From assembly GCF_016865255.1 (NCBI RefSeq), contig NZ_CP033381.1, positions 2,914,001 through 2,978,000 of the forward strand: 64,000 nt of DNA, written 5' to 3'. Under the pieces are notes generated by a model. It saw nothing but the letters and a program-made list of their open reading frames with translations, made no database searches and was not told the origin of the DNA. Positions within the stretch are counted from its first letter, which is position 1, and the number at the start of each line of letters is the position of its first letter. Positions 1 to 64,000 of the stretch are shown one piece after another. This stretch comes from Methylomonas sp. LW13 (GTDB lineage Bacteria; Pseudomonadota; Gammaproteobacteria; Methylococcales; Methylomonadaceae). The translations under genes and the position numbers were made by a program.

Positions 1-1271
1 GCTTCGTCAGCGACTAACCATAAATTGAATAAGGCGTCGCCGTGTTGATCGAGTACCTGAATGCCATAGGTTTGATCATCACGGCTGACAAACCAAATCT
101 GCTGCGTTTTGCGCCAGTCGATGTGCAAATGAAAGGCGTTGTTGACGATACTCACCCAGCCGTTTTTGCTTTGCAAATCAGCGGCGTTGATCAACAGTTC
201 CGCCACGGCGCCCGCTTCGCTGCGCACGACGGCGCGTAATTTGCCCCACCCCTGGAGTGACACAAGTAAACGTTCATGACTGTCTGGGGTTGCCCGTTGC
301 GCGCAGAACAGGCCGGCTTGATCGCCCGGCGTGGACTGGCTGACGGCATCGAGAATCTCCGCCAGCGGTTGCGCGAAGTATGCTGCCGCCTGTTGCCATG
401 TCACCTTGGGCGTGTCGCGCAAATATTGCCGCACACAAGCTTTCCAGCCCTCCAGACCCATGCTCAGCGAACGCCCCGCCTGCTCGCCTGCGCGGGTTTC
501 GCCGGTCATGGCGTCATATTTATTGGCATAGCCGCGCGGTGTTACCATCAACCCTGCACGGACGAAGGTGCTGCTATTGCCGACCAACACCGTGGTCAAC
601 ATGCCGATGTCGCAATCGGCCATCTCCGCTAAGCGTACGAGCTGGATGTGTTGCCGAGCACGATAACCGGATTTAACGATGGCAACCGGCGTGTCCGGGC
701 TCCGATGACGCAGCAATATAGTTTGCGCTTCGACGATATGCTGCGTGCGGCGACCGCTTTTCGGGTTATACAAAGCTACCACGAAATCCCCGCGCGCCGC
801 GCTTTCCAGGCGGCGGGCGATCACCGGCCAAGGCGTCAACAAGTCGGACAGCGAGATCGAACAAAAATCATGGGTCAGCGGCGCTCCGACCAGGGATGCG
901 CAACTCGACAACGCGGTACTACCGGGGACCACTTCCACCTGAATCGGATCATCCGGCGTCCAACCACTGTCCAGCAGCAGTTCGTAAGTAGGCCCGGCCA
1001 TGCCGTAAACACCGATATCGCCGGACGACACCATAGCGACGATTTTGCCCTGCTTGGCATGTTCATACGCTTCGATACTGCGATCGAGTTCTTCGGTCAT
1101 ACCTTTTTTGATGACTTCCTTGCCATCGAGCAAGTCTTGCACCAGTTTGATGTAGGTGCTGTAACCAATCACCACGTCCGCTTCCGCAATCGCTTGGCGA
1201 GCGCGGGCAGTCATGTGCTCATGCGCGCCGGGGCCGATACCCACCAGTAAAATTTTGCCTGCTTTTTTCAT
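1..1271 (-). CDS. cobJ: CobJ/CbiH precorrin-3B C17-methyltransferase with C-terminal HemS/ChuX-like domain (partial, runs off the left edge)
   Basis: Starts at ATG 1269-1271, overlapping the cobE stop by 3 nt, and stays open to the window edge (423 complete codons). Residues 1 to about 245 are a tetrapyrrole methyltransferase of the CobJ/CbiH type: LLVGIGPGAHEHMTARA near the start, SSGDIGVYGMAGP, VVPGSTALSSCASLVGAPL and VALYNPKSGRR. It should methylate C17 and contract the ring, using SAM, in the cytoplasm. After a linker, about residues 290-423 read like a heme-utilization (HemS/ChuX) domain, with FHLHIDWRKTQQIWFVSRD and GIQVLDQHGDALFNLW. CobJ enzymes alone are about 240-250 aa, so this is a fusion. 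The methyltransferase call is firm; the second domain is by pattern only and its role is unknown. Last visible gene of the B12 operon. Confidence 0.9.
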   Translation of the reverse strand, partial: MKKAGKILLVGIGPGAHEHMTARARQAIAEADVVIGYSTYIKLVQDLLDGKEVIKKGMTEELDRSIEAYEHAKQGKIVAMVSSGDIGVYGMAGPTYELLLDSGWTPDDPIQVEVVPGSTALSSCASLVGAPLTHDFCSISLSDLLTPWPVIARRLESAARGDFVVALYNPKSGRRTQHIVEAQTILLRHRSPDTPVAIVKSGYRARQHIQLVRLAEMADCDIGMLTTVLVGNSSTFVRAGLMVTPRGYANKYDAMTGETRAGEQAGRSLSMGLEGWKACVRQYLRDTPKVTWQQAAAYFAQPLAEILDAVSQSTPGDQAGLFCAQRATPDSHERLLVSLQGWGKLRAVVRSEAGAVAELLINAADLQSKNGWVSIVNNAFHLHIDWRKTQQIWFVSRDDQTYGIQVLDQHGDALFNLWLVADE

Positions 1272-1660
1272 TTGATTCTCGCTATCGAAACGGTGGCGTT
1301 CTTGCCGTCCGTGCCGCAATATTTATGTTTCTCGACCAGTAAATCCGACAATTCGGCATTGGCCGCTCTCAAAGCGGCCGCTTCCGCCACAGCCGGAGTA
1401 CCCATGTATTTCATGACCACCTCGGATGGATTCGGTACCGGGATGGTGGCCAGAGCCTCAGCCGGATAAAAATACAGCGGCCAATCGTATATCTGGGCTA
1501 GTTGTAACAAGGCTGCTTCATCATTTTTTTTGTCGATGCTGGCCAAGCCGGCTACCGTAGATACATCGAGCCCGCAACGCCACAAGGCCTGGGCCAAGGC
1601 TTGCCGCAAGGTATCCAGGCTGGCATTGCGGTCGCAACCCATGCCAATCATGACTTTCAT
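1268..1660 (-). CDS. cobE: CobE / CbiG C-terminal-domain protein
   Basis: A 130-aa protein starting MKVMIGMGCDRNASLDTL, the typical start of CobE and of the CbiG C-terminal domain (G-x-G-C followed by a helix). In CbiG this domain cooperates with the N-terminal half in opening the A-ring delta-lactone of cobalt-precorrin-5A. Here the two halves are separate consecutive genes. I chose ATG 1658-1660 because the frame upstream of it overlaps the preceding gene and reads as shadow sequence. The stop (1268-1270) overlaps the cobJ ATG, which suggests translational coupling. The 4-nt gap to the upstream cbiG half supports a common transcript. Confidence 0.88.
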   Translation of the reverse strand: MKVMIGMGCDRNASLDTLRQALAQALWRCGLDVSTVAGLASIDKKNDEAALLQLAQIYDWPLYFYPAEALATIPVPNPSEVVMKYMGTPAVAEAAALRAANAELSDLLVEKHKYCGTDGKNATVSIARIK

Positions 1661-1664
1661 ACAC

Positions 1665-2402
1665 TTACGCTTGATCCGTGGGCGGCCTATACACCACCAA
1701 TCGCTCAGCCAGTTGTTGCCAAACGGCCGGATCGATGGCCCGGTGTGTAACCCATAAAACCGACCGGTATTGTTCGGTATCAACGTCCTCGAAACGCTGG
1801 AACAGATGAATATTGGCCGGTAACGGCGATGGCCGCGTCCACCAATTTGAGCTGCCGGCTTCCTGCACGAAGGCAATCGGCAGTTGATTGACCACGTCCG
1901 CCGACACACGCGTGATGTTGACCTTAGGGGCTTCCACTTGCCAGCCCAGTTCACGGCCCAAGATATCCACCGGAATGGTTTTGCCCACGTCCGATGCGGT
2001 GGTCAGTACCGGCGTGGCATTTAGCAACGCGGCGACCTTTTCGGCATAAGCATTGGCACCGCCGACATGGCCGGATAGCACCGGGATCACGAATTCGGCG
2101 GCATCGTCGATCAACAGCACACCGGGATCCACATCCTTGGATTTAAGATGCGGCGCAATCAGCCGTACCACCGCACCGAGCGACACCAGAAAAATAATTT
2201 GGTCGTAGGATGCGAACAGATCGCCGATTTGCGCGCTCAATGCCCCCTGATAAACCCGGCGCGAATTAGCAAAATCACCCAAATGCTCGGCTTGTTTCTC
2301 CGACACCACCACCTCCGCTTCGGGGAGTTGTGGCGCCAGGCGAGTGGCAATCCCGGCGCCGTGTTTGGTAATCGCCACCAGGGCGACACGCACTTCATTC
2401 AT
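1665..2402 (-). CDS. cbiG: CbiG N-terminal half (cobalt-precorrin-5A hydrolase)
   Basis: 245 aa with the CbiG N-terminal and central domains: VALVAITKHGAGIATRLA at the start, IIFLVSLGAVVRLIAPHL, and the family block VIPVLSGHVGGANAYAEKVA followed by PVLTTASDVG. The family hydrolyses the A-ring lactone of cobalt-precorrin-5A and releases acetaldehyde. A full CbiG is about 330-350 aa; the missing C-terminal part is encoded by the next gene (cobE-like), so the enzyme is split. It overlaps the end of cobI by 8 nt. The presence of CbiG indicates the early-cobalt (anaerobic-type) route. Confidence 0.9.
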   Translation of the reverse strand: MNEVRVALVAITKHGAGIATRLAPQLPEAEVVVSEKQAEHLGDFANSRRVYQGALSAQIGDLFASYDQIIFLVSLGAVVRLIAPHLKSKDVDPGVLLIDDAAEFVIPVLSGHVGGANAYAEKVAALLNATPVLTTASDVGKTIPVDILGRELGWQVEAPKVNITRVSADVVNQLPIAFVQEAGSSNWWTRPSPLPANIHLFQRFEDVDTEQYRSVLWVTHRAIDPAVWQQLAERLVVYRPPTDQA

Positions 2403-3171
2403 CGATTGAGTCCTTTTTCTTGCGGCAACCGCGCTGCATTTCGCTGCGCTGACGGCCTGGGTTTTTGATGATCAGTAACGACAGATAATTGACCTTTTGC
2501 CCCTCGAGGCTGGCGATGTCGTGCACCATGCGTTCTTCCGGCGCCCCGGCTTTTTCGATAAACCAGCCTTGACCGAGCAAATCACGGCGGCGCAGCAAAT
2601 CGATTACATCGTCCAGCAAAGGTTTGACCTTAAGCAGCACCAAGGTGTCGAAATCCTCGAGCAGGCGTTCAATCTGATCAATGCCGTATCCGGCGGGGAT
2701 GATGGCGATAGTGTCATCAACATCAGCCAGCGGTTCGCCACTACGCGCCGCAGCGGCATGAAACGACGACACCCCCGGCACGACTTCCACGGTGACATCG
2801 GCTTGCAAAGCACGCACGCTGCGTTGCAAATGGCCGAAAGTGGAATAGGTCGAGGCGTCGCCCTCCACCAGAAACAACACATCCTCGCCGCGTTGTAATA
2901 GTGCCAACACGGTTTGTGCTGCTGCCAGCCAGTAACGGGCCAGAATCTCGGCATCGTGAGTCATTGGAAAATGCAGCTCGCTATGTTCGACAGGCAGTTT
3001 CAGGCCGGCGCGCAAGGCTATATTCAAGGCATAACTGTCGCTATTTTTCTTGCGTACCGGATAGGTCCAGTGCCGGGACCCCGATAGTAAGTCCCAGGCA
3101 CGGCGGGTAATCAGGCCAGGGTCGCCGGGGCCGAGTGAGACGCCGTAGAGTGTGCCGAGTTTAGTGTTCAT
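2395..3171 (-). CDS. cobI: Precorrin-2 / cobalt-factor II C20-methyltransferase (CobI/CbiL)
   Basis: 258 aa SAM-dependent tetrapyrrole methyltransferase. The N-terminal LYGVSLGPGDPGLITRRAW is the CobI/CbiL signature; LFLVEGDASTYSTFGHL and VEVVPGVSSFHAAAARSGEPL are the SAM/substrate loops. It methylates C20 of the cobalt-loaded precorrin-2 ring, the first committed methylation of the branch. The C-terminus has a short basic tail (RGCRKKKDSIDE) beyond the usual fold. Starts at ATG 3169-3171 inside the last codons of cobL (11-nt overlap) and overlaps cbiG by 8 nt, so translation is probably coupled through this part of the operon. Confidence 0.93.
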   Translation of the reverse strand: MNTKLGTLYGVSLGPGDPGLITRRAWDLLSGSRHWTYPVRKKNSDSYALNIALRAGLKLPVEHSELHFPMTHDAEILARYWLAAAQTVLALLQRGEDVLFLVEGDASTYSTFGHLQRSVRALQADVTVEVVPGVSSFHAAAARSGEPLADVDDTIAIIPAGYGIDQIERLLEDFDTLVLLKVKPLLDDVIDLLRRRDLLGQGWFIEKAGAPEERMVHDIASLEGQKVNYLSLLIIKNPGRQRSEMQRGCRKKKDSIDE

Positions 3172-4468
3172 CGTGACCGAATAATATGGGCTGCAAAGAA
3201 TGGGTGGCAGATACGATCCACACTGGATTTTCGGCCTGCATGCGATGCATATTGAGAATCGGGCTACTACGCGAGGCTTGAATCTGACAGACGTCCCAGT
3301 CTGCGCCGAGTTGTTTCAGGGTATCGACGGCGGTGGACAGGTTTTCCAGCGTGACGAAGTTCATCACCAGCCAACCCGCCGGGCGCAAACGCCCTAAACA
3401 CAAGGCTATCAATTCCGCCAATTCGCCACCGGAACCGCCGATGAATACTGCATCCGGATCGGGCCAGGTGTCGAGAAATTGCGGCGCCTTGCCATGCACG
3501 AAGCTGTAATTGCTGATACCCCAGGCAGCCTGATTCTGTTCGACATTAGCCATGTCATCGGCGTTTTTTTCGATGGCAAAGACATGACCCTCCGAACACA
3601 GCCGCGCCGCCTCCAAACCCACCGATCCGGAGCCGGCGCCGATGTCCCAGACAATACTTCGACGCGCCAATTGCATCCTCGCCAACGATACCGCACGCAC
3701 TTCGCGTTTAGTGATCAGGCCTTTTTCCGGCTTGCGCTGCTGAAAGCTGTCGTCGCTGACGCCAAACAATACCGGTGCGGACAAAGCCGTTTTACGTTTT
3801 AGAATGACGATGTTGGGATCGAGATAACGGCTTTGAGCGACCTCCGCGATACTCAGCCAGGCGTTGACTTGCTGTTGCGGCTGCTTTAGAGCTTCAGCAA
3901 TCGCCATTTCGAACGCATCAGCCAAGCCTTCGATTTGCAATAAGCGGGCGATACGTGCTGGGGTGTTGTCCGGGCTGGTCAATATCGCCAGCAAATCGTG
4001 TTGGCGGCAGCGCTGGGCTAATTCGTACAAGCCATGTTCCGGCGTGGCCCCGCGCAGCCATTCACCGGCATCCTTACTGTGGATCGAAACGATAGCAGCG
4101 GCTTGCCAAGACAATTTCAACTCGGCAAAAGCCAATTGCAGGGTGCTCAGATTGGGCAGGATACTCACACGGCTGGATTCCAGTTTGCCGGCCAGAAACC
4201 CGGCGATGCCGTGACACAAGGGGTCACCAGTAGCCAGTACCGCGACCGCTTCATTTTGTGCCAACGCGGCATTGATCCAGTCCGGCACTTGTTTGATTTG
4301 CCCGGTTAAGTCGTAGTGTCTGGCTTCAATGATGTCATCAGCCAGCGTTGCCAGCAGACGGCTACCGGCAATGACATGTTTGGCTTCGCGCAATGCCTGC
4401 AAGGCCTCCTGGCTCAGGCTGGCGACGCCGTTGTCTAGTACGCCGATAAAACTGCACATCGCTTGCAT
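3161..4468 (-). CDS. cobL: Fused CobL (CbiE-CbiT) precorrin-6B C5,C15-methyltransferase/decarboxylase
   Basis: 435 aa from ATG 4466-4468, which is preceded by AGGA at about 7-10 nt; an upstream in-frame ATG lies inside cbiD and is less likely. Residues 1 to about 200 are the CbiE tetrapyrrole methyltransferase (LREAKHVIAGSRLLATL; VAVLATGDPLCHGIAGFL). About 215-435 are a CbiT-type Rossmann methyltransferase that opens with LITKREVRAVSLARMQL and has the SAM loop WDIGAGSGSVGLEAARL. The fused enzyme methylates C5 and C15 and decarboxylates the C12 acetate. Fusion is the CobL arrangement; enteric bacteria have separate cbiE and cbiT. The stop overlaps the cobI start. Confidence 0.93.
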   Translation of the reverse strand: MQAMCSFIGVLDNGVASLSQEALQALREAKHVIAGSRLLATLADDIIEARHYDLTGQIKQVPDWINAALAQNEAVAVLATGDPLCHGIAGFLAGKLESSRVSILPNLSTLQLAFAELKLSWQAAAIVSIHSKDAGEWLRGATPEHGLYELAQRCRQHDLLAILTSPDNTPARIARLLQIEGLADAFEMAIAEALKQPQQQVNAWLSIAEVAQSRYLDPNIVILKRKTALSAPVLFGVSDDSFQQRKPEKGLITKREVRAVSLARMQLARRSIVWDIGAGSGSVGLEAARLCSEGHVFAIEKNADDMANVEQNQAAWGISNYSFVHGKAPQFLDTWPDPDAVFIGGSGGELAELIALCLGRLRPAGWLVMNFVTLENLSTAVDTLKQLGADWDVCQIQASRSSPILNMHRMQAENPVWIVSATHSLQPILFGHDEH

Positions 4469-4470
4469 GA

Positions 4471-5574
4471 TCAATTCCTGCCGGCTTCGGCCAGTTTGTT
4501 GCCATCGAAATCGCACACCAGAACACTGATGTGAAAACCGCCGGGATAACGGTTTTCCAAGGTGGCGATGACTCGGTTAGCCAGTTCGACATGAAATTCG
4601 TATTCCAATCCCAGCTCGGCCATGCATTCGGAGGCGTAACGAGCGGTTTCCTGGGCGGCGATGGCGTCGCATACATCGTCCGGCGCTCCGATGCTGCGGG
4701 CAATGTCGGCCACCAGTTCCACATCGACTGGGGCGCGACCGGCATGCGTAATGGTTTCACCCTGAGCCATTTTGGTCAGCTTGCCGACCATACCGCCAAT
4801 GATGATGTTTTGAATGCCGCAACGAGCGGCGGTGTCCAGTGCCGGTGTCAGAAAGTCACCCATTTGCACGAAACAGCTTTCATCCAGGTCGGGCAATTCG
4901 CGCATCACGAATTTCTCGGTGCGGCCGCCGGTGGTCAGCACCACGCTAGCCTGCCCCTGATTGGCCGCAACTTCCACGCCTTGCACCACGCTAGCCCGAA
5001 ACGCCGCCGTGGAATACGGATGCACGATTCCGGTCGTACCTAGAATCGAAATACCGCCGATAATGCCCAAACGATAATTCAGGGTTTTTTTCGCCATCTC
5101 TTCGCCGCCCGGCACCGAGATCGTTACCTGTAGACCTCGGGTTTTTAGCGCTTCGGCGGCGATCAGACGGATGTTATCCTCGATATTTTTGCGCGGAACC
5201 GGATTGATGGCCGGACCGCCGACCGCCAGCCCCAAACCGGGCCGAGTGATCAGGCCTATGCCCGCGCCGCCTTGCAATACGATAGTATCCGGTTGTTCTA
5301 TCCACATCACATCCGCCGTCAGCCGAGCGCGATGGGTGCAGTCCGGATCGTCGCCGGCGTCTTTTTCGATGACAGCATGTGCTCGGTCGTTCTGTACGAA
5401 GCTTTCTTCGACTTTGAATGCCACGTCTTGCCCATTGGGCAGCACGCAGTCGATAGTGTCCGGCACGCGCCCATTCAGCAAACCCTGCACTGCCGCCCGT
5501 GCCGCTGCCGCCGAACAGGCGCCGGTGGTGTAACCCTTGCGGGTACCTTTGGGTTTGCGTTCCGGCATTGCCAT
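4471..5574 (-). CDS. cbiD: CbiD, cobalt-precorrin-5B C1-methyltransferase
   Basis: 367 aa, normal CbiD length. The N-terminal KGYTTGACSAAAARAA block, the LPNGQDVAF segment and the Gly-rich VLQGGAGIGLITRPGLGL followed by NPVPRKNI are hallmarks of CbiD, which uses SAM to methylate C1 of the ring after CbiG has opened the lactone. CbiD belongs to the early-cobalt pathway; its partner reductase (CbiJ/CobK) is not in the window. A second possible start lies two codons in (MPERKP). The gene sits 2 nt before the cobL start and 4 nt after cobH, in the same operon. Confidence 0.94.
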   Translation of the reverse strand: MAMPERKPKGTRKGYTTGACSAAAARAAVQGLLNGRVPDTIDCVLPNGQDVAFKVEESFVQNDRAHAVIEKDAGDDPDCTHRARLTADVMWIEQPDTIVLQGGAGIGLITRPGLGLAVGGPAINPVPRKNIEDNIRLIAAEALKTRGLQVTISVPGGEEMAKKTLNYRLGIIGGISILGTTGIVHPYSTAAFRASVVQGVEVAANQGQASVVLTTGGRTEKFVMRELPDLDESCFVQMGDFLTPALDTAARCGIQNIIIGGMVGKLTKMAQGETITHAGRAPVDVELVADIARSIGAPDDVCDAIAAQETARYASECMAELGLEYEFHVELANRVIATLENRYPGGFHISVLVCDFDGNKLAEAGRN

Positions 5575-5578
5575 GCTA

Positions 5579-6247
5579 TCAGCCGTTTTTCTGCCGGGTT
5601 TCCGCCAAGCTCAACAAGGCATGAATCGCCGCGACGACCAAGGTCGAGCCGCCTTTACGTCCACGGGTGATGATCCATGACACATCGGCTAATTCGGCGA
5701 GTAAATCCTTGGATTCCGCTGCAGAGACAAAACCGACTGGCATCCCGACGATCAGTGCCGGCTTGACGCCTTCTTCTTTGATCATCCGCAACACTTCCAA
5801 CAGCGCGGTCGGTGCGTTGCCAACTGAGACGATACCGCCGGCGATTAAACCCAGGCGCTGCGCTTTACGCATGGCTTGTACCGCGCGGGTACTGTTGACC
5901 TGTTTGGCGGCGGCTATGACATCCGCATCGGCGATGAACTGGCGGGCGCTGATGCCAAAATGCGCCAGGCGCGGCTGCGATAAGCCGACGCAAATCATTT
6001 CCACGTCGGCAACGATCGGCGCACCATTTAAAATGGCTTGAGTACCATCTTCGACTGCATGCGCGGAAAACTCGGTCAGGCCATTAAACTCAAAATCCGC
6101 AGTGGCGTGGATCATGCGACGCACCACTTGCCATTGGCCGTGGGAATAATGGTGCTCGCCGACTTCGCGGTCGACGATGGCAAAGGAATCGTGTTCGATT
6201 TGTTGCCCAGCCTGGGTCAGTTGTTCGGTTTGAATGTTGTGGCTCAT
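5579..6247 (-). CDS. cobH: Precorrin-8X methylmutase (CobH/CbiC)
   Basis: 222 aa, slightly longer than typical CobH/CbiC (about 210). Family blocks include IVDREVGEHHYSHGQWQVVRR with RMIHATADFEF, where the His is the expected catalytic residue, NGAPIVADVEMICVGL, and ALIVGMPVGFVSAAESK. The enzyme migrates a methyl group from C11 to C12 to give (cobalt-)hydrogenobyrinate. Starts at ATG 6245-6247, 6 nt after the cbiX stop; the next gene begins 4 nt downstream. Confidence 0.93.
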   Translation of the reverse strand: MSHNIQTEQLTQAGQQIEHDSFAIVDREVGEHHYSHGQWQVVRRMIHATADFEFNGLTEFSAHAVEDGTQAILNGAPIVADVEMICVGLSQPRLAHFGISARQFIADADVIAAAKQVNSTRAVQAMRKAQRLGLIAGGIVSVGNAPTALLEVLRMIKEEGVKPALIVGMPVGFVSAAESKDLLAELADVSWIITRGRKGGSTLVVAAIHALLSLAETRQKNG

Positions 6248-6253
6248 GGCTAA

Positions 6254-7075
6254 TCAATGATGGTGGTGATGTTCGGCTTGCTCGCGATACTGACAGCCGT
6301 CGCATTCCAGCATTTTCGGCGCGAGCGGGTCCCAGGCTTCGGTAACCCGTTGATCAAGCAATTTAAAAATGGCCGGATCAAAACCAAAATAAGTGCCGGC
6401 ACCGAAGACAATCTGCGGATATTGGCTTTGCAAGCGTTCGATTTGTTTGCCGATGCGCTCGATCAGCAAGCCGGTAAACAGGTAATAGGGCAAAATCGCA
6501 ATCTGCGTCATGCCCAGTCGTACTTGACGTTGCACGGCGGTTTCCAAACGCGGATGGGTAATACCGGTGAAGGCAATGTCGACGAGTTCATGCTCGGTAG
6601 CTTCAAACAGCCAACGCGCTAATTTTGCCAATTCCCCGTTGGCGACTTTGTCGGAGGAGCCACGGCCTAAAATGATCACGCCGGTAGTTTTAGGATCCGG
6701 CATCGCCAGTGATTTAAGCGCTGAATTGAGCTGTTTTTGCAGTATGGCCAACAAGGTTTCGTTACTGCCTAGATGCGGCGCATAGATGAATTCGACGGTT
6801 GGAAATTTTTCGCGGGCTTCCTCGATATGCTCGGGGATCTCCATCTTCACATGCCCGGCGGCGCTGATGATCAGCGGTACGATTATCACGCGGCTAGATC
6901 CTTGCGCGGCGCGGCTCAATCCTTCTTCCAACAGCACCTCGGCGAGTTCGATATAGCACAACTCGATGCGCCAGTCAGGGTGTTGCGCCTGCCATTGTTG
7001 TTGAAATTCGCGAATTTCATCGTTGCCGGCCTGATTGCGCGATCCGTGGCCGACCAAGAGAACGGTGGTTGTCAT
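6254..7075 (-). CDS. cbiX: CbiX sirohydrochlorin cobaltochelatase with His5 tail
   Basis: 273 aa, the long two-domain CbiX form. VLLVGHGSRNQAGNDEI at the N-terminus and GVIILGRGSSDKVANGELA in the second half are the two chelatase-fold repeats; LIISAAGHVKMEIPEH carries a metal-binding His. It inserts Co2+ into sirohydrochlorin and so commits siroheme precursors to B12. The C-terminus has ECDGCQYREQAE followed by five consecutive His before the stop. C-x2-C and His-rich tails are known in some CbiX proteins as Fe-S or metal-holding segments. Gaps to both neighbours are 2-6 nt. Confidence 0.93.
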   Translation of the reverse strand: MTTTVLLVGHGSRNQAGNDEIREFQQQWQAQHPDWRIELCYIELAEVLLEEGLSRAAQGSSRVIIVPLIISAAGHVKMEIPEHIEEAREKFPTVEFIYAPHLGSNETLLAILQKQLNSALKSLAMPDPKTTGVIILGRGSSDKVANGELAKLARWLFEATEHELVDIAFTGITHPRLETAVQRQVRLGMTQIAILPYYLFTGLLIERIGKQIERLQSQYPQIVFGAGTYFGFDPAIFKLLDQRVTEAWDPLAPKMLECDGCQYREQAEHHHHH

Positions 7076-7077
7076 GC

Positions 7078-7878
7078 TTATTCCTTAGGCTGAGGCCGCT
7101 CGGCGCGGCGAAAACGATGCGTAAAACCGGCATCATAAAGTTTGGATTTTTTTAACGATGGCCAGTGCCTCGCGCCCAAGGTGGGGCTAATCACGATCAT
7201 GGCCTGACTGTTGATTTTGGCGGCCCGGCAGCGTTCGCGAATATCAGCCAGGGTGCCGCGAATAATCTGTTGTTCACCCGGCCAGCTGGCCTTATGAACC
7301 ACCAATACCGGGGAATCATCAGCCCAGTTGGCGGCTTTTAATTCGCGCTCGATCAAGGGCAACAAGGTGATCGATAAAAACAGGCACAGCGTGGTGTGAT
7401 GGCTGGCCAATTCTTGCAAGGATTCACCGTCCGGCATTGGTGTGCGGCCTTCAACGCGAGTCAAAATCACGGTCTGCGTGACTTCCGGCAAGGTCAGGCT
7501 TTCGACTGCGCAAGCCATCGCAGCAAATGCCGACGAGACGCCCGGCACTACTTCGACGGCAATGTTGGCCGCATCCAGTGGTTGCACCATTTCAATCAAT
7601 GCACCGTACAAGCCAGGGTCGCCGGTTTGCAGGCGAATGACGGTTTTGCCCGGACCGGCTTGTTCGGTCAGCCAGTTGGTAATCTGCTCCAAAGTCATGT
7701 CTTTGGAATCTTTGATCACGCAAGCGCTTGGTGCCCATTGCGTCGCTGCGGCCTGTACCAGAGAGCCTGCGAACAAAATGGCATCCGCTTTGGCAATTAA
7801 GTCGCGACCTTTGACAGTGATTAAATCAGGATCACCGGGACCTGCGCCGACAAACCATACTTTAGGTTGAGTGCTCAT
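7078..7878 (-). CDS. cobM: Precorrin-4 C11-methyltransferase (CobM/CbiF)
   Basis: 266 aa tetrapyrrole methyltransferase. VWFVGAGPGDPDLITVKGRDL is the classic CobM/CbiF N-terminus; RLQTGDPGLYGALIEMVQPL and VEVVPGVSSAFAAMACAVESL are the SAM and substrate loops, and TVILTRVEGRTPMPDGESL is a CobM-specific block. It methylates C11 of precorrin-4 or its cobalt form. The start at ATG 7876-7878 overlaps the cobB stop by 4 nt. The C-terminal tail after the fold is short and basic. Confidence 0.94.
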   Translation of the reverse strand: MSTQPKVWFVGAGPGDPDLITVKGRDLIAKADAILFAGSLVQAAATQWAPSACVIKDSKDMTLEQITNWLTEQAGPGKTVIRLQTGDPGLYGALIEMVQPLDAANIAVEVVPGVSSAFAAMACAVESLTLPEVTQTVILTRVEGRTPMPDGESLQELASHHTTLCLFLSITLLPLIERELKAANWADDSPVLVVHKASWPGEQQIIRGTLADIRERCRAAKINSQAMIVISPTLGARHWPSLKKSKLYDAGFTHRFRRAERPQPKE

Positions 7879-9173
7879 AGAAAAAATCCAGCCGCGACCT
7901 GGGGGTTGAACGGAAAGTAGGTGTGCAGATAAGACGCTCGCAACGAACCCACCTGATAAAAGTTTTCGCTACGGCTACGATTGCGTTGAGGCTTCGATTC
8001 GGTGAACGGCTGCTGTATGGTTTCCAGTTGCGAGTGATGAAAGCTATGCCCGCGAATTTCGCCTTGTTCTAACTGCAAACTGTGCATGCCCAGATTCACC
8101 AAGCGTTTTTGCATCTGCGCGCTGCCGGGTAACAGACCAGCCATCGCTGCCGCATGGCCGTCTTTATCGATCAAGCGTTCCAGCAAATATAAAAAGCCGC
8201 CGCATTCTGCGTAAATCGGCTTACCGGCTTGATGATGTTGCTGCAAGGCTTGTTTCATGGCGACATTGTCGGCCAATGTTTGGAGATGCAGTTCCGGGTA
8301 ACCGCCGGGCAGGTAGACACTGTCTGCCTCGGGAAATACGTGGTCTGCGAGCGGCGAGAAAAACGTCAGTTCAGCGCCCATGGCTTGCAAACAATCCAGA
8401 TTGGCTTGATAGATAAACGAAAACGCCGCATCACGAGCCACAGCGATAAGCTTACCAGCCAGTAACGGTGGCGGCGGGGAGGTGGCGATCGGCGCGAAGG
8501 CAACCGGCTGCGGCAATCGGCACGGCGCATGGCTACTGAGTAATTCGGCTGCGCGCGCCAGGCGAAGGTCAAGGTCTGCAATTTCATCGGCCTGCACTAA
8601 GCCTAAGTGCCGCGACGGCAAGCCGACCGTTTCATCTTTCGCCATCGCCGCCAGTAGCGGCATGCTGTCCGGCAAGGCTTCTTCCAGCAATTTAGCATGA
8701 CCCGGACTGCCGACTTTGTTGGCGATGACGCCGACAAACGGCAAGTTGGCTCTGTAATGGGCTAAGCCATAAGCCACAGCGGCAAAAGTTTGTGCCATGC
8801 CGCCCGCATCGATGACAACGGCCACCGGCACGTCTAGTGTTTGTGCCAAATCGACGCTGCTGCTATCGCCGTCGAACAAGCCCATGACACCTTCAATCAA
8901 GATGATGTCAGCGTCGGCGGCGTTATAAAGCATCTCACGGCAATGCGCTTCGCCCATCATCCATAAATCCAGCTGATAAACCGGTTGTCCGCAAGCAAAG
9001 CTCAATATTTGCGGATCGATAAAATCCGGGCCGGTTTTGAACACGCGTACCTTGCGGTTTTGCTGGCGATAGTAATAGGCCAAAGCCGCCGTAATGGTGG
9101 TTTTGCCTTGCCCGGAGGCAGGAGCGCTGATCAATATCGCCGGGCAATGGCGTGTTGCAGTAGCATTCACCAC
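7875..9173 (-). CDS. cobB: Cobyrinic acid a,c-diamide synthase (CobB/CbiA)
   Basis: 432 aa. The N-terminal half is a P-loop (ILISAPASGQGKTTITAAL) of the DTBS/CbiA fold; ILIEGVMGLFDGDSSSVDLA is the family signature. The C-terminal half is a class I glutamine amidotransferase with the nucleophile in KPIYAECGGFLYLLE. It amidates the a and c side chains of cobyrinate using ATP and glutamine. The start is a GTG: the upstream sequence reads TAGTGGTG, so the cbtA stop shares one base with GTG 9171-9173 (a second GTG follows at once), and no ATG fits. Normal CbiA length is 430-460 aa. Confidence 0.93.
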   Translation of the reverse strand: MVNATATRHCPAILISAPASGQGKTTITAALAYYYRQQNRKVRVFKTGPDFIDPQILSFACGQPVYQLDLWMMGEAHCREMLYNAADADIILIEGVMGLFDGDSSSVDLAQTLDVPVAVVIDAGGMAQTFAAVAYGLAHYRANLPFVGVIANKVGSPGHAKLLEEALPDSMPLLAAMAKDETVGLPSRHLGLVQADEIADLDLRLARAAELLSSHAPCRLPQPVAFAPIATSPPPPLLAGKLIAVARDAAFSFIYQANLDCLQAMGAELTFFSPLADHVFPEADSVYLPGGYPELHLQTLADNVAMKQALQQHHQAGKPIYAECGGFLYLLERLIDKDGHAAAMAGLLPGSAQMQKRLVNLGMHSLQLEQGEIRGHSFHHSQLETIQQPFTESKPQRNRSRSENFYQVGSLRASYLHTYFPFNPQVAAGFFL

Positions 9174-9820
9174 TAAAACGTTACTTTACGCAACAATCGG
9201 CCCGATATTGCGCCCAAGGTCAGCCAGAAAATAGCGTTGTTGATGGATGTCAACACCACAAAATGCTGTTGTAAGGCTTCGGGCGCTAAAGCCTGGGCAA
9301 CCTCCGGATGCGGTGCGCCGATCAGATGCGGTAAGGCCAGTAAGCCAGCGCCGCCGATTTGCAACCAGCGCTGTTTGGTCAAAAAAAGACCAAACAAGCC
9401 AATCGCGGTAGCGGCGGCCGTAAAAAGCCACCACGCTTGGCGACTGTGCAATTCGGCGCTGTCGGTGCCGGGCAATTCCGGCGGCAAACCCAATGATGGC
9501 GCGACATAAAACACCCAATAACCGGCCAAACCCCAGCCGAGTCCATACAGATAACCGCGTTGGTCTCGCCAATACATGGAAGCACTGATCAATAAGGCAA
9601 AGCCGAAGCCGGTCAGGCCATTGAACAGCAAGGTAAAACCATTGCGTTGCCATCCATCCATCGGCTGCCAGTCATGCACATGCTCAGCCGATGGCGTTTC
9701 GAATTGTTCGGCGGCCAAAATCAAGGGCAAGGTTTGATAGTGTTGTAGCACGCTGAGTAACAAGCCGCCCAATAGTCCCGCCAGTAGCGAGACTGCGACC
9801 AGCTTACGAAAATCCGCCAT
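9173..9820 (-). CDS. cbtA: CbtA family predicted cobalt transporter subunit
   Basis: 215 aa integral membrane protein with about five or six hydrophobic segments (residues 8-25, 60-83, 90-110, 130-146, 150-168, 190-208). It has the CbtA pattern: AVSLLAGLLGGLLLSVLQHYQ at the N-terminus, GLGWGLAGYWVFYVAPSLGL and PPELPGTDSAELHSRQAWW in the middle. CbtAB are predicted cobalt transporters that occur with B12 genes and B12 riboswitches; the function is inferred from such context in the literature. The gap to cbtB is one base, and its stop overlaps the cobB GTG. Confidence 0.9.
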   Translation of the reverse strand: MADFRKLVAVSLLAGLLGGLLLSVLQHYQTLPLILAAEQFETPSAEHVHDWQPMDGWQRNGFTLLFNGLTGFGFALLISASMYWRDQRGYLYGLGWGLAGYWVFYVAPSLGLPPELPGTDSAELHSRQAWWLFTAAATAIGLFGLFLTKQRWLQIGGAGLLALPHLIGAPHPEVAQALAPEALQQHFVVLTSINNAIFWLTLGAISGRLLRKVTF

Positions 9821-9821
9821 G

Positions 9822-9998
9822 TTAATGGCAAGGAAAAGCTGCGCTGTGACGTCCGTCGTGGGCGGCGTTATGCAGGTAGTTGTTAGCGTCCTGCAAGAAA
9901 CCCAAACCTAACACGACGGTCAGGCCCAAAACAATAGCACTCAGGCCGGGCAGGATTTTTGAGGAAGAAAGGGTGGTAGATGCCGCGAGTGTTTTCAT
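9822..9998 (-). CDS. cbtB: CbtB family small cobalt-transport protein
   Basis: 58 aa, first gene of the operon. One transmembrane segment (about residues 18-36, SAIVLGLTVVLGLGFLQ) is followed by a His-rich C-terminus, HNAAHDGRHSAAFPCH, which is the CbtB signature and probably binds cobalt. I chose ATG 9996-9998 because the longer in-frame reading would start inside the riboswitch leader. It pairs with cbtA one base downstream. Confidence 0.9.
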   Translation of the reverse strand: MKTLAASTTLSSSKILPGLSAIVLGLTVVLGLGFLQDANNYLHNAAHDGRHSAAFPCH

Positions 9999-10099
9999 GG
10001 TTGTCTGTTCCGAATAAGGTGGACGGAATAACAGAGGGAAAGACAAACCAAAAAAACCGATTTGACAGATCGCCCTCCGCAATACTGTTGACTACAGTT

Positions 10100-10215
10100 T
10101 TAGGCCTGTCTCCGGGCTCGTGACGAATCACCTACCGTTGCGGGGGCAGCGTCGGCATTTAACCGACTTCCAGTTTCACCCGCCAAGAGCGGGAACCTTA
10201 AAACCAGCGGCGATT
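10100..10215 (-). promoter_or_regulatory. Cobalamin (B12) riboswitch
   Basis: Read on the minus strand, the leader contains the conserved order of a cobalamin riboswitch: a GGTTCCCG..GGCGGGTGAAACTGG 5' segment (about 10172-10197), an imperfect stem, the CCCCGCAACGGTA core (10134-10147), and the B12 box GCCCGGAGACAGGCCT (10102-10117). It ends about 100 nt before cbtB. Adenosylcobalamin binding normally blocks expression of the downstream genes, so the whole cbtB-to-cobJ operon should be repressed when B12 is plentiful. Boundaries are approximate; the family call is firm. Confidence 0.95.
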
Positions 10216-10295
10216 GTATGCCGCAGCTAGTCGTAGGGCAAATGAAATGTATTGAAATAAGAATAAACGGTGCGGCAGCAGCTCCTCTCGACAAG

Positions 10296-11279
10296 TTATC
10301 GATCAACCAGTAATCGCCCGCAACGAGTGATTCTATCAAAACTAAACACATGCTCTCTCGGGCTTTCATAACACCGTCCCACTAACCTCCGTCGATAATC
10401 CGGTTCGCCTTTTTCGAGATAAATAGTGGCGCCACAAATGGGACATGGCGCCGAATACCGAACTAACCGAATTACTCTTAAATCTCCATCTCGAAGCAGT
10501 TCGAACTGCGCAGACTGTTCATAAAAATTTGTGAATAGTTCATGGGCTACGACAATTCGGTCATCCAACAATAATATCCAAGGCTTGATGATAGTTACCC
10601 AGGAACCATAGGGAATCGCGAAAATACTGACCAGTAATGTCAAATCTTGCGTTGTCACCGGCCTAGGCACGGATAACGATAGCCATCCGGCATAGGCAAT
10701 TAACAATGCAAGTCCGCCTATTGTCGCCAACCAGCCCAGTACGCCCCATACATGCCATCGGCGTAATTCGATTTGTCCGTGCCGAAATAACCAACTCGCG
10801 ATCCAACTGGGTTTGACTTCACCCAATTCTGTCAGTTGATAGCTGGCTTGCAAATCGGCTACGTTGCTCCCAGCCCGAACATCCTCGATTGCTTGGTCTT
10901 CTTCCAATATCACCGGAACCGTTTCAGCTTTGATATAAAACGTCGTGTGTCGTCCCGGCCCTCCCTTTGTGCTTTTACGCTCCGGCTTTGGATAATGCGA
11001 AAGCCTACGCTTACGGGCAAACTCCATGATTTGCGGTTCACGGATTTCGCAATATTTTTTTAACGAACCCGGCCAGTCGATCCATTTTTTAGGTTCGGCA
11101 CTGTCTAAGGACTCACCAACAGCAGCGACGATTACATCGGCCGTGAAACGTCGCTCCGACTCTTCGAAATCCACTTTCTTTAACGATTCCTGAGCTAACG
11201 CGCGCAATATGCGGTGGCCTTTTTCATCGCTTGGCTCACTATCCAACCAATCGATCAAGCATTGAATTACCTCGCGCAT
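10296..11279 (-). CDS. Hypothetical membrane protein with C-terminal zinc ribbon
   Basis: 327 aa from ATG 11277-11279 (a TTG twelve bases earlier is a poorer start). I recognise no named family. Residues 1 to about 170 are soluble and basic in the middle (KPERKSTKGGPGRHTTFYIK). Two hydrophobic segments follow near 180-203 (VLGWLATIGGLALLIAYAGW) and 213-236. The C-terminus has CPICGATIYLEKG and a later Cys in GRCYES, resembling a zinc ribbon. It is divergent from the FlhDC-like operon and lies between it and the B12 leader, so it may mark the left part of the island. Base composition and context suggest accessory DNA; function unknown. Confidence 0.65.
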   Translation of the reverse strand: MREVIQCLIDWLDSEPSDEKGHRILRALAQESLKKVDFEESERRFTADVIVAAVGESLDSAEPKKWIDWPGSLKKYCEIREPQIMEFARKRRLSHYPKPERKSTKGGPGRHTTFYIKAETVPVILEEDQAIEDVRAGSNVADLQASYQLTELGEVKPSWIASWLFRHGQIELRRWHVWGVLGWLATIGGLALLIAYAGWLSLSVPRPVTTQDLTLLVSIFAIPYGSWVTIIKPWILLLDDRIVVAHELFTNFYEQSAQFELLRDGDLRVIRLVRYSAPCPICGATIYLEKGEPDYRRRLVGRCYESPREHVFSFDRITRCGRLLVDR

Positions 11280-11291
11280 AAACCACCCCAA

Positions 11292-11716
11292 ACCAGGTAA
11301 CCGGTAGTTGCGGTCTAGTTAGCGAATAGCCGATTCATAACAATGTCCTCCATAACGAATGCGAGATGAGCGAAGTAAAAATGATTTTGGAAAGCACTTA
11401 TTCAGGTCAAACGCCAATTAAGACTCCACTTGTTGTGGGCAAAGCCTCTAATAAGCAGAACGAGGTTAGAAGAATTTCAGAATCATTCAATCCATCAAAC
11501 CATGCAAATTGCCTGGCGTTATCAAATTGGCCGTCCATCACATGCGGAAAAACGCATTACCAGCTTAATAAGCCAATTATTTTCAACAACGCCAATTCAT
11601 ATCAACCGGGGTTTCCGGAGATTTGTGACCCAAAACAGGTCACTTTGCGACCGGGACATTTGCGTGCTGCCCTCATAGCATATCGACAACAGTCGTTAAT
11701 CAACTAAGAGGCGTTT
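11292..11716. other. Divergent intergenic region of the island
   Basis: 425 bases between the membrane-protein gene and the first FlhD-like gene. It must hold the promoters for both directions, but I cannot place a convincing -35/-10 pair. It contains one possible small gene (11366-11707), annotated separately with low confidence. No copy of the repeat found at the integrase end was seen here. Confidence 0.4.
11366..11707 (+). CDS. Possible hypothetical protein upstream of the FlhD-like gene
   Basis: An open frame of 113 codons ending 9 nt before the FlhD-like start. No family is recognised, and another shorter frame overlaps most of it, so coding status is uncertain. Codon choice looks plausible and the C-terminus RPGHLRAALIAYRQQSLIN is not low-complexity. 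There is no strong ribosome-binding site before the ATG (GAATGCGAG). It could be the first gene of the operon, or leader sequence. Confidence 0.3.
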   Translation: MSEVKMILESTYSGQTPIKTPLVVGKASNKQNEVRRISESFNPSNHANCLALSNWPSITCGKTHYQLNKPIIFNNANSYQPGFPEICDPKQVTLRPGHLRAALIAYRQQSLIN

Positions 11717-12010
11717 ATGTCAACACTGGATGAAGACCTTGCCCGGGTAAATTTCGAATATCTCATGCTAGCCAGAGAATGCGCACGCAGTAATCCTGAA
11801 GAAACGGCCTGGCGCTTCGGATTAGATCGGGCTGGCATAGACCGTCTCGCCGGCATGACACAAGAGCAACTTCGTGAACACGCCGAAAGCAGTCGCGCAG
11901 TGATTCAGTTATTGCCTGTCTATGCCCCAAGCAACTTGCCCATGGTTGCCTATGTAGATCTTCTCCAACCTTGTATCACTAGAACTGCGGATGAAACCAA
12001 TGCCCTTTAA
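11717..12010 (+). CDS. FlhD-like transcriptional activator subunit (first pair)
   Basis: 97 aa, compared with about 116 in enteric FlhD. The pattern follows FlhD: LARVNFEYLMLARECARSN aligns with the FlhD segment beginning D-I-N-L-S-Y-L-L-L-A-Q-R, then AWRFGLDRAGIDRLAGMTQE aligns with the M-F-R-L-G-I and L-A-x-L-T segments. FlhD forms a hetero-oligomer with FlhC and activates transcription. The equivalent of the conserved FlhD cysteine is absent here (SSRAVIQLLPVY). The start has AAGAGG 5 nt upstream. The end overlaps the FlhC-like start by 20 nt, which fits obligate co-expression. Family assigned by eye; the target is unknown and need not be flagellar. Confidence 0.75.
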   Translation: MSTLDEDLARVNFEYLMLARECARSNPEETAWRFGLDRAGIDRLAGMTQEQLREHAESSRAVIQLLPVYAPSNLPMVAYVDLLQPCITRTADETNAL

Positions 12011-12608
12011 AAGCAGATCAAACATAGGCGCAGACTTGCTCTTGGCGGAAAAACTAATTCAACTCGGCGCCCGCCCGCCAATTGTCAGCCAACTATGCCA
12101 TTTAACCCGAAAACAAAGCATCGCATTTTTTAAAGCTGTAAAAGGACAATCGCCCAAACAAGGCATGCTGCCACATGATTATCAATGGGTCATCCGCTCA
12201 GCATTCAACAATATTCATGCTTCTTTATTTTTAAGCATTATTGAAGACATTCGGCACCGGCTTTCTACCCCAAACCTGAATGCAACCTTACTAGTTGCGG
12301 CCTACGAGATTTACAGCAATGTCGCTTCCAGAATTTTACCCAATCGACAATGTATCCAACCACTTTCCAGCCAATATTATCCGTTAGATATCAACCGGGC
12401 TTGGTATTTAATCGGCCTGCTCTCAGCGGGTGATTTGGTATTCATTTTTTGCGGGCGTTGCCACGCCCGTTACTTGGGAATGATTCATCCCGAGGTCGCA
12501 TTTAGCCAATGCCCAATCTGCGATGTATGGACTGATCGCTCAGGTCGGCGGCGCTGGGTTTCCGCAAAATCAAAAATGCTCACATTGAACAAACCAAACG
12601 CTCGTTAG
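11991..12608 (+). CDS. FlhC-like transcriptional activator subunit (first pair)
   Basis: 205 aa, compared with about 192 in E. coli FlhC. Shared blocks: LLLAEKLIQLGARPPIVSQL at the N-terminus, FKAVKGQSPKQGMLPHDYQW (FlhC has a K-E-x-R-G-x-x-P-P-K-G-M-L-P-F block), then NNIHASLF and a LVAAYEIY segment. The C-terminal zinc site is complete: CGRC and CPIC separated by 18 residues, matching the four-Cys site of FlhC. It should bind DNA as a complex with FlhD. A second start at 12000 (MPFKSRS) is possible. Similar FlhDC relatives on mobile elements (SetCD, AcaCD, SgaCD) activate transfer genes. Confidence 0.8.
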   Translation: MKPMPFKSRSNIGADLLLAEKLIQLGARPPIVSQLCHLTRKQSIAFFKAVKGQSPKQGMLPHDYQWVIRSAFNNIHASLFLSIIEDIRHRLSTPNLNATLLVAAYEIYSNVASRILPNRQCIQPLSSQYYPLDINRAWYLIGLLSAGDLVFIFCGRCHARYLGMIHPEVAFSQCPICDVWTDRSGRRRWVSAKSKMLTLNKPNAR

Positions 12609-12638
12609 GCATTCCATCAGCTACTAAGGAGAAGTCGC

Positions 12639-13232
12639 ATGCATATCGTTGTCGTCACAGCCACCAGTTCCCAAATTCCTCAGTCGGTTCATGGCAAAAA
12701 TCTCGCGCGATTGGCTCGCGAATGCTTTGCCAATCAACAGTCGCTGACAATTGATTTTAGGGACGTTAAAAACATCACCCAGGGGTTCTTTCAGGAATTG
12801 TTTTTGCCATTGGTCGCTGAATTCGGATCCGATTTTCTGAAATCGAAACTGAAAATAGTCAATATGGCTGGGCACGTCGATAACATTATGCAGTCAGCAT
12901 TCAAAAATCTGAAGGGCTACTTTGACAAATTGACGACGATCGATCAGCTGGGATGCGATGAAGAGATTTATACCATGAATCAGGCCTGGCTCATCAAAGC
13001 TAGGGAAATCGCTAGAGAAAATTCAGTATTGACGGAATTGGTGCTGGGAATTTCGGACGAATCCATGCGATCAGCCGTTGGGTGCTTATCCCTAGAAGAC
13101 ATCGATTTCATTGCCCGCTCCAACTGGCTATGTTTTACCCCTCGGTTTTCGAGTCAATTTATCCAAAGCATCAAGAAAGACTCTCCCCCAATGGCGGAAG
13201 CCATGCTCGGATTAAGTGGCACTATTGATTAA
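12639..13232 (+). CDS. DUF4325 (STAS-like)-FlhD fusion protein (second pair)
   Basis: 197 aa with two parts. Residues 1 to about 95 look like the STAS-like DUF4325 domain: SLTIDFRDVKNITQGFFQEL followed by KLKIVNMAGHVDNIMQSAF. Residues about 108-165 follow FlhD closely: MNQAWLIKAREIARENS, then VLGISDESMRSAVGCLSLED and ARSNWLCFTPRF, where the Cys sits at the position of the FlhD disulfide cysteine. I know of no described fusion of this kind. A strong AAGGAG precedes the ATG. It follows the first FlhC-like gene by 30 nt and precedes a second FlhC-like gene by 12 nt. Roles for both domains are inferred. Confidence 0.75.
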   Translation: MHIVVVTATSSQIPQSVHGKNLARLARECFANQQSLTIDFRDVKNITQGFFQELFLPLVAEFGSDFLKSKLKIVNMAGHVDNIMQSAFKNLKGYFDKLTTIDQLGCDEEIYTMNQAWLIKAREIARENSVLTELVLGISDESMRSAVGCLSLEDIDFIARSNWLCFTPRFSSQFIQSIKKDSPPMAEAMLGLSGTID

Positions 13233-13244
13233 GGGAGGCAGCTA

Positions 13245-13712
13245 ATGCTCATGAAATATCAACAACAAACCTTGGCGATAGAACTGCTCAATCTCCATGC
13301 GAAAGTCAAAATCGTGCATCAAGCAACGGGAGTACCAATAAAGTTACTGAGGCAGACATACCGTCAATTACATGGCCAATCGCCCAGTCGTGGATCGATC
13401 AAGTTTTCAACCCGAGGTTTGACCGGTAGTCGCCGTAAGTATAAAGATGTAACCATCTTCGCCGTGTGTTTTCAGGTTGCCACGGCCAAATCGAAAGAAG
13501 GCCAAATCCAGACGCTAATTACTGCCTTTAATGCGTATAAAAAATCATATCCCTTGGGACAACTCGAGTTTTCCGATGCTTGGGTGGTGGCACAGGACAT
13601 CAAAGATAAACGAGTTCAACTTTCGAAGTGTCCACAATGTCAATCTTGGGTTTTGTTAAAAGCCCGTGAAGATCTCACTGATCGCTGCAGCATCTGCAAA
13701 ATACATTTATGA
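13245..13712 (+). CDS. Short FlhC-like protein (second pair)
   Basis: 155 aa. The N-terminus QQTLAIELLNLHAKVKIVHQ and the block LLRQTYRQLHGQSPSRGSIK match the FlhC start and its K-x-x-R-G-x-P-P-K-G motif. A region with LITAFNAYKKSYP corresponds to the A-Y-x-L-Y helix, and the C-terminus has CPQC and CSIC, a complete four-Cys zinc site (SKCPQCQSW, DRCSICK). It is about 40 aa shorter than FlhC, mainly in the middle. GGGAGG lies 7 nt before ATG 13245. It presumably partners the DUF4325-FlhD protein; which partners mix in vivo cannot be told from the sequence. Confidence 0.75.
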   Translation: MLMKYQQQTLAIELLNLHAKVKIVHQATGVPIKLLRQTYRQLHGQSPSRGSIKFSTRGLTGSRRKYKDVTIFAVCFQVATAKSKEGQIQTLITAFNAYKKSYPLGQLEFSDAWVVAQDIKDKRVQLSKCPQCQSWVLLKAREDLTDRCSICKIHL

Positions 13713-13834
13713 GAAGGTTAACCAAAAATATTTGAATCCTGAATAAGATAAAATGGCAACCAATCCGGTCATTGCTTTATTTAAAACAAGGCCGGATCGA
13801 ACGAGCGACCTATTTATTGGTAGACAACAAATAC

Positions 13835-14137
13835 ATGAGTAACGCCCATAAACATCAGTCGGTATTGAGACCCATCATGATTGATCTTGAGGCGGTTTCA
13901 GAAGTCACAGGGCTTTCTGAATCTACCATCCAATCATTGATTCGTGCCGATGAGTTCCCTAAGCCTCGTAAAGCATCTGCACGCCGTTCCTGCTGGTTAC
14001 TACGCGAAATTGAAGAATGGGCTGAGTCGCGTCCTGTTTCCGATTTATTACCCCCTCCTAATACGGCAATAGGCGGACGCAACGGCAAACCTAAATCTAG
14101 AAATTTGCCAATGACTCAAGATGCTCTGACAGATTAA
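13835..14137 (+). CDS. AlpA-family helix-turn-helix regulator
   Basis: 100 aa from ATG 13835 (a later start at 13877 is possible; both upstream regions lack a good ribosome-binding site). MIDLEAVSEVTGLSESTIQSL, then LIRADEFPKPRKAS and SCWLLREIEEWAESRP form the AlpA/HTH_17 pattern (a winged helix with a P-x-P wing and a W at the end). AlpA proteins regulate integrase/excision in P4-type elements. The gene converges on the integrase, and the two coding ends overlap by 41 nt, so antisense interference is possible. It lies downstream of the FlhDC-like operon on the same strand. Confidence 0.75.
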   Translation: MSNAHKHQSVLRPIMIDLEAVSEVTGLSESTIQSLIRADEFPKPRKASARRSCWLLREIEEWAESRPVSDLLPPPNTAIGGRNGKPKSRNLPMTQDALTD

Positions 14138-15386
14138 AGAGCCATAGGCGTTTTTCATCGTCATATTGATGCCGATTATAAGTTCCTACCACACCGGGTA
14201 ACATATGACCGAGAATCGTTTCACCTACGGAATCTGGACATCCTAATTTTGCAAGCAAGGTGCGTGAAGTCCGTCGCAAATCATGCGGTGCCCAATGAGT
14301 CACCGTTAATCGAGGCCTCACCTGCTCAGGGCGTATCTGACTATAGGGCTGTCTATAAAACACCTGTTCAGTGACGTATTTTTGTTCGATGTGCCCCACT
14401 TTATGACGGGATGGAAATAGAAAACCGTCTCCATACAATTTTTTCCGCCGTAACACCACTGCCAAACCCCTACCGAATAAGGGCACCCTTTGATCTGTAG
14501 CAGTTTCATGTCGAGCATTTTTCGTTCTAATTTTCGGTATCGTCCACCAAACTTGACCGCCCTCTTCACTAATTTCAGTTCCTGACATGCCGACAATTTC
14601 TGAGCCGCGAGTTCCGGTCCAAAGATATAACATTAGAACGTCAGTAATTATCGGTGCGAAATTTGGAAGCCAAGCTATCAATTCTCCGATTTCGTCTTCA
14701 GTGAGTACGCGTTTGACCACGCCGATGTTCTTACCTTCTATGGTCTTTCCTTTTGATCTAATTTTTCCACGTAAAATTAAGCGCCACCAATTTACTGCAG
14801 CTTCAGGTAGTCTGCCGGCATCCATTGCATAATCCCATGCTGCTCCTAACTCACATCGTAATTTTCCGGCCTGCACGGGCGATATTGCGGCGTACTTTTG
14901 AATCAAATCAAAAGCCATTGAGCGGGTAATTGCAGTGGATGGTAAATCCGCCATATCACCCAGCATTGTGTTAAACATCCTAATAATTTCAGTAGAACCT
15001 TTTTTGGCTCTGTGGCGACAAACATGTCCAGCTAAATATTCATCACACAGCACTCTAACTGTATAAGCGTTTTCAGAATTTGCCGCCTCTTGTTTTAATA
15101 TTAAAGCTTTTGCCTCTAACTTAGCTTGCTTTGCCTCTAATACAGGATCATTACCAGAATCACGCTGGTTTTTCAAAGCTTCCCAAGCGACAATAGCCAC
15201 GGGAAATGACATAGATGGCCAATGACCAATTGACACCTGCCTAAGGCGTCCATCAACAGTGCTTCTATACCGATAAAACCAAGTTCTCACTTTTGCCATG
15301 GCAGACAAACGCAGTCCTGGGTAATCGTCAAAAGCCATATGCTGTCCTGGCTGCAAAGCTTTAGCGGTGCGGGCATCGAATTGCAT
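14097..15386 (-). CDS. P4-type tyrosine integrase
   Basis: 429 aa. The N-terminal Arm-binding domain (DUF4102 type) reads GLRLSAMAKVRTWFYRYRS and QVSIGHWPSMSFPVAIVAW. The C-terminal catalytic domain has the tyrosine-recombinase set: R in LWTGTRGSEIVGM (about residue 258), HDLRRTSRTLL (about 367), GH in ETILGHMLPGV and Tyr in GTYNRHQYD (about 402). It should catalyse site-specific integration and excision of the island. It starts at ATG 15384-15386, inside the left arm of the 18-bp inverted repeat, which may be an integrase binding site. No other transfer or replication gene is present. Confidence 0.92.
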   Translation of the reverse strand: MQFDARTAKALQPGQHMAFDDYPGLRLSAMAKVRTWFYRYRSTVDGRLRQVSIGHWPSMSFPVAIVAWEALKNQRDSGNDPVLEAKQAKLEAKALILKQEAANSENAYTVRVLCDEYLAGHVCRHRAKKGSTEIIRMFNTMLGDMADLPSTAITRSMAFDLIQKYAAISPVQAGKLRCELGAAWDYAMDAGRLPEAAVNWWRLILRGKIRSKGKTIEGKNIGVVKRVLTEDEIGELIAWLPNFAPIITDVLMLYLWTGTRGSEIVGMSGTEISEEGGQVWWTIPKIRTKNARHETATDQRVPLFGRGLAVVLRRKKLYGDGFLFPSRHKVGHIEQKYVTEQVFYRQPYSQIRPEQVRPRLTVTHWAPHDLRRTSRTLLAKLGCPDSVGETILGHMLPGVVGTYNRHQYDDEKRLWLFNLSEHLESLANF

Positions 15387-15462
15387 TTTAGTATAGGTTT
15401 TTTATGTTGATCGATGACACGAGTATAACTCGAAAAAACCTATACTAAAACCTATACTAAAC
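15386..15462. repeat. Inverted and direct repeats at the integrase start (candidate att/arm sites)
   Basis: The 18-mer TTTTAGTATAGGTTTTTT (15386-15403) has an exact reverse complement, AAAAAACCTATACTAAAA, at 15433-15450, separated by 29 nt. A further partial copy in direct orientation, CCTATACTAAAC (15451-15462), follows immediately with a 12-nt period. The repeats cover the integrase start codon and promoter region. This is a typical position for integrase arm sites, an attachment end, or an autoregulatory operator. I found no matching copy at the other side of the island. Confidence 0.75.
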
Positions 15463-15552
15463 AGCAAAGTGCAGGGAAGTTTTGAAAAGTGTAGCTGGAG
15501 TGAACCCGGCTCACAACATAGACATATTATCTGTTATTTCATTAGCTTACGA

Positions 15553-18153
15553 ATGAATATCCAAACAAAACAAGACAGCAGGCAAGGCAACAAAACACAG
15601 CACACCCCGATGATGCAACAATATATGCGCATCAAATCCGGCCAGCCTGACACGCTGTTGTTTTACCGAATGGGAGATTTCTACGAGCTGTTTTTCGATG
15701 ATGCGAAAAAGGCCGCGCAGTTATTGGATATTACGCTGACCGCTCGCGGGCAGTCCGGCGGCCAACCCATCCCTATGGCCGGCATTCCTTATCATGCAGC
15801 GGAAAACTACATCGCCCGCCTGCTTAAACAAGGCGAATCGATTGCAATCTGTGAGCAGATCGGCGACCCGGCCAAATCCAAAGGTCCAGTAGAACGCAAG
15901 GTGGTGCGCATCGTCACGCCAGGCACTGTCACCGACGAAGCGTTGTTGGAGGATCGCAAGGACAACCTGCTGGTGGCTTTAGCCGTATTCGACAAGTTCT
16001 TCGGGCTGGCTTGCCTGGACTTAGGCAGCGGGAAATTTACACTACAGCAATTGGACAGCGAAACCCAGCTACTTAGCGAGATCGAGCGCTTGAACCCGGC
16101 TGAATTGTTGTATAGCGAGGATATTAAACTGCCGTCGGCCATCAAGGAACGCCGGGGCTTATGCAAACGGCCGCCCTGGCATTTTGACTTGGATAGTTGT
16201 CGGCTATTGATTTTAAAGCAGTTCAACAGCCACGATTTAAAAGGCTACGGCTGCGAACATTTACCGTCGGCCATTTGCGCGGCAGGTTGTTTGTTGCAAT
16301 ACATCCGCGATACCCAGCAAAGCGCCCTGCCCCATATTCAAGGCATCCGCGTCGAGAACAGCGACGACAGCATTAGCTTGGACGCCGCCAGCCGCCGTAA
16401 TCTGGAGCTGGACAGCCATCCCAGCGGCCAAATGCAATACACCTTGTTGGGGGTGTTGGACAAAACCGCCACCGCGATGGGCAGCCGTTGCCTACGGCGT
16501 TGGATACACCGACCGCTACGCGATCATGCCGTTGTCAATGGCCGTTACGCCTGCATCGCCAGCCTGTTGCTGAATCATTTACATGAAGATCTACAAGCCA
16601 GCCTGCGTCAGGTGGGCGATATAGAACGGATTAGCTCTCGGATTGCTTTGAAGTCAGCGCGACCACGTGATTTACTGGTATTGCGACAGACCTTGGCGGT
16701 TTTGCCGCAACTGCAAAACCAACTGGCCGATAGCGACAATCCGCATCTGGAAAGCCTGCGAACGCAATTGCGCGAACAACCGCAATTACTGGCCCTGTTG
16801 CAACGCGCCATCATAGACAATCCGCCGGTGCTGATTCGCGACGGCGGTGTGATTGCCCCCGGTTATCATCCTGAGTTGGACGAGTTGCGTAATCTCAGTC
16901 AAAACGCCGACCAGTTTCTGATCGATATGGAACTGCGCGAACGAGCGGCTACAGGTATCGCTACACTCAAGGTCAATTACAACCGAGTGCACGGTTATTA
17001 CATCGAGATTTCCAATGCCCAAGCCGACAAAGTCCCGGTGCATTACACCCGCAAACAAACGCTGAAAGGTGCGGAGCGCTACATCACGCCGGAGCTTAAA
17101 TCTTTTGAAGACAAGGTGCTAAGTGCCCGCGAAAAATCCCTGTCCTTCGAGAAAGCCTTATACGATCAGTTGCTGGAAACGCTAGGCAATGCGTTACTCG
17201 ATCTGCAGCAGTGCGCCAATGCCTTGGCCGAACTGGATGTGCTGGTCAATTTTGCCGAACGTGCCGAAACCTTAAACTTGTCCCAACCGATATTGGACCA
17301 ACAGCCGGGCATCGACATTATCGCCGGCCGGCATCTGGTGGTGGAAACGCTATCCAGTATTCCCTTCGTCGCCAACGATCTTAATTTCTCAACAGAGCGG
17401 CGGATGCTGGTGATCACCGGTCCGAACATGGGCGGTAAATCGACTTATATGCGCCAAGCGGCATTGATTGTGCTGATGGCTCACATCGGCTGTTATGTGC
17501 CGGCGCAAGCACTGCGCTGCGGACCGATAGACAAGATATTCACCCGCATCGGTGCTTCCGACGATTTGGCCAGCGGCCGCTCGACTTTTATGGTGGAAAT
17601 GTCGGAAACCGCCAATATTCTGCATAACGCCACCAGCAACAGCTTGATATTGATGGATGAAATCGGCCGCGGTACCAGCACCTTCGACGGCTTATCGTTG
17701 GCTTGGGCTTGCGCCGATTATTTGGCTCGCCACACTCAGGCATTCACGCTATTCGCGACCCATTATTTCGAATTAACCACGTTGGCCGAAGAACAAGGCA
17801 ATATCCATAACATCCATTTGGACGCGATGGAACACGGCGACAAGATCGTATTTTTACATGCCGTGAAAGACGGTCCGGCCAGTCAAAGCTACGGTTTACA
17901 AGTGGCGGCACTGGCCGGCGTGCCGCAGAGTGTGATTGCCAACGCCAAAAACAAGTTGGCCCAACTGGAAAACACCGCCTATATCGAGCTGCAAAATCAT
18001 AGCGAAATCAACCAGTTTGATTTATTCACCAGTCAGGAATGCCATCCGGCGGTCGTGCTGCTGGAAGAACTCGATCCCGATCATTTAAGTCCTCGGCAAG
18101 CATTGGACGCTTTATATCGATTGAAAGCGCTGCTAAAAGCTAACAAGCGTTGA
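15553..18153 (+). CDS. mutS: DNA mismatch repair protein MutS
   Basis: 866 aa from ATG 15553; the frame is open upstream but the earlier stretch has no MutS similarity and lies in island junction DNA. The N-terminal mismatch-recognition domain has [20 protein letters not shown] and the F-x-E motif in [13 protein letters not shown]. Then come the connector, the core, and a C-terminal ATPase with Walker [14 protein letters not shown] and the signature [13 protein letters not shown]. It recognises mismatches and recruits MutL. Length equals standard MutS1. The island lies just upstream, but the coding sequence is intact. Confidence 0.97.
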
Positions 18154-18291
18154 TAGTGGCGGGTTGCGGGTTCAAGACAATTTGCGCCCTGCTGTCAGGC
18201 CATTAACAGCGGAAAGCCTTGTTTTACATTAACTGTTTGCGGTTGCAACTAGTATACTTTTCCTAGTATTTCCACTTTCACAGTAAATTCC

Positions 18292-20553
18292 ATGGCGACT
18301 TGCCGCTTCGAAAAATCATTGATCGTCTTGCTGCTGATACTATTTACAGTCGGCTTAAGCTATACGGATGCACTGTGGCGCTTTGATCGGTGGATTTATG
18401 ATGCCCAACTAAAGCTGCTGGCTACACCGGCTTCAAAAGATATTGTCATTATCGAAGTCGATCAAAAAAGCCTGCAAAAACTGGGGCGCTGGCCTTGGTC
18501 AAGAGATATTCACGCTCGCCTACTGGAGACGCTAGCACCGGCAAAACCCAAGGCAATTGGGCTGGATTTTATTTTTTCCGAAGCGGATCGGCAACATCCT
18601 GAGTTGGACGCGCACTTAAGCCGTGCTCTAGCCAATTATGGACAGGTCGTACTGCCGGTAATTATCGAACAAAACGATAACAAGATGGTGGAAACGCTGC
18701 CCTTGCCGGACTATGCCAAACATGCAGTCCTGGGGCACGCCAATGTCGATTTGGACAAAGACGGCATCAGTAGAAGCATTTTATTGCGATTGTCCTTGGG
18801 CGACTCGCAGTGGTCGGCGATGCCACTGGCTATTTATGCGTTGAGCCATCCGGAGATACTTGCCGATTTACCGGGCTTACGGATCGAAACAACGCCAGAA
18901 AGCATTCATGGCGATTACCGGGTGTGGTTGCCGTTCTTTGCGCCGGATAGTGATTTCATTAGGGTTTCTTATTTGGACGTATTGTCGGGTAATGTGTCCG
19001 GACAATTATTCACCGATAAATACGTATTGGTCGGGCTCACCGCCAGCGGTATAGAACGTGACCTGCCGGCACCTCTGGCTATCGGTAGTCGGCCCATGAG
19101 CGGTGTGGATTTCGTCGCAGCCGGCTTGGATGGCCTGATTAAGCAAACGCTTTGGCAACCGCTACCGGGCCATTGGCAATTTCTGTTAAGCCTGGCCATA
19201 GCCGGGATCGCCATCAAGATCAGCACCTGTTTTTCACTGCGCTGGCTGGCGCTGGCGGTTTCTATGCTGTCCATGGCAATTTTACTGTTTTGCTTAGTCT
19301 TACTGCATACCAGCCACTATTGGTTTGCACCGTCCGTGGCATTACTGGTGTTAATAATCAGCTATCCACTGCGCAGCTGGCGGCATTTTGAGAAACTGAT
19401 CCAATCCTTATTCGCAGAACGAAAGCGCGCCTATATCACCTTAAACGCTATCGTCGATGGGGTAATCACCACCGATAACAAAGGCTCGATTGAATACATG
19501 AATGCCGCCGCTCTGGACATCATCGGCAGCAAACGTCCCAAGACTAGCAGTCAAAATATCGACGACATTTTTAATTTGGAAATAGACGGCAAACCGCATC
19601 GAATCGCAGAATTGATACAACAAAGCGTCATCAATCAAGGACCGTTGAAAATCAGCAATACCCGCTTATCCATTTCCGACCATTATGCGATGAACGCGAA
19701 TCTGACCATCGCCCCTTTGATAGGCAGTCGGGGCGCACTGATGGGCACGGTGTTGACCATCAACGATATTGGCGAGCGGATGCTCATGGCGAAAATGCTG
19801 CTGAAAAAAGCCGAAGAACAAACGGTAATGCGGGAATTGATTAACCGGACCGAACAAGTCAGCTTGGCCAAAAGCCAATTTCTGTCGCAAATGAGCCACG
19901 AATTACGTACCCCGCTAAATGCCATTATCGGTTTTGCGCAGCTGATGCAAATGGACGACCAGGAACATCCTTTGGCTGAAACTCACCTGGACTCGGTGAA
20001 TGAAATACTCAAGGCCGGCCTGCACTTGCTCGGGCTGATTAACGAGCTTTTGGATCTGGCTAAAATCGAGTCCGGCAAAATCAGCGTGAATATCGGCAGC
20101 ATCAATTTGGCGGAGCTGATCAAGGATTGCCAAACCCTGATCACACCCTTGGCGCAAAATAAAGGTCTGGCGTTGCTTGTCGATAATTGCTTACCCGAGA
20201 ACATTGAGTTGCAAGCAGACCCGAAACGCGCCAAACAAATTTTATTGAATTTTTTGTCCAACGCCGTGAAATACAATCGCCCCCACGGTTCCATCAACTT
20301 GAGCAGCAGACGGGTGGACGATAACCGGGTGAGAATTTCTATCACCGATACCGGCAACGGTCTGGCGGAGCAACAACAACAATTGTTATTCCAATCGTTT
20401 CAGCGCCTGGGTGCGGATAATACCGAAATAGAAGGCACCGGTATTGGATTGGCTATTACCAAACAACTGGCGGAATTGATGAACGGTACCGTCGGGGTTA
20501 GCAGCACGCCGGGTGTGGGCAGCACGTTCTGGGTGGAATTGCTGACCCGTTAA
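18292..20553 (+). CDS. CHASE2-domain sensor histidine kinase
   Basis: 753 aa. A single TM (about residues 9-25) leads into a periplasmic CHASE2 domain (IVIIEVDQKSLQKLGRWPW; AIGLDFIFSEAD). Three TMs follow at about 297-365, then a PAS domain (about 380-500), HisKA (SHELRTPLNAIIGFAQLM, phospho-acceptor His536) and HATPase (N box NFLSNAVKYN, G1 ITDTGNGL, G2 GTGIGLAITK). It ends with no receiver domain, so a separate response regulator is needed and none lies nearby. It is followed at 280 nt by FecR and OmpA-like genes, an association often seen with CHASE2 proteins. The stimulus is unknown. Confidence 0.9.
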   Translation: MATCRFEKSLIVLLLILFTVGLSYTDALWRFDRWIYDAQLKLLATPASKDIVIIEVDQKSLQKLGRWPWSRDIHARLLETLAPAKPKAIGLDFIFSEADRQHPELDAHLSRALANYGQVVLPVIIEQNDNKMVETLPLPDYAKHAVLGHANVDLDKDGISRSILLRLSLGDSQWSAMPLAIYALSHPEILADLPGLRIETTPESIHGDYRVWLPFFAPDSDFIRVSYLDVLSGNVSGQLFTDKYVLVGLTASGIERDLPAPLAIGSRPMSGVDFVAAGLDGLIKQTLWQPLPGHWQFLLSLAIAGIAIKISTCFSLRWLALAVSMLSMAILLFCLVLLHTSHYWFAPSVALLVLIISYPLRSWRHFEKLIQSLFAERKRAYITLNAIVDGVITTDNKGSIEYMNAAALDIIGSKRPKTSSQNIDDIFNLEIDGKPHRIAELIQQSVINQGPLKISNTRLSISDHYAMNANLTIAPLIGSRGALMGTVLTINDIGERMLMAKMLLKKAEEQTVMRELINRTEQVSLAKSQFLSQMSHELRTPLNAIIGFAQLMQMDDQEHPLAETHLDSVNEILKAGLHLLGLINELLDLAKIESGKISVNIGSINLAELIKDCQTLITPLAQNKGLALLVDNCLPENIELQADPKRAKQILLNFLSNAVKYNRPHGSINLSSRRVDDNRVRISITDTGNGLAEQQQQLLFQSFQRLGADNTEIEGTGIGLAITKQLAELMNGTVGVSSTPGVGSTFWVELLTR

Positions 20554-20737
20554 GCCGCTTAGACTTTTATCTAATGCAGGTAACCCTTCTATGAGCGCTG
20601 GTTTCCGATAGTGAGCGCGCGCCAGAAAGCCAGACCACGAACCGAATCCCACATAGCCACCAGGCTCCCGCCTTCGCCGGTGAGACAATATATAAAAGCG
20701 GCGTACGAATAGCCCTAAAACAAATAAGCTCTTGAAT

Positions 20738-20765
20738 CTGACAACAATTAAATGCTGTCTATACT
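20738..20765 (+). promoter_or_regulatory. Candidate sigma-70 promoter before the FecR-domain gene
   Basis: CTGACA at 20738-20743 and TATACT at 20760-20765 are separated by 16 nt and lie about 70 nt upstream of the FecR gene start. This is the only convincing signal in the 280-nt gap after the CHASE2 kinase gene. It suggests that the FecR-OmpA pair has its own transcript. Confidence 0.5.
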
Positions 20766-20833
20766 TACACGCTGAATTTCGATACCGCCCGCGCGGCTAT
20801 TGATGTCCCAAAACACCGTTTGTAGAGGCCATT

Positions 20834-21280
20834 ATGAAACGTCTTTTCGCCTGTTGTAGCCTGGGGTTAGCCCTTTGCATGCCGAATGCGGCATCGGCCG
20901 ATGAAACAGTCATCGGCTACATCAAAACCATCAACGATCAAACGACTATTGACGAGAGTAGCGGCCCAATCAAAGCCAGCCTTGGTTCGCCGATTCATGT
21001 CGGCAACGTTATCAAAACCGACCAAAACGGCGCAGCCGGGGTAACGCTGAAAGACAATACCATTTTGTCGATCGGCCCGAATACCGAATTCAAAATAGAA
21101 GCATATCAATTCGAACCACAACAGGACAAATTGCAATTAAACGCCAGCTTATTAAAAGGCACCCTGCACTATATTTCCGGCGTCATCGCCAAACTCAAAC
21201 CGGAAGCGGTAACGGTAAAAACCCCCACCGGCGTGATTGCGGTAAGAGGCACACGTTTTTTAGTCAAAGTTGAAGATTAA
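20834..21280 (+). CDS. FecR-domain periplasmic protein
   Basis: 148 aa with a signal peptide (RLFACCSLGLALCMPNAASA, cleavage about residue 22). The remainder is a single FecR domain: ASLGSPIHVGNVIKTDQNGA, then VTLKDNTILSIGPNTEFKIE and a C-terminal AVTVKTPTGVIAVRGTRFLV. It is a stand-alone periplasmic FecR domain rather than an anti-sigma factor. It lies 14 nt before an OmpA-like lipoprotein gene and downstream of a CHASE2 kinase gene; such trios recur in proteobacteria, but the function is unproven. Confidence 0.85.
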   Translation: MKRLFACCSLGLALCMPNAASADETVIGYIKTINDQTTIDESSGPIKASLGSPIHVGNVIKTDQNGAAGVTLKDNTILSIGPNTEFKIEAYQFEPQQDKLQLNASLLKGTLHYISGVIAKLKPEAVTVKTPTGVIAVRGTRFLVKVED

Positions 21281-21294
21281 ACTGAGTATTTGCC

Positions 21295-21885
21295 ATGACG
21301 ACAATTTCCATACCCAAAACCTTAACATTCGCAGTCGCGCTGGCTTTAAGCGGTTGCGCCAAATCTTATTTGGTCTTACTGGAAGATCACGACGGCTCAA
21401 CCGGAAAAGTGATTTTCAGCGGTGCCGGCAGCGAAACCGTGGTTGAACAAGCCGGTTTTGGTGCGGCTCTGGATAACTCTAAAACCGTATTCAAAGTAGA
21501 ACAAGAGAAGATCAATAAGGACTTTGGTCGAGCCTTAGCTTCCGAGCCGGTATTACCGGAAACATTTTTATTGTATTTTGAAACCGGCGGCACCAAGCTG
21601 ACCGCGGATTCTGCGGCCTTGATTCCGAAGATCATCGAAGCCGCCAGCAAACATCCGGCCGCCGATATTTCAGTGATAGGCCACACCGACACCGTGGGCG
21701 ATGCCGGCAAAAACGAAAAGCTGGCTAATGAGCGCGCCGTTCAGGTCAGCAAGTTATTCGATGCCGGCAAAATGGATGTCAAAGAGGTCGCCGTGACATC
21801 GCACGGCGAAAAGAATTTGTTGATCAAGACCGGCGATGAAACGTCCGAACCGCGAAACCGTCGGGTAGAAGTGACGATCCGATAA
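21295..21885 (+). CDS. OmpA-family peptidoglycan-associated lipoprotein
   Basis: 196 aa lipoprotein: the signal peptide ends in the lipobox LALSGC (Cys21). The C-terminal OmpA domain (about residues 95-196) reads FLLYFETGGTKLTADSAAL, VIGHTDTVGDAGKNEKLANE, then ERAVQVSKLF and NRRVEVTIR, with the Asp and Arg residues expected to bind meso-diaminopimelate. It probably anchors the outer membrane to peptidoglycan and works with the FecR protein encoded 14 nt upstream. A rho-independent terminator follows. Confidence 0.9.
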   Translation: MTTISIPKTLTFAVALALSGCAKSYLVLLEDHDGSTGKVIFSGAGSETVVEQAGFGAALDNSKTVFKVEQEKINKDFGRALASEPVLPETFLLYFETGGTKLTADSAALIPKIIEAASKHPAADISVIGHTDTVGDAGKNEKLANERAVQVSKLFDAGKMDVKEVAVTSHGEKNLLIKTGDETSEPRNRRVEVTIR

Positions 21886-21902
21886 CTTTCTAACCCATCA
21901 AA

Positions 21903-21930
21903 CCGCCAACTCGAAAGCTGGCGGTTTTTT
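21903..21930 (+). terminator. Rho-independent terminator after the OmpA-like gene
   Basis: CCGCCA (21903-21908) pairs with TGGCGG (21919-21924) across a short loop and is followed by TTTTTT. It lies between the OmpA-like gene and the convergent dsbC-like gene. Only the plus-strand side has a strong T run. Confidence 0.85.
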
Positions 21931-21938
21931 GTATTTGC

Positions 21939-22649
21939 TTATTCGCTGGCCAGCACTTTTGCCAACTGCGCGGCAGGCACATAGCCGGGCAGGATATTAC
22001 CTTTTTGCGTGACTATCATCGGTGTGCCATTCATACCGAACGCTTCACCCAAGGCCATATGTTCATCCACTGGATTTTCACAGGTTTTCGCGTCCAGATG
22101 TTCACCCTTCTTCGCGGTGGTTAATGCTTTGTTTTTGTCGGCGGCACACCAGACTGACACTGCTTTTTTATAGGAATCCGACCCTTTGCCGGCTCTAGGG
22201 AAGAACATGTAGCGTATCGTAATGCCCTGCGCCATGTATTGATCGATTTCAGAGTGCAACTTACGGCAATAACCGCAATCGATGTCGGTAAAGATAGACA
22301 CGACATGTTTGCTGTTTTCCGGTTTGAAAATAATCATTTTTTGTTCGCCGACTTTATCCAGCGAGGCTTTACGCACCTCAGCCAGCTTAGATTCGGTGAT
22401 ATTTTTCTTTGCTTCGGCGTCAAATAATTGCCCTTGCAGTAAATATTTACCGTCTTCGGATGAATAAAAGATATTGCCGCCCATAGACACTTCGTACAGA
22501 CCTTTGACTTCCGATGGTTTCACCGAGTCAACCTGCCCGCCCGGCATAAAGTTACTCAAGGCTTTTTTTATCGCGGCTTCGTCGGCAAATAATGCTGGAC
22601 TAGTCAAAGCCAGTAGCGTCAGAGCCAGCGTGTATGTGATTTTTTTCAT
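21939..22649 (-). CDS. dsbC: DsbC-like thiol:disulfide isomerase
   Basis: 236 aa, standard DsbC length. A signal peptide (YTLALTLLALTSPALFA, cleavage about residue 22) is followed by a dimerisation domain (IKKALSNFMPGGQVDSVKPS). The catalytic thioredoxin domain has CGYC at residues 125-128 (FTDIDCGYCRKLH), the cis-Pro loop NGTPMIVT and the structural Cys pair (SVWC, KTCENP). It should isomerise wrong disulfides in periplasmic proteins. It lies 63 nt downstream of rseP on the same strand. Confidence 0.9.
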   Translation of the reverse strand: MKKITYTLALTLLALTSPALFADEAAIKKALSNFMPGGQVDSVKPSEVKGLYEVSMGGNIFYSSEDGKYLLQGQLFDAEAKKNITESKLAEVRKASLDKVGEQKMIIFKPENSKHVVSIFTDIDCGYCRKLHSEIDQYMAQGITIRYMFFPRAGKGSDSYKKAVSVWCAADKNKALTTAKKGEHLDAKTCENPVDEHMALGEAFGMNGTPMIVTQKGNILPGYVPAAQLAKVLASE

Positions 22650-22712
22650 GTAATTACCAGGGAAGATTAGAAATGAATGTGGTTGACCACAACGCGACTG
22701 CTTTGTTCAGCG

Positions 22713-24077
22713 TTATTGAAATAATCTGCCTATATCCAGAAACATCGCCAGACCCATCAGCAGCATCAACAGCAACATGCCGGCCTGTTGAAAATACAGT
22801 TGTATTCTTTCCGGAATCGGGCTGCCTTTTACGGCCTCAACGGCGAAAAACAGCAAATGACCACCATCCAACACCGGGACAGGCAGCAAATTCAACACAC
22901 CGAGACTGACGCTAACCAAGCCTAGAAACTTCAGAAACGCCGTAAATCCCATTTCAGCCGATTGACCGGCATATTGGGCGATACTGATGGGACCGCTCAA
23001 ATTCTCGACGGAAGCCGAACCTACCACCATTTTTCCCATCATTTTTAATGTGGTCACCGCGTAAAACCAAACTCGCTTTCCGGCGACCGGAACCGCATCC
23101 CAGGGAGACAAAGCATGTGTCACCATCATGGAGTCCAGCAAGTCTTTCGGCGTATCCACACCGGCGCCGATTTTGCCGACAGCCTTGCCCTCACCCTGCT
23201 GTTCGCTACGCGGCGTTATGCTTAAGGATAATGGCGCGCCGCTACGCTCCAGCAATAACTTAATTTCAACATCCGGCCGGGCCTGCACATAATCTACCCA
23301 TTGTTGCCAGTCGGTAATGGCGGTGCCGTCTGCGCTGATAATTAAATCACCGCTTTGTAAACCGGCTTGTTTGGCAACCCCATCCTCAAGCACCTTACCG
23401 ATAACCGGTTTAATAGTGGGCACCCAAGGTTTCAGACCCAATCGCTTATGTAGCATTTCCGGGGTTTGTACGTCTTGTTCGGTCAAGTGAATCAAGCGTA
23501 CTTGTTGACTATCGTCTATCGCTTTAGTCACTACGCTTATTTCGGTTTTACCGTCAATCGCCGAGGTCAACAAGGTGTCCAGAGCTTCTATCCAGGTAGG
23601 CGTGGCAGTCTCATCAACGCTGATTATTTCGTCCCCTGCCGCAAAACCGGCCTGCTCGGCCAGAGATCCGGCCTCCACTCCACCGATAACCGGTCTAACG
23701 CCCGCTTCACCGATGACCAACACCAACCAAAATAAAACCACGGCCAGCAGTAAATTGGCAATCGGTCCGGCTGCGACGACGGCGGTTCGGGCTAATAACG
23801 GCTGCCGATTGAAGGCGAAAGGTAAATCTTCCGCCTTTACGGCTTCTTCGCGTTCGTCGACCATTTTCACATAGCCGCCCAACGGGATGGCAGCGACGAC
23901 GAATTGAGTATCGGCCGAGCTTTTTTGCCAGCTGATTAACGGCTTGCCGAAACCGATGGAAAAACGGATAACTTTGATGCCAACCTTGCGTGCCGCCCAA
24001 AAATGGCCGTACTCATGAAACGCCACCAGTACCGCGATGGCGACGGTGAAATAAAACAAAGTGTGCAAAGTATCCAT
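22713..24077 (-). CDS. rseP: RseP site-2 zinc metalloprotease
   Basis: 454 aa inner-membrane protease. Zinc site HEYGH at residues 21-25 (LVAFHEYGHFWAARK) and the third-ligand motif NLLPVPVLDGGHLL near residue 400. Two PDZ regions (about 118-205 and 213-290; GSLAEQAGFAAGDEIISVDE, VAKQAGLQSGDLIISADG) lie between TMs, as in RseP. It cleaves RseA to activate sigma-E. The start is ATG 24075-24077; a TTG precedes it. It follows dxr by a few nt, the classic order. Confidence 0.94.
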   Translation of the reverse strand: MDTLHTLFYFTVAIAVLVAFHEYGHFWAARKVGIKVIRFSIGFGKPLISWQKSSADTQFVVAAIPLGGYVKMVDEREEAVKAEDLPFAFNRQPLLARTAVVAAGPIANLLLAVVLFWLVLVIGEAGVRPVIGGVEAGSLAEQAGFAAGDEIISVDETATPTWIEALDTLLTSAIDGKTEISVVTKAIDDSQQVRLIHLTEQDVQTPEMLHKRLGLKPWVPTIKPVIGKVLEDGVAKQAGLQSGDLIISADGTAITDWQQWVDYVQARPDVEIKLLLERSGAPLSLSITPRSEQQGEGKAVGKIGAGVDTPKDLLDSMMVTHALSPWDAVPVAGKRVWFYAVTTLKMMGKMVVGSASVENLSGPISIAQYAGQSAEMGFTAFLKFLGLVSVSLGVLNLLPVPVLDGGHLLFFAVEAVKGSPIPERIQLYFQQAGMLLLMLLMGLAMFLDIGRLFQ

Positions 24078-24082
24078 CAAAT

Positions 24083-25267
24083 CTATTGTTTGAGTTCGGC
24101 GATCACTTTATTCGCAACGTCTCTGGCCTGCTGGTCGGCTGCCAAGACGTGTTCGAGCGTATCGGCGCAATCGGCAGTAAATTGGGCCATGCTTCGCTCT
24201 ATGATGCGCGCAATATCGGTAAAGCGTACCTGCTCGTTCAAAAAGGCTTCCACGGCAATCTCATTCGCGGCGTTCAAAACGGTCGGCATAATGCCGCCAG
24301 CTTTGATAGCTTCGTAGGCCAGCCGCAAACACGGGAAACGTTGCAAATCAGGTTGTTCGAAATCCATATGCTTGACTTCGAAAATATTCAGCGGCACCAC
24401 GCCGGAGTCAAAGCGCTCCGGCCAAGCCATGGCGTGCGCGATAGGTGTGCGCATGTCGGGGTTGCCCATTTGCGCTAACACAGAGCCGTCGACATAATCC
24501 ACCATGGAGTGAATGATACTTTGCGGATGAATCACTACTTGAATCGCATCCGGGTCCATATTGAACAACAGACAGGCCTCGATCAACTCCAAGCCTTTGT
24601 TCATCATCGTCGCGGAATCCACCGAAATTTTTCGGCCCATATCCCATTTCGGATGCGCGACCGCTTGTTCGGGGGTCACAGTATCCAAATCGGCAATTGG
24701 CGTTTGCCGAAACGGACCGCCGGATGCGGTCAACAAAATACGTCTGGCCTGTTTGGCAGTATGCCCGGTCGTATAGCCAGCAGGCATGCACTGAAATATT
24801 GCGTTGTGTTCGCTATCAATCGGTAACAAGGTCGCGCCGTTTTCGGCGACGGCTTGCATAAAGATTTGCCCGGACATGACCAAGGCTTCCTTGTTAGCCA
24901 ACAATACCGTTTTGCCAGCTTTTGCTGCGGCCAAAGTTGGCAACAAACCTGCTGCGCCGACGATAGCGGCCATCACTGCGTCAACATTGTCCAAGGTTGC
25001 TACTTGCGTCAAGGCGTCCGCGCCGGCTAACACCTTAATATCGGCAAGAGGCGAACCGGCGATTTTGTCCTCGAATGCTTGAGCGTTATCCGGATTGGCA
25101 ACTACTGCATACTCCGGACGATGGGCCAAACATTGTTCGTACAAGGCGTCGATATTACCGTTGGCGGTTAACGCTACCACTTTATATTGGTCGGGGTGGC
25201 GCGCAACCACATCTAAAGTGCTGACGCCAATCGAGCCGGTGGCTCCGAGTATGCAAAGACCTTTCAT
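24083..25267 (-). CDS. dxr: 1-deoxy-D-xylulose 5-phosphate reductoisomerase
   Basis: 394 aa. The NADPH-binding [14 protein letters not shown] lies at the start, followed by [12 protein letters not shown], the active-site segment [13 protein letters not shown] and [19 protein letters not shown]. It converts DXP to MEP in the non-mevalonate isoprenoid pathway, which also feeds the substrate for uppS in the same cluster. Its ATG overlaps the cdsA stop by 4 nt. Length is normal (about 398). Confidence 0.96.
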
Positions 25268-26187
25268 GCGTAAAACACCCTACCAATCAATAAAATCCCT
25301 GCATAGAAAAAAGGCGCGGCAGCAATGATGCTATCCACTCTGTCCAAAATGCCACCGTGACCGGGTAACAAGTTACCGCTGTCTTTAACACCTTTTTTGC
25401 GTTTTATCAGACTGAAAAACAAATCGCCGTAAATTGAGATCAACACGGTCATCACCGACAATATCAACATATCGGTCCACACCAATCCATTGAGGAAGCG
25501 CAACGTTCCGGAGTCAACATCTTCTGGCTGAGTCGCGGTAATCCAACCATAAATAGTAAAACCTATGCCGCAGACAGCCGCGGAAATTAAAGCACCATAC
25601 ATGCCTTGAATGGTTTTACCCGGACTTATTTCTGGCGCGAGTTTATCTTTACCCCAAGTTTTACCAGCAAAAAAGGCGGAAATATCCGCGGCCCAAATCA
25701 ACAGCAAAAAGTAGATCACCATGCCAGGACCGTAATACGCTCTTAATTTGCTGAGAAACATCCAGGCAGAGAGCAATACCAACCAACCGCTGAAAGTCTT
25801 GAGCCGTGCCTTGAACTCGATATTCAACAACTGCGGACCGGCTTTTCTGATCAAAACCATCGTTAGCACCCAGAACAGCACCGGAGCGATAACAAACCAC
25901 TCTAAAGCATCCGAATAGTCTTTGATTTCCGGCCATTCCATCGCCTCGCTAAGCAACTCCAGCAATACCGTCCAATAAGTAACGCCCAACATCGGCACAA
26001 TTAAAAACAAGAGGAAAAGTATTTTGCGGATAAGCGTGTTTACGTCAGTCAAGGCCATCCATTCGAAGGCGGCGATCAGTGTAACCACAGCGATAAATAG
26101 GGAGAAATAAAGGGCTGGCAGCAGCATAACTGCCGTGATGACCACGGTAGCCAGTACTAGCGCGGTTAAGATGCGTTTTAATAACAT
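25264..26187 (-). CDS. cdsA: Phosphatidate cytidylyltransferase
   Basis: 307 aa membrane protein with about eight hydrophobic segments. The CDP-alcohol signature region lies at the C-terminus: [20 protein letters not shown] followed by GILDRVDS, ending in a last TM. It makes CDP-diacylglycerol from phosphatidate and CTP for phospholipid synthesis. It is somewhat longer than E. coli CdsA (285). It lies between uppS and dxr, as in many gammaproteobacteria. Confidence 0.94.
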
Positions 26188-26227
26188 GTGTGTGGTTTTT
26201 TAATTATTATGGTTATAGAAAAAATCC

Positions 26228-26992
26228 CTAGAGAACTCTGTTATCGATGACTTGTTCGCCAGTGTGCCCAAAACGTCTTTGCCGGCCTTTGAAGCTGCCG
26301 ATAGCTTTTTCCAATGCTTGCTGATCGAAATCCGGCCAAAGCGCATCGGTAAAATAAAATTCGGTATAGGCCAGTTGCCACAGAAGAAAATTACTGATCC
26401 GTTCCTCTCCGCCGGAACGAATAAACAAATCAGGCTCGGGTAACTCAGCGGTCACCAGATATTGATTGACGAGTTGTTCGGAAATGGCTTGCTCGTCGAT
26501 CTCGCCCGATTTCACCCCAGCGACGATTTGCCGCAAAGCTTGGGTGATGTCCCAACGTCCGCCGTAGTTAGCGGCAATCAGCAATGTCAATCCGTCGTTT
26601 TGTGCGGTCTGTCCTTCGGCTGCGGCGATTTTTTCCCGCAGTTTTTCCGGAAACGCGCTTTTATCGCCGATGATTTTCAGTCTGATGTTGTTTTTGTCGA
26701 GTTTATCGACCTCGGATTGCAGTGTGTTCATGAACAGCTCCATCAACAAACTCACTTCATCTTGCGGCCTGCGCCAGTTTTCGCTGCTGAAAGCGAACAA
26801 TGACAGCACTTCAATGTTCTCTTTGGCACAATACTCGACGATCTTCCTGACCGCCTTCACACCAGCGTAATGCCCCATGATCCTGGGCATCAAGCGTTTT
26901 TGCGCCCAGCGACCATTGCCATCCATGATGATGGCAATATGCCGTGGATTGCCGTTATTTATCGCCGGTTTATCGTTGTCAGCAGCAGTCAT
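26228..26992 (-). CDS. uppS: Undecaprenyl diphosphate synthase (isoprenyl transferase)
   Basis: 254 aa from ATG 26990-26992; an adjacent GTG one codon upstream leaves only a base between it and the GAGAGG ribosome-binding site, so I chose the ATG. The catalytic HIAIIMDGNGRWAQKR lies near the N-terminus, with LLIAANYGGRWDITQA in the middle and DLFIRSGGEERISNFLLWQ near the end. It condenses IPP units to form the lipid carrier for cell-wall synthesis. Confidence 0.96.
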   Translation of the reverse strand: MTAADNDKPAINNGNPRHIAIIMDGNGRWAQKRLMPRIMGHYAGVKAVRKIVEYCAKENIEVLSLFAFSSENWRRPQDEVSLLMELFMNTLQSEVDKLDKNNIRLKIIGDKSAFPEKLREKIAAAEGQTAQNDGLTLLIAANYGGRWDITQALRQIVAGVKSGEIDEQAISEQLVNQYLVTAELPEPDLFIRSGGEERISNFLLWQLAYTEFYFTDALWPDFDQQALEKAIGSFKGRQRRFGHTGEQVIDNRVL

Positions 26993-27004
26993 CACGCCTC
27001 TCGA

Positions 27005-27562
27005 TTACATGGAAAGCAAATCGGCTTCTTTTTCTTCAAGATGCTTCTCTACTTCCTTGATGTATTGATCGGTGAGCTTCTGAATTTTTTCTTCGGCTTG
27101 ACGCGCATCGTCCTCAGAAATTAATTTCTCTTTCAAAGCATCTTTGATCGCGGCATTGGCGTCGCGGCGAATATTGCGAATCGCTACGCGGCCTTGTTCG
27201 GCTTCATTTTTGACGATTTTAACCAAATCACGACGACGCTCTTCGGTCAGCGCCGGCAACGGCAGTCTGATGACGGTACCTTGCGTGGCGGGATTTAAGC
27301 CCAAGCCGGACGACATGATGGCTTTCTCGATAGCCTGGATCATGCTCTTTTCCCAAGGCACGACTTTCAAGGTACGCGCGTCCTCGACAGAGACGTTGGC
27401 AACCTGCGACAAGGGCGATTCGTTACCGTAATACGTGACGCTGATTTGGTCCAGCAAGCTGGGATGCGCGCGGCCGGTTCTTATTTTGGTAAATGCTTTT
27501 TGTAAGGACTCGATGCTTTTTACCATACGGCTGGCGGCATCTTGTTGAATATCGCTGATCAT
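27005..27562 (-). CDS. frr: Ribosome recycling factor
   Basis: 185 aa, exact family length. [19 protein letters not shown], then [18 protein letters not shown] and [20 protein letters not shown] are the RRF blocks. With EF-G it splits the post-termination ribosome. It follows pyrH by 4 nt and precedes uppS by 12 nt. Confidence 0.97.
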
Positions 27563-27566
27563 TCTG

Positions 27567-28286
27567 TTAGTTCCTCTCGATTAGGGAGCCTATGTCTTCA
27601 CCGCGCATCAAGCGCATAATCGCTCCCGGCTCAAATACATTCATTACCCGCATGGGCAGGTTGTTATCCCGGCACAAAACCAAGGCCGTGGTGTCCATGA
27701 CATTCAAGCGCTGATCGATGGCTTCGTCATAGGTCAAGCGGGGATAAAATACGGCATCAGCCACTTTATTCGGGTCCGCGGAATAAACGCCTTTGACTTT
27801 GGTCGCCTTAATCATCAACTCGGCGTCAATTTCAATAGCACGCAAACTGGCGGCGGTATCGGTAGTAAAAAACGGATTACCGGTTCCGGCAGCGAAAATA
27901 GCCACTCTACCTTTTTCCAAATGTCTGACAGCCCGGCGACGGATGTAATCTTCGCACACCTGATTGATTTTCAAGGCAGTCATGACCCGAACCGGCTGCC
28001 CGAGATACTCCAGCGCGTCCTGCATCGCCAAGGCATTAATCACCGTTGCCAACATACCCATTTGGTCGCCGGTGACTCGATTTAAGCCTTCAGATGCTTT
28101 CTCGCCGCCGCGCAAAATATTGCCGCCACCAATCACCAAGCCAACCTGGATACCTGCATCGCACAAGTCTTTCACTTCTTGAGCCAAGCGTTGCACTATA
28201 TCCGGATCGATACTGCCGCCGCGTTCGCTCGCCAGTGCTTCGCCGCTCAATTTAAGTAAAATTCTCTGACAAATCAATTGACTCAT
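27567..28286 (-). CDS. pyrH: Uridylate kinase
   Basis: 239 aa from ATG 28284-28286; the upstream in-frame extension lies in the spacer and was rejected. [18 protein letters not shown] at the start, [20 protein letters not shown] and [19 protein letters not shown] are UMP-kinase blocks of the amino-acid-kinase fold. It phosphorylates UMP to UDP; the family is normally activated by GTP and inhibited by UTP. It sits directly upstream of frr. Confidence 0.96.
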
Positions 28287-28335
28287 AATCAAATATCCAC
28301 CGTAAACATGGGTTAAAAGCAACGAACTGATATAA

Positions 28336-28362
28336 ATAAACCCGGCGAACCGGGTTTATTCC
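28336..28362 (-). terminator. Hairpin between tsf and pyrH
   Basis: On the minus strand AAACCCGG, a four-base loop (TTCG) and CCGGGTTT form an 8-bp stem, followed by TATTTATAT. It lies just after the tsf stop and can act as a partial terminator or attenuator that lowers pyrH expression relative to tsf. The UUCG loop favours a stable structure. Confidence 0.7.
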
Positions 28363-28369
28363 GAGGCGT

Positions 28370-29248
28370 TTAGCCTCTAACTTGTGCCATTACTTCGGCG
28401 GCAAAATCTTCTTCTTTTTTCTCAATGCCTTCGCCCACTTCGAAACGAGCAAAACGCACGACAGCATTGCCTTTAGAGGTCAGCAATTTACCAACGGTAA
28501 CGCTGTCGTCCTTGATGAAAGGTTGACCCAACAATGTCACTTCCGCCAGGAATTTATTGATACGACCACCAATCATTTTTTCAACGATCTCGGCAGGCTT
28601 GCCACTTTCCAGTGCTTGCGCGGCAAAAATCTCTTTTTCCTTGGCTATAACATCGACTGATACTTGATCATCCGATACATATTCAGGTTTAGCAGCGGCA
28701 ACATGCATCGCCACGTCCTTACCCAAAGCGGGATCGTTTTTGCTTAACTCAACGATAACGCCAATTTTACTGCCGTGCAGGTAAGCCGCCTGACCACCTT
28801 CAGTGGTGGTGAATTTAACGAAACGGCGCACAGTAATGTTTTCGCCGATTTTAGCAATCAACGCACGACGGGTATCGTCAACGCTGACGCCGGTGCTCAG
28901 TACCATTGCTTGCAATTCTTCGTCGCTGTTGACATTGCTGGTCAACAAACTATTGACGACATCATTAGCAAAACCAATAAAATCATCGCCTTTGGCGACG
29001 AAATCGGTTTCGCAGTTAACATCTACCATAACAACGGTTTTAGCGTCGTCGGAAACTTTAACACCTATGATGCCTTCCGCCGCGATACGGCCGGATTTTT
29101 TATCGGCTTTTGCCAAACCGGCTTTACGCATGTTTTCAATGGCCAGTTCCATATCGCCATTGGCTTCAACCAGGGCTTTCTTACACTCCATCATGCCTGA
29201 GCCGGTACGCTCACGCAATTCCTTGACCATCGCCGCACTAATACTCAT
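28370..29248 (-). CDS. tsf: Elongation factor Ts
   Basis: 292 aa. The N-terminal UBA-like part [20 protein letters not shown] with [16 protein letters not shown] and the core [20 protein letters not shown] are diagnostic; the C-terminus has [19 protein letters not shown]. It exchanges GDP on EF-Tu. It follows rpsB on the same strand with a hairpin between them, the usual arrangement. Confidence 0.97.
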
Positions 29249-29273
29249 CGTTTTTTCCTCAAATTTTATTAAC

Positions 29274-29303
29274 TAAAAAAACGCCTCACAAAGGAGGCGT
29301 TTA
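29274..29303 (-). terminator. Terminator/attenuator between rpsB and tsf
   Basis: On the minus strand ACGCCTC, a loop CTTTGT and GAGGCGT form a stem followed by TTTTTT. It lies about 70 nt after rpsB and 26 nt before tsf. Such hairpins reduce tsf transcription relative to rpsB in related bacteria. Confidence 0.8.
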
Positions 29304-29370
29304 AAAGACAGTCTGTTCTGAATACCAGATTCAGCGGCGCTCAACCACCTTGGCCGAGCGCGTTTAATAC

Positions 29371-30114
29371 TTACGCTTCCGTTACGACTTCTTCTACAAA
29401 ATCGTCGGCTTTGGCTGAAGCATCCATACGCAAGGCTTTTGCTTCCAGCACGGAGGCCGAAGCACTTTGGCAATACAAAGTCACTGCGCGGATAGAATCG
29501 TCATTACCTGGGATAACGTAATCAATTTTTTCGGGCGAGTTATTGGAGTCAACCACGCCGACCACTGGAATGCCCAATTTTTTGGCTTCCATAATGGCAT
29601 TTTTCTCATAACCTACGTCCAACACGAAAATAGCGTCAGGAGTGCCGCGCATATCTTTGATACCGCCCAAGCTACGCTCAAGCTTTTCCAATTCGCGCTC
29701 CATGCCCAAAGCTTCTTTTTTGCTGAAACGTTGGTACAAGGTGCCATCGGCTTTCATCGCTTCCAGTTCTTTCAAACGGTTGATGGACTTTTTGATGGTT
29801 TTGAAGTTGGTCAACATGCCGCCCAACCAACGATGGTTGACGTAAGGCATGCCACAACGTTTTGCTTCTTCCGCCACGACTTTACGCGCCGCTTTTTTAG
29901 TACCGACAAACAGAATGGTGCCTTTGTTGGCGGTCATTTGACCAAGATAGTTCATCGCATCGTTAAACAATGGAAGCGTTTGTTCCAGGTCGATGATATG
30001 AATTTTGTTACGCGCTCCAAACAAATATGAAGCCATTTTTGGGTTCCAGTAACGGGTTTGATGTCCAAAGTGAACACCCGCTTCCAGCATTTGACGCATT
30101 GACACTGCTGCCAT
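29371..30114 (-). CDS. rpsB: 30S ribosomal protein S2
   Basis: 247 aa. [20 protein letters not shown], then [20 protein letters not shown] and [20 protein letters not shown] are unmistakable S2 blocks. The C-terminus ends [20 protein letters not shown] 30112-30114 is preceded by AGGAG. First gene of the translation/isoprenoid/phospholipid cluster, downstream of a candidate promoter and a leader of about 140 nt. Confidence 0.98.
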
Positions 30115-30259
30115 TTACTTCTCCTAAAATTGCCGAATAATTCGGCGTTGGGTTACGCCTCCACTCGCCCCGATCAGTGACCGAAAATCCTAAATAGACT
30201 TTCAGCACCCCACCGACCGTGTCGACAAGTGTGAGTATTGGTTACATAGTGAACTTACC

Positions 30260-30288
30260 TTTATACCATGATTAGAATTTCACAACAA
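30260..30288 (-). promoter_or_regulatory. Candidate promoter of rpsB with long leader
   Basis: On the minus strand TTGTTG (30283-30288) and TATAAA (30260-30265) are 17 nt apart. Transcription would begin near 30253, giving a leader of about 140 nt before rpsB. In gammaproteobacteria the rpsB leader can bind S2 for autogenous control; I see stem-forming sequence (GCCGAATTATTCGGC, 30132-30146) but cannot prove that function here. The same 281-nt gap must also carry the map promoter. Confidence 0.5.
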
Positions 30289-30395
30289 CTTCAAGTCTGA
30301 TAGACTCCTGTCGGCGCCTGCCTGCGAGAGCATCTTGATTAAATAGCAAAACCAGGCCCGCACCCGCTTTTATCCTAATAATTAGCCACCTGCCG

Positions 30396-31160
30396 ATGAC
30401 TATTACCATAAAAACCGCTGAAGAAATCGACAAGATGCGCGTTGCCGGAAAACTGGCCGCCGAAGTACTTGAAATGATCGCCCCCTACGTCGTTGCCGGC
30501 ATATCCACCGAAGAGCTTGACCAAATCTGCCACGACTACATCGTCGATGTGCAACAAGCCATTCCCGCGCCCTTAAATTATCGCGGCTTCCCTAAGTCGA
30601 TTTGCACATCCATTAATCAACAGATTTGCCACGGTATTCCCAGCGAGAAAAAACTAAAGAACGGCGACATCGTAAATATCGATATTACGGTGATAAAGGA
30701 TGGTTATCACGGCGACACCAGCAAAATGTTTTGTATCGGTGAGGTCAGCCCACACGCCAAACGCTTGGTAGACATCACCCGCGAATGCCTGTTTTTGGGT
30801 ATAGCGGAAGTCAAACCCGGCGCCCGCCTGGGCGACATAGGCCATGCGATTCAAAAACATGCGGAGAGCAATCGCTACTCCATTGTCAGAGAGTTCTGCG
30901 GTCACGGCATAGGCAAAAAATTTCACGAAGATCCACACGTGATGCATTTCGGCAAACGCGGTGAAGGCGAGATAATCGAGCCCGGCATGATTTTTACGAT
31001 AGAACCCATGCTCAATCAAGGCAAACGCCATATGAAGATCCTCGCCGACGGCTGGACGGCAGTGACCAAGGACCGCAGCTTGTCAGCACAATGGGAGCAC
31101 ACAATTTTGGTGACCGACACCGGCTACGAGATTTTGACGCTGAGACAGGAAGAACTGTGA
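30396..31160 (+). CDS. map: Methionine aminopeptidase, type I
   Basis: 254 aa. Metal ligands are visible in NGDIVNIDITVIKDGYHGDT (two Asp), GHGIGKKFHEDPHVMHFG (His) and MIFTIEPML (Glu), with the last Glu near SAQWEHTILVT. CTSINQQICHGIPSEKKL is the substrate His block. It removes the initiator Met. It is divergent from rpsB, a common layout, and its TGA (31158-31160) overlaps the glnD GTG. Confidence 0.97.
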   Translation: MTITIKTAEEIDKMRVAGKLAAEVLEMIAPYVVAGISTEELDQICHDYIVDVQQAIPAPLNYRGFPKSICTSINQQICHGIPSEKKLKNGDIVNIDITVIKDGYHGDTSKMFCIGEVSPHAKRLVDITRECLFLGIAEVKPGARLGDIGHAIQKHAESNRYSIVREFCGHGIGKKFHEDPHVMHFGKRGEGEIIEPGMIFTIEPMLNQGKRHMKILADGWTAVTKDRSLSAQWEHTILVTDTGYEILTLRQEEL

Positions 31161-33802
31161 GCCAAGCGCTGTTCACCGAAAACGATTTTCTCGACTGCTT
31201 TGCAGGCGAAAATCCGGTCGCCAAATTCAAAAATGCGATTAACGAAGAAAATGCGCAGTTAAAAATGCGCTTTAACCCGGACCAGGCGACCGTCGGCTTG
31301 CTGACCGAGAAAGCTCGCTTCATCGACAATCTATTGACCGCCTGCTGGCTACATTTCCTCGACGCAGCCGCCAGCCGCCATAGCCTGATTGCGACCGGCG
31401 GATATGGCAGAAGCGAATTGTTTCCCTACTCGGATATCGATATCTTGGTGCTGCTCGACGCCGCCAACCCGATAGACTATCAACAGCCCGTATCCGGTTT
31501 TTGTAATTTTCTTTGGGACATTGGCTTAAAACCAGGACTCAGTACACGCTCAGTAGCAGAGTGCCTGGCGGTTGCCGCGGACGACCAAACCGTCTTTACC
31601 AATCTGCTGGAAATGCGCCTGATTACCGGCAACTCCGAACTGTTTAGCGATCTAAAACACCAGATAAATTCTGAAACACTCTGGCCATCGGAACAATTTT
31701 TTCCAGCCAAAATGGCTGAACAGCAAAAGCGCTACAGCAAGTACCACGACACGGCTTACAACCTGGAGCCCAACATCAAGGAAGGCCCTGGTGGACTTCG
31801 CGACTTGCAGGTCATCAGCTGGGTATTCAAGCGCCATTACAACGCATCCTCTCTCCGCGAGTTGATCAAGTACGGTTTTTTACCGAAATCCGAATACGAC
31901 AATCTTATTACCGCTCGCGACATCCTCTGGCGCCTGCGCTTTGCACTGCACAATCTGACCAACCGCTGCGAAGACCGATTGGTGTTCGATTACCAACGCG
32001 AGCTAGCCAGCCAGTTCGGTTACATCGATAAAAACGAACAACCCGACGTCGAGCAATTCATGCAGTTTTACTTCAAAACTGTCGTGGACATTGAACGCCT
32101 GAATGAAATGCTCTTGCAACTGCTGAACGAGAGACTGATCAGCAACAAGGAAAGCCTAACCCCCATCCCTATCACCGCCAATTTTTCATCGATTGACGGC
32201 TATCTGGAAGTCAGCCACAAAGACGTATTTCAAAAACAACCGCTGGCTTTGCTGGAAATTTTTTTAATCTTGCAACAATCGCCCTCTTTGAAAGGAATTC
32301 GCGCTAGCACCATCCGCTTGATTCGCAAAAACCTGCACCTGATCAATGCCGATTTCCGCGCCAACAAACAGGCCAACCGCCTATTCATGGATATTCTCAG
32401 GCAGCCGCGCGGCATTACCAGCCAACTCAAGCGCATGAACCGATACGGCGTACTCGCCGCCTATTTGCCGGATTTCGCCAATATCGTGGCGCGCATGCAA
32501 TACGACCTATTCCACATCTATACCGTGGACGAGCACACTCTGTTTGTTATCCGTAATTTGCGGCGCTTCTCGCTGGCCAAACACAACAAGGAATTGCCGT
32601 TTTGCAATAATATTTTTTTACTGATTTCAAAGCCTGACATTTTGTACATCGCCGCCATGTTTCACGACATAGCCAAAGGCAGGGGCGGGGATCATTCCAC
32701 GCTCGGCGAAACCATTGCCAACAACTTTTGCCAGCAACACGAATTATCAAGCCACGATACCAAGTTGATCACTTGGCTGGTTCGTCAGCACCTGTTGATG
32801 TCAATGACCGCACAACGCAAGGATATTAGCGACCCGGACGTCATCCACACCTTCGCCCAAGAAGTCGGCAGTATAGAGCGGCTAAATTATTTATATCTAC
32901 TGACAGTGGCGGACATTCGCGCCACCAACCCTAGCTTATGGAATGCCTGGAAAGACGTATTGCTTAAAGACTTGTATATTTCCACCCACCAAGCCTTGCA
33001 CCGCGGCCTGCAAAATCCGGTGGCCCGCTCGGAACGGGTACAGGAAAACAAAAAAGAAGCGGGCGACGAGCTTTTGAAACTGGGTATATCCAAAACCAAT
33101 ATCACGCAGTCGTGGCAGCATCTCAGCGACGACTATTTTCTGCGTTATTCTGCGGACGAAATCGCCTGGCACACCATCGCCATCGCGGCCTGCCAGGAAA
33201 GCGAACTGCCGTTGGTATTACTGCGCCCGCAAACCCAGCGCGGCAGTGCGGAGATTTTCGTTTACACCCGCAACGAAGCGCAGATTTTTTCGATTTCGAC
33301 CGCCACTCTGGACCATTTGGGCCTAACAATTCTGGATGCCAGAATCATCACGACTGCCGATCAATACGTACTGAACAGTTTTCAGGTTTTGGAACAATCC
33401 GGCGAAGCCATTAACGACTTGTATCGCGAAGTACATATCTGCACCTCGCTACGCCAAGGCTTAATCGCCAAAAAAGTGAAAGCGTCAAAGAATATCCACA
33501 AGCAGTCCCGCCAGGCCCGACACTTTCCGATAGAAACCAGCATCACCTTTCTGGAAGATCCTTCGCATAAACACACCGTCATCGAATTAGTGACGACGGA
33601 CCGCGCCGGCTTGCTATCGACCATAGGTAAGGCGTTTACGGAGCTGGATATTCAACTGCACGACGCAAAAATCACGACGATAGGCAGTCGCGCGGAAGAC
33701 ATGTTCTACATCAGCGACCAGCAATCAATGCCGATCACCGACGAAGACAAAAAAGCCCAGATACGTACCACCATGTTGAGATATTTGAGCCTCAAAGGTT
33801 AG
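31157..33802 (+). CDS. glnD: PII uridylyltransferase/uridylyl-removing enzyme GlnD
   Basis: 881 aa from GTG 31157-31159. I chose this start because it overlaps the map stop (GTGA), has AGGA 8 nt upstream, and gives SQALFTENDF; an upstream ATG lies deep in map. Domains: nucleotidyltransferase GGYGRSELFPYSDIDILVLL (residues about 82-101), HD domain IAAMFHDIAKGRGGDHSTLG (about 500), and two C-terminal ACT domains (about 700 and 810). It senses glutamine and uridylylates or deuridylylates PII, controlling nitrogen assimilation. E. coli GlnD is 890 aa. Confidence 0.96.
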   Translation: MSQALFTENDFLDCFAGENPVAKFKNAINEENAQLKMRFNPDQATVGLLTEKARFIDNLLTACWLHFLDAAASRHSLIATGGYGRSELFPYSDIDILVLLDAANPIDYQQPVSGFCNFLWDIGLKPGLSTRSVAECLAVAADDQTVFTNLLEMRLITGNSELFSDLKHQINSETLWPSEQFFPAKMAEQQKRYSKYHDTAYNLEPNIKEGPGGLRDLQVISWVFKRHYNASSLRELIKYGFLPKSEYDNLITARDILWRLRFALHNLTNRCEDRLVFDYQRELASQFGYIDKNEQPDVEQFMQFYFKTVVDIERLNEMLLQLLNERLISNKESLTPIPITANFSSIDGYLEVSHKDVFQKQPLALLEIFLILQQSPSLKGIRASTIRLIRKNLHLINADFRANKQANRLFMDILRQPRGITSQLKRMNRYGVLAAYLPDFANIVARMQYDLFHIYTVDEHTLFVIRNLRRFSLAKHNKELPFCNNIFLLISKPDILYIAAMFHDIAKGRGGDHSTLGETIANNFCQQHELSSHDTKLITWLVRQHLLMSMTAQRKDISDPDVIHTFAQEVGSIERLNYLYLLTVADIRATNPSLWNAWKDVLLKDLYISTHQALHRGLQNPVARSERVQENKKEAGDELLKLGISKTNITQSWQHLSDDYFLRYSADEIAWHTIAIAACQESELPLVLLRPQTQRGSAEIFVYTRNEAQIFSISTATLDHLGLTILDARIITTADQYVLNSFQVLEQSGEAINDLYREVHICTSLRQGLIAKKVKASKNIHKQSRQARHFPIETSITFLEDPSHKHTVIELVTTDRAGLLSTIGKAFTELDIQLHDAKITTIGSRAEDMFYISDQQSMPITDEDKKAQIRTTMLRYLSLKG

Positions 33803-33807
33803 GAAAG

Positions 33808-35028
33808 CTATCTTGCCAACAAGGACTCACCGCGCGCCAATTTCGGCAGACGGCCTTCCAGCCCCATCGCAGCCTTCATCGCTTTATTGCGCGCTGGGGT
33901 GATGCGTTGCGCCAAACCCAGACCAAGATTTCTTAACAGTTTAATCGGCAAAATGTCGTTACTAAATGACCGATAAAACACATCCATTAAGGTCATCATT
34001 TTCAGATTCTCGTTGCGGCGCATGGATTCGTAGCGTTGTAACACCGCCAAGTCGGCTATGCTCTTACCACGTTTATGGGCGTCCACCAGAGTTTCAGCCA
34101 GAGCCGCGGCATCCAGCAAACCGATATTGACGCCCTGCCCGGCCAATGGATTAATCATGTGCGCCGCATCACCCACCAAAGCCACACCTTGTTTCACATA
34201 GCGTTGCGCATGCTGCCGCTTCAGCGGGAAGCTCGCCACACCTAACACCTGCTTGACCTCGCCCAGGCAATCAGGAAAAGCCGCAACCAGCTCATCCCGC
34301 AATTGCTCATAAGATAAGGCTTGTAAACGCCGAACTTCATCGGGGGATTGATACCACACGATGGAACCATAATGACCTGTCAACGGCAAAAAGGCTTGCG
34401 GACCACTGGACACAAAGCGCTGCCAGGTGATGTCTTGCTGCGGATAGGCGGTCTCTATGTAAATAACCAAAGCGTGCTGGTTATAATCCCAACTGGTCAC
34501 ACCCAAACCTACCGTCTGCCTGACTCGGGACTGTCCACCGTCCGCCGCCACCAGCAATTTTGCCTGGAGTATACGACCGTCCGCTAATATCAACTCCGAC
34601 CCATGGCCGTCGTAATTGATCTTGGTGATGGTTTGCGGCATCAACAATTCGATATTGTCGAAATGGGGCAACCTATCCAGTAACGCCAGCTGGGTGATGC
34701 GATTTTCGACAATATAGCCCAGCTCGGGATAGCGAATGTCATCGCTATTAAAAGTGGTATCACCGGCGGTTTCCCAAACCCGCATGCGCTTGAATGGGCA
34801 ATAACGCCGCGATGTCACGCCTTCCCAAGCGCCTACTGCTTCGAGAATATTTTTCGAGGCAATACTGAGTGCCGAAACCCTTAAATCATGTGGCTGATCG
34901 CTGGCAAAAGCTTCTGGAACCTGCGCTTCTATCACAGCGACTTTTAACTCGCTACCACCCAGACAACAAGCCACGGCGGCACCCACCATCCCTCCGCCGA
35001 CGATCACCACATCAAATTGTTCTTTCAT
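33808..35028 (-). CDS. UbiH/UbiF/VisC-family FAD-dependent ubiquinone hydroxylase
   Basis: 406 aa. The FAD dinucleotide fold DVVIVGGGMVGAAVACCLGG is N-terminal, DLRVSALSIASKNILEAVG is the family block, LLVAADGGQSRVRQTVGLG is the DG motif, and GVALVGDAAHMINPLAGQGV followed by NIGLLDAAALAE is the GD motif. It hydroxylates the ring in ubiquinone synthesis. The segment RYCPFKRMRVWETAGDTTF with ELGYIVENR looks closer to UbiF than to UbiH, but the members are hard to separate by eye, so no symbol is given. It is convergent with glnD (5-nt gap). Confidence 0.88.
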   Translation of the reverse strand: MKEQFDVVIVGGGMVGAAVACCLGGSELKVAVIEAQVPEAFASDQPHDLRVSALSIASKNILEAVGAWEGVTSRRYCPFKRMRVWETAGDTTFNSDDIRYPELGYIVENRITQLALLDRLPHFDNIELLMPQTITKINYDGHGSELILADGRILQAKLLVAADGGQSRVRQTVGLGVTSWDYNQHALVIYIETAYPQQDITWQRFVSSGPQAFLPLTGHYGSIVWYQSPDEVRRLQALSYEQLRDELVAAFPDCLGEVKQVLGVASFPLKRQHAQRYVKQGVALVGDAAHMINPLAGQGVNIGLLDAAALAETLVDAHKRGKSIADLAVLQRYESMRRNENLKMMTLMDVFYRSFSNDILPIKLLRNLGLGLAQRITPARNKAMKAAMGLEGRLPKLARGESLLAR

Positions 35029-35280
35029 ATTTCTTCACAAAGTTTTAAAACTAGAGACCAGACGAGAGAACGACGCCGCCATTGGCTTTACGGAATGACA
35101 GAGGCCGCGCCACATGGTAGAATTACAAAGTTTCGCCAACTGAAATTCCGAAGTTAATCAGGGATTCTCGCCGCATGGGACGACTCTAACACGCAGCAGG
35201 CAGAAAAACCATAAACGGCACTACCGGTAAGGAAAATACCGGCTAGCGCATTTATTCAGTATGAGAGGATCTGGATAGCA

Positions 35281-38200
35281 ATGATTAAAAACGCCCAGAA
35301 AATTAACGCAATACACATGCTTTACGACGCTGATCTTTCCCAGGACAGCTGCGGTGTTGGATTTATCACCCGCAAAGACAGCAAACAGACTCACGAGCTC
35401 CTAGTCAAGTCACACGAAGCCTTGTGTACTATTCCTCATCGCGGCGGCATGAGCGCGGAAGGCATAGGCGACGGCGCTGGCGTTAATATCGATTTGTCTC
35501 TGAAGTTTTTCCGTAAGGCCACAGGGAATGCGGACCTGGAACTGGGGCAATTCGGCGTAGCCAACTTTTTCTTCCCGGAAGATCACGCGCATTACGATTC
35601 TGAGGCACAAAAACTAGTCGAAGAACAATTTCTGGAATTCGATCTGCCGATTATCAAATGGCGGGAAGTGCCGGTTGACAGTTCTGTGTTGAATGCCGCA
35701 GCGTTGCGCGCGCAATTACCGATTAAACAGGTCATTTTCGGTCGACCAAAATCCCTCAAAGATGCCAGTCACGAGGCTTTTGAAAGACATATTCAGTCTG
35801 CGCTGCTGACTATTGAAGCCCATGGCTTTACTCGCCCGGAACTGAATGGCTTTTACCCGTTATCCATGAGTTCCCGCACCCAAGTTTACAAAGGCCGCCT
35901 GAACTCATTCGAAGTCATCCCCTACTTTGTCGATTTGTACGACGCGGACCACGAAATCAGTACGCTGTTTTTCCATACCCGTTTTTCCACTAATACCGCA
36001 CCGGCGACGATGATGGCGCAGCCTTTTCGGTATATGGCACACAACGGCGAGCTGAACACCGACAAGAAAAACCGCCTCAGCGAAAACGCCATTGCTCGGC
36101 AAAACAACAAACATGTGGTGTTTCCTTGCGGCCAATCCGATTCCGGCCGCCTGGATCAAACCCTGACCCGCCGCATCAACGAAGATCAACTGGACATTGT
36201 CACCGCTATTTTGGCGATGATGCCACCGGCTTGGGAAAACGATAGCACCCTATCGGAAGATGTACGCGCGATGCTGGAATATTTCAGCCTGTACGAAGAG
36301 AAAAACGACGGCCCGGCCGCGTTAATCTTCAATGACGGCATTCGCGTCGGTGCGCGCCTGGACCGCCTGGGCTTAAGACCATTGCGCTCGGTCGAAACCG
36401 CAGAGTATCTGGCGGTGATGTCCGAAGCGGGCCAGATCGATTTTCCACCGGAAAAAGTGCTCAAACGCGGCCGCATCGAAGCAGGCGGCATGCTGTATTT
36501 CGACCATAGCACCGGTGAATCTTACAACAGCCATCAAGTGATGGAACGTTTGGCTAAGGAAAGAGACTACAAAGCGCTGCTGAAACAAAGCTGCGTTCAT
36601 ATCAGCGAATTGCCCAAAGTAGAGCTTTCGGAACTCAGTAACGAGCATGAACTGAATATCGACCAACGTCACACAGCTTATTCGCTGAACCAGGAAAGCT
36701 TTAAGTTTTTGCTGGACCCTATCCTGCAAACCGGCTTGGAAAAAGTCTCCGCGATGGGTTACGGCCTGACGCCGAACGCTTTGAGCGCGTCTGAAGGCGG
36801 TATGTCGCGTTACTTCAGCCAACGCTTTGCGCAAGTGACCAATCCGCCGCTGGACTCCCTAAGGGAAAGCGACGGCATGACTTTGCGCGTGGCCCTGGGC
36901 GCCAAACCCACTTTTGCGCCGCAAAGCAGCAAACAGCTGATGATCGAATCGCCGATTCTGCAACGCACCCAACTGGAGCAGATTCGCAGACAAAGCCAGG
37001 TAAAAACCGCGACTATTGAGGCGCTATACACTCCGAACTTTGACAATGCCGCGCAAAATGAACTGGCTTTAGAACAAGCCTTGCAAGCGGTATGCATACA
37101 AGTCGAACAAGCTGCGCGCGACAATACCGGCATTATCATTTTAAGCGATGCCAACATCAGCAAATCCCAGGCAGCTCTCCCGGCGCTGCTCGCCATTGCT
37201 GCGGCCAACCAGCATCTGGTCAAACATGGTCTGCGCTTTAACAGCTCGCTGATCATGGAAACCGGCCAGGCAGCCAGCCCGCATGACGTCGCCACCATTC
37301 TGGGCTTCGGTGCCTCCGCGATCTGCCCGCTCAGCGTGCATAACCGGGTAATTACCGAATATGCCGATGTAACCGCGCAACAAAAAGCCCTGTACAGTTT
37401 TCAAAAAGGCGTCGAAAAATCGCTGATGAAAACCATGGGCAAATTCGGCTTGTGTACAGCGGAAAGCTATATTGGCGGGGAGTTTTTCGAATCCAACTAC
37501 CTGGATACTGACGAACCAAAGCTGAAACCGTATTTCCCCAACATTAATGCCTCGGTGGGCGGTGTTCGCTACAGCGACATAGCCGCCAGCGCAACGGAAT
37601 GGCACCATAAGGCGCTATCCGTAACCAGCGAAAGCGATATTCCATTCCTTGGATTATTCAAAGAGCGGAATGAAGGCGCCGGCCACACGTTTGGCAATAC
37701 GGCGGTGCGAGAATATATCAACATGACCGATGAAGCGATCATGTATATAGCGCCACAACAAGCGCCGGAAGCCAGTGATACCGCCTATTTGGATTTCGGC
37801 TACGAAAAACGCACACCCGAGCAAATCGACGCTTTCGGCATTACGCCGGCCTATCGCAGCTTTACCCACAATCTGGCTCAGGAACGCGCGAACCGTCCCG
37901 CTGCTTTGCGCGATGTGATGGAGTTCCCAGCCGATGTCAGCAGCGCTAATAGCAAAGCCGATTTTGATCGCCTACTGGGCAGCCAGGATTTGCACGGTAA
38001 CAACAATTACATGATCCGCGGCTTACAGGTCGAGAGAAGCAATGGCGTGGTGTTCAACATTCGCTTTACCGAGAACTCAAGCAAAGCGCGTCTGGAACAA
38101 CTAGCAGAACATCTGAAAGCGCGTTTTGCCGGCAACGATTTTGGTTTAAACCTGGATAACGACAGTATCAGTCTGCGGGCGAACGACAGCGACAGCCTGA

Positions 38201-40764
38201 TTTACCACTATTTGAGCAACGTGCGCTCTGCCCGCTCGCGGATAGCACTGGATCAGGTGCAACCTGCCCATCAAATCACCCCGACTTTCGCGTCCGGCGC
38301 GATGAGTCACGGCGCACTGCTGGCCGAAGCCCACGAAGCCGTGGCGCAAGGCACCAACATAGCCGGTGGTATGAGCAACTCCGGCGAAGGTGGCGAGCAC
38401 TCCAGCCGCTTTGGCACGATTCGTTCTAGCAAAATCAAACAATTCGCGTCCGGCCGCTTCGGCGTCTGGGCAGGCTATCTCGCCGATCCGAATCTGGAAG
38501 AAATCGAAATTAAAATCGGCCAGGGCGCCAAGCCCGGCGAAGGTGGTCAATTACCGGCACCGAAAGTATCGGTGGAAATTGCTGCGCTGCGTGGCGGCAC
38601 ACCCAAAGTAGAACTGGTCAGCCCGCCGCCGCATCACGATACTTATTCCATCGAAGACCTGGGCCAATTGATTCACGATGCCAAAGCGGCCCGCGTTCGC
38701 GTGGTTGTCAAATTAGTATCCTCGGAAGGCATAGGCACTATCGCGGTCGGCGTCGCCAAAGCCGGTGCAGACGTGATCAACGTGGCCGGTAACACCGGCG
38801 GCACCGGCGCGGCGGCGGTAACCAGCTTGAAAAACACCGGCCGTTCGCCGGAAATCGGTATCGCCGAAGTGCATCAAGCGCTGGCTGCTAACGGTTTGCG
38901 CGATAAAGTTATTTTACGTTGCAGCGCGGCGCACCAAAACGGTTCTGACGTGGTTAAATCTGCAATTTTAGGCGGCGACTCCTTCGAGTTCGGCACCACC
39001 GCTTTAATGATGTTGCGTTGCGTTATGGCGAAAAACTGCAACATCCGCTGCCCGGCCGGTTTAACCACCGCCCATGAGGAATTCAAGGGCGACCCGCGCG
39101 TGTTGGCGCAGTTCTTTATGAACCTGGCCCACGAAGTACGCGAAATCCTGGCTGACTTAGGCTACACCAGTTTGCAGGAAATTCGCGGTAAAACCGAGTT
39201 GTTGCATTTGATCGATCATCCCAGCATGGTCGGCCAAATCCACCTGCAAAAACTGCTGGCGGAAGTACCGGTTGTCAAAATTGAGAAACCGATTTATCTG
39301 GAAAAAGATTTCGCCATCGACGATTTGATCTTTGCCCGCGTTAAATCGGCCTTGTTCGAAAAAGGTCAAAAGCAAGTGCTTGTCGAAGGCGACGAATTCA
39401 AACTGAACAACCGTAACAAAACCGTCGGCGGTCAAACCGCAGTCGACCTGGAACGCTTGTTGGCTTATGCACTCAGCCCTGAGCAAGTCGCTAAATCGAA
39501 CATCATCTATACCAACCAACATGGTCGCCGCTATTTAGCCGACGATACGATTATCGTCCGTACCCACGGTTCGGCGGGACAAAGTTATGCCGCGTTCAAC
39601 AACGACGGCATGCGTATGGAGCATACAGGCACTTGCAACGACGGTGTCGGAAAAACCGCTTGCGGCGGCACCATCGTCATCAAATCACCCGGTGGCGGCT
39701 CCCAGTTACCTGGCGAGAACGTGTTGATCGGTAACTTTGCGCTGTTCGGTGCTTCCGGCGGCAAAACCTTTATCAATGGCGAAGCCGGCGACCGGTTTGC
39801 CGTGCGTAACTCCGGCGCGATGGCGGTTGTCGAAGGCGTCGGTGATTTTGCCTGCGAATACATGATTAACGGCGCGGTATTGAATCTGGGCGGCTTTGGT
39901 AAAGGCTTCTGCACCGGCATGTCGGGCGGCAACGCCTACCAATACGATCCAGACAATCGTTTAAATGATTTGTATGACGATACCTCGGTATCCATACACA
40001 GTTTGACCGACGACAACGACCTAGCAAGCAGCCATGAGCAATTTATTTTGTACATGCTGGAACAACATGTTGAACATACCGACTCGGAAAAAGCCAAGGC
40101 TATCCTGGCTAATTGGGCCAACGAGCGTCGGCACTTCAAATTTGCGTTGCCGCTCTGGTTAAATCGCACGCAAACCGCGGAATACCTAAGCAAAGCGCTG
40201 GATCGCAAAGCGATGATCGAAGAGTTGTCGGTGGCATTTGCGCAAAAACAAATCGAGCAAATCAAACAGGCTTACAAACACAATACACCATTGTTCGATG
40301 GCGCCATTCCGGGTTACGGCGAAACCGACACCGATCTGACCTTGAAATTGATCAACAGCTATGCGGTGATCGATAAAGCCCAGCAAATTGCCCGCGATCA
40401 GTTAACTAAAGCCGGCCAACCGGCTACTGAAGCCTTAGTTGATAAACATGCCTACAAGCTCGTGATGGAACGTCCGCGCAAGCTACAAGATGCGCTGATT
40501 AAAAACATCCGCGAAGCTTACAGCCAATACGATGATGGTCAGTTAGCCGCGTTGATGGCGGAAAAACGCCTGAACGACTACAAAACCACGCTAATGCTGC
40601 GCGACGTGCAAAGCATTTACTCGATAGGCTCCACGGCCTGGATCATCGAACAAGATAGATTCAACCGTTTAGCGTTGGCCGGCCTGCCGTCTATCGATAA
40701 AAATCTGGCGAGCTTGGAAAGCCTGTCTATTGTGAAAGACATGCTGGAAAGCGCGTCTGCCTGA
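35281..40764 (+). CDS. Large variant glutamate synthase (GltB-like)
   Basis: 1827 aa, compared with about 1480-1520 for GltB. The N-terminal glutamine amidotransferase begins near LSQDSCGVGFITRK with Cys24 as likely nucleophile. The FMN domain has ASGAMSHGALLAEAHEAV (about residue 1005) and NVAGNTGGTGAAAVTSLK. The Fe-S site reads LRCVMAKNCNIRCPAG (about 1245), i.e. C-x5-C-x3-C rather than C-x5-C-x4-C. GXGXG repeats follow (GTCNDGVGKTACGGTIVIKS), then an extra C-terminal part of about 200 aa without known domain. No gltD is adjacent; a diflavin reductase lies 96 nt downstream. It may use an alternative electron donor. Intact, single frame. Confidence 0.85.
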   Translation: MIKNAQKINAIHMLYDADLSQDSCGVGFITRKDSKQTHELLVKSHEALCTIPHRGGMSAEGIGDGAGVNIDLSLKFFRKATGNADLELGQFGVANFFFPEDHAHYDSEAQKLVEEQFLEFDLPIIKWREVPVDSSVLNAAALRAQLPIKQVIFGRPKSLKDASHEAFERHIQSALLTIEAHGFTRPELNGFYPLSMSSRTQVYKGRLNSFEVIPYFVDLYDADHEISTLFFHTRFSTNTAPATMMAQPFRYMAHNGELNTDKKNRLSENAIARQNNKHVVFPCGQSDSGRLDQTLTRRINEDQLDIVTAILAMMPPAWENDSTLSEDVRAMLEYFSLYEEKNDGPAALIFNDGIRVGARLDRLGLRPLRSVETAEYLAVMSEAGQIDFPPEKVLKRGRIEAGGMLYFDHSTGESYNSHQVMERLAKERDYKALLKQSCVHISELPKVELSELSNEHELNIDQRHTAYSLNQESFKFLLDPILQTGLEKVSAMGYGLTPNALSASEGGMSRYFSQRFAQVTNPPLDSLRESDGMTLRVALGAKPTFAPQSSKQLMIESPILQRTQLEQIRRQSQVKTATIEALYTPNFDNAAQNELALEQALQAVCIQVEQAARDNTGIIILSDANISKSQAALPALLAIAAANQHLVKHGLRFNSSLIMETGQAASPHDVATILGFGASAICPLSVHNRVITEYADVTAQQKALYSFQKGVEKSLMKTMGKFGLCTAESYIGGEFFESNYLDTDEPKLKPYFPNINASVGGVRYSDIAASATEWHHKALSVTSESDIPFLGLFKERNEGAGHTFGNTAVREYINMTDEAIMYIAPQQAPEASDTAYLDFGYEKRTPEQIDAFGITPAYRSFTHNLAQERANRPAALRDVMEFPADVSSANSKADFDRLLGSQDLHGNNNYMIRGLQVERSNGVVFNIRFTENSSKARLEQLAEHLKARFAGNDFGLNLDNDSISLRANDSDSLIYHYLSNVRSARSRIALDQVQPAHQITPTFASGAMSHGALLAEAHEAVAQGTNIAGGMSNSGEGGEHSSRFGTIRSSKIKQFASGRFGVWAGYLADPNLEEIEIKIGQGAKPGEGGQLPAPKVSVEIAALRGGTPKVELVSPPPHHDTYSIEDLGQLIHDAKAARVRVVVKLVSSEGIGTIAVGVAKAGADVINVAGNTGGTGAAAVTSLKNTGRSPEIGIAEVHQALAANGLRDKVILRCSAAHQNGSDVVKSAILGGDSFEFGTTALMMLRCVMAKNCNIRCPAGLTTAHEEFKGDPRVLAQFFMNLAHEVREILADLGYTSLQEIRGKTELLHLIDHPSMVGQIHLQKLLAEVPVVKIEKPIYLEKDFAIDDLIFARVKSALFEKGQKQVLVEGDEFKLNNRNKTVGGQTAVDLERLLAYALSPEQVAKSNIIYTNQHGRRYLADDTIIVRTHGSAGQSYAAFNNDGMRMEHTGTCNDGVGKTACGGTIVIKSPGGGSQLPGENVLIGNFALFGASGGKTFINGEAGDRFAVRNSGAMAVVEGVGDFACEYMINGAVLNLGGFGKGFCTGMSGGNAYQYDPDNRLNDLYDDTSVSIHSLTDDNDLASSHEQFILYMLEQHVEHTDSEKAKAILANWANERRHFKFALPLWLNRTQTAEYLSKALDRKAMIEELSVAFAQKQIEQIKQAYKHNTPLFDGAIPGYGETDTDLTLKLINSYAVIDKAQQIARDQLTKAGQPATEALVDKHAYKLVMERPRKLQDALIKNIREAYSQYDDGQLAALMAEKRLNDYKTTLMLRDVQSIYSIGSTAWIIEQDRFNRLALAGLPSIDKNLASLESLSIVKDMLESASA

Positions 40765-40772
40765 GCTGAGGG

Positions 40773-40791
40773 AGGGTGCTTCACGCACCCT
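40773..40791 (+). terminator. Weak hairpin between the glutamate synthase and diflavin reductase genes
   Basis: AGGGTGC (40773-40779), loop TTCAC and GCACCCT (40785-40791) form a 7-bp stem. It is followed only by TCGCG, without a T run, so it may be a partial terminator or processing hairpin between the two genes. Confidence 0.4.
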
Positions 40792-40860
40792 TCGCGCCAC
40801 TTGGCAAGAACCAAATACAGTGACTGGACAACCTGACACCTGTCCACAGATGGTAATGAA

Positions 40861-42600
40861 ATGAAAGCACCTTTTATCCCGCAAAACGCCCCTTTTAGTG
40901 ATACTCAACGCGCCTGGCTTGGCGGTTTTTTCGCCGGCATGCATAGCCATATGTTGCAAAGCGCCGGTAGTGTCAATCAAGCGAACGCCCGCACCTTGCA
41001 CATTCTTTATGGTACTCAGACCGGCAACTCCGAGTCGCTGGCTAACGACGCCGCCAATGCAGCCAAAAAACATGGCTTGCAACCGGTCGTCAAAAGCATG
41101 GATGAAGTCGAAATCGGCCAATTGCCGCAAATGCAATACTTGCTGATCGTTACCAGCACATACGGCGAAGGCGCTATGCCGGACAATGCCGAAATGCTTT
41201 GGGAAGCGGCCAATAGTGATGCCGCGCCGCGCTTGGATAACGTTAATTATTCGGTGTTGGCCCTCGGCGATACCAGTTACGATTTATTCTGCCAGGCCGG
41301 CATAGACTGGGATAATAAACTGGCAGCTCTGGGTGCCAAGCGCGTGTTTGACCGCGTCGACTGCGATGTGGATTTTGAAGCCCCAGCGGAAAAATGGCTC
41401 AGCGAAGTGATTCCGTTGATGGCGGAAGGCGCCAGCACAATTGCGGTTGTCGATACCGAAACCCAGGCGGCTAAATCGGTTTACAACCGCAAAAACCCAT
41501 TCCCAGCCAAAATGCGCGTCAACCGCATTGTCACGGCATTGGATTCGTCGAAAGAAACTCGGCATTACGAAATTTCTATCAATGGCTCCGGCCTCAGTTA
41601 CGAAGCCGGCGACGCATTGTGCGTGATCCCGACCAACTGCCCGGACTTGGTAGCGCAAATCGTCAAAGCCATCGGCTGCACCGGCGCGGAAGACGAACCG
41701 GTCAATGGCGAATTAATGAAGCTGTCGGATGCGTTGCGCACACATTTCGAGATCAAATTACCCAGCAAAGAACTGATTGAAGAAATCGCCAGCCGTTCCG
41801 GCGATCAAGAGTTAAACGCATTATTGCTGTCCGGCGACAAGGAAAAACTGGCCGATTACCTTTGGGGCCGCGACATACTCGATCTGCTGTTGCAATTCCC
41901 CGGCGTGGAATTTTCGGCCGCCGAATTTTTACGTTTATTAAAACCGTTGCAACATCGCGCCTACTCCATCTCCTCAAGCGGCAAGAAACATCCGGACAGC
42001 GTGCATTTGACCGTCGCCAGCGTGCGTTACGATGCGCATGGCCGCCAACATAAAGGCGTCTGCTCCACTTATCTGGCGGATTTGGTGAATGAAGAATCCG
42101 ATGTACGAATATTCTTCACCCCCAATAATAACTTCCGCGTACCGGCCGATGATAGCCTGCCCATGATTATGGTTGGACCCGGCACCGGTATCGCCCCGTT
42201 CCGTGCTTTTCTGCAAGAACGCGAATTCCGCAAAGCCCCCGGCAAAAACTGGCTGTTTTTCGGTGACCGCAACGCCTCGACCGATTTTATCTACCGCGAG
42301 GAAATCGAAGCGATGCAATCCAGCGGCTTGCTGACCAAGCTGGATTTAGCGTTCTCGCGCGACCAAGCGGAAAAAATCTATGTACAGGATCGCATGAAAC
42401 AGCACGGTGCCGAACTGTATGCCTGGCTGGAACAAGGCGGCTACTTCTTCGTGTGCGGCGACGCTTACCGGATGGCCAAAGACGTCGATCAAGCCCTGCA
42501 CGACGTGATTCGCGAGCATGGCAAGAAAACTTTGGTCGAGGCGGTTGAGTATGTCAACCAATTGAAAAAAGACAAACGCTACGTCAGAGACGTTTATTGA
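40861..42600 (+). CDS. CysJ-like diflavin reductase (flavodoxin plus NADPH-ferredoxin reductase)
   Basis: 579 aa. After an N-terminal helix (FSDTQRAWLGGFFAGMHS) the flavodoxin domain has LYGTQTGNSESLA (about residues 50-62) and TYGEGAMPDNAEML. The FAD/NADPH half has the FAD block RAYSISSS (about 367), the NADPH block GPGTGIAPFRAFLQER and FVCGDAYRMAKDVDQAL, ending KDKRYVRDVY as in CysJ. It transfers electrons from NADPH through FAD and FMN to a partner. No cysI is near; the only likely neighbour partner is the variant glutamate synthase 96 nt upstream. Assimilatory sulfite reductase subunit is the alternative. Confidence 0.85.
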   Translation: MKAPFIPQNAPFSDTQRAWLGGFFAGMHSHMLQSAGSVNQANARTLHILYGTQTGNSESLANDAANAAKKHGLQPVVKSMDEVEIGQLPQMQYLLIVTSTYGEGAMPDNAEMLWEAANSDAAPRLDNVNYSVLALGDTSYDLFCQAGIDWDNKLAALGAKRVFDRVDCDVDFEAPAEKWLSEVIPLMAEGASTIAVVDTETQAAKSVYNRKNPFPAKMRVNRIVTALDSSKETRHYEISINGSGLSYEAGDALCVIPTNCPDLVAQIVKAIGCTGAEDEPVNGELMKLSDALRTHFEIKLPSKELIEEIASRSGDQELNALLLSGDKEKLADYLWGRDILDLLLQFPGVEFSAAEFLRLLKPLQHRAYSISSSGKKHPDSVHLTVASVRYDAHGRQHKGVCSTYLADLVNEESDVRIFFTPNNNFRVPADDSLPMIMVGPGTGIAPFRAFLQEREFRKAPGKNWLFFGDRNASTDFIYREEIEAMQSSGLLTKLDLAFSRDQAEKIYVQDRMKQHGAELYAWLEQGGYFFVCGDAYRMAKDVDQALHDVIREHGKKTLVEAVEYVNQLKKDKRYVRDVY

Positions 42601-42616
42601 TCCGGCATTGATGTTC

Positions 42617-42640
42617 ACGGGTACATCTCGACGTACCCGT
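42617..42640 (+). terminator. Probable terminator after the diflavin reductase gene
   Basis: ACGGGTAC (42617-42624) pairs with GTACCCGT (42633-42640) over an 8-nt loop, followed by AAGTTTTCTC. The stem is perfect, but the T run is short and offset. Confidence 0.6.
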
Positions 42641-42673
42641 AAGTTTTCTCCCATCGCAATCATCTGAAATTCC

Positions 42674-43201
42674 ATGCCTTTCACGCCTTTTCACATTGGA
42701 CCCGGCACGGCAATTAAAGCGGTTTTCGGCAAATATTTCAGCTTGACGGTGTTCGGATTCGCACAGGTGATGATGGACATAGAACCATTGGTGCGCATGG
42801 TTCGCGGCGATATTATTTTACACGGCGCGACTCACTCCTACCTTGGCGCCATCTGCATCGGCGGCTTTTCCGCGCTAGTGGGCAAACCGTTTTGCGTTTT
42901 CCTATTACGGTTTTGGAATGCCGGGCTTGAGCCAAAATATCTACGTTGGCTAAGAATCCAAGCCGACATGCCGTGGGCACCGGCCATTGCTGGTGCGTTT
43001 ATCGGCACGTTTTCTCATGTACTCTTGGACAGCATGATGCATGCAGACATGCAGCCGTTTGCACCATTCAGTAGTAACAACGGACTGTTGGATTTTTTAC
43101 CGCTCGGCTTCCTGCACCTTCTTTGCGTGTTTTTAGGCGTTTTCGGGGTTTTTACCATCTTGCTGGTTTGGGCTTGGCGCAAGTGGTCTATTGACGTTTG
43201 A
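42674..43201 (+). CDS. Conserved inner-membrane protein (YdjM/metal-dependent hydrolase-like)
   Basis: 175 aa. It begins MPFTPFHIGPGTAIKAVF and has about four hydrophobic segments. HGATHSYLGAICI and GTFSHVLLDSMMHADMQPF resemble the H-x-x-x-H-S and S-H-x-x-x-D motifs of membrane-bound metal-dependent hydrolases (YdjM/DUF4184-like). The substrate is unknown. It stands alone between the diflavin reductase and the convergent hsp20. Confidence 0.65.
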   Translation: MPFTPFHIGPGTAIKAVFGKYFSLTVFGFAQVMMDIEPLVRMVRGDIILHGATHSYLGAICIGGFSALVGKPFCVFLLRFWNAGLEPKYLRWLRIQADMPWAPAIAGAFIGTFSHVLLDSMMHADMQPFAPFSSNNGLLDFLPLGFLHLLCVFLGVFGVFTILLVWAWRKWSIDV

Positions 43202-43258
43202 TCAACAATCATCACGCATCTGAAGCACTAACGACGCCCCAAACAGATATTCCGTTTT

Positions 43259-43308
43259 CCCTGATCCTGTCGACGTCAGAACTAGCCTATCCCTCGACAG
43301 GATCAGGG
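43259..43308. repeat. Perfect 15-bp inverted repeat between convergent genes
   Basis: CCCTGATCCTGTCGA (43259-43273) is the exact reverse complement of TCGACAGGATCAGGG (43294-43308), with a 20-nt loop. It lies between the YdjM-like gene and hsp20, whose ends face each other. Probably a bidirectional terminator or REP-like element; no T run follows either side. Confidence 0.8.
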
Positions 43309-43342
43309 CGATAGCATCTTGGACCGGGCTGGCCCTAAGCGC

Positions 43343-43771
43343 CTAATCGATAGTCATCCGTTGTCCGCTTTTTTTCAGTTTTTTCGCTAGATTCAGCGTC
43401 AGTATGCCGTTCTCGTAACGAGCTTTGCTGGCTTCCTCATCAATCTCCGCGGATAGTTGAAAGCTCCGCGACACTTCACCGAAATAGCGCTCGCTACGCA
43501 GCAATTTATCGTCTTTATTTTCCGAGTCCAGTTGGCTGATTTGCGCACGGATGGCAACCACATTGCCGTCGATATCCACATGGATATTCTCTTTGCCGGC
43601 ACCCGGAATTTCGGCTTGGACGATAAATTCGCCCGGGTTTTCCTTCACATCAACCTTGATCTGCGCGGGCAAACCATCCCCATGTAGTGGCTTGATGTAA
43701 TAACCTGGATTGACATCGCGAAACAGTTCGTCAAACAGACCGCGACTAACAAATGGGCTTAAGTTACTCAT
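43343..43771 (-). CDS. Small heat-shock protein Hsp20 family
   Basis: 142 aa with an alpha-crystallin domain from about residue 38: IKVDVKENPGEFIVQAEIPG, then GAGKENIHVDIDGNVVAIRA and the C-terminal ARYENGILTLNLAKK. It prevents aggregation of unfolded proteins in the cytoplasm, ATP-independent. The RSERYFGEVSRSFQLSAEID block is typical of IbpA-related class A sHsps. A sigma-32-like promoter lies upstream, so heat induction is likely. Confidence 0.95.
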   Translation of the reverse strand: MSNLSPFVSRGLFDELFRDVNPGYYIKPLHGDGLPAQIKVDVKENPGEFIVQAEIPGAGKENIHVDIDGNVVAIRAQISQLDSENKDDKLLRSERYFGEVSRSFQLSAEIDEEASKARYENGILTLNLAKKLKKSGQRMTID

Positions 43772-43820
43772 GTCGATTCTCCTCTTTGTTGCATGTAAAA
43801 ACCTGAACGGTTCTATGCCA

Positions 43821-43849
43821 ATATGGTGTTAGACCACAAGAAATTCAAG
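43821..43849 (-). promoter_or_regulatory. Sigma-32-like heat-shock promoter of hsp20
   Basis: On the minus strand TCTCTTGAA leads into CTTGAA (43844-43849), then 15 nt, then CACCATAT (43821-43828). The consensus is CTTGAA-N13-17-CCCCATNT, so seven of eight -10 positions match and the spacing fits. It lies about 50 nt upstream of the hsp20 ATG. Confidence 0.7.
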
Positions 43850-43894
43850 AGAAAGACACTTAAAAAACAACAGAAAATCGCTGCAAAAAATGGC

Positions 43895-44395
43895 TTAAAG
43901 AACTAGCGGCGTGTCAGCTATTTCGTTAGGATTTTCTTTATTTAACGCCGGAAAATGCTGTTGCAATTGCGCGGTGATTTGGGCAATCCCCTCGATCACG
44001 CCCGGTTCGAATCGACCTGCCCTAAACTGCGCTTCCATCTGTTTGCAAACCCTCGCCCAAGCTGCTTCGCCAACTCGGGCATGTATTCCGCGATCAGCGA
44101 CAATCTCGACATCATGATCAGCGAACAGCAAATAAATCAGCACACCGGTATTGTGTTCCGTATCCCAGATTCGGCATTGTGAAAATACATCAAGCGCGCG
44201 TTGTCTCGGCGTAACCCCTTGCAATAACTCGCCTATCTCCAGCGCACTTTCCACGACAAAACGGATTTCACCCAAGTGCGATGCTTCGCTATCAGCAATC
44301 GCCGCTTCGATGGCTTGCAAGCTGCGCTGGGGAAACGCCAGACGCACACGCCAGGGACCACTAAAAATATGCTTTAGGAATCTAATCACATGCAT
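43895..44395 (-). CDS. TPM-domain protein
   Basis: 166 aa. LQAIEAAIADSEASHLGEIR, then FVVESALEIGELLQGVTPRQRA with RALDVFSQCRIWDTEHNTGV match TPM domains (named for TLP18.3, Psb32 and MOLO-1). It has neither a signal peptide nor a TM, unlike the next TPM protein; it is possibly cytoplasmic. It is the third gene of a lemA-TPM-TPM operon (3-nt gap). Biochemical role unknown; some TPM proteins are acid phosphatases. Confidence 0.8.
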   Translation of the reverse strand: MHVIRFLKHIFSGPWRVRLAFPQRSLQAIEAAIADSEASHLGEIRFVVESALEIGELLQGVTPRQRALDVFSQCRIWDTEHNTGVLIYLLFADHDVEIVADRGIHARVGEAAWARVCKQMEAQFRAGRFEPGVIEGIAQITAQLQQHFPALNKENPNEIADTPLVL

Positions 44396-44398
44396 ACT

Positions 44399-45259
44399 CT
44401 ACCATCTCCCCGACGCACCGCCGCCGCCAAAACCGCCTCCTCCGCCGGAGAATCCGCCACCCGACCCGCCGCCAAAATCGTCATCGTCGTACAAATTATC
44501 GTTTTGCCGGCCTCGAAAAGCACGTCTGCCATTGCTGAGCGACACCATAAACGCAAAAAACGCCGCAAGACATGCAACCAGCCAACCAGCGTTCAATAGC
44601 CAAGCAATAATGCCGACCACGCTGCCGTTGATTATCCCACCGAGAAAGCTTCCAAACAGAGTCCGTAAAATCCAAGCGCCGGCCACCGCTAGAAACACCA
44701 AGAGGGGCAGTAAACGTTGCACTCGGCCGTCGACAAACGATGCTTGAGGGGCAGGCAGAGGCACACCATCAAATATTCCGATCAGGCTATCGACGCCGGC
44801 ATTTATGCCCCCCGCGTAATCTCCTCGCCGAAAATACGGAATCATAATGTCGTCAATAATCCGCTTGGCCAATACATCCGGCACCACGCCTTCCAAGCCG
44901 TAACCCACTTCGATGCGCGTGACGCGGTCATCCTTGGCCAGCAACATCAATATGCCGTCATCGACATCCTTGCGACCCAGACGCCATTGTTCGACCACGC
45001 GAATAGCATATTGCGCAATGTCTTCCGGCTGGGTACTGGCGACGATCAACACCGCAATCTGGCTGCCTTTTTGTTGCTCAAAAGCCTGTAATCGTTGTTC
45101 CAGCGCGGTTCTTTGCTGTGCGGATAAGGTAGCGGTCAGATCGGTGACACGCTGTTCAAGATTGGGCACTCCTTGCTCGGCGCTTACGGCGGTCACAAAT
45201 AAACAGACCGTCAGGAGAACCGTCACCCAAAACCCTAAGAATCCGGCTGTCTTCAACAT
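44399..45259 (-). CDS. TPM-domain membrane protein with Gly-rich tail
   Basis: 286 aa from ATG 45257-45259; an earlier in-frame codon lies within lemA and was not used. A signal peptide/TM (LGFWVTVLLTVCLFVTAVSA) is followed by a TPM domain (about residues 30-160: LSAQQRTALEQRLQAFEQQK, then RVVEQWRLGRKDVDDGILML). Two TMs (about 190-245) and a Gly/Ser-rich C-terminus (GGGSGGGFSGGGGGFGGGG) close it. This layout is the YgcG family. It starts a few bases after the lemA stop, so the two are co-expressed. Confidence 0.85.
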   Translation of the reverse strand: MLKTAGFLGFWVTVLLTVCLFVTAVSAEQGVPNLEQRVTDLTATLSAQQRTALEQRLQAFEQQKGSQIAVLIVASTQPEDIAQYAIRVVEQWRLGRKDVDDGILMLLAKDDRVTRIEVGYGLEGVVPDVLAKRIIDDIMIPYFRRGDYAGGINAGVDSLIGIFDGVPLPAPQASFVDGRVQRLLPLLVFLAVAGAWILRTLFGSFLGGIINGSVVGIIAWLLNAGWLVACLAAFFAFMVSLSNGRRAFRGRQNDNLYDDDDFGGGSGGGFSGGGGGFGGGGASGRW

Positions 45260-45260
45260 G

Positions 45261-45851
45261 TTATTTGCCAAAATCAACCACCGGCGCCGTCGAAATGGCT
45301 TTTTCGTTTTCGACCGTAAACGATGGCTTAGTTTTATAGCCAAACAGCATCGCAGTCAGATTGCTGGGAAACGAGCGCACGGTAATGTTGTATTCCTTGA
45401 TCGCGGCGATGTATCGATTGCGCGCCACGGTGATGCGGTTCTCGGTACCTTCCAGTTGCGCTTGCAGATCGCGGAAATTGGCATCGGCTTTGAGCTGCGG
45501 ATAACTCTCCGACACCACCATCAACCGCGACAAAGCCGAACTCAGTTCGCCCTGCGCCGCTTGAAACTTGGCAAAAGCCTGTTCGTCGTTCACCAATTCC
45601 GGCGTCACTTGCATGCTGCCTACTTTGGCGCGCGATGCTGTCACCGCTTCCAATACCTCCTTTTCATGTCCGGCGTAGCCTTTCACCGTATTCACCAGAT
45701 TCGGCACCAAATCGGCCCGTCGCTGATATTGATTCAGCACTTCCGCCCAACCGGCATTGATTTGTTCATCTTGCGTTTGAAAGGTGTTGTAACCGCAACC
45801 GGGCAGCATCAATGTCGCGATTAGAAGAAAAACCTTTACTATGTTTTGCAT
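45261..45851 (-). CDS. lemA: LemA family protein
   Basis: 196 aa from ATG 45849-45851. The N-terminal signal ends with the lipobox LMLPGC (Cys near residue 19). The LemA core is INAGWAEVLNQYQRRADLVP followed by NLVNTVKGYAGHEKEVLEAV, then TENRITVARNRYIAAIKEYN. LemA is an all-helical membrane-anchored protein with unclear function that is often next to TPM proteins, as here. Confidence 0.93.
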   Translation of the reverse strand: MQNIVKVFLLIATLMLPGCGYNTFQTQDEQINAGWAEVLNQYQRRADLVPNLVNTVKGYAGHEKEVLEAVTASRAKVGSMQVTPELVNDEQAFAKFQAAQGELSSALSRLMVVSESYPQLKADANFRDLQAQLEGTENRITVARNRYIAAIKEYNITVRSFPSNLTAMLFGYKTKPSFTVENEKAISTAPVVDFGK

Positions 45852-45941
45852 CGTCCACTCCGTGAATAGAAAAATTTTTAATTGTTCACAGCAGCATAAC
45901 ACGTAGCCACTTAGCTCAGGCCAAGGGTCAGACTGTGGTCC

Positions 45942-46544
45942 TTATGCCCGCTTCCGCAACACCAATAGCCGGTTATTGGCCGGCATGGCGTGGTCGGCCT
46001 GTAAGGTCAAACCGATGTGTTCGGCCAAGGCCATGATCGCCTCGAAATCCTTGATACCGCTGCGCACGTCCCGTTCTTTCAGCCATAGGTCGAAACGGGC
46101 GTTGCTTTCGCTGGTATATGCACCGGCATAATTAAACGGGCCGTAGATACACATCGTCGCTTCGGCACCCAAATAGATCGCCAACCGCGCGAATAAGAGC
46201 CTCACTTCATCGCTGCTCATGATGTGCAAAGTATTCGCGGTAAATACCGCATCGATTTGTGCGCACGGCCATTGCAAATCCGCCACGTCCAAACTAAGCG
46301 GCGGCAGTAGATTTACCAGCTGTGCCTCGTCCCGCCATAACTGGATCCCCGGCAGATTCTCCGGCCTATCGGTAGGCTGCCATGTCAGATGCGGCAGGTT
46401 CTCGGCAAAATGACAGGCATGCTGGCCTGTGCCGCTGCCGATTTCCCAGACTGTCATGGGTTGGTCAAAGACCGTTTTGAGAATCTGTAAAATAGGTTCC
46501 TTGTTGTTCTCGCAGGCTTGAGAAAACGGCTTCTCTGTCGTCAT
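45942..46544 (-). CDS. DUF938 class I SAM-dependent methyltransferase
   Basis: 200 aa from ATG 46542-46544; the longer in-frame reading overlaps the divergent gene and was rejected. SAM motif VWEIGSGTGQHACHFAENLP, then LTWQPTDRPENLPGIQLW, FTANTLHIMSSDEV and CIYGPFNYAGAYTSESNARF match DUF938 methyltransferases. The substrate is unknown. It is divergent from a GNAT-fold gene (50 nt apart). Confidence 0.9.
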   Translation of the reverse strand: MTTEKPFSQACENNKEPILQILKTVFDQPMTVWEIGSGTGQHACHFAENLPHLTWQPTDRPENLPGIQLWRDEAQLVNLLPPLSLDVADLQWPCAQIDAVFTANTLHIMSSDEVRLLFARLAIYLGAEATMCIYGPFNYAGAYTSESNARFDLWLKERDVRSGIKDFEAIMALAEHIGLTLQADHAMPANNRLLVLRKRA

Positions 46545-46594
46545 GGGCAATGATTTGATGGTATGTTGGGGCTTTAACTCTACTAACATTAAAA

Positions 46595-47731
46595 ATGGAA
46601 GTAAAACAAATCGCCAGCATGGCGCAAATCGAAGCCACGGCATGGAATCGACTGTGCGGACCCGACTATCCTTTTTTACGCCACGAATTTTTAGCCGCAC
46701 TGGAACAAAGCGCCGCCGTTTGCCCGCAGACCGGCTGGGAAACCGCGCATTTATTGGTTTTCGACAATAAAAAATTGTTGGCAGCATTGCCGCTGTATTT
46801 AAAAACCCATTCCTGGGGCGAGTATGTGTTCGATCAGCAATGGGCTCAAGCTTACCAGCAGCATGGTCTGGCCTATTACCCGAAATTAATCAGCGCGATC
46901 CCGTTTACCCCTTGCCAGGGACAGCGACTGCTATTCGCACCGGATGCGGACCAAACGGCAATCTGCGCTTTGTTATTCAGTTTTATCCAACAACTTGCCG
47001 AACGACAGGGTATTTCCTCGTGGCATTGTTTATTTCCCGAACCTTCCCAGCTTGAGCTGCTGAGATCTTTAGGTTTAAGCGTCCGCGAGGGCGTGCAGTT
47101 TCAGTGGTTTAATCGTGGCTACGCGACTTTTACGGACTTTTTACAAACCCTAAGCGCCGACAAACGCAAGATGATTAAGCGTGAACGACGCCGGGTAGCG
47201 GAACAAGGTATTGAGCTATTGCGTGTTCCGGGGACGGAGGTTGCCGAGACCCAATGGCAGGTGTTTTTCCGCTTTTACGCACTGACCTACTTAAAACGCA
47301 GTTCCGAACCTTATCTCAATCTGGCGTTTTTCAAACAAATTGCGCGAACAATGCCTGAGCAATTATTGCTGGTTCTGGCAATGAAAGACGATGTGTACGT
47401 CGGCGCGGCCTTGAGTTTTATCGGCGCGGATACCTTGTACGGCCGATATTGGGGATGCGATGCGGAGTACAACGCGCTGCATTTCGAAGCCTGCTATTAC
47501 CAGGGCTTGGACTACTGTATAGAACACGGCTTGGCGCGTTTTGATTCCGGCGCGCAAGGCGAGCACAAAATCTCCCGCGGCTTCGAGCCGGTCACTACCT
47601 ACTCCACGCATTGGTTAAAGGATGCCGGTTTTGCCAAGGCCGTGGCGCAATTTGTAGCCCGGGAAAAACAGGCGATTGCGCATTACAAGCAAGACGCGGC
47701 GAATTACCTGCCGTTTAAACGAGCCCAATAA
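46595..47731 (+). CDS. FemAB/DUF482-like GNAT acyltransferase family protein
   Basis: 378 aa. It has the pattern of the DUF482/FemAB-like GNAT proteins: PLYLKTHSWGEYVFDQQWAQ, then QFQWFNRGYATFTDFLQTL, SADKRKMIKRERRRVAEQG and LARFDSGAQGEHKISRGFEP. The substrate is unknown; these are sometimes called peptidogalycan biosynthesis proteins. It is convergent with the small DksA-like gene (12-nt gap). Confidence 0.85.
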   Translation: MEVKQIASMAQIEATAWNRLCGPDYPFLRHEFLAALEQSAAVCPQTGWETAHLLVFDNKKLLAALPLYLKTHSWGEYVFDQQWAQAYQQHGLAYYPKLISAIPFTPCQGQRLLFAPDADQTAICALLFSFIQQLAERQGISSWHCLFPEPSQLELLRSLGLSVREGVQFQWFNRGYATFTDFLQTLSADKRKMIKRERRRVAEQGIELLRVPGTEVAETQWQVFFRFYALTYLKRSSEPYLNLAFFKQIARTMPEQLLLVLAMKDDVYVGAALSFIGADTLYGRYWGCDAEYNALHFEACYYQGLDYCIEHGLARFDSGAQGEHKISRGFEPVTTYSTHWLKDAGFAKAVAQFVAREKQAIAHYKQDAANYLPFKRAQ

Positions 47732-47743
47732 AACAGTACTGCG

Positions 47744-47956
47744 TCAGCTTTTTTCCAGCTCGGTTTGACAAGGCAAACAATACTGGCAGGCAATCGCCTG
47801 ACGCCGTGCTTCCGGAATCGGCTCCCCACATTCCTGGCAATGGCTGGCCGATTCGCCCGTATAGATAGCTTTACGTGTCTCGGCAACGAACAGCTCGGTC
47901 ATCTTGTCCATTCTTTCCAGAATAGCGTCGGTACCACCCGCCCAGGCTGTGGACAT
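47744..47956 (-). CDS. Short TraR/DksA-type zinc-finger protein
   Basis: 70 aa. The C4 zinc finger is ASHCQECGEPIPEARRQAIA followed by CQYCLPCQTELE, as in TraR and YbiI. It lacks most of the DksA coiled coil, so the ppGpp/RNA-polymerase role is uncertain. It follows the EAL protein gene on the same strand (33 nt). Confidence 0.85.
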   Translation of the reverse strand: MSTAWAGGTDAILERMDKMTELFVAETRKAIYTGESASHCQECGEPIPEARRQAIACQYCLPCQTELEKS

Positions 47957-47989
47957 TATTGGGGCTCCTGAATCTGCATAGTTTTGTGT

Positions 47990-49609
47990 TTAACGATGGG
48001 CTTCCACCCACGCACCAAAAGCCTCAAACGGCATCGGCTTGCTGAACAAGTAACCCTGCGCCAAGTCGCACCGGTAAGTGCTGAGTTTTTCGATAATTTC
48101 CTGAGTTTCCACACCTTCGGCAGTCACCTGCAATCCTAAATTGTGCGCCAAGTTGATGGTGGCTTTAACGATGACTGCATCGTTTTCGCTGTGCAACAAA
48201 TCGACGACAAAGGATTTATCGATTTTTAATTCCGTTAACGGCATGCGTTTTAAGTAAGCCAGTGACGAATAACCGGTGCCAAAGTCGTCGATAGACAATT
48301 TGTAGCCCATTTCATTCAGGCGCTGAATCACTTCCATGGCCCGCTCCGGATCGGTCATGATGGAGCTCTCGGTAATCTCCAACATCATCCAGCCGGGTTT
48401 GATATTGGCCGCCGCCGCCACACCGGCCATCACATCCGGCAGCTCAGGATCGTGTAAATCCTTGGCGGACAGATTGACGGAGATAATCAGTTCCCAGCCG
48501 CGCTTGCGCCATTCCGCGCAATGTTTGAACGATTGTTTCAGCATCCAGGCAGTCAAATGCTTGATCACCCGAGTTCTTTCCGCCATGGGTATAAATTCAT
48601 CCGGCGCGATAAAACCATGCTTAGGGTGTTGCCAACGTACTAAAGCCTCCGCACCGTAAACCTGCCCGGTTTGCACCGACACCTTGGGTTGGTAATAAAC
48701 ATGTAATTGCTCTTTTTCGATAGCCTGGCGCAACTCGCTCATCAGCGTTAAACGGCGCGGGCTGTGATCGTCGTAAGACGGCGCGTAAGTGGTGTAGCCT
48801 TCGTGCGATTGGCCGGCTACGAATAATGCCACGCCGGCTTTTTGCACCAAGGTATCGACATCGTCGCCATGCTCGGGGAAATTGACGATGCCGATATTAC
48901 TGTGGATTACCAAACTCAGACGCTCGACTTTAAAAGCCGGATCCAGAGCAGCCTGTATATTTTTCGCCAATGTCAGGCCGGCAGTTTCGTTATCCACCGC
49001 CGACAACAACACGCTGAAAATATTGCCGTCGATACGGGCGACACTATCAGTGCCCAACACCACGCTTTGCAGGCGCGTGGCTATCTGTTTCAAAATCAAG
49101 TCACTGCTGTTGCGGCCCAGCGTGTCGTAAACTTCCTTAAAATTGGCGACTTCCACCAACAGGATGGACAGCATCTTGTTTTGATTGCCGGCAGCTAACA
49201 TCGCTTGCTCCACCCGGTCGTAGAACAATACCCGGTTCGGCAGGTCCGTTACCGAGTCGTGGGTGGTGGAATAACTGACTTGTTTTTCTAATGATTCGGC
49301 GCGAGAACGCAGTTCCTGGGTCTGGTCCAAAATCATCGCCCCGGCTTGATAAGCGATGACCGAGCTGGAATATTGGCCCCAAAACCCGAAAATAAACGGT
49401 AGCGCTTCAAGCATCCACAGACCGTAATTTTCGGTCTGGGCTTTGATGATGCCGTTTAAAGAAATTTCGCCGACGTAGTAATAGCTCAAGGCCAACAACG
49501 CACTGAGAATGCTGGCAAGCGCGATAGCCACACCCTGATAAGTGGTTTTAGATACCTCGCTTTTCAGCACGCGAACATTTTCGTTCAGTATGTTTTTGGC
49601 GGGTATCAT
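47990..49609 (-). CDS. Membrane GGDEF/EAL protein with degenerate GGDEF, likely c-di-GMP phosphodiesterase
   Basis: 539 aa. Two TMs near the N-terminus (about residues 28-48 and 67-85), a short coiled segment, and a GGDEF domain (THDSVTDLPNRVLFYDRVEQ). The GGDEF active site reads ARIDGNIFSVLL in place of R-x-G-G-D-E-F, so cyclase activity is unlikely. The EAL domain (about 285-539) is intact: YGAEALVRWQHPKHGFIAP, MLEITESSIM, DDFGTGYSSLAYLKRMPLTE and KIDKSFV. It probably degrades c-di-GMP. A PilZ receptor protein is encoded about 3.6 kb away. Confidence 0.9.
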   Translation of the reverse strand: MIPAKNILNENVRVLKSEVSKTTYQGVAIALASILSALLALSYYYVGEISLNGIIKAQTENYGLWMLEALPFIFGFWGQYSSSVIAYQAGAMILDQTQELRSRAESLEKQVSYSTTHDSVTDLPNRVLFYDRVEQAMLAAGNQNKMLSILLVEVANFKEVYDTLGRNSSDLILKQIATRLQSVVLGTDSVARIDGNIFSVLLSAVDNETAGLTLAKNIQAALDPAFKVERLSLVIHSNIGIVNFPEHGDDVDTLVQKAGVALFVAGQSHEGYTTYAPSYDDHSPRRLTLMSELRQAIEKEQLHVYYQPKVSVQTGQVYGAEALVRWQHPKHGFIAPDEFIPMAERTRVIKHLTAWMLKQSFKHCAEWRKRGWELIISVNLSAKDLHDPELPDVMAGVAAAANIKPGWMMLEITESSIMTDPERAMEVIQRLNEMGYKLSIDDFGTGYSSLAYLKRMPLTELKIDKSFVVDLLHSENDAVIVKATINLAHNLGLQVTAEGVETQEIIEKLSTYRCDLAQGYLFSKPMPFEAFGAWVEAHR

Positions 49610-49742
49610 CTGTTTCTCGGCGTCTGCTTCATGAATTCGCTATCGTTGTTTAGCTTCTGCCGACCAAGCATTGCAAGCTCGGGACCTCGACAAAATTCAC
49701 TAAATATAGTTAGCCAAAACGTTAATTACAAACCTAAGCCTC

Positions 49743-51839
49743 TTAAACCACCATCTCGGCTTGCAGCAATTTAATCTGATCTCTGATCCGCGCCGCATCT
49801 TCAAATTCCAGGTTTTTGGCGTGCTGATACATTTTTTCTTCCAGTTGCTTCAAGGCCTTGGCGGCTTGTTTGGGCGTCATAGCCTTGTAATTGCCGGCCG
49901 GTTCGGCAACTTTCGCTCTGGCGTTGGAAATGGAACCGCCCGAACCGGGAATCGATAACTCCAAAATATCGGTAACCGATTTGAATATGGTTTTAGGCTG
50001 GATATTGTGCTCTTTATTGAACGCTTCCTGCTTATCGCGGCGGCGCTCGGTTTCTTCAATAGCCAGTTGCATCGAACGAGTAATCTTGTCCCCGTAAAGG
50101 ATTACCTTGCCATTGGCATTGCGCGCGGCACGGCCTATGGTTTGGATTAAAGAGGTCAGCGAACGCAGAAAACCTTCCTTATCCGCATCCAGAATTGCTA
50201 CCAGCGACACTTCCGGTATATCCAGACCCTCTCGTAACAAGTTGATCCCGACTAGCACGTCGAACACGCCTAACCGTAAGTCGCGGATAATCTCCACCCG
50301 CTCCACCGTTTCGATGTCTGAATGCAGATATCGCACCTTGACACCGTGCTCCATCAAATAATCGGTCAAATCCTCCGACATGCGTTTGGTCAGGGTGGTA
50401 ACCAACACCCGTTCCTGCACCGCAGTACGTTTGGTGATTTCCGATAACAGATCATCGACTTGGCTGGTCGCCGGGCGCACTTCGACAATGGGATCGACTA
50501 GGCCGGTCGGGCGCACTACCTGCTCCACCACCGCGCCGGAATGTTCTTTCTCGTAAGTACTGGGCGTGGCGGACACATAAATACGCTGACCGCAGATTTG
50601 CTCGAACTCCTCGAACCTCAGCGGCCGGTTGTCCAAGGCTGAAGGTAATCTAAAGCCATATTCCACCAAGGTTTCCTTGCGCGAGCGGTCGCCTTTATAC
50701 ATCGCGCCAATCTGCGGTACCGTGACATGGCTTTCGTCGATGATCACCAAGGCATCCTTGGGTAAATAATCGAACATGGTCGGCGGCGATTCACCGTCTG
50801 CGCGATTGGACAAATGCCGGGAATAATTTTCGATACCGGAGCAATAGCCCACTTCCATAATCATCTCGATGTCGAACAGCGTGCGCTGCTCCAGCCGTTG
50901 CGCTTCCACCAGTTTATGGTTGTCGCGCAATTGCTCCAGGCGTTCGGCCAGTTCGATTTTGATTTTTTCCACAGCGGTCAGCAACTGATCGCGCGGTGTG
51001 ACGTAGTGACTTTTCGGATAAAGCGTAAAGCGGGCCAGGCGCTGAGTGACTTCACCGGTTAGTGGGTCGAACATCGACAACCTTTCGATCTCGTCGTCAA
51101 ACAACTCGATACGCAGGGCTTGTTCTTCCGACTCGGCTGGAAACACGTCGATCACCTCGCCGCGTACTCGATAGGTAGCGCGGCGCAGTTCGGTGTCGTT
51201 GCGGGTATATTGCATTTCCGCCAAACGCCGCAGTATGTCGCGTTGCTTGATCATATCGCCGCGCACCAAATGCAGCACCATCTGGAAGTAGGATTCCGGC
51301 TCGCCCAAGCCGTAAATTGCCGATACCGTGGCGACCACGATGGTATCGCGCCGTTCCAGCAAAGCTTTGGTGGCCGACAAGCGCATTTGCTCAATATGCT
51401 CGTTAAGTGAGGCGTCCTTATCGATGAAGGTATCGGAGGCCGGAATATAGGCCTCGGGCTGGTAATAGTCGTAATAGGAAACGAAATACTCGACACTGTT
51501 GTCCGGGAAAAACTCCTTCATTTCGCCGTACAACTGCGCAGCCAGCGTCTTATTCGGCGCCATGATCATCGCCGGCCGCTGGGTTTGCTGTATCACATTG
51601 GCGACGGTAAAGGTCTTGCCCGAGCCAGTCACGCCCAGCAAGGTTTGATGCAATTCACCGTCGTTGATGCCCTCCACCAGCGCCGCGATGGCTGTGGGCT
51701 GGTCGCCAGCCGGTTGATAGCGGCTTTGAATTTTGAACGGTTTATGCGCCGGTCCCTTTTTTTGCGGCCGCGCTTCTTCCACGCCCAGAACACCCGTGAT
51801 CGCCGACTGGCTAATCTCCATGCGCCGTTTATCGCTCAT
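49743..51839 (-). CDS. uvrB: Excinuclease ABC subunit B
   Basis: 698 aa, longer than E. coli UvrB (673) mainly by an N-terminal extension (residues 1-34). Walker A is [17 protein letters not shown], the beta-hairpin is [20 protein letters not shown], the DEAD-box-like segment is [20 protein letters not shown], and helicase motif VI is [19 protein letters not shown]. The C-terminal UVR motif ([20 protein letters not shown]) binds UvrC. It loads onto damage with UvrA. The MSDKRRM start is 33 nt from the neighbour. Confidence 0.97.
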
Positions 51840-51872
51840 GCCCTACCCTCTGAAATTTGGTTCAACACCGGC

Positions 51873-53096
51873 TTATTTACAAGCCGTTTCCGGCTGGTCG
51901 TATCCTAGGGTATCCAGCTCCGTCTTCGGATGCAAAAATCCTTCGACCGGCGCCACGCTAACTAAAGATCGCGGTGCAGCCAATAATACCGGTTGCCGCA
52001 ATTGACCGTCCCAAGGGCGGAACGACAGGGGCACGCCCTTGTAACCTTGCAACGCAAACGCTTCGGAGAAGACATAATCCTTAATCGCCTGAGTTTGATT
52101 GGACTTGCTGCGGACGCTGGCCTCGCCTATCGCCCGCACCGCCAGATAGGCGGCATAATCTTGTTCTTCCATCCAGCGGCCGGCGGTGTCCTTGAAGCGA
52201 TTTTGCAATTGCACCGCGCCCCATTGTTCGTGGGTTCTGTGCCAGGCGGTGGCAACCAAACCCTGCGTGCCGATCACGGGACGCGGTTTCCAGGTCCGGT
52301 AATCCAGATATTCGCCAAACAAGCCCTGTTCGTCTGCAACAACCAACACATCGTAATCGTCCACTTGGGTAAATACCGGCACGTCGGATTGGGCGGTACG
52401 GCGGGCATCGTAATCGTTGGTCCAGGCTTTTTCCGCGACCAGTTTGATGCCAAACTTCTTGGCCGCGCGTTTAATGGCCGCTGCATATAACTTGTCTTCC
52501 GGCGTGGGGCCTATCACCAAAAACCAGTTTTGCCAGCGTTTTTTGAGCATATATTGCGCCAGCGCATCGGCACGCATGGCCCGGCTGGGTAATAGGTGCA
52601 AAATCTGATGGCGGCAATCCGTGTTGCGCAACTCGTCGTCGCTGGTAGCGGCATCGAACAGCAATTTGTTTTTCGCTGCCGGCAAGTCGGCGAGCTTGTT
52701 TAATTGGTCAGGCTGCACGTTCAACACCACCAGCCCAACATCGTCGCCCAATTGATTGAAGGCCTGCTGTAAATCGCCGCCAACCGGCACCACAACCTTC
52801 TTTAACTCGTAGTGCTGGCCGGTAAATTGCCCGGTAGTATTATTGTCGGCAATCGCCAGTTCGGCACCGATCTGGCCTTTGTTCTGGATAAACGGATCAA
52901 GGTTGGACAAGGCTGCCGGCGCTGCTCGCTCCTGACTGAAATAGCCGATTTTGACTATCTGCTTGGCAGGCTCGGCGGGCTTGGTGACCTGCGGTTTGGC
53001 CGGAACGGCTTTCTTGGCAGGCGCGGCAATTGCGTCGCTGCTTGGCAACGCGACAAGCCAACAAAAACAAACTGAAATAAGCGCGATTTTTTTCAT
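51873..53096 (-). CDS. PQQ-alcohol-dehydrogenase-associated ABC substrate-binding protein
   Basis: 407 aa with a signal peptide (KKIALISVCFCWLVALPSSD) and a Pro/Ala/Lys-rich linker. It has a type I periplasmic-binding fold: IVKIGYFSQERAAPAALSNL, then VVLNVQPDQLNKLADLPAA and a C-terminal HPKTELDTLGYDQPETACK. This last pattern is what I recall for the binding proteins of PQQ-dependent alcohol dehydrogenase systems. It may bind a substrate or cofactor linked to methanol oxidation. No permease or ATPase gene is adjacent. It is upstream of uvrB on the same strand. Confidence 0.8.
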   Translation of the reverse strand: MKKIALISVCFCWLVALPSSDAIAAPAKKAVPAKPQVTKPAEPAKQIVKIGYFSQERAAPAALSNLDPFIQNKGQIGAELAIADNNTTGQFTGQHYELKKVVVPVGGDLQQAFNQLGDDVGLVVLNVQPDQLNKLADLPAAKNKLLFDAATSDDELRNTDCRHQILHLLPSRAMRADALAQYMLKKRWQNWFLVIGPTPEDKLYAAAIKRAAKKFGIKLVAEKAWTNDYDARRTAQSDVPVFTQVDDYDVLVVADEQGLFGEYLDYRTWKPRPVIGTQGLVATAWHRTHEQWGAVQLQNRFKDTAGRWMEEQDYAAYLAVRAIGEASVRSKSNQTQAIKDYVFSEAFALQGYKGVPLSFRPWDGQLRQPVLLAAPRSLVSVAPVEGFLHPKTELDTLGYDQPETACK

Positions 53097-53234
53097 AATC
53101 CGATACGGAACGACATAAAAGCGTTATTTTAACGGATTCGGTTCGGCCGGGCTCTGTCAATAATCGTCCCGCTCTATTGAATTTTAGTGGTTTAACATCA
53201 ATACTTAGCCACCTTTACATTCGCCGCGTTTGCC

Positions 53235-53624
53235 ATGTCTGAGCCAGATTTCTCTTTAGATTTTCTCGATCAAGAGGTCACGATTGATAGCTCATGGTCT
53301 AACAAGCGTAGTGCGGTTCGCTATCGACGCAACGACATCCGTGCTGCCGTTAAAGTCAAAAGCATCTGGTTTCCACGCTTGTTTCCGGTCGTGTTGCGGG
53401 ATGTCAGTAGCCGTGGCGCGGCGATATTCAGCGAGAAAAAACTCGGTAAGAATAAGCGCATATTCCTGTATTTACTATTCGCCGACGGCAAGCGTTTTGA
53501 TATCTCCGCACTTGTTGTTCATTGCGACCGGGAAAATGGCCGTTACGGCATCAAGTTCGACAACATTGAAAAACATTTAGCAGAGCATTTACTGCATACC
53601 CAAACCGATCTGCTATTCAGCTAA
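53235..53624 (+). CDS. PilZ-domain c-di-GMP receptor protein
   Basis: 129 aa. The PilZ signature is present: RSAVRYRRNDIRAAVKVKS (R-x-x-x-R-like box) and VLRDVSSRGAAIFSEKKLG (D-x-S-x-x-G), followed by HCDRENGRYGIKFDNIEK. It should bind c-di-GMP in the cytoplasm; the effector it controls is unknown. It precedes the MOSC gene by 12 nt. Confidence 0.85.
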   Translation: MSEPDFSLDFLDQEVTIDSSWSNKRSAVRYRRNDIRAAVKVKSIWFPRLFPVVLRDVSSRGAAIFSEKKLGKNKRIFLYLLFADGKRFDISALVVHCDRENGRYGIKFDNIEKHLAEHLLHTQTDLLFS

Positions 53625-53636
53625 CAGCAAAATAAT

Positions 53637-54464
53637 ATGCCGATACTCAGTGAAATTTATATATACCCGGTCAAATCGCTGGCCGGAATTCAAGTAGAAC
53701 ACTGGCCGGTGGACCACAAAGGCTTGCTGTACGACAGAAAATGGATGCTGATAGACAGCGAGAGACAGTTCCTCAGCCAACGCCGTTTACCGAAAATGGC
53801 GTTGATTAAAACCCGCATTGCAGATCAACAACTGATTTTGTCGGCACCCAACCAAGCGGATCTAGCGCTGCCATTGCAATCAAACGACGGCGATGACATT
53901 GAAGTGGTGGTCTGGCACGACCGTTGTATAGCTAAGACCTGCGGCGATGACGCCGATGCTTGGTTAAGCGATTTTTTACAAACCGATTGCCGGCTGGTTT
54001 ACCAAACCGATAACGATATTCGCAAGGTCGATCCTAACTATGCGTTGGACAGCGACCAAACGTCTTTTTCCGACGGCTTTCCGTTTTTGATCGTGTCGGA
54101 GAATTCCTTAAACGCCCTTAACCAAGCCATGCCGGTGACAATTGACATGATTCGCTTTCGGCCGAACCTGGTCGTCACCGATTGCGATAGCTATGCCGAA
54201 GATACTTGGCGACGGCTTAGCATCAACGATATTGGTTTTAGATTGCCCAAACCCTGCTCGCGCTGTTCGGTACCGACCATAGACCCGCTAACCGCCGAAA
54301 CCGGCAAAGAACCCTTGACGACGCTGAATCGTCTGCGCAAATGGCAAAACAAAGTCTATTTTGGGCAAAACGCCTTGCACGATAAACCCGGCAGCTTGTC
54401 AGTCGGCCAGACAGTGCTGATCGACGAAATCGGCGAACCGCAGCCTCCGCTATCCTTAACATAG
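53637..54464 (+). CDS. MOSC-domain protein (YcbX-like)
   Basis: 275 aa. The MOSC N-terminal barrel has EIYIYPVKSLAGIQVEHWPV and LLYDRKWMLIDSERQFLSQR. The MOSC domain has FRPNLVVTDCDSYAEDTWRR, then KPCSRCSVPTIDPLTAETGK, with the conserved Cys of molybdenum-cofactor-binding enzymes. It lacks the C-terminal ferredoxin part of E. coli YcbX, so it fits the short YiiM/YcbX-like type that reduces N-hydroxylated bases. It follows the PilZ gene closely. Confidence 0.88.
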   Translation: MPILSEIYIYPVKSLAGIQVEHWPVDHKGLLYDRKWMLIDSERQFLSQRRLPKMALIKTRIADQQLILSAPNQADLALPLQSNDGDDIEVVVWHDRCIAKTCGDDADAWLSDFLQTDCRLVYQTDNDIRKVDPNYALDSDQTSFSDGFPFLIVSENSLNALNQAMPVTIDMIRFRPNLVVTDCDSYAEDTWRRLSINDIGFRLPKPCSRCSVPTIDPLTAETGKEPLTTLNRLRKWQNKVYFGQNALHDKPGSLSVGQTVLIDEIGEPQPPLSLT

Positions 54465-55099
54465 AAAATCCGTTACTTTCACTATCAATGCGCATATCCG
54501 CGCATTTGCGTGCTGCCAATTTAGATGCTTTGTTTTACCTGTTTGTTGAAGTTATTTGCCTTGCTAACAGGGGCTTTTGAAGTTTTACTAGCCAGCAGAT
54601 AAAGCCTTCTAATACCTATTTAGTCATTTTTTAAGCTAAAAAAGCCTACTTTCAATTACTAGCTCTATCGAGCGAACCAATAAGTCAAACCCCGCCCCTA
54701 CATAAAAACGATATTTCGTACCTCAAGCGACATATCGTGCCAAATCGCTCCCGCATCAATTGTGCACGCTGGTTTTTCCAGCCAAGCATCGCCGTAAAAC
54801 CCCTTAAAAAACATAAAGATAAATTATTTTCACGCATGAAATTAATAACTGGCACAAGAATTGGCTATTAATTCACGTAATACAATTTTTTGAATAAAAC
54901 AGAAATAAGTTAATTAAATTTATTTAGACATTTAGAAAATGGCATTTAGCAACATGAAAAATTATTTTAATTGACTGCATTTAAATAGTTACTAGACACC
55001 TGTATTTTTTCATGCAACAGGTCATTAATATAAATATTTTTTCAGCAAAAAATGCCCATTAATAAATCACTAAATCTAATCAAATATAGAGGTATCAAG
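54465..55099. other. AT-rich intergenic region
   Basis: About 635 bases without a supported gene. It is markedly AT-rich, especially 54840-55080, compared with the coding DNA on both sides. It should contain the promoter of the PEP-CTERM gene. I see a TGGCAC (54850-54855) but no proper sigma-54 partner element, and no tRNA, repeat or clear terminator. Confidence 0.6.
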
Positions 55100-56032
55100 A
55101 TGGAATCAATTAAATTTAAAAAGAGCTTCGGTAGCGATTTTAAGACCCTACCCTCAAACCACGCTAGCCGACTTTGCAATATGGCATTGGCTATTTCAAT
55201 ACTGCTCGGCGCGCATGCCGGATCGGTGTCGGCCGCGGCTTTTGACAGCAATATTGTGATTCGCGGCTCGGCGGAGTTTGATAGTTCCGGCTCCCCGTCC
55301 GATCCTGTAAACGCTACCCAGGCGGGTTCGCTGACCAGCATTATCGCCGGCTCTACCTCCACGACCACACTGGTTGGCTCCACGATCACAGGCCCTGATC
55401 CGTTGTCAGGCACCTTAAGCCACATCGGCGACGGCTTTGGCATAAACTTAAGCGCTAGCGGCACTGGCGGCACCGAACCGTCGGGCATCAGCCCCCTGTT
55501 TGGCGACTATACCTTTTCGATTGAAAACAAATCGGCTGTGGATAGTTTTGTGGTGAACTTACAATTCCATTACAGCCATCAAGTCGAAGCAATCGATACC
55601 CAAGTGCTAAACGATAACGGTGAATTCGCCGAATCACAGATCGCCTTTTTCAAAGCAGATGGCAGCGAATTAGTATTTTCTAAAGTAGTCTCGGACACCC
55701 TTTTCGGTAACGAAAAATTCATACCCAGCTCTCCATTCACCGATATTGGTAGCGGCGTAGGCGGCGCGTTGTCAGACGTCGGCACCTTACTCTTGTCATT
55801 TCTGCTGAACCCAGGCGATTTAATCAGCTTTGGCGATAGCAATCCGGATCTTTTCGTATATGGCGGCGCCGACTCCGGCAGATTTTCGATAAACGCTTCC
55901 AGCCTAATTACAGTCGATTCGGTCACCAAACAAACTAACAACACGGTACCGGAACCGGAAACTCTGTGGTTGCTGGCTATCGGCTTGATCTCAGTCCTTA
56001 CCAGCAAACGCCGTCACTACGCTTTCAATTAA
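55100..56032 (+). CDS. PEP-CTERM sorted exported protein
   Basis: 310 aa from ATG 55100 (AGAGG 9 nt upstream; an earlier ATG at 55052 lacks one). A signal peptide (MALAISILLGAHAGSVSAAA) ends near residue 45. The mature part is Ser/Gly/Asp-rich beta-type sequence without recognised enzyme domain. The C-terminus has the sorting signal: NTVPEPETLWLLAIGLISVL followed by TSKRRHYAFN, i.e. the P-E-P motif, a TM, and a basic end. Such proteins are processed by EpsH/XrtA exosortases and exported to the surface or biofilm matrix. No exosortase gene is in the window. Confidence 0.88.
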   Translation: MESIKFKKSFGSDFKTLPSNHASRLCNMALAISILLGAHAGSVSAAAFDSNIVIRGSAEFDSSGSPSDPVNATQAGSLTSIIAGSTSTTTLVGSTITGPDPLSGTLSHIGDGFGINLSASGTGGTEPSGISPLFGDYTFSIENKSAVDSFVVNLQFHYSHQVEAIDTQVLNDNGEFAESQIAFFKADGSELVFSKVVSDTLFGNEKFIPSSPFTDIGSGVGGALSDVGTLLLSFLLNPGDLISFGDSNPDLFVYGGADSGRFSINASSLITVDSVTKQTNNTVPEPETLWLLAIGLISVLTSKRRHYAFN

Positions 56033-56059
56033 TTTCAACTCAATTTAAAGGTACTCAAC

Positions 56060-56725
56060 ATGTCAAAAGCATTCAATAAACCACTCTTGAAACTCGCCAT
56101 GATCGCTATCACCGGCTTACCAGTATCAGCCTCGGCTTGCGGTTCCGACCCCTTTCTCGGCGAGATTTGCACATTTAGCTTTAACTTTTGCCCGCGCGGT
56201 TATCTGGAGGCCGCCGGACAGACGCTGAGCATTGCGCAAAACACAGCCTTGTTTTCATTATTGGGTACGCAGTATGGCGGTGATGGACAAACAACATTTA
56301 TGCTACCGGATCTGCGCGGCCGTTCGCCAATCGGGGTCGGACAAGGTCCGGGGCTATCGCCAATATCGATTGGCCAAGAAATCGGCATAGACTTTGTAAC
56401 CCTAGGACTAAGCCAAATGCCTTTACACTCCCATGGTGCGCAAACTTTTTTAGATAACGTTTCCGCTACGATTGACGCAGTAAGTACAGCCGGCAATAAG
56501 AGTACGCCCTCCGGCAATGTATTGGCGGCCTCGACATCGAGAGATAATATCTATTCAAGCGATGCCCCCAACGCTTCCCTAAAGGCAAACATCATAAATT
56601 TTACGGGTAGGCCAACCACTTCCGTTCAGCCTGCGGGACAAAGCCTGCCTTTTGATAACCGTTCACCTGCTTTGGGTATCACTTACTGTGTAGCCACACA
56701 AGGTATTTTTCCTGGCCGAAATTAA
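56060..56725 (+). CDS. Secreted phage tail-collar domain protein
   Basis: 221 aa. A signal peptide (LKLAMIAITGLPVSASA) comes before GSDPFLGEICTFSFNFCPRG, the normal start of tail-collar (MdpB-like) proteins. The tail-collar fold continues: LSIAQNTALFSLLGTQYGGD, then TTFMLPDLRGRSPIGVGQGP. It is followed by no other phage gene, so this is a domesticated or stand-alone member, and the signal peptide suggests secretion. It lies 27 nt after the PEP-CTERM gene and may share its transcript. Function unknown. Confidence 0.85.
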   Translation: MSKAFNKPLLKLAMIAITGLPVSASACGSDPFLGEICTFSFNFCPRGYLEAAGQTLSIAQNTALFSLLGTQYGGDGQTTFMLPDLRGRSPIGVGQGPGLSPISIGQEIGIDFVTLGLSQMPLHSHGAQTFLDNVSATIDAVSTAGNKSTPSGNVLAASTSRDNIYSSDAPNASLKANIINFTGRPTTSVQPAGQSLPFDNRSPALGITYCVATQGIFPGRN

Positions 56726-56786
56726 CGGCTGGAATCTTATAAATCTGCCCTGTTAATCGCAAATAGTCTGAAGTGATATTCACGAC

Positions 56787-56820
56787 ACATAGTGCCCACG
56801 CAAAAAAGTGGGCACTATGT
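56787..56820. terminator. Hairpin between convergent genes
   Basis: ACATAGTGCCCAC (56787-56799) pairs perfectly with GTGGGCACTATGT (56808-56820), 13 bp with an 8-nt A-rich loop. It sits between the tail-collar gene and the convergent FUN14-like gene. No long T run follows, so it may act as a bidirectional terminator or transcript-stabilising hairpin. Confidence 0.75.
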
Positions 56821-56887
56821 AGCTAGGCAAAACACGCTGCTGACTGAGCCACATGATCAACCCTTAGCCGGGTAAGCAAAAACCGGT

Positions 56888-57232
56888 TTACCCGAGTTTA
56901 AATCCCACAAAAAAACCGCCTGCACCGCTAACACCCCGGCTGGTAAACACCGCCAGCCGATCCAGCAAGAAACTGCCGGATTCCTTGGCAGCCTCTGCGG
57001 CTGAGCTAGCCGCATTTTCCAACGCCATATTGTTGATGTTGATAAGATCGTAATATTCGGCAACGAACAATATCGACACAATCGCCCCACCGACAAACAA
57101 GGCCGTGCGCAGCATTTTTTTGGCGAAATAGCCAATCGCCATTCCCAAAATAAACGGTGCGCCTAAATTACCCAGCAAAAAGGCTTCGGAAAAAATATCG
57201 TTGGATGCGTGTGTTTCAATGGCGTTATTCAT
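56888..57232 (-). CDS. FUN14-like small membrane protein
   Basis: 114 aa. LGAPFILGMAIGYFAKKMLR, then TALFVGGAIVSILFVAEYYD and INNMALENAASSAAEAAKES follow the FUN14 pattern (a G-x-x-x-G-Y segment with KK, then a second TM). A third hydrophobic segment is near the end (AGGFFVGFKLG). It is 84 nt downstream of the C39 transporter gene on the same strand. Bacterial FUN14 proteins have no established function; given the context, it might be a peptide immunity or export accessory protein (inference). Confidence 0.7.
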   Translation of the reverse strand: MNNAIETHASNDIFSEAFLLGNLGAPFILGMAIGYFAKKMLRTALFVGGAIVSILFVAEYYDLININNMALENAASSAAEAAKESGSFLLDRLAVFTSRGVSGAGGFFVGFKLG

Positions 57233-57316
57233 AAAATCCAGTCGTAAAATGTTTAAAAATTTTCGACGATTTTATAACGAATCCGGCAACATAGAGCATT
57301 TACTGCGCAGCAACAT

Positions 57317-59446
57317 CTAAGCCGCCTGCGACGCATAACACGGGCCGGCAAGCGCATCTGCCGCTATGGCTTGTAAGTCAATCACCCTATCCACCGAGGC
57401 GATAGTCTCCGGGCGATGGGCGATGATGATGCGGGTCAATTTCAGTTGCTGCACCGCACCGTTCACCAGTTTTTCGCGGGCCACATCCAAGTGGCTGGTG
57501 GCTTCGTCCAACACCAGAATTTTTGGGCGTTTGTATAAAGCGCGGGCCAGCAGCACCCGTTGTTTTTGGCCGCCGGACAACACCGTGCCCATATCACCGA
57601 TCAGTGTGTTGTAAGCCATCGGCATGGTCATCACATCCTGATGCACCGCCGCCAGTTGCGCGCAGGTTTCGATCCAGGCTTGATCCGGCTCCGGGTCAAA
57701 AAAACAGATGTTGTCGGCAATAGAGCCGGCAAACAATTGATCTTCCTGCATCACCGCCGCCACCATATTGCGGTAATCGTGGCTGTCGATGCGGTTTAGG
57801 CGCACACCGCCGATCAGGATTTCGCCGGCACTGGGCTGCAATAAACCCAAGATTAATTTGGCCAGCGTGGTTTTGCCGTAACCGGACGGACCAATGATCG
57901 CCACCGACTCGCCTTCGGCAAAATCCAGATTCAGGTTCTTCAGCACCGGCGGCTCGGACGGCGCATAACTGAAATCCAGATTGCGGATTTGGATCGATGC
58001 CGCCAGTTGCTCGTGACGGGCACCACTAACATGCTCATCTTCGGCTTCCGCCAACGCAATATCGGCGACCCGTTCGGTGTGTAAGCCCAGCATTTTGAAT
58101 TCGATGCCTTTTTCGATGAAGCTGCCCACCCGATGAGTGAACTGGTCTTTAAAGGACATAAACGCAAACAGCATCCCCACCGAAAAGCCGCCGTCCAGAA
58201 TAAACAAGGCGCCTAGCCAGATCACCGCGATGTTTTCCACCCCAAACAACAAGCTGTTCAGGGCGCGGTAAATGATATTGAGCTTTTGCACGCGGATGCC
58301 GGCGTTGAAATGATCGACCATCAAATTTTGATACCCGTGCCGGCGTTGCAACTGGCGATTAAATAACTTCACGCTTTGCATGCCACGCACAGTTTCCAGC
58401 AGATTGGTTTGCTGCTTGGCGGCGCGCAGGATTTGCTCTTCGCTGGCTGCGCGTAATGGGGCGAACGACAACAAGCGCAATACTCCGTAAAGCAGCGCGG
58501 CCAAGCTGACGATAGCCGCAAGCTTCCAGCTGTACACCAGCATCATACCCAGTGTCACCAACGCCATCACGCCGTCAATAATCGCTTCCAGAAAGCTGGT
58601 GGTCAGGGTGCGTTGAATCACGTTTAAGGATTCGAAGCGCGAGACGATGTCGCCCAGATGCCGCTTCTCGAAGAAATTCATCGGCAGCTGCAATAAGTGT
58701 CCGAACAGATTGCTCATCATCTGCAAATTCACCGACGTACTGAGTACCAGCACCACCCACGAACGCAGCGCGGTAATGCCTATCTGAATCAAGGCCAGCA
58801 ATAGAAATCCCAATCCCAATACCGTCAATAAATTGGTATCCCGGGCCACCACCGCGTTATCCACCACCAGTTGCATAAAAAAAGGCGCTACGATTGCAAA
58901 CACTTCGATGGCTGCCGCCAATAAAATGATTTGCAAGGTAGCGCTGGAGGCACCGTTCAATCGGCCGATGAGGCGGGAAAGTTTGATTTGTTGACGTTCG
59001 GTTTTGGCGGTAAAAGCTTGGGTGGGCTGCAACTCCAAAGCAATACCGGTGAAATGTTTGGAGACCTCGGTATAGGGCAAATGCACGGTACCTTTGGCCG
59101 GATCGTGTATCGTCGCCACGCCGCGTTTGACCTGGGTCAAAACTACGAAATGATTGAAATCCCAATGCAAAATAGCCGGCAGGCTTAGTCTGCTCAGTTC
59201 GTTCAAATCCACCCGTACCGGCCGCGAACCCAGATGCAATTGGTTGGCGATCTGGATCAGATGATTCAAGGTCGAGCCTTTCAAAGACAGGGAAAACTTT
59301 TGTCTTAAACTGGCCAGATCCACCCGGTGCCCATGAAAATTGGCCACCATCGCCAGGCAAGCCAGACCGCATTCGGCTGCTTCGGTTTGCAGGATCAGCG
59401 GGGTCTTCCTGCGGCCGGAAAAGTCGAGGATATGTTGCATAGTCAT
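57317..59446 (-). CDS. C39-peptidase-domain ABC exporter (bacteriocin-type)
   Basis: 709 aa from ATG 59444-59446, 2 nt after the HlyD stop. The N-terminal C39 peptidase (residues about 15-135) has Gln20, Cys26 in QTEAAECGLACLAMVANFHG, His99 in LHWDFNHFVVL and Asp115 in TIHDPAKG, so it looks active. Membrane segments follow (about 165-440). The ABC domain has IIGPSGYGKTTLAKLILGLL, LSGGQKQRVLLARAL and KILVLDEATSHLD. It should cut leader peptides after a GG site and export the mature peptide. Two GG-leader peptides lie upstream. Standard size for the family (about 700). Confidence 0.95.
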   Translation of the reverse strand: MTMQHILDFSGRRKTPLILQTEAAECGLACLAMVANFHGHRVDLASLRQKFSLSLKGSTLNHLIQIANQLHLGSRPVRVDLNELSRLSLPAILHWDFNHFVVLTQVKRGVATIHDPAKGTVHLPYTEVSKHFTGIALELQPTQAFTAKTERQQIKLSRLIGRLNGASSATLQIILLAAAIEVFAIVAPFFMQLVVDNAVVARDTNLLTVLGLGFLLLALIQIGITALRSWVVLVLSTSVNLQMMSNLFGHLLQLPMNFFEKRHLGDIVSRFESLNVIQRTLTTSFLEAIIDGVMALVTLGMMLVYSWKLAAIVSLAALLYGVLRLLSFAPLRAASEEQILRAAKQQTNLLETVRGMQSVKLFNRQLQRRHGYQNLMVDHFNAGIRVQKLNIIYRALNSLLFGVENIAVIWLGALFILDGGFSVGMLFAFMSFKDQFTHRVGSFIEKGIEFKMLGLHTERVADIALAEAEDEHVSGARHEQLAASIQIRNLDFSYAPSEPPVLKNLNLDFAEGESVAIIGPSGYGKTTLAKLILGLLQPSAGEILIGGVRLNRIDSHDYRNMVAAVMQEDQLFAGSIADNICFFDPEPDQAWIETCAQLAAVHQDVMTMPMAYNTLIGDMGTVLSGGQKQRVLLARALYKRPKILVLDEATSHLDVAREKLVNGAVQQLKLTRIIIAHRPETIASVDRVIDLQAIAADALAGPCYASQAA

Positions 59447-59448
59447 GA

Positions 59449-60696
59449 TTAAACCCGTCCTAGAATGCTGTAAAGAGGATCGAACACCCATTCGATCAGG
59501 CGGCGATGATCCAACCAAATATCCGCATCCAGCAGCATGCCGGATTGCAGCGGAATATCCTGGCGATAGGCTTGCACCGCTTGTTTATCGATCTCGACAG
59601 TGACCCGGTACACCGGCTCTTGCAAAGCCACCGGCAAATCGGCTTCCTTGGGGGTAATCAAGGTTTTGGCGATTTCGACGATACGGCCTTGATGACTACC
59701 GAAGCGTTGATAGGGAAAGGCTTGATAACGCACCGACACGGTCTGCCCCTGCTCGACAAAGCCCACCGCGCTGGACGGTACCAATAACTGGGCTTGCAAT
59801 TTGGCACCTTGCGGCAGGATGGACAGCAAGGGATTGGCGGTCGTGGCATTTTGTCCCTGCTCCGCCAGGATGGTGGTGACGGTGCCGTCGTGCGGCGCGG
59901 TGATTACAATATTGCGGCGCGATTCGGATTCGGTGATGTTTTGCGCCAAACTCGAAATATTGCGTTCGATGGCCGCGCGCTGGTTTTTAAATTTCATTTG
60001 GCTACTGTCCGCTTCCAACTGCGCGGAGCGGATGTCGCGTTGTAAGGTCATCTGTACCCGTTGCAGGGCTTGCAGCTTGGCTTGGTGATCCAACCATTCA
60101 TCTTGTTTTTGTTGGGCTTGCACGGCCGAAACGAATTTTGTGCTTAGCAACTGCTGATAGCGTTGCGAAGTTGCCGCGGCACCGGCCAAACGCTGTTGCT
60201 GGGTGTCTATTTCATTATTGACTTGTTGCAATTCGCGTTGCATGCCATGCAGTCTATCCAACACCGAACGGTATTGAATCTGATCGATTTGCTCTTGCTT
60301 CACCAGTTCGGTCTCCAGACTTTCCCGGCGTTGTTTCAGTTGTTCAATCGCCGCGGCCTGAGCTTGCGGGGTTTCCCGTGAACTACTTTCGGTGGATAAC
60401 ACGAACAACGTATCGCCGGCTTTCACGGCTTGCCCCTCACGCACGTGTTTTTCGATCAAGGTGCCGGCCTGCGGCGCATACACTTTGATTAATCCCATGC
60501 TCGGCGACAAATAACCATTCACATGCGATTTGCGGGTGTACTCGCCCCAAAAGGCAAAGGCGACCAGCAGCAAAGCGCTGCTGACGGCTAAAGCGGTGAG
60601 AAAGGCAAACGACAAGGATTCCACGTGAATAACCTCCCCTAAGGGCTTGTCTTTTTTAAAGTCCAAGGCTTGTTGTCGAAATAACTCATGTTTCAT
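59449..60696 (-). CDS. HlyD-family membrane fusion protein
   Basis: 415 aa. One N-terminal TM (about 30-51: AVSSALLLVAFAFWGEYTR) is followed by a long coiled-coil region (about 118-250, SRETPQAQAAAIEQLKQRRE onwards) and the barrel domain VITAPHDGTVTTILAEQGQN. It bridges the C39 ABC exporter to the outer membrane in type I secretion. It is adjacent to the transporter (2 nt). No TolC-like outer-membrane gene is seen in the window. Confidence 0.92.
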   Translation of the reverse strand: MKHELFRQQALDFKKDKPLGEVIHVESLSFAFLTALAVSSALLLVAFAFWGEYTRKSHVNGYLSPSMGLIKVYAPQAGTLIEKHVREGQAVKAGDTLFVLSTESSSRETPQAQAAAIEQLKQRRESLETELVKQEQIDQIQYRSVLDRLHGMQRELQQVNNEIDTQQQRLAGAAATSQRYQQLLSTKFVSAVQAQQKQDEWLDHQAKLQALQRVQMTLQRDIRSAQLEADSSQMKFKNQRAAIERNISSLAQNITESESRRNIVITAPHDGTVTTILAEQGQNATTANPLLSILPQGAKLQAQLLVPSSAVGFVEQGQTVSVRYQAFPYQRFGSHQGRIVEIAKTLITPKEADLPVALQEPVYRVTVEIDKQAVQAYRQDIPLQSGMLLDADIWLDHRRLIEWVFDPLYSILGRV

Positions 60697-60741
60697 AGCG
60701 CCGTTTCCTTCTCACCCTTTTTGACATTGCGACCAAAACCC

Positions 60742-61176
60742 TCAGAGAACGCCGTAGTCGGCTGCCCGCCGCATGTCTTCGGTCGGCTTGAGGTTATTGG
60801 TCACCACTTGCGGACATCTAAAACACGCCGAGCGGCCTTCCTGTAGCCACCAACGACAGTCGGCACGAATCGCGCACACCGGCAATTGCTCGGTGACCGT
60901 CGGCGTAAAACGCACGACTTTTTCAGCCAGCCGGCATTTGGACTCCGCTTCCGCGTAGTGACCGCAACCGGTGCAGGCGCACGGCGCGGAAAAGCGGAAC
61001 ACTTCCGCCGGACTGACCGGGCCCGCCAATTCGAGCAATTGCTCGGTCACCGGTTGCGGGGCTTGCAGATAAGCCATTTCCGGCTGATCCGCAGTGCCAG
61101 TCATCACCCCGATGACCTGGGCACCTTCCCATTCCGGCTGCGCGCTGGGACATAACACTGGGTTCTCCGAGGTCAT
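60742..61176 (-). CDS. Cys-rich conserved protein of unknown function
   Basis: 144 aa with nine Cys: PVLCPSAQPEWEGAQVIGVM, then FRFSAPCACTGCGHYAEAES, SKCRLAEKVVRF, LPVCAIRADCRWWLQEG and ACFRCPQVVTN. I recognise this as a conserved family of cyanobacteria and proteobacteria with no known function; the Cys spacing suggests metal or Fe-S binding. It lies between the second precursor peptide and HlyD on the same strand and may be a processing or regulatory partner (inference). Confidence 0.8.
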   Translation of the reverse strand: MTSENPVLCPSAQPEWEGAQVIGVMTGTADQPEMAYLQAPQPVTEQLLELAGPVSPAEVFRFSAPCACTGCGHYAEAESKCRLAEKVVRFTPTVTEQLPVCAIRADCRWWLQEGRSACFRCPQVVTNNLKPTEDMRRAADYGVL

Positions 61177-61183
61177 GGCCTTA

Positions 61184-61477
61184 TCAACCCAGCTGGGTTG
61201 CTCCTTGCAGGCCGCCCGCTAAGCCACCGGCCAAACCGCCGGCACCCTGATTGGTAATCACATTATTTAATCCTCTAAACTGATCGAACCAGGGGCCGCC
61301 GGCGATAATGCCTTTATTCAGCACCAAGCTTAACGAGGCGCCGCCGCTAACTTGATCCAGTTGCGCCTGATTCAATTCCACGCCGGCAGCCTCGCGGGCT
61401 TGCAAAGCGCGTTCTATACCTTGCGCGGCAAAGGCGGATAATTCATCGGCAGAAATTCGAGTGGTTTTGTTTGACAT
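61184..61477 (-). CDS. Double-glycine-leader peptide precursor 1 (bacteriocin-like)
   Basis: 97 aa. The leader (residues 1-46) ends LNQAQLDQVSGG, matching the GG-type signal of C39 peptidase substrates. The predicted mature peptide (51 aa) begins ASLSLVLNKGIIAGGPWFDQ and ends GGLAGGLAGGLQGATQLG, Gly-rich with helix-packing GxxxG-like spacing and no Cys. It has no recognised bacteriocin family. It sits directly upstream of the Cys-rich gene in the operon that contains the C39 exporter. Confidence 0.75.
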   Translation of the reverse strand: MSNKTTRISADELSAFAAQGIERALQAREAAGVELNQAQLDQVSGGASLSLVLNKGIIAGGPWFDQFRGLNNVITNQGAGGLAGGLAGGLQGATQLG

Positions 61478-61519
61478 GACAGCTCTCCAAAAAATAAAAG
61501 ATGACTTCAGGGAAGTGAT

Positions 61520-61702
61520 TTAGCGCACAACCAAGCCAGCATTGGCTTTAATCACGAACGACCCTGGATTGATGACCGGCCAGAATTTACGGGGAAACTG
61601 ACTTAAATCAGTGCCGACATCGACTAAACCGCCGGAAACTTGGCTGATTTCCTCAGGTTGCAACACCTTCAGAGCTTGATCTAATTTGGATTTTTGAGAC
61701 AT
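61520..61702 (-). CDS. Double-glycine-leader peptide precursor 2 (bacteriocin-like)
   Basis: 60 aa. The leader (1-25) ends in LQPEEISQVSGG, again a GG site. The predicted mature peptide (35 aa) begins LVDVGTDLSQFPRKFWPVIN and ends SFVIKANAGLVVR; it has no Cys and one short hydrophobic core. AAGGAGA precedes ATG 61700-61702. It lies 42 nt upstream of precursor 1. The pair could be a two-peptide bacteriocin (inference). Confidence 0.7.
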   Translation of the reverse strand: MSQKSKLDQALKVLQPEEISQVSGGLVDVGTDLSQFPRKFWPVINPGSFVIKANAGLVVR

Positions 61703-62322
61703 TGTCTTTCTCCTTAAAAAAGTGATGAGGCCGGCTCATAGCTGGCCCAACGACTGCGATACCGGCAGCATTGCTTACCGAACCACATCCCCATCTACCG
61801 GTTTGTGAACTTGAGCGGGTATTGATACTTTAGGTGTTCGCCACCCTGGAAAGCTGTGAAAAATTCCACTGCGAATGGCGGTAGTTTTTCATTCGACAAG
61901 GATTCGTGCCGCTATGGCGGCTACGCTAAAAGCGGAGCTTGGCTGGATGCGTAATTTGCGAAACTTTTTTACCGGCTAAATTTAAAGATCGTCTTCAGCA
62001 TCTACAATTATTATCGCGGCCCTAAAATACCGCTGGCCTAAATGCCTTTGGGGTAAAGGCTCTATCGAAGGCTTAAACCGTTTCAGGCTTCGACGAATGC
62101 AGCCCAAACGGGGCAGCAGCGATAAATTGGGCCGATTTGCATGACAATGTCTTTGATACAAATGACGGCATTTATAGAATTTGGCGATTTTCGAGAACCA
62201 AACTGATCGGGAGCTGCCGCTTACGCAATTGCCCGAACTCGACACGATTCCAGCTTTGCAGCGTACTGCCCAAGATGCGCTAACAAGATCACTTCACAGC
62301 GATAGCCATTGACCAAACAACC
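61703..62322. other. Intergenic region with no supported gene
   Basis: About 620 bases between the divergent precursor-2 gene and the sensor gene. It should contain promoters for both, but I cannot fix clear boxes. I see no tRNA, insertion sequence or convincing small GG-leader peptide; an 87-codon frame on the minus strand is not supported. Confidence 0.5.
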
Positions 62323-64000
62323 ATGAATAACGCGCCTTCACCCGCGAAACAGACAACGTTATCCGAAACAGTTGCTCCTTCATTTACCCGAGTTTTAATT
62401 TCCAATATCGTGGGTTTGGTGATGTTGCTTGGTCTGGCGCTGTTAATAGGCATGACTTGGCAAAGCGTCGCCAGCACCGAAGAAACCACCCGGCGGGAGG
62501 TGAAAGAAACCCTGGACCGCGCGACCGAGCGCCTGCAGATTTTGATTCGCGCGGCGGAGATGACAGCCGAATCCGCTGAACGTGCCGCGATAGCCCCGGA
62601 GGTAACGGGCGCCACTTTACAATCGACACTGGAATATTCGCTGGCGGCATTCGAACAACGCCCGGAATTAAGTTATCTGGGCATTTCCTTGGCAGCTTCA
62701 GGCGAATACGGCGCGTTGGAACGAACTGCAAATGGCGAGATTTTACTTTGGCTATTTCCGGGTGACCGCACGGAAGGCCCGCCTGCGCGAAAGTTCATAT
62801 TGACCGAGCAGGGATTCGTGCTCCATCAACAGCTGTTTAACCAACACTACGATCCCCGCAGCGATGCGTTCTACGCAGCCGCTTTGCGCAGCCCGAGCGG
62901 CGACACCTGGGTTCCGGCTTACCGCTGGGCGGCGCCATTTACAGGCAACGAGCCTTTGTGGGGCTTCAGCTACGGCAAAGTGCTGAAAGATGCGGGCGGA
63001 CGTTTGATCGGCGTTCTGGATGCTGACTTCGACATCCCGGCATTGAATAGCTTTCTAAGCGCCATAGGTACGGAATATCACTCCCGGTTTCAGGTCCTGG
63101 AGTTGGGAGCCGCTCCCCGCCTAATCGGCGATCAGTTGCAAGTAGGCCGAGCGCCGTTGCCCTTGCCTGCCGATTTGAGCCCTTTGCTGAATTTCACCGG
63201 CGAATTATTCCTAGACCGCATGCTATTGGAAGGCGAGCAACGCTGGGTTGCCGCCCGCCGCATGCCGCTGAAAGGCGGCATGTCTTGGTTGGTCATTACT
63301 TCGCGAAAAGTATCGTTTATCGAAGACATGCTGCGTCGCCAGTTGTATCAGGTGGGCGGTATGGGCGTGGCAATTACCGCAGGACTGGTGCTGGTCTCAA
63401 TGCGCATGGCCCGGCGCTTCGGCAAACCGCTGGCGGCGCTGGAGCGCCGGGTCGCCGGCATCGGTCATACCGAACTGGAACCCCCGGCGGCCGCCACTTT
63501 CGCCACGAACGAGTTCCGGGAAACCCAAATTCTGGGGGAAGCCCTCGACCACATGGCCGTGGCCGTTAAACAACTGCTGGAAGCCAAGGAACAGCAAGCC
63601 GCTTCTCTGGCCTTAAAAGGCGCAATTTTCGACTCCACTCACACCGCAATCTTTAGCCTGGATCACCAATTGACCGTTATAGAATGGAACGCCGCCGCAG
63701 AACGTTTGTTTGGCCTGGCGCGTGAATTCATTCTGGGTAAGGCCATCACCGATGCTGTGCTTGCGCCCGACGGCCACGCTGATTGGGCCGAGATTCTCAG
63801 CACCACCGATTCCGGCGCGTTTCAATTTGTCGGCACCCAAGGCGTATTCGACGCGGAATTGCGAGTGGCGGCTTTTACACGCAACGGTTTGGAAGTCCGC
63901 ACGCTGTTTCTAAACGACATCTCGGAACGACAACGCGCGGATGCCGCATTGCGGGAAAGCTTGGCCCGCTTCCACGCCGCCACCCGTGCGACCGGCGATG
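62323..64000 (+). CDS. Membrane sensor protein, 3' end outside the window (dCache-like, PAS)
   Basis: Open from ATG 62323 to the window edge (559 complete codons, no stop). Residues about 28-47 are a TM (LISNIVGLVMLLGLALLIGM). The periplasmic part (about 50-345) looks like a dCache domain: LIGVLDADFDIPALNSFLSA near residue 240. A second TM is near 350-366 (GGMGVAITAGLVLVSMRMAR), followed by a HAMP-like part and a PAS domain (IFSLDHQLTVIEWNAAAERL). The output domain is cut off; a histidine kinase or diguanylate cyclase is most likely. Confidence 0.8.
   Translation, partial: MNNAPSPAKQTTLSETVAPSFTRVLISNIVGLVMLLGLALLIGMTWQSVASTEETTRREVKETLDRATERLQILIRAAEMTAESAERAAIAPEVTGATLQSTLEYSLAAFEQRPELSYLGISLAASGEYGALERTANGEILLWLFPGDRTEGPPARKFILTEQGFVLHQQLFNQHYDPRSDAFYAAALRSPSGDTWVPAYRWAAPFTGNEPLWGFSYGKVLKDAGGRLIGVLDADFDIPALNSFLSAIGTEYHSRFQVLELGAAPRLIGDQLQVGRAPLPLPADLSPLLNFTGELFLDRMLLEGEQRWVAARRMPLKGGMSWLVITSRKVSFIEDMLRRQLYQVGGMGVAITAGLVLVSMRMARRFGKPLAALERRVAGIGHTELEPPAAATFATNEFRETQILGEALDHMAVAVKQLLEAKEQQAASLALKGAIFDSTHTAIFSLDHQLTVIEWNAAAERLFGLAREFILGKAITDAVLAPDGHADWAEILSTTDSGAFQFVGTQGVFDAELRVAAFTRNGLEVRTLFLNDISERQRADAALRESLARFHAATRATGD

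Follow-up and report, generated by a model that had tools for sequence, protein, structure and literature searches.

A four-gene FlhDC-family module at the integrase end of a Methylomonas ICE and its proposed role in the control of conjugative transfer

The timing of movement in some widespread conjugative elements is set by activators of the FlhDC type. We identified in the genome of Methylomonas sp. LW13 four consecutive FlhDC-family genes (module A) that form the integrase end of an ICE of approximately 151 kb inserted in the 5′ end of mutS. Judged from sequence, module A is best explained as a dedicated FlhDC-family activator of methanotroph ICEs and plasmids. The ICE also carries a second module (B), and the pattern of two candidate operators, O2 and O3, suggests a cascade, to which we assign a probability of about 0.6, in which module A activates module B via O3 and module B activates transfer via O2. 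If the cascade holds, it would constitute a two-tier FlhDC switch on a mobile element. Table 1 lists the features of the window, which is the whole stretch of 64,000 nucleotides that was analysed.

Table 1. Features of the window around module A (positions are those of the window).
Feature	Position	Strand	Description
Cargo of the ICE	1..10283		Apparent cobalamin biosynthesis genes to cbtA/cbtB; names by eye from translations
331-aa conserved protein	10296..11291	-	Divergent from module A; two membrane helices and Cys-rich C-terminus by eye
O1 dyad	11622..11646		TTTGTGACC-N7-GGTCACTTT; 95 bp before gene 1
Gene 1, D1	11717-12010	+	FlhD-like, 97 aa; Pfam FlhD 1.3e-6
Gene 2, C1	11991-12608	+	FlhC-like, 205 aa, four-Cys site; Pfam FlhC 5.6e-23
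Gene 3, SD2	12639-13232	+	STAS (DUF4325)-FlhD fusion, 197 aa; Pfam DUF4325 1.1e-10
Gene 4, C2	13245-13712	+	Short FlhC-like, 155 aa, four-Cys site; Pfam FlhC 4.4e-16
AlpA-like small HTH protein	13835..14137	+	Phage_AlpA 8.7e-10; start codon uncertain, open frame from 13772
Tyrosine integrase of the ICE	14097..15386	-	Pfam Phage_integrase 3.8e-10 and arm-binding domain
Right attachment site	15600..15625		In the 5′ coding end of mutS; core from 15603

The initial annotation had read module A as FlhD, FlhC, STAS-FlhD and FlhC genes in a row, with complete four-Cys zinc sites in both FlhC-like proteins and with integrase and AlpA neighbours. ORF positions and significant Pfam or profile matches bear out each of these points, and the CxxC...CxxC pattern is kept in C1 and C2. 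The FlhD half of SD2 scores only 0.009 against Pfam FlhD, under the cut-off, and its assignment is firm because the profile of 27 relatives matches the FlhD chain of PDB entry 8j56 (residues 104-181, 9.5e-8). The predicted fold of SD2 agrees weakly with this assignment, with FlhD chains as the top matches at a probability of 1.00; the best E-value was 0.011, and no match reached 0.001. In a long-branched tree, the C1 clade is the nearest to flagellar FlhC and C2 forms a clade of its own, apart from C1. The four genes have dN/dS ratios of 0.05-0.25 in the pairs compared.

The annotation had also described the surroundings of module A as lacking transfer and relaxase genes. This does not hold for the complete element: the left attachment copy lies at genome position 2778594, and between it and the right copy, at a distance of approximately 40-111 kb from module A, lie a relaxase, a coupling protein (TraD), TraC, TraG, TraH, TraU and TraN of an F-type T4SS (called by Pfam matches) and module B. 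The element thus has the integrase, attachment repeats, relaxase, coupling protein and T4SS of an ICE; its transfer genes fall outside the window because the window cuts the element. A mutS gene, named by eye, adjoins the integrase in all seven further loci with this integrase type. The AlpA-like protein is likely an excisionase or regulator. Among the small genes that follow C2 at ten other loci, five match AlpA, HTH_17 or Exc above the cut-off, three match below it and two have no match.

Module A is conserved as a set. All four genes occur in order in 40 of the 44 loci read, which came from 40 places taken from a list of matches and those of the genome itself; the remaining matches were partial, weak, located on short contigs or just not selected. 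All 18 genomes of the genus with a strong fusion match also encode TraH (a fragment in one of them), compared to 2 of the 14 without a strong one. A tblastn search (E 1e-3) with E. coli MotA, MotB and a CheA fragment found matches in 0 of 46 loci, and the same search with E. coli FlhC found matches in 40 of them. Judged by such neighbours, the first pair is probably not the host flagellar regulator that had been considered for it; these FlhDC relatives are of the mobile-element type, tied to integration and transfer. Neither outcome that the initial annotation named as refuting it, a lack of FlhC/FlhD matches or a place beside flagellar genes, was observed. Like flagellar FlhD4C2 (E. coli; Cupriavidus, 8j56), module A has FlhD and FlhC families, the zinc-site pattern and, in C1, the nearest clade. 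Unlike it, module A is borne by an ICE without Mot/Che neighbours and has two kinds of D and C proteins and a STAS fusion. None of the matches listed from the open-licence literature described FlhDC genes in tandem sets, a fusion of DUF4325 to FlhD or a Methylomonas ICE with FlhDC.

The genome contains four transfer clusters, with four TraG loci, four A modules and four B modules. Each cluster has, besides module A, one module B composed of lytic transglycosylase, FlhD (DB) and FlhC (CB) genes, which brings the FlhD/FlhC pairs to three per ICE. Module A sits beside the integrase in the window's ICE (ICE3) and beside module B in ICE1 and ICE4. Most Tra proteins of ICE1/ICE4 are 85-100% alike to those of ICE2/ICE3, with lower values for TraF of ICE4 (77%) and TraI (50-52%). 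If the cascade holds, these four alike systems in one genome are a natural experiment in which activator and operator change and the machinery stays constant.

Module B has the position of known activators. SetCD and AcaCD are FlhD/FlhC-like pairs beside TraG and a lysozyme-like gene, according to the part of the source consulted (PMC4542580), and module B is likewise carried by an element that has transfer genes of its own, with TraG and a lysozyme-like gene close by. Module A belongs to the same ICE but adjoins the integrase in the window's element. The IncC plasmid pVCR94, typed MOBH and MPF_F, has the order traF-traH-traG...SLT-acaD-acaC (acaD and acaC named here from the paper and an FlhC label), which matches the arrangement of module B. 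The Methylomonas ICEs differ from AcaCD/SetCD systems in their extra four-gene set, in having three O2 types in one genome and in showing no operator at xis/int. C1 and C2 also match Pfam FlhC more strongly than do AcaC (1.5e-7) and CB of ICE1 (7.3e-7). AcaD looked by eye like a tandem FlhD-FlhD protein, a reading dropped when Pfam gave no support on its N-terminal half.

O2 is a 36-bp dyad upstream of tra and ssb operons. The dyads, like the genes and their order, are read from the DNA itself. The ICE2/ICE3 type of O2 occurs at eight places in the 5.23-Mb genome at up to three mismatches, all in ICE2 and ICE3 and all preceding traI, the traL operon, traF or ssb; a reversed-pattern control gave 0. 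The same promoters carry different dyads in ICE1 and ICE4, giving three O2 types among the four systems. An automatic search for repeated long dyads found none in two stretches of pVCR94 or, within the first 100 kb of pUP202, at transfer operons, a weak negative because it also missed the operators of ICE1 and ICE4.

By these comparisons, O2 type follows module B better than module A, and does not follow TraG. Mantel correlations with O2 across 22 ICEs were 0.93 for CB and 0.91 for DB, compared to 0.78-0.82 for the module A proteins and 0.08 for TraG. In partial tests, CB controlling for C1 retained 0.82 (0 of 999 permutations) and C1 controlling for CB 0.30; the module A proteins controlling for B retained 0.24-0.33 (1 to 14 of 999), counts that overstate significance because the ICEs are kin. 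The set excludes loci without a paired A or B and L150, in which an insertion breaks C2, and uses a second-ranked dyad entered by hand for L156. Some A-B pairings were made by position or elimination: L173-L059 is assumed across scaffold ends, and L165-L071 was paired by elimination despite a distance of 1.7 Mb. The type e ICEs keep a window-like module A (73-93%) yet have a diverged module B (FlhD/FlhC only 53-59%) and a different O2. In type f, the dyads are weak (8-10 of 13) and mostly located farther upstream. L168, with a module B 86% alike, does not have the type a O2. In L168 a transposase gene (18356-19609, recognised by eye) stands where traF is found in the others.

O3 is a further, short dyad and a candidate operator before module B. 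At up to two mismatches, it precedes module B in 21 of 21 ICEs (17 of type a, L168 and three of type e) and in 0 of the 15 ICEs outside types a/e and L168, as counted in the same promoters in which O2 and O3 were discovered; only the whole-genome counts, which cover O3 and the ICE2/ICE3 form of O2, are exempt from this overlap. L174 (type e) and L158 (type c) were not counted, having no transglycosylase gene in the stretch read, L178 offered only 252 readable bases, and of the 21 loci, L148, L151, L154, L160, L166 and L168 have no paired module A. Across the genome, exact O3 is confined to the promoters of module B in ICE2 and ICE3 and is found at none of their transfer promoters. No clear O3-like dyad precedes module B in types b and c. 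Compared with their counterparts in types b and c, the transglycosylase-FlhD-FlhC blocks of type e stand somewhat nearer to those of type a, and the O3 pattern may partly reflect this kinship. Type f is the sole close counter-case to such a kinship reading. O3 could also be read by another product travelling with the window-type module A.

The operator pattern is the reason for proposing a cascade from module A to module B to transfer. We infer that the products of module A bind O3 before the transglycosylase-FlhD-FlhC operon and switch module B on, presumably with both D chains (D1, SD2) and both C chains (C1, C2) in one mixed complex. Module B, which in position corresponds to SetCD/AcaCD, would then bind the O2 copies that precede traI, traF-H-G, ssb and the traL operon and thereby activate mobilisation, pilus and recombination genes; as judged from O2, a shared operator before mob, mpf and recombination operons would thus belong to module B. 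An earlier suggestion, that two activators interfere with each other or answer to separate signals, fits less well with three pairs per ICE and with an operator pattern that suggests a chain.

The plasmid YRD-M1, whose FlhD/FlhC matches are to module A only, has a different arrangement. An O3-like 29-mer, differing from O3 at 3 of 16 core positions, occurs there at eight places with up to five mismatches and precedes transfer operons. Five of the sites lie 40-75 bp before annotated starts; those placed otherwise are 91222, 311530 (about 300 bp) and 218910, the last on the other strand and approximately 130 bp before a + strand gene. A candidate operator for module A before transfer operons is thus present in this A-only plasmid and absent in ICE2/ICE3. 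We give even odds to a broader scenario in which these are co-resident two-tier ICEs with almost exchangeable transfer machinery, module B and its operator form three key/lock sets (one of them common to ICE2 and ICE3) and module A alone drives transfer in elements without B, perhaps the older state. If true, ICEs of different key/lock sets would be switched on separately.

The YRD-M1 sites also fit an alternative without a cascade, in which the two modules share their target transfer promoters and act side by side, as one mixed or two alternative FlhDC-type complexes. The correlation of O2 with module A, part of which persists after controlling for B, points in the same direction. However, type e combines nearly the same module A with a different O2, and exact O3 is missing from the transfer promoters of ICE2/ICE3, making parallel action unlikely in our estimation. 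Somewhat more doubtful still is that module A mainly controls excision, acting on the adjoining small HTH gene and the integrase, with transfer left to module B alone. The gene after module A is indeed small and often HTH-like, with an integrase of varied type after it in many loci, and SetCD of SXT acts on xis and int (PMC4344509, as far as the part consulted goes). Yet the window's ICE has neither O2 nor O3 upstream of module A, alpA or int, O3 is not found near these genes in the window or L009 at three mismatches, and its exact form is confined to module B promoters. The same result leaves excision control unexplained by the cascade model.

The STAS-FlhD fusion is a possible new entry point for signals. 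Residues 3-98 of SD2 match VapS in a PDB search with the profile of 27 relatives (5.7e-7), and in ICE2 only the 331-aa gene separates a GHKL ATPase gene from module A. Module A could therefore be a phospho-switch, with SD2 phosphorylated by a GHKL kinase such as the ATPase of the ICE, but we consider this improbable. The column aligned to the acceptor serine of VapS (S48, if we interpret the tag offset correctly) holds Ser in 1 and Thr in 2 of the 27 relatives, and the ATPase matches HATPase_c_3, an Hsp90-like family. A GHKL-STAS partner switch is only weakened by this, because the neighbouring residue is Ser/Thr in 22 of 27 and the acceptor may be shifted. In the part consulted of PMC13373217, CapS/VapS are phosphorylated by CapK/VapK after DNA damage. 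SD2 resembles the CapK/CapS and VapK/VapS/VapC systems in the homology of its STAS half to VapS, and differs in the fusion to FlhD and in the lack of conservation at the aligned acceptor column.

An SGI1-like reading, in which a small island is mobilised by sensing or hijacking a helper, fits the marked stretch, where only integrase, AlpA and regulators are visible, but is scarcely credible now that the left attachment copy has been found, with a relaxase, TraD and F-type transfer genes between both copies and a backbone collinear with ICE2; what stands of the initial annotation here is the kinship to mobile-element FlhDC relatives, on a full ICE.

The cascade has a partial parallel in ICEclc, where BisDC is a two-protein activator expressed from the alpA promoter behind an upstream regulator (PMC7423338, in the part consulted). 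One BisDC subunit is weakly FlhC-like, and BisD is described there as having a ParB domain and no detected FlhD domain. The first tier in ICEclc is BisR, whereas here it would be another FlhDC set.

We also identified differences around the backbone. In ICE3 the cargo separates the GHKL-ATPase gene from the 331-aa gene and so splits by 13.4 kb a backbone that is unbroken in ICE2 (1402595/1402555). The 331-aa protein matches no Pfam or NCBIfam family at E 1 and gives a poor structure model (pLDDT 57); its gene is present in 22 of the 44 module A loci. Upstream of gene 1, at -94 to -98, an O1-like sequence recurs in ICEs of types a, e, b, c and f; none was seen in L083, L088, L089 and L091-L096.

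Module A comprises four consecutive genes that encode an FlhD-like protein (D1), an FlhC-like protein (C1), a STAS(DUF4325)-FlhD fusion (SD2) and a short FlhC-like protein (C2). The FlhD half of SD2 was weak in a single-sequence Pfam search (0.009) but firm with a family profile (FlhD 8j56, 9.5e-8). A fold search with the predicted SD2 model (pLDDT 80, pTM 0.53) ranked FlhD chains at the top with probability 1.00, but the best E value was 0.011. The STAS half resembled VapS in a profile search (5.7e-7). In many loci the D1 frame is open for a further ~112–121 codons upstream (frames of 209–218 aa); it is closed in the window. A conserved protein of 331 aa and without family is encoded next to D1 in 22 of the 44 module A loci.

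Positions of the features (window coordinates unless a genome or locus is named)
Feature	Position	Strand	Basis
Cargo	1-10283		backbone of a second ICE
331-aa protein	10296-11291	divergent from D1	
Closed upstream frame of D1	11366-11707		
O1 dyad	11622-11646		
Module A	11717-13712	+	Pfam
Stretch compared for synonymous distances (C1 to C2)	11991-13712		
AlpA-like gene	directly after module A	+	family search
Tyrosine integrase	beyond AlpA-like gene	opposite to module A	family search
mutS 5' copy	15553-15625		
att core	15603		comparison of both ends
Second mutS 5' copy	genome 2778552-2778617		search with DNA from start of mutS
att core, other end	genome 2778594		comparison of both ends
Insertion in C2	L069:7470-9828		by eye
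AcaD of pVCR94	L119:22145-22750		

Strong matches to the fusion (E <= 6.6e-24) were found in 37 of 251 genomes of the order, all within the window's family; a further 14 matched more weakly or over one half, of which 11 belong to another family. Across 369 genomes of the class, both halves matched in the own genome only and part of one half in 8 others. All four genes stood in order in 40 of the 44 loci read, including three in which C2 is split by an insertion (L069) or short (L093) or D1 lies 2 kb off (L088). D1 was not detected in 4 of the 44 loci, one of them at a contig end, nor was C1 in three of those four. The insertion in L069, a same-species genome, consists of two genes resembling an IS21-type transposase pair. 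Distances between the four proteins correlate pairwise at 0.94–0.98 (38 loci), as expected of linked genes. The synonymous distance of the window jumps between SD2 and C2 from 0.54 to 1.68 against L009 and from 0.80 to 0.06 against L064, which suggests that the set recombined internally. In the 32 genomes of the genus that both searches covered, TraH co-occurred with a strong fusion match in 18 of 18 (in G036 as a fragment only) and was present in 2 of the 14 others.

The window (genome 2914001-2978000) is part of a single 5.23-Mb contig, in which the start of mutS occurs twice. The att core lies inside the coding start of mutS at both ends of the element, which is therefore ~151 kb long and provides the gene, where it inserts, with a substitute 5' end. 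Between these ends are encoded a relaxase (TraI_2, 3.6e-82), TraD, TraG_N, TraH, TraC, TrbI/TraB, TraU, TraN and a GHKL ATPase. The first part of the window was assigned to cargo because a second ICE has an uninterrupted backbone at that place. The integrase adjoins mutS in all seven further loci with the same integrase type, and genome G066 has a left end at mutS resembling that of this ICE. Excision could change the expression of mutS, a mismatch repair gene.

The genome has four TraG loci, and each of the corresponding systems (ICE1–ICE4, the window's being ICE3) possesses a single module A together with a single module B, a lytic transglycosylase-FlhD-FlhC set (DB, CB). The two modules lie far apart in ICE2 and ICE3 and were paired there by collinearity; all four systems are treated as ICEs, with att sites read for ICE3 only. 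The genome thus totals 12 FlhD-like and 12 FlhC-like domains, 11 of each found by Pfam and the twelfth by home-made profiles. C1, C2 and CB fall into three clades; that of C1 neighbours flagellar FlhC, with a long-branch warning. The SLT and FlhC-family genes of pVCR94 share the layout of module B next to TraG, and so do the activators listed in PMC4542580 (section 24). The pVCR94 AcaD gene (202 aa) precedes the FlhC-family gene; its FlhD match is confined to the second half, and no Pfam family passes the cut-off in the first. The Methylomonas plasmid pUP202 has module B and gave no match for the STAS-FlhD fusion.

A dyad, O2 (CTTGCAGCTGAT-N12-ATCAGCTGCAAG), was first recognised upstream of traI, the traL operon and ssb, and later upstream of traF (traL, traF and ssb were named by eye). 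At <=3 mismatches it occurs at eight places in the genome, one before each of these four in ICE2 and in ICE3; the reversed pattern gave 0 matches. O2 is absent from ICE1 and ICE4. Dyads of their own, alike in shape, lie before traF and traI in ICE1, whose traL promoter shares the half-sites, and before traF, traI, traL and ssb in ICE4. Identity to ICE3 is 95% (ICE1) and 100% (ICE4) for TraC, and 98% and 96% for TraD. Typable dyads were present in 32 of 38 traF promoters (types a 17, b 3, c 3, d 1, e 4, f 4), at 103–127 bp before the reference point in types a–e; type f dyads are weaker (8–10 of 13), three of the four at -171. The six others are L176–L178 (plasmid-type TraH), pUP202, L171 and L168.

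Type e ICEs have a module A near the window's (D1 82–93, C1 83–87, SD2 73–86, C2 78–79%), yet their module B FlhD/FlhC are only 53–59% alike to the window type and their O2 differs. In type a ICEs, module B FlhD/FlhC are 77–96% alike to the window's, and A proteins go down to 62–75%. Across the 22 paired ICEs, the correlation of O2 distance is higher with CB (0.93) and DB (0.91) than with the four A proteins (0.78–0.82) or TraG (0.08), and the partial correlation is 0.82 for CB given C1 and 0.30 for C1 given CB. O2 is therefore most likely the site of module B.

A further dyad, O3 (CGAAAAAC-N13-GTTTTTCG), lies before module B itself: with <=2 mismatches it is present in all of 21 loci (17 type a, three type e and L168, whose module B is type-a-like) and in none of 15 others, and among 200 shuffled promoters one came within 2 mismatches. 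Type f lacks it (3–4 mismatches): its module B is roughly as distant from type a as that of type e, and its module A is different. Exact O3 copies occur in the genome solely upstream of the ICE2 and ICE3 module B sets; at 2 mismatches there are 11 more places, compared with 4 in the reversed control. No copy of O2 or O3 was detected before module A, where a third dyad, O1, lies 94–98 bp upstream in types a, e, b, c and f; its position is kept across types whose regulators otherwise differ.

Taken together, these sequence patterns are most likely to reflect a cascade in which module A products would bind the putative site O3 and switch on module B, whose products would in turn bind O2 and switch on transfer; the make-up of the activator complexes is likewise conjectural. 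FlhDC-like master activators are already known from ICEs and plasmids (PMC4542580, PMC4344509). As far as the open-licence papers listed in the searches show, four features are new: a fusion of STAS to FlhD, a four-gene set that stays constant, modules A and B existing side by side, and operators whose types follow module B within one genome.

In elements without module B, module A would act directly on transfer. The 349-kb plasmid of Methylobacter YRD-M1 carries module A and F-type transfer genes, and profiles of all six FlhD/FlhC types (E 0.01) matched, in the whole record, only the module A frames. A 29-mer that departs from the O3 core at 3 of 16 positions occurs there at eight places with <=5 mismatches, seven on one strand; under a stricter count, three shuffles of 249 kb had none. 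Five sites lie 40–75 bp before annotated starts: those of traC, of the SLT-traL and ter-traU-traN operons, of an ATPase gene located before the mob genes, and of a gene for replication. Similar sites also occur in chromosomal relatives. L095 (mismatches at 5 and 6 of 29 positions) and L096 (9 and 9) have two each, placed at the ter end and the transglycosylase end of the transfer cluster, and L091 and L094 have a single one each (7 and 6 mismatches).
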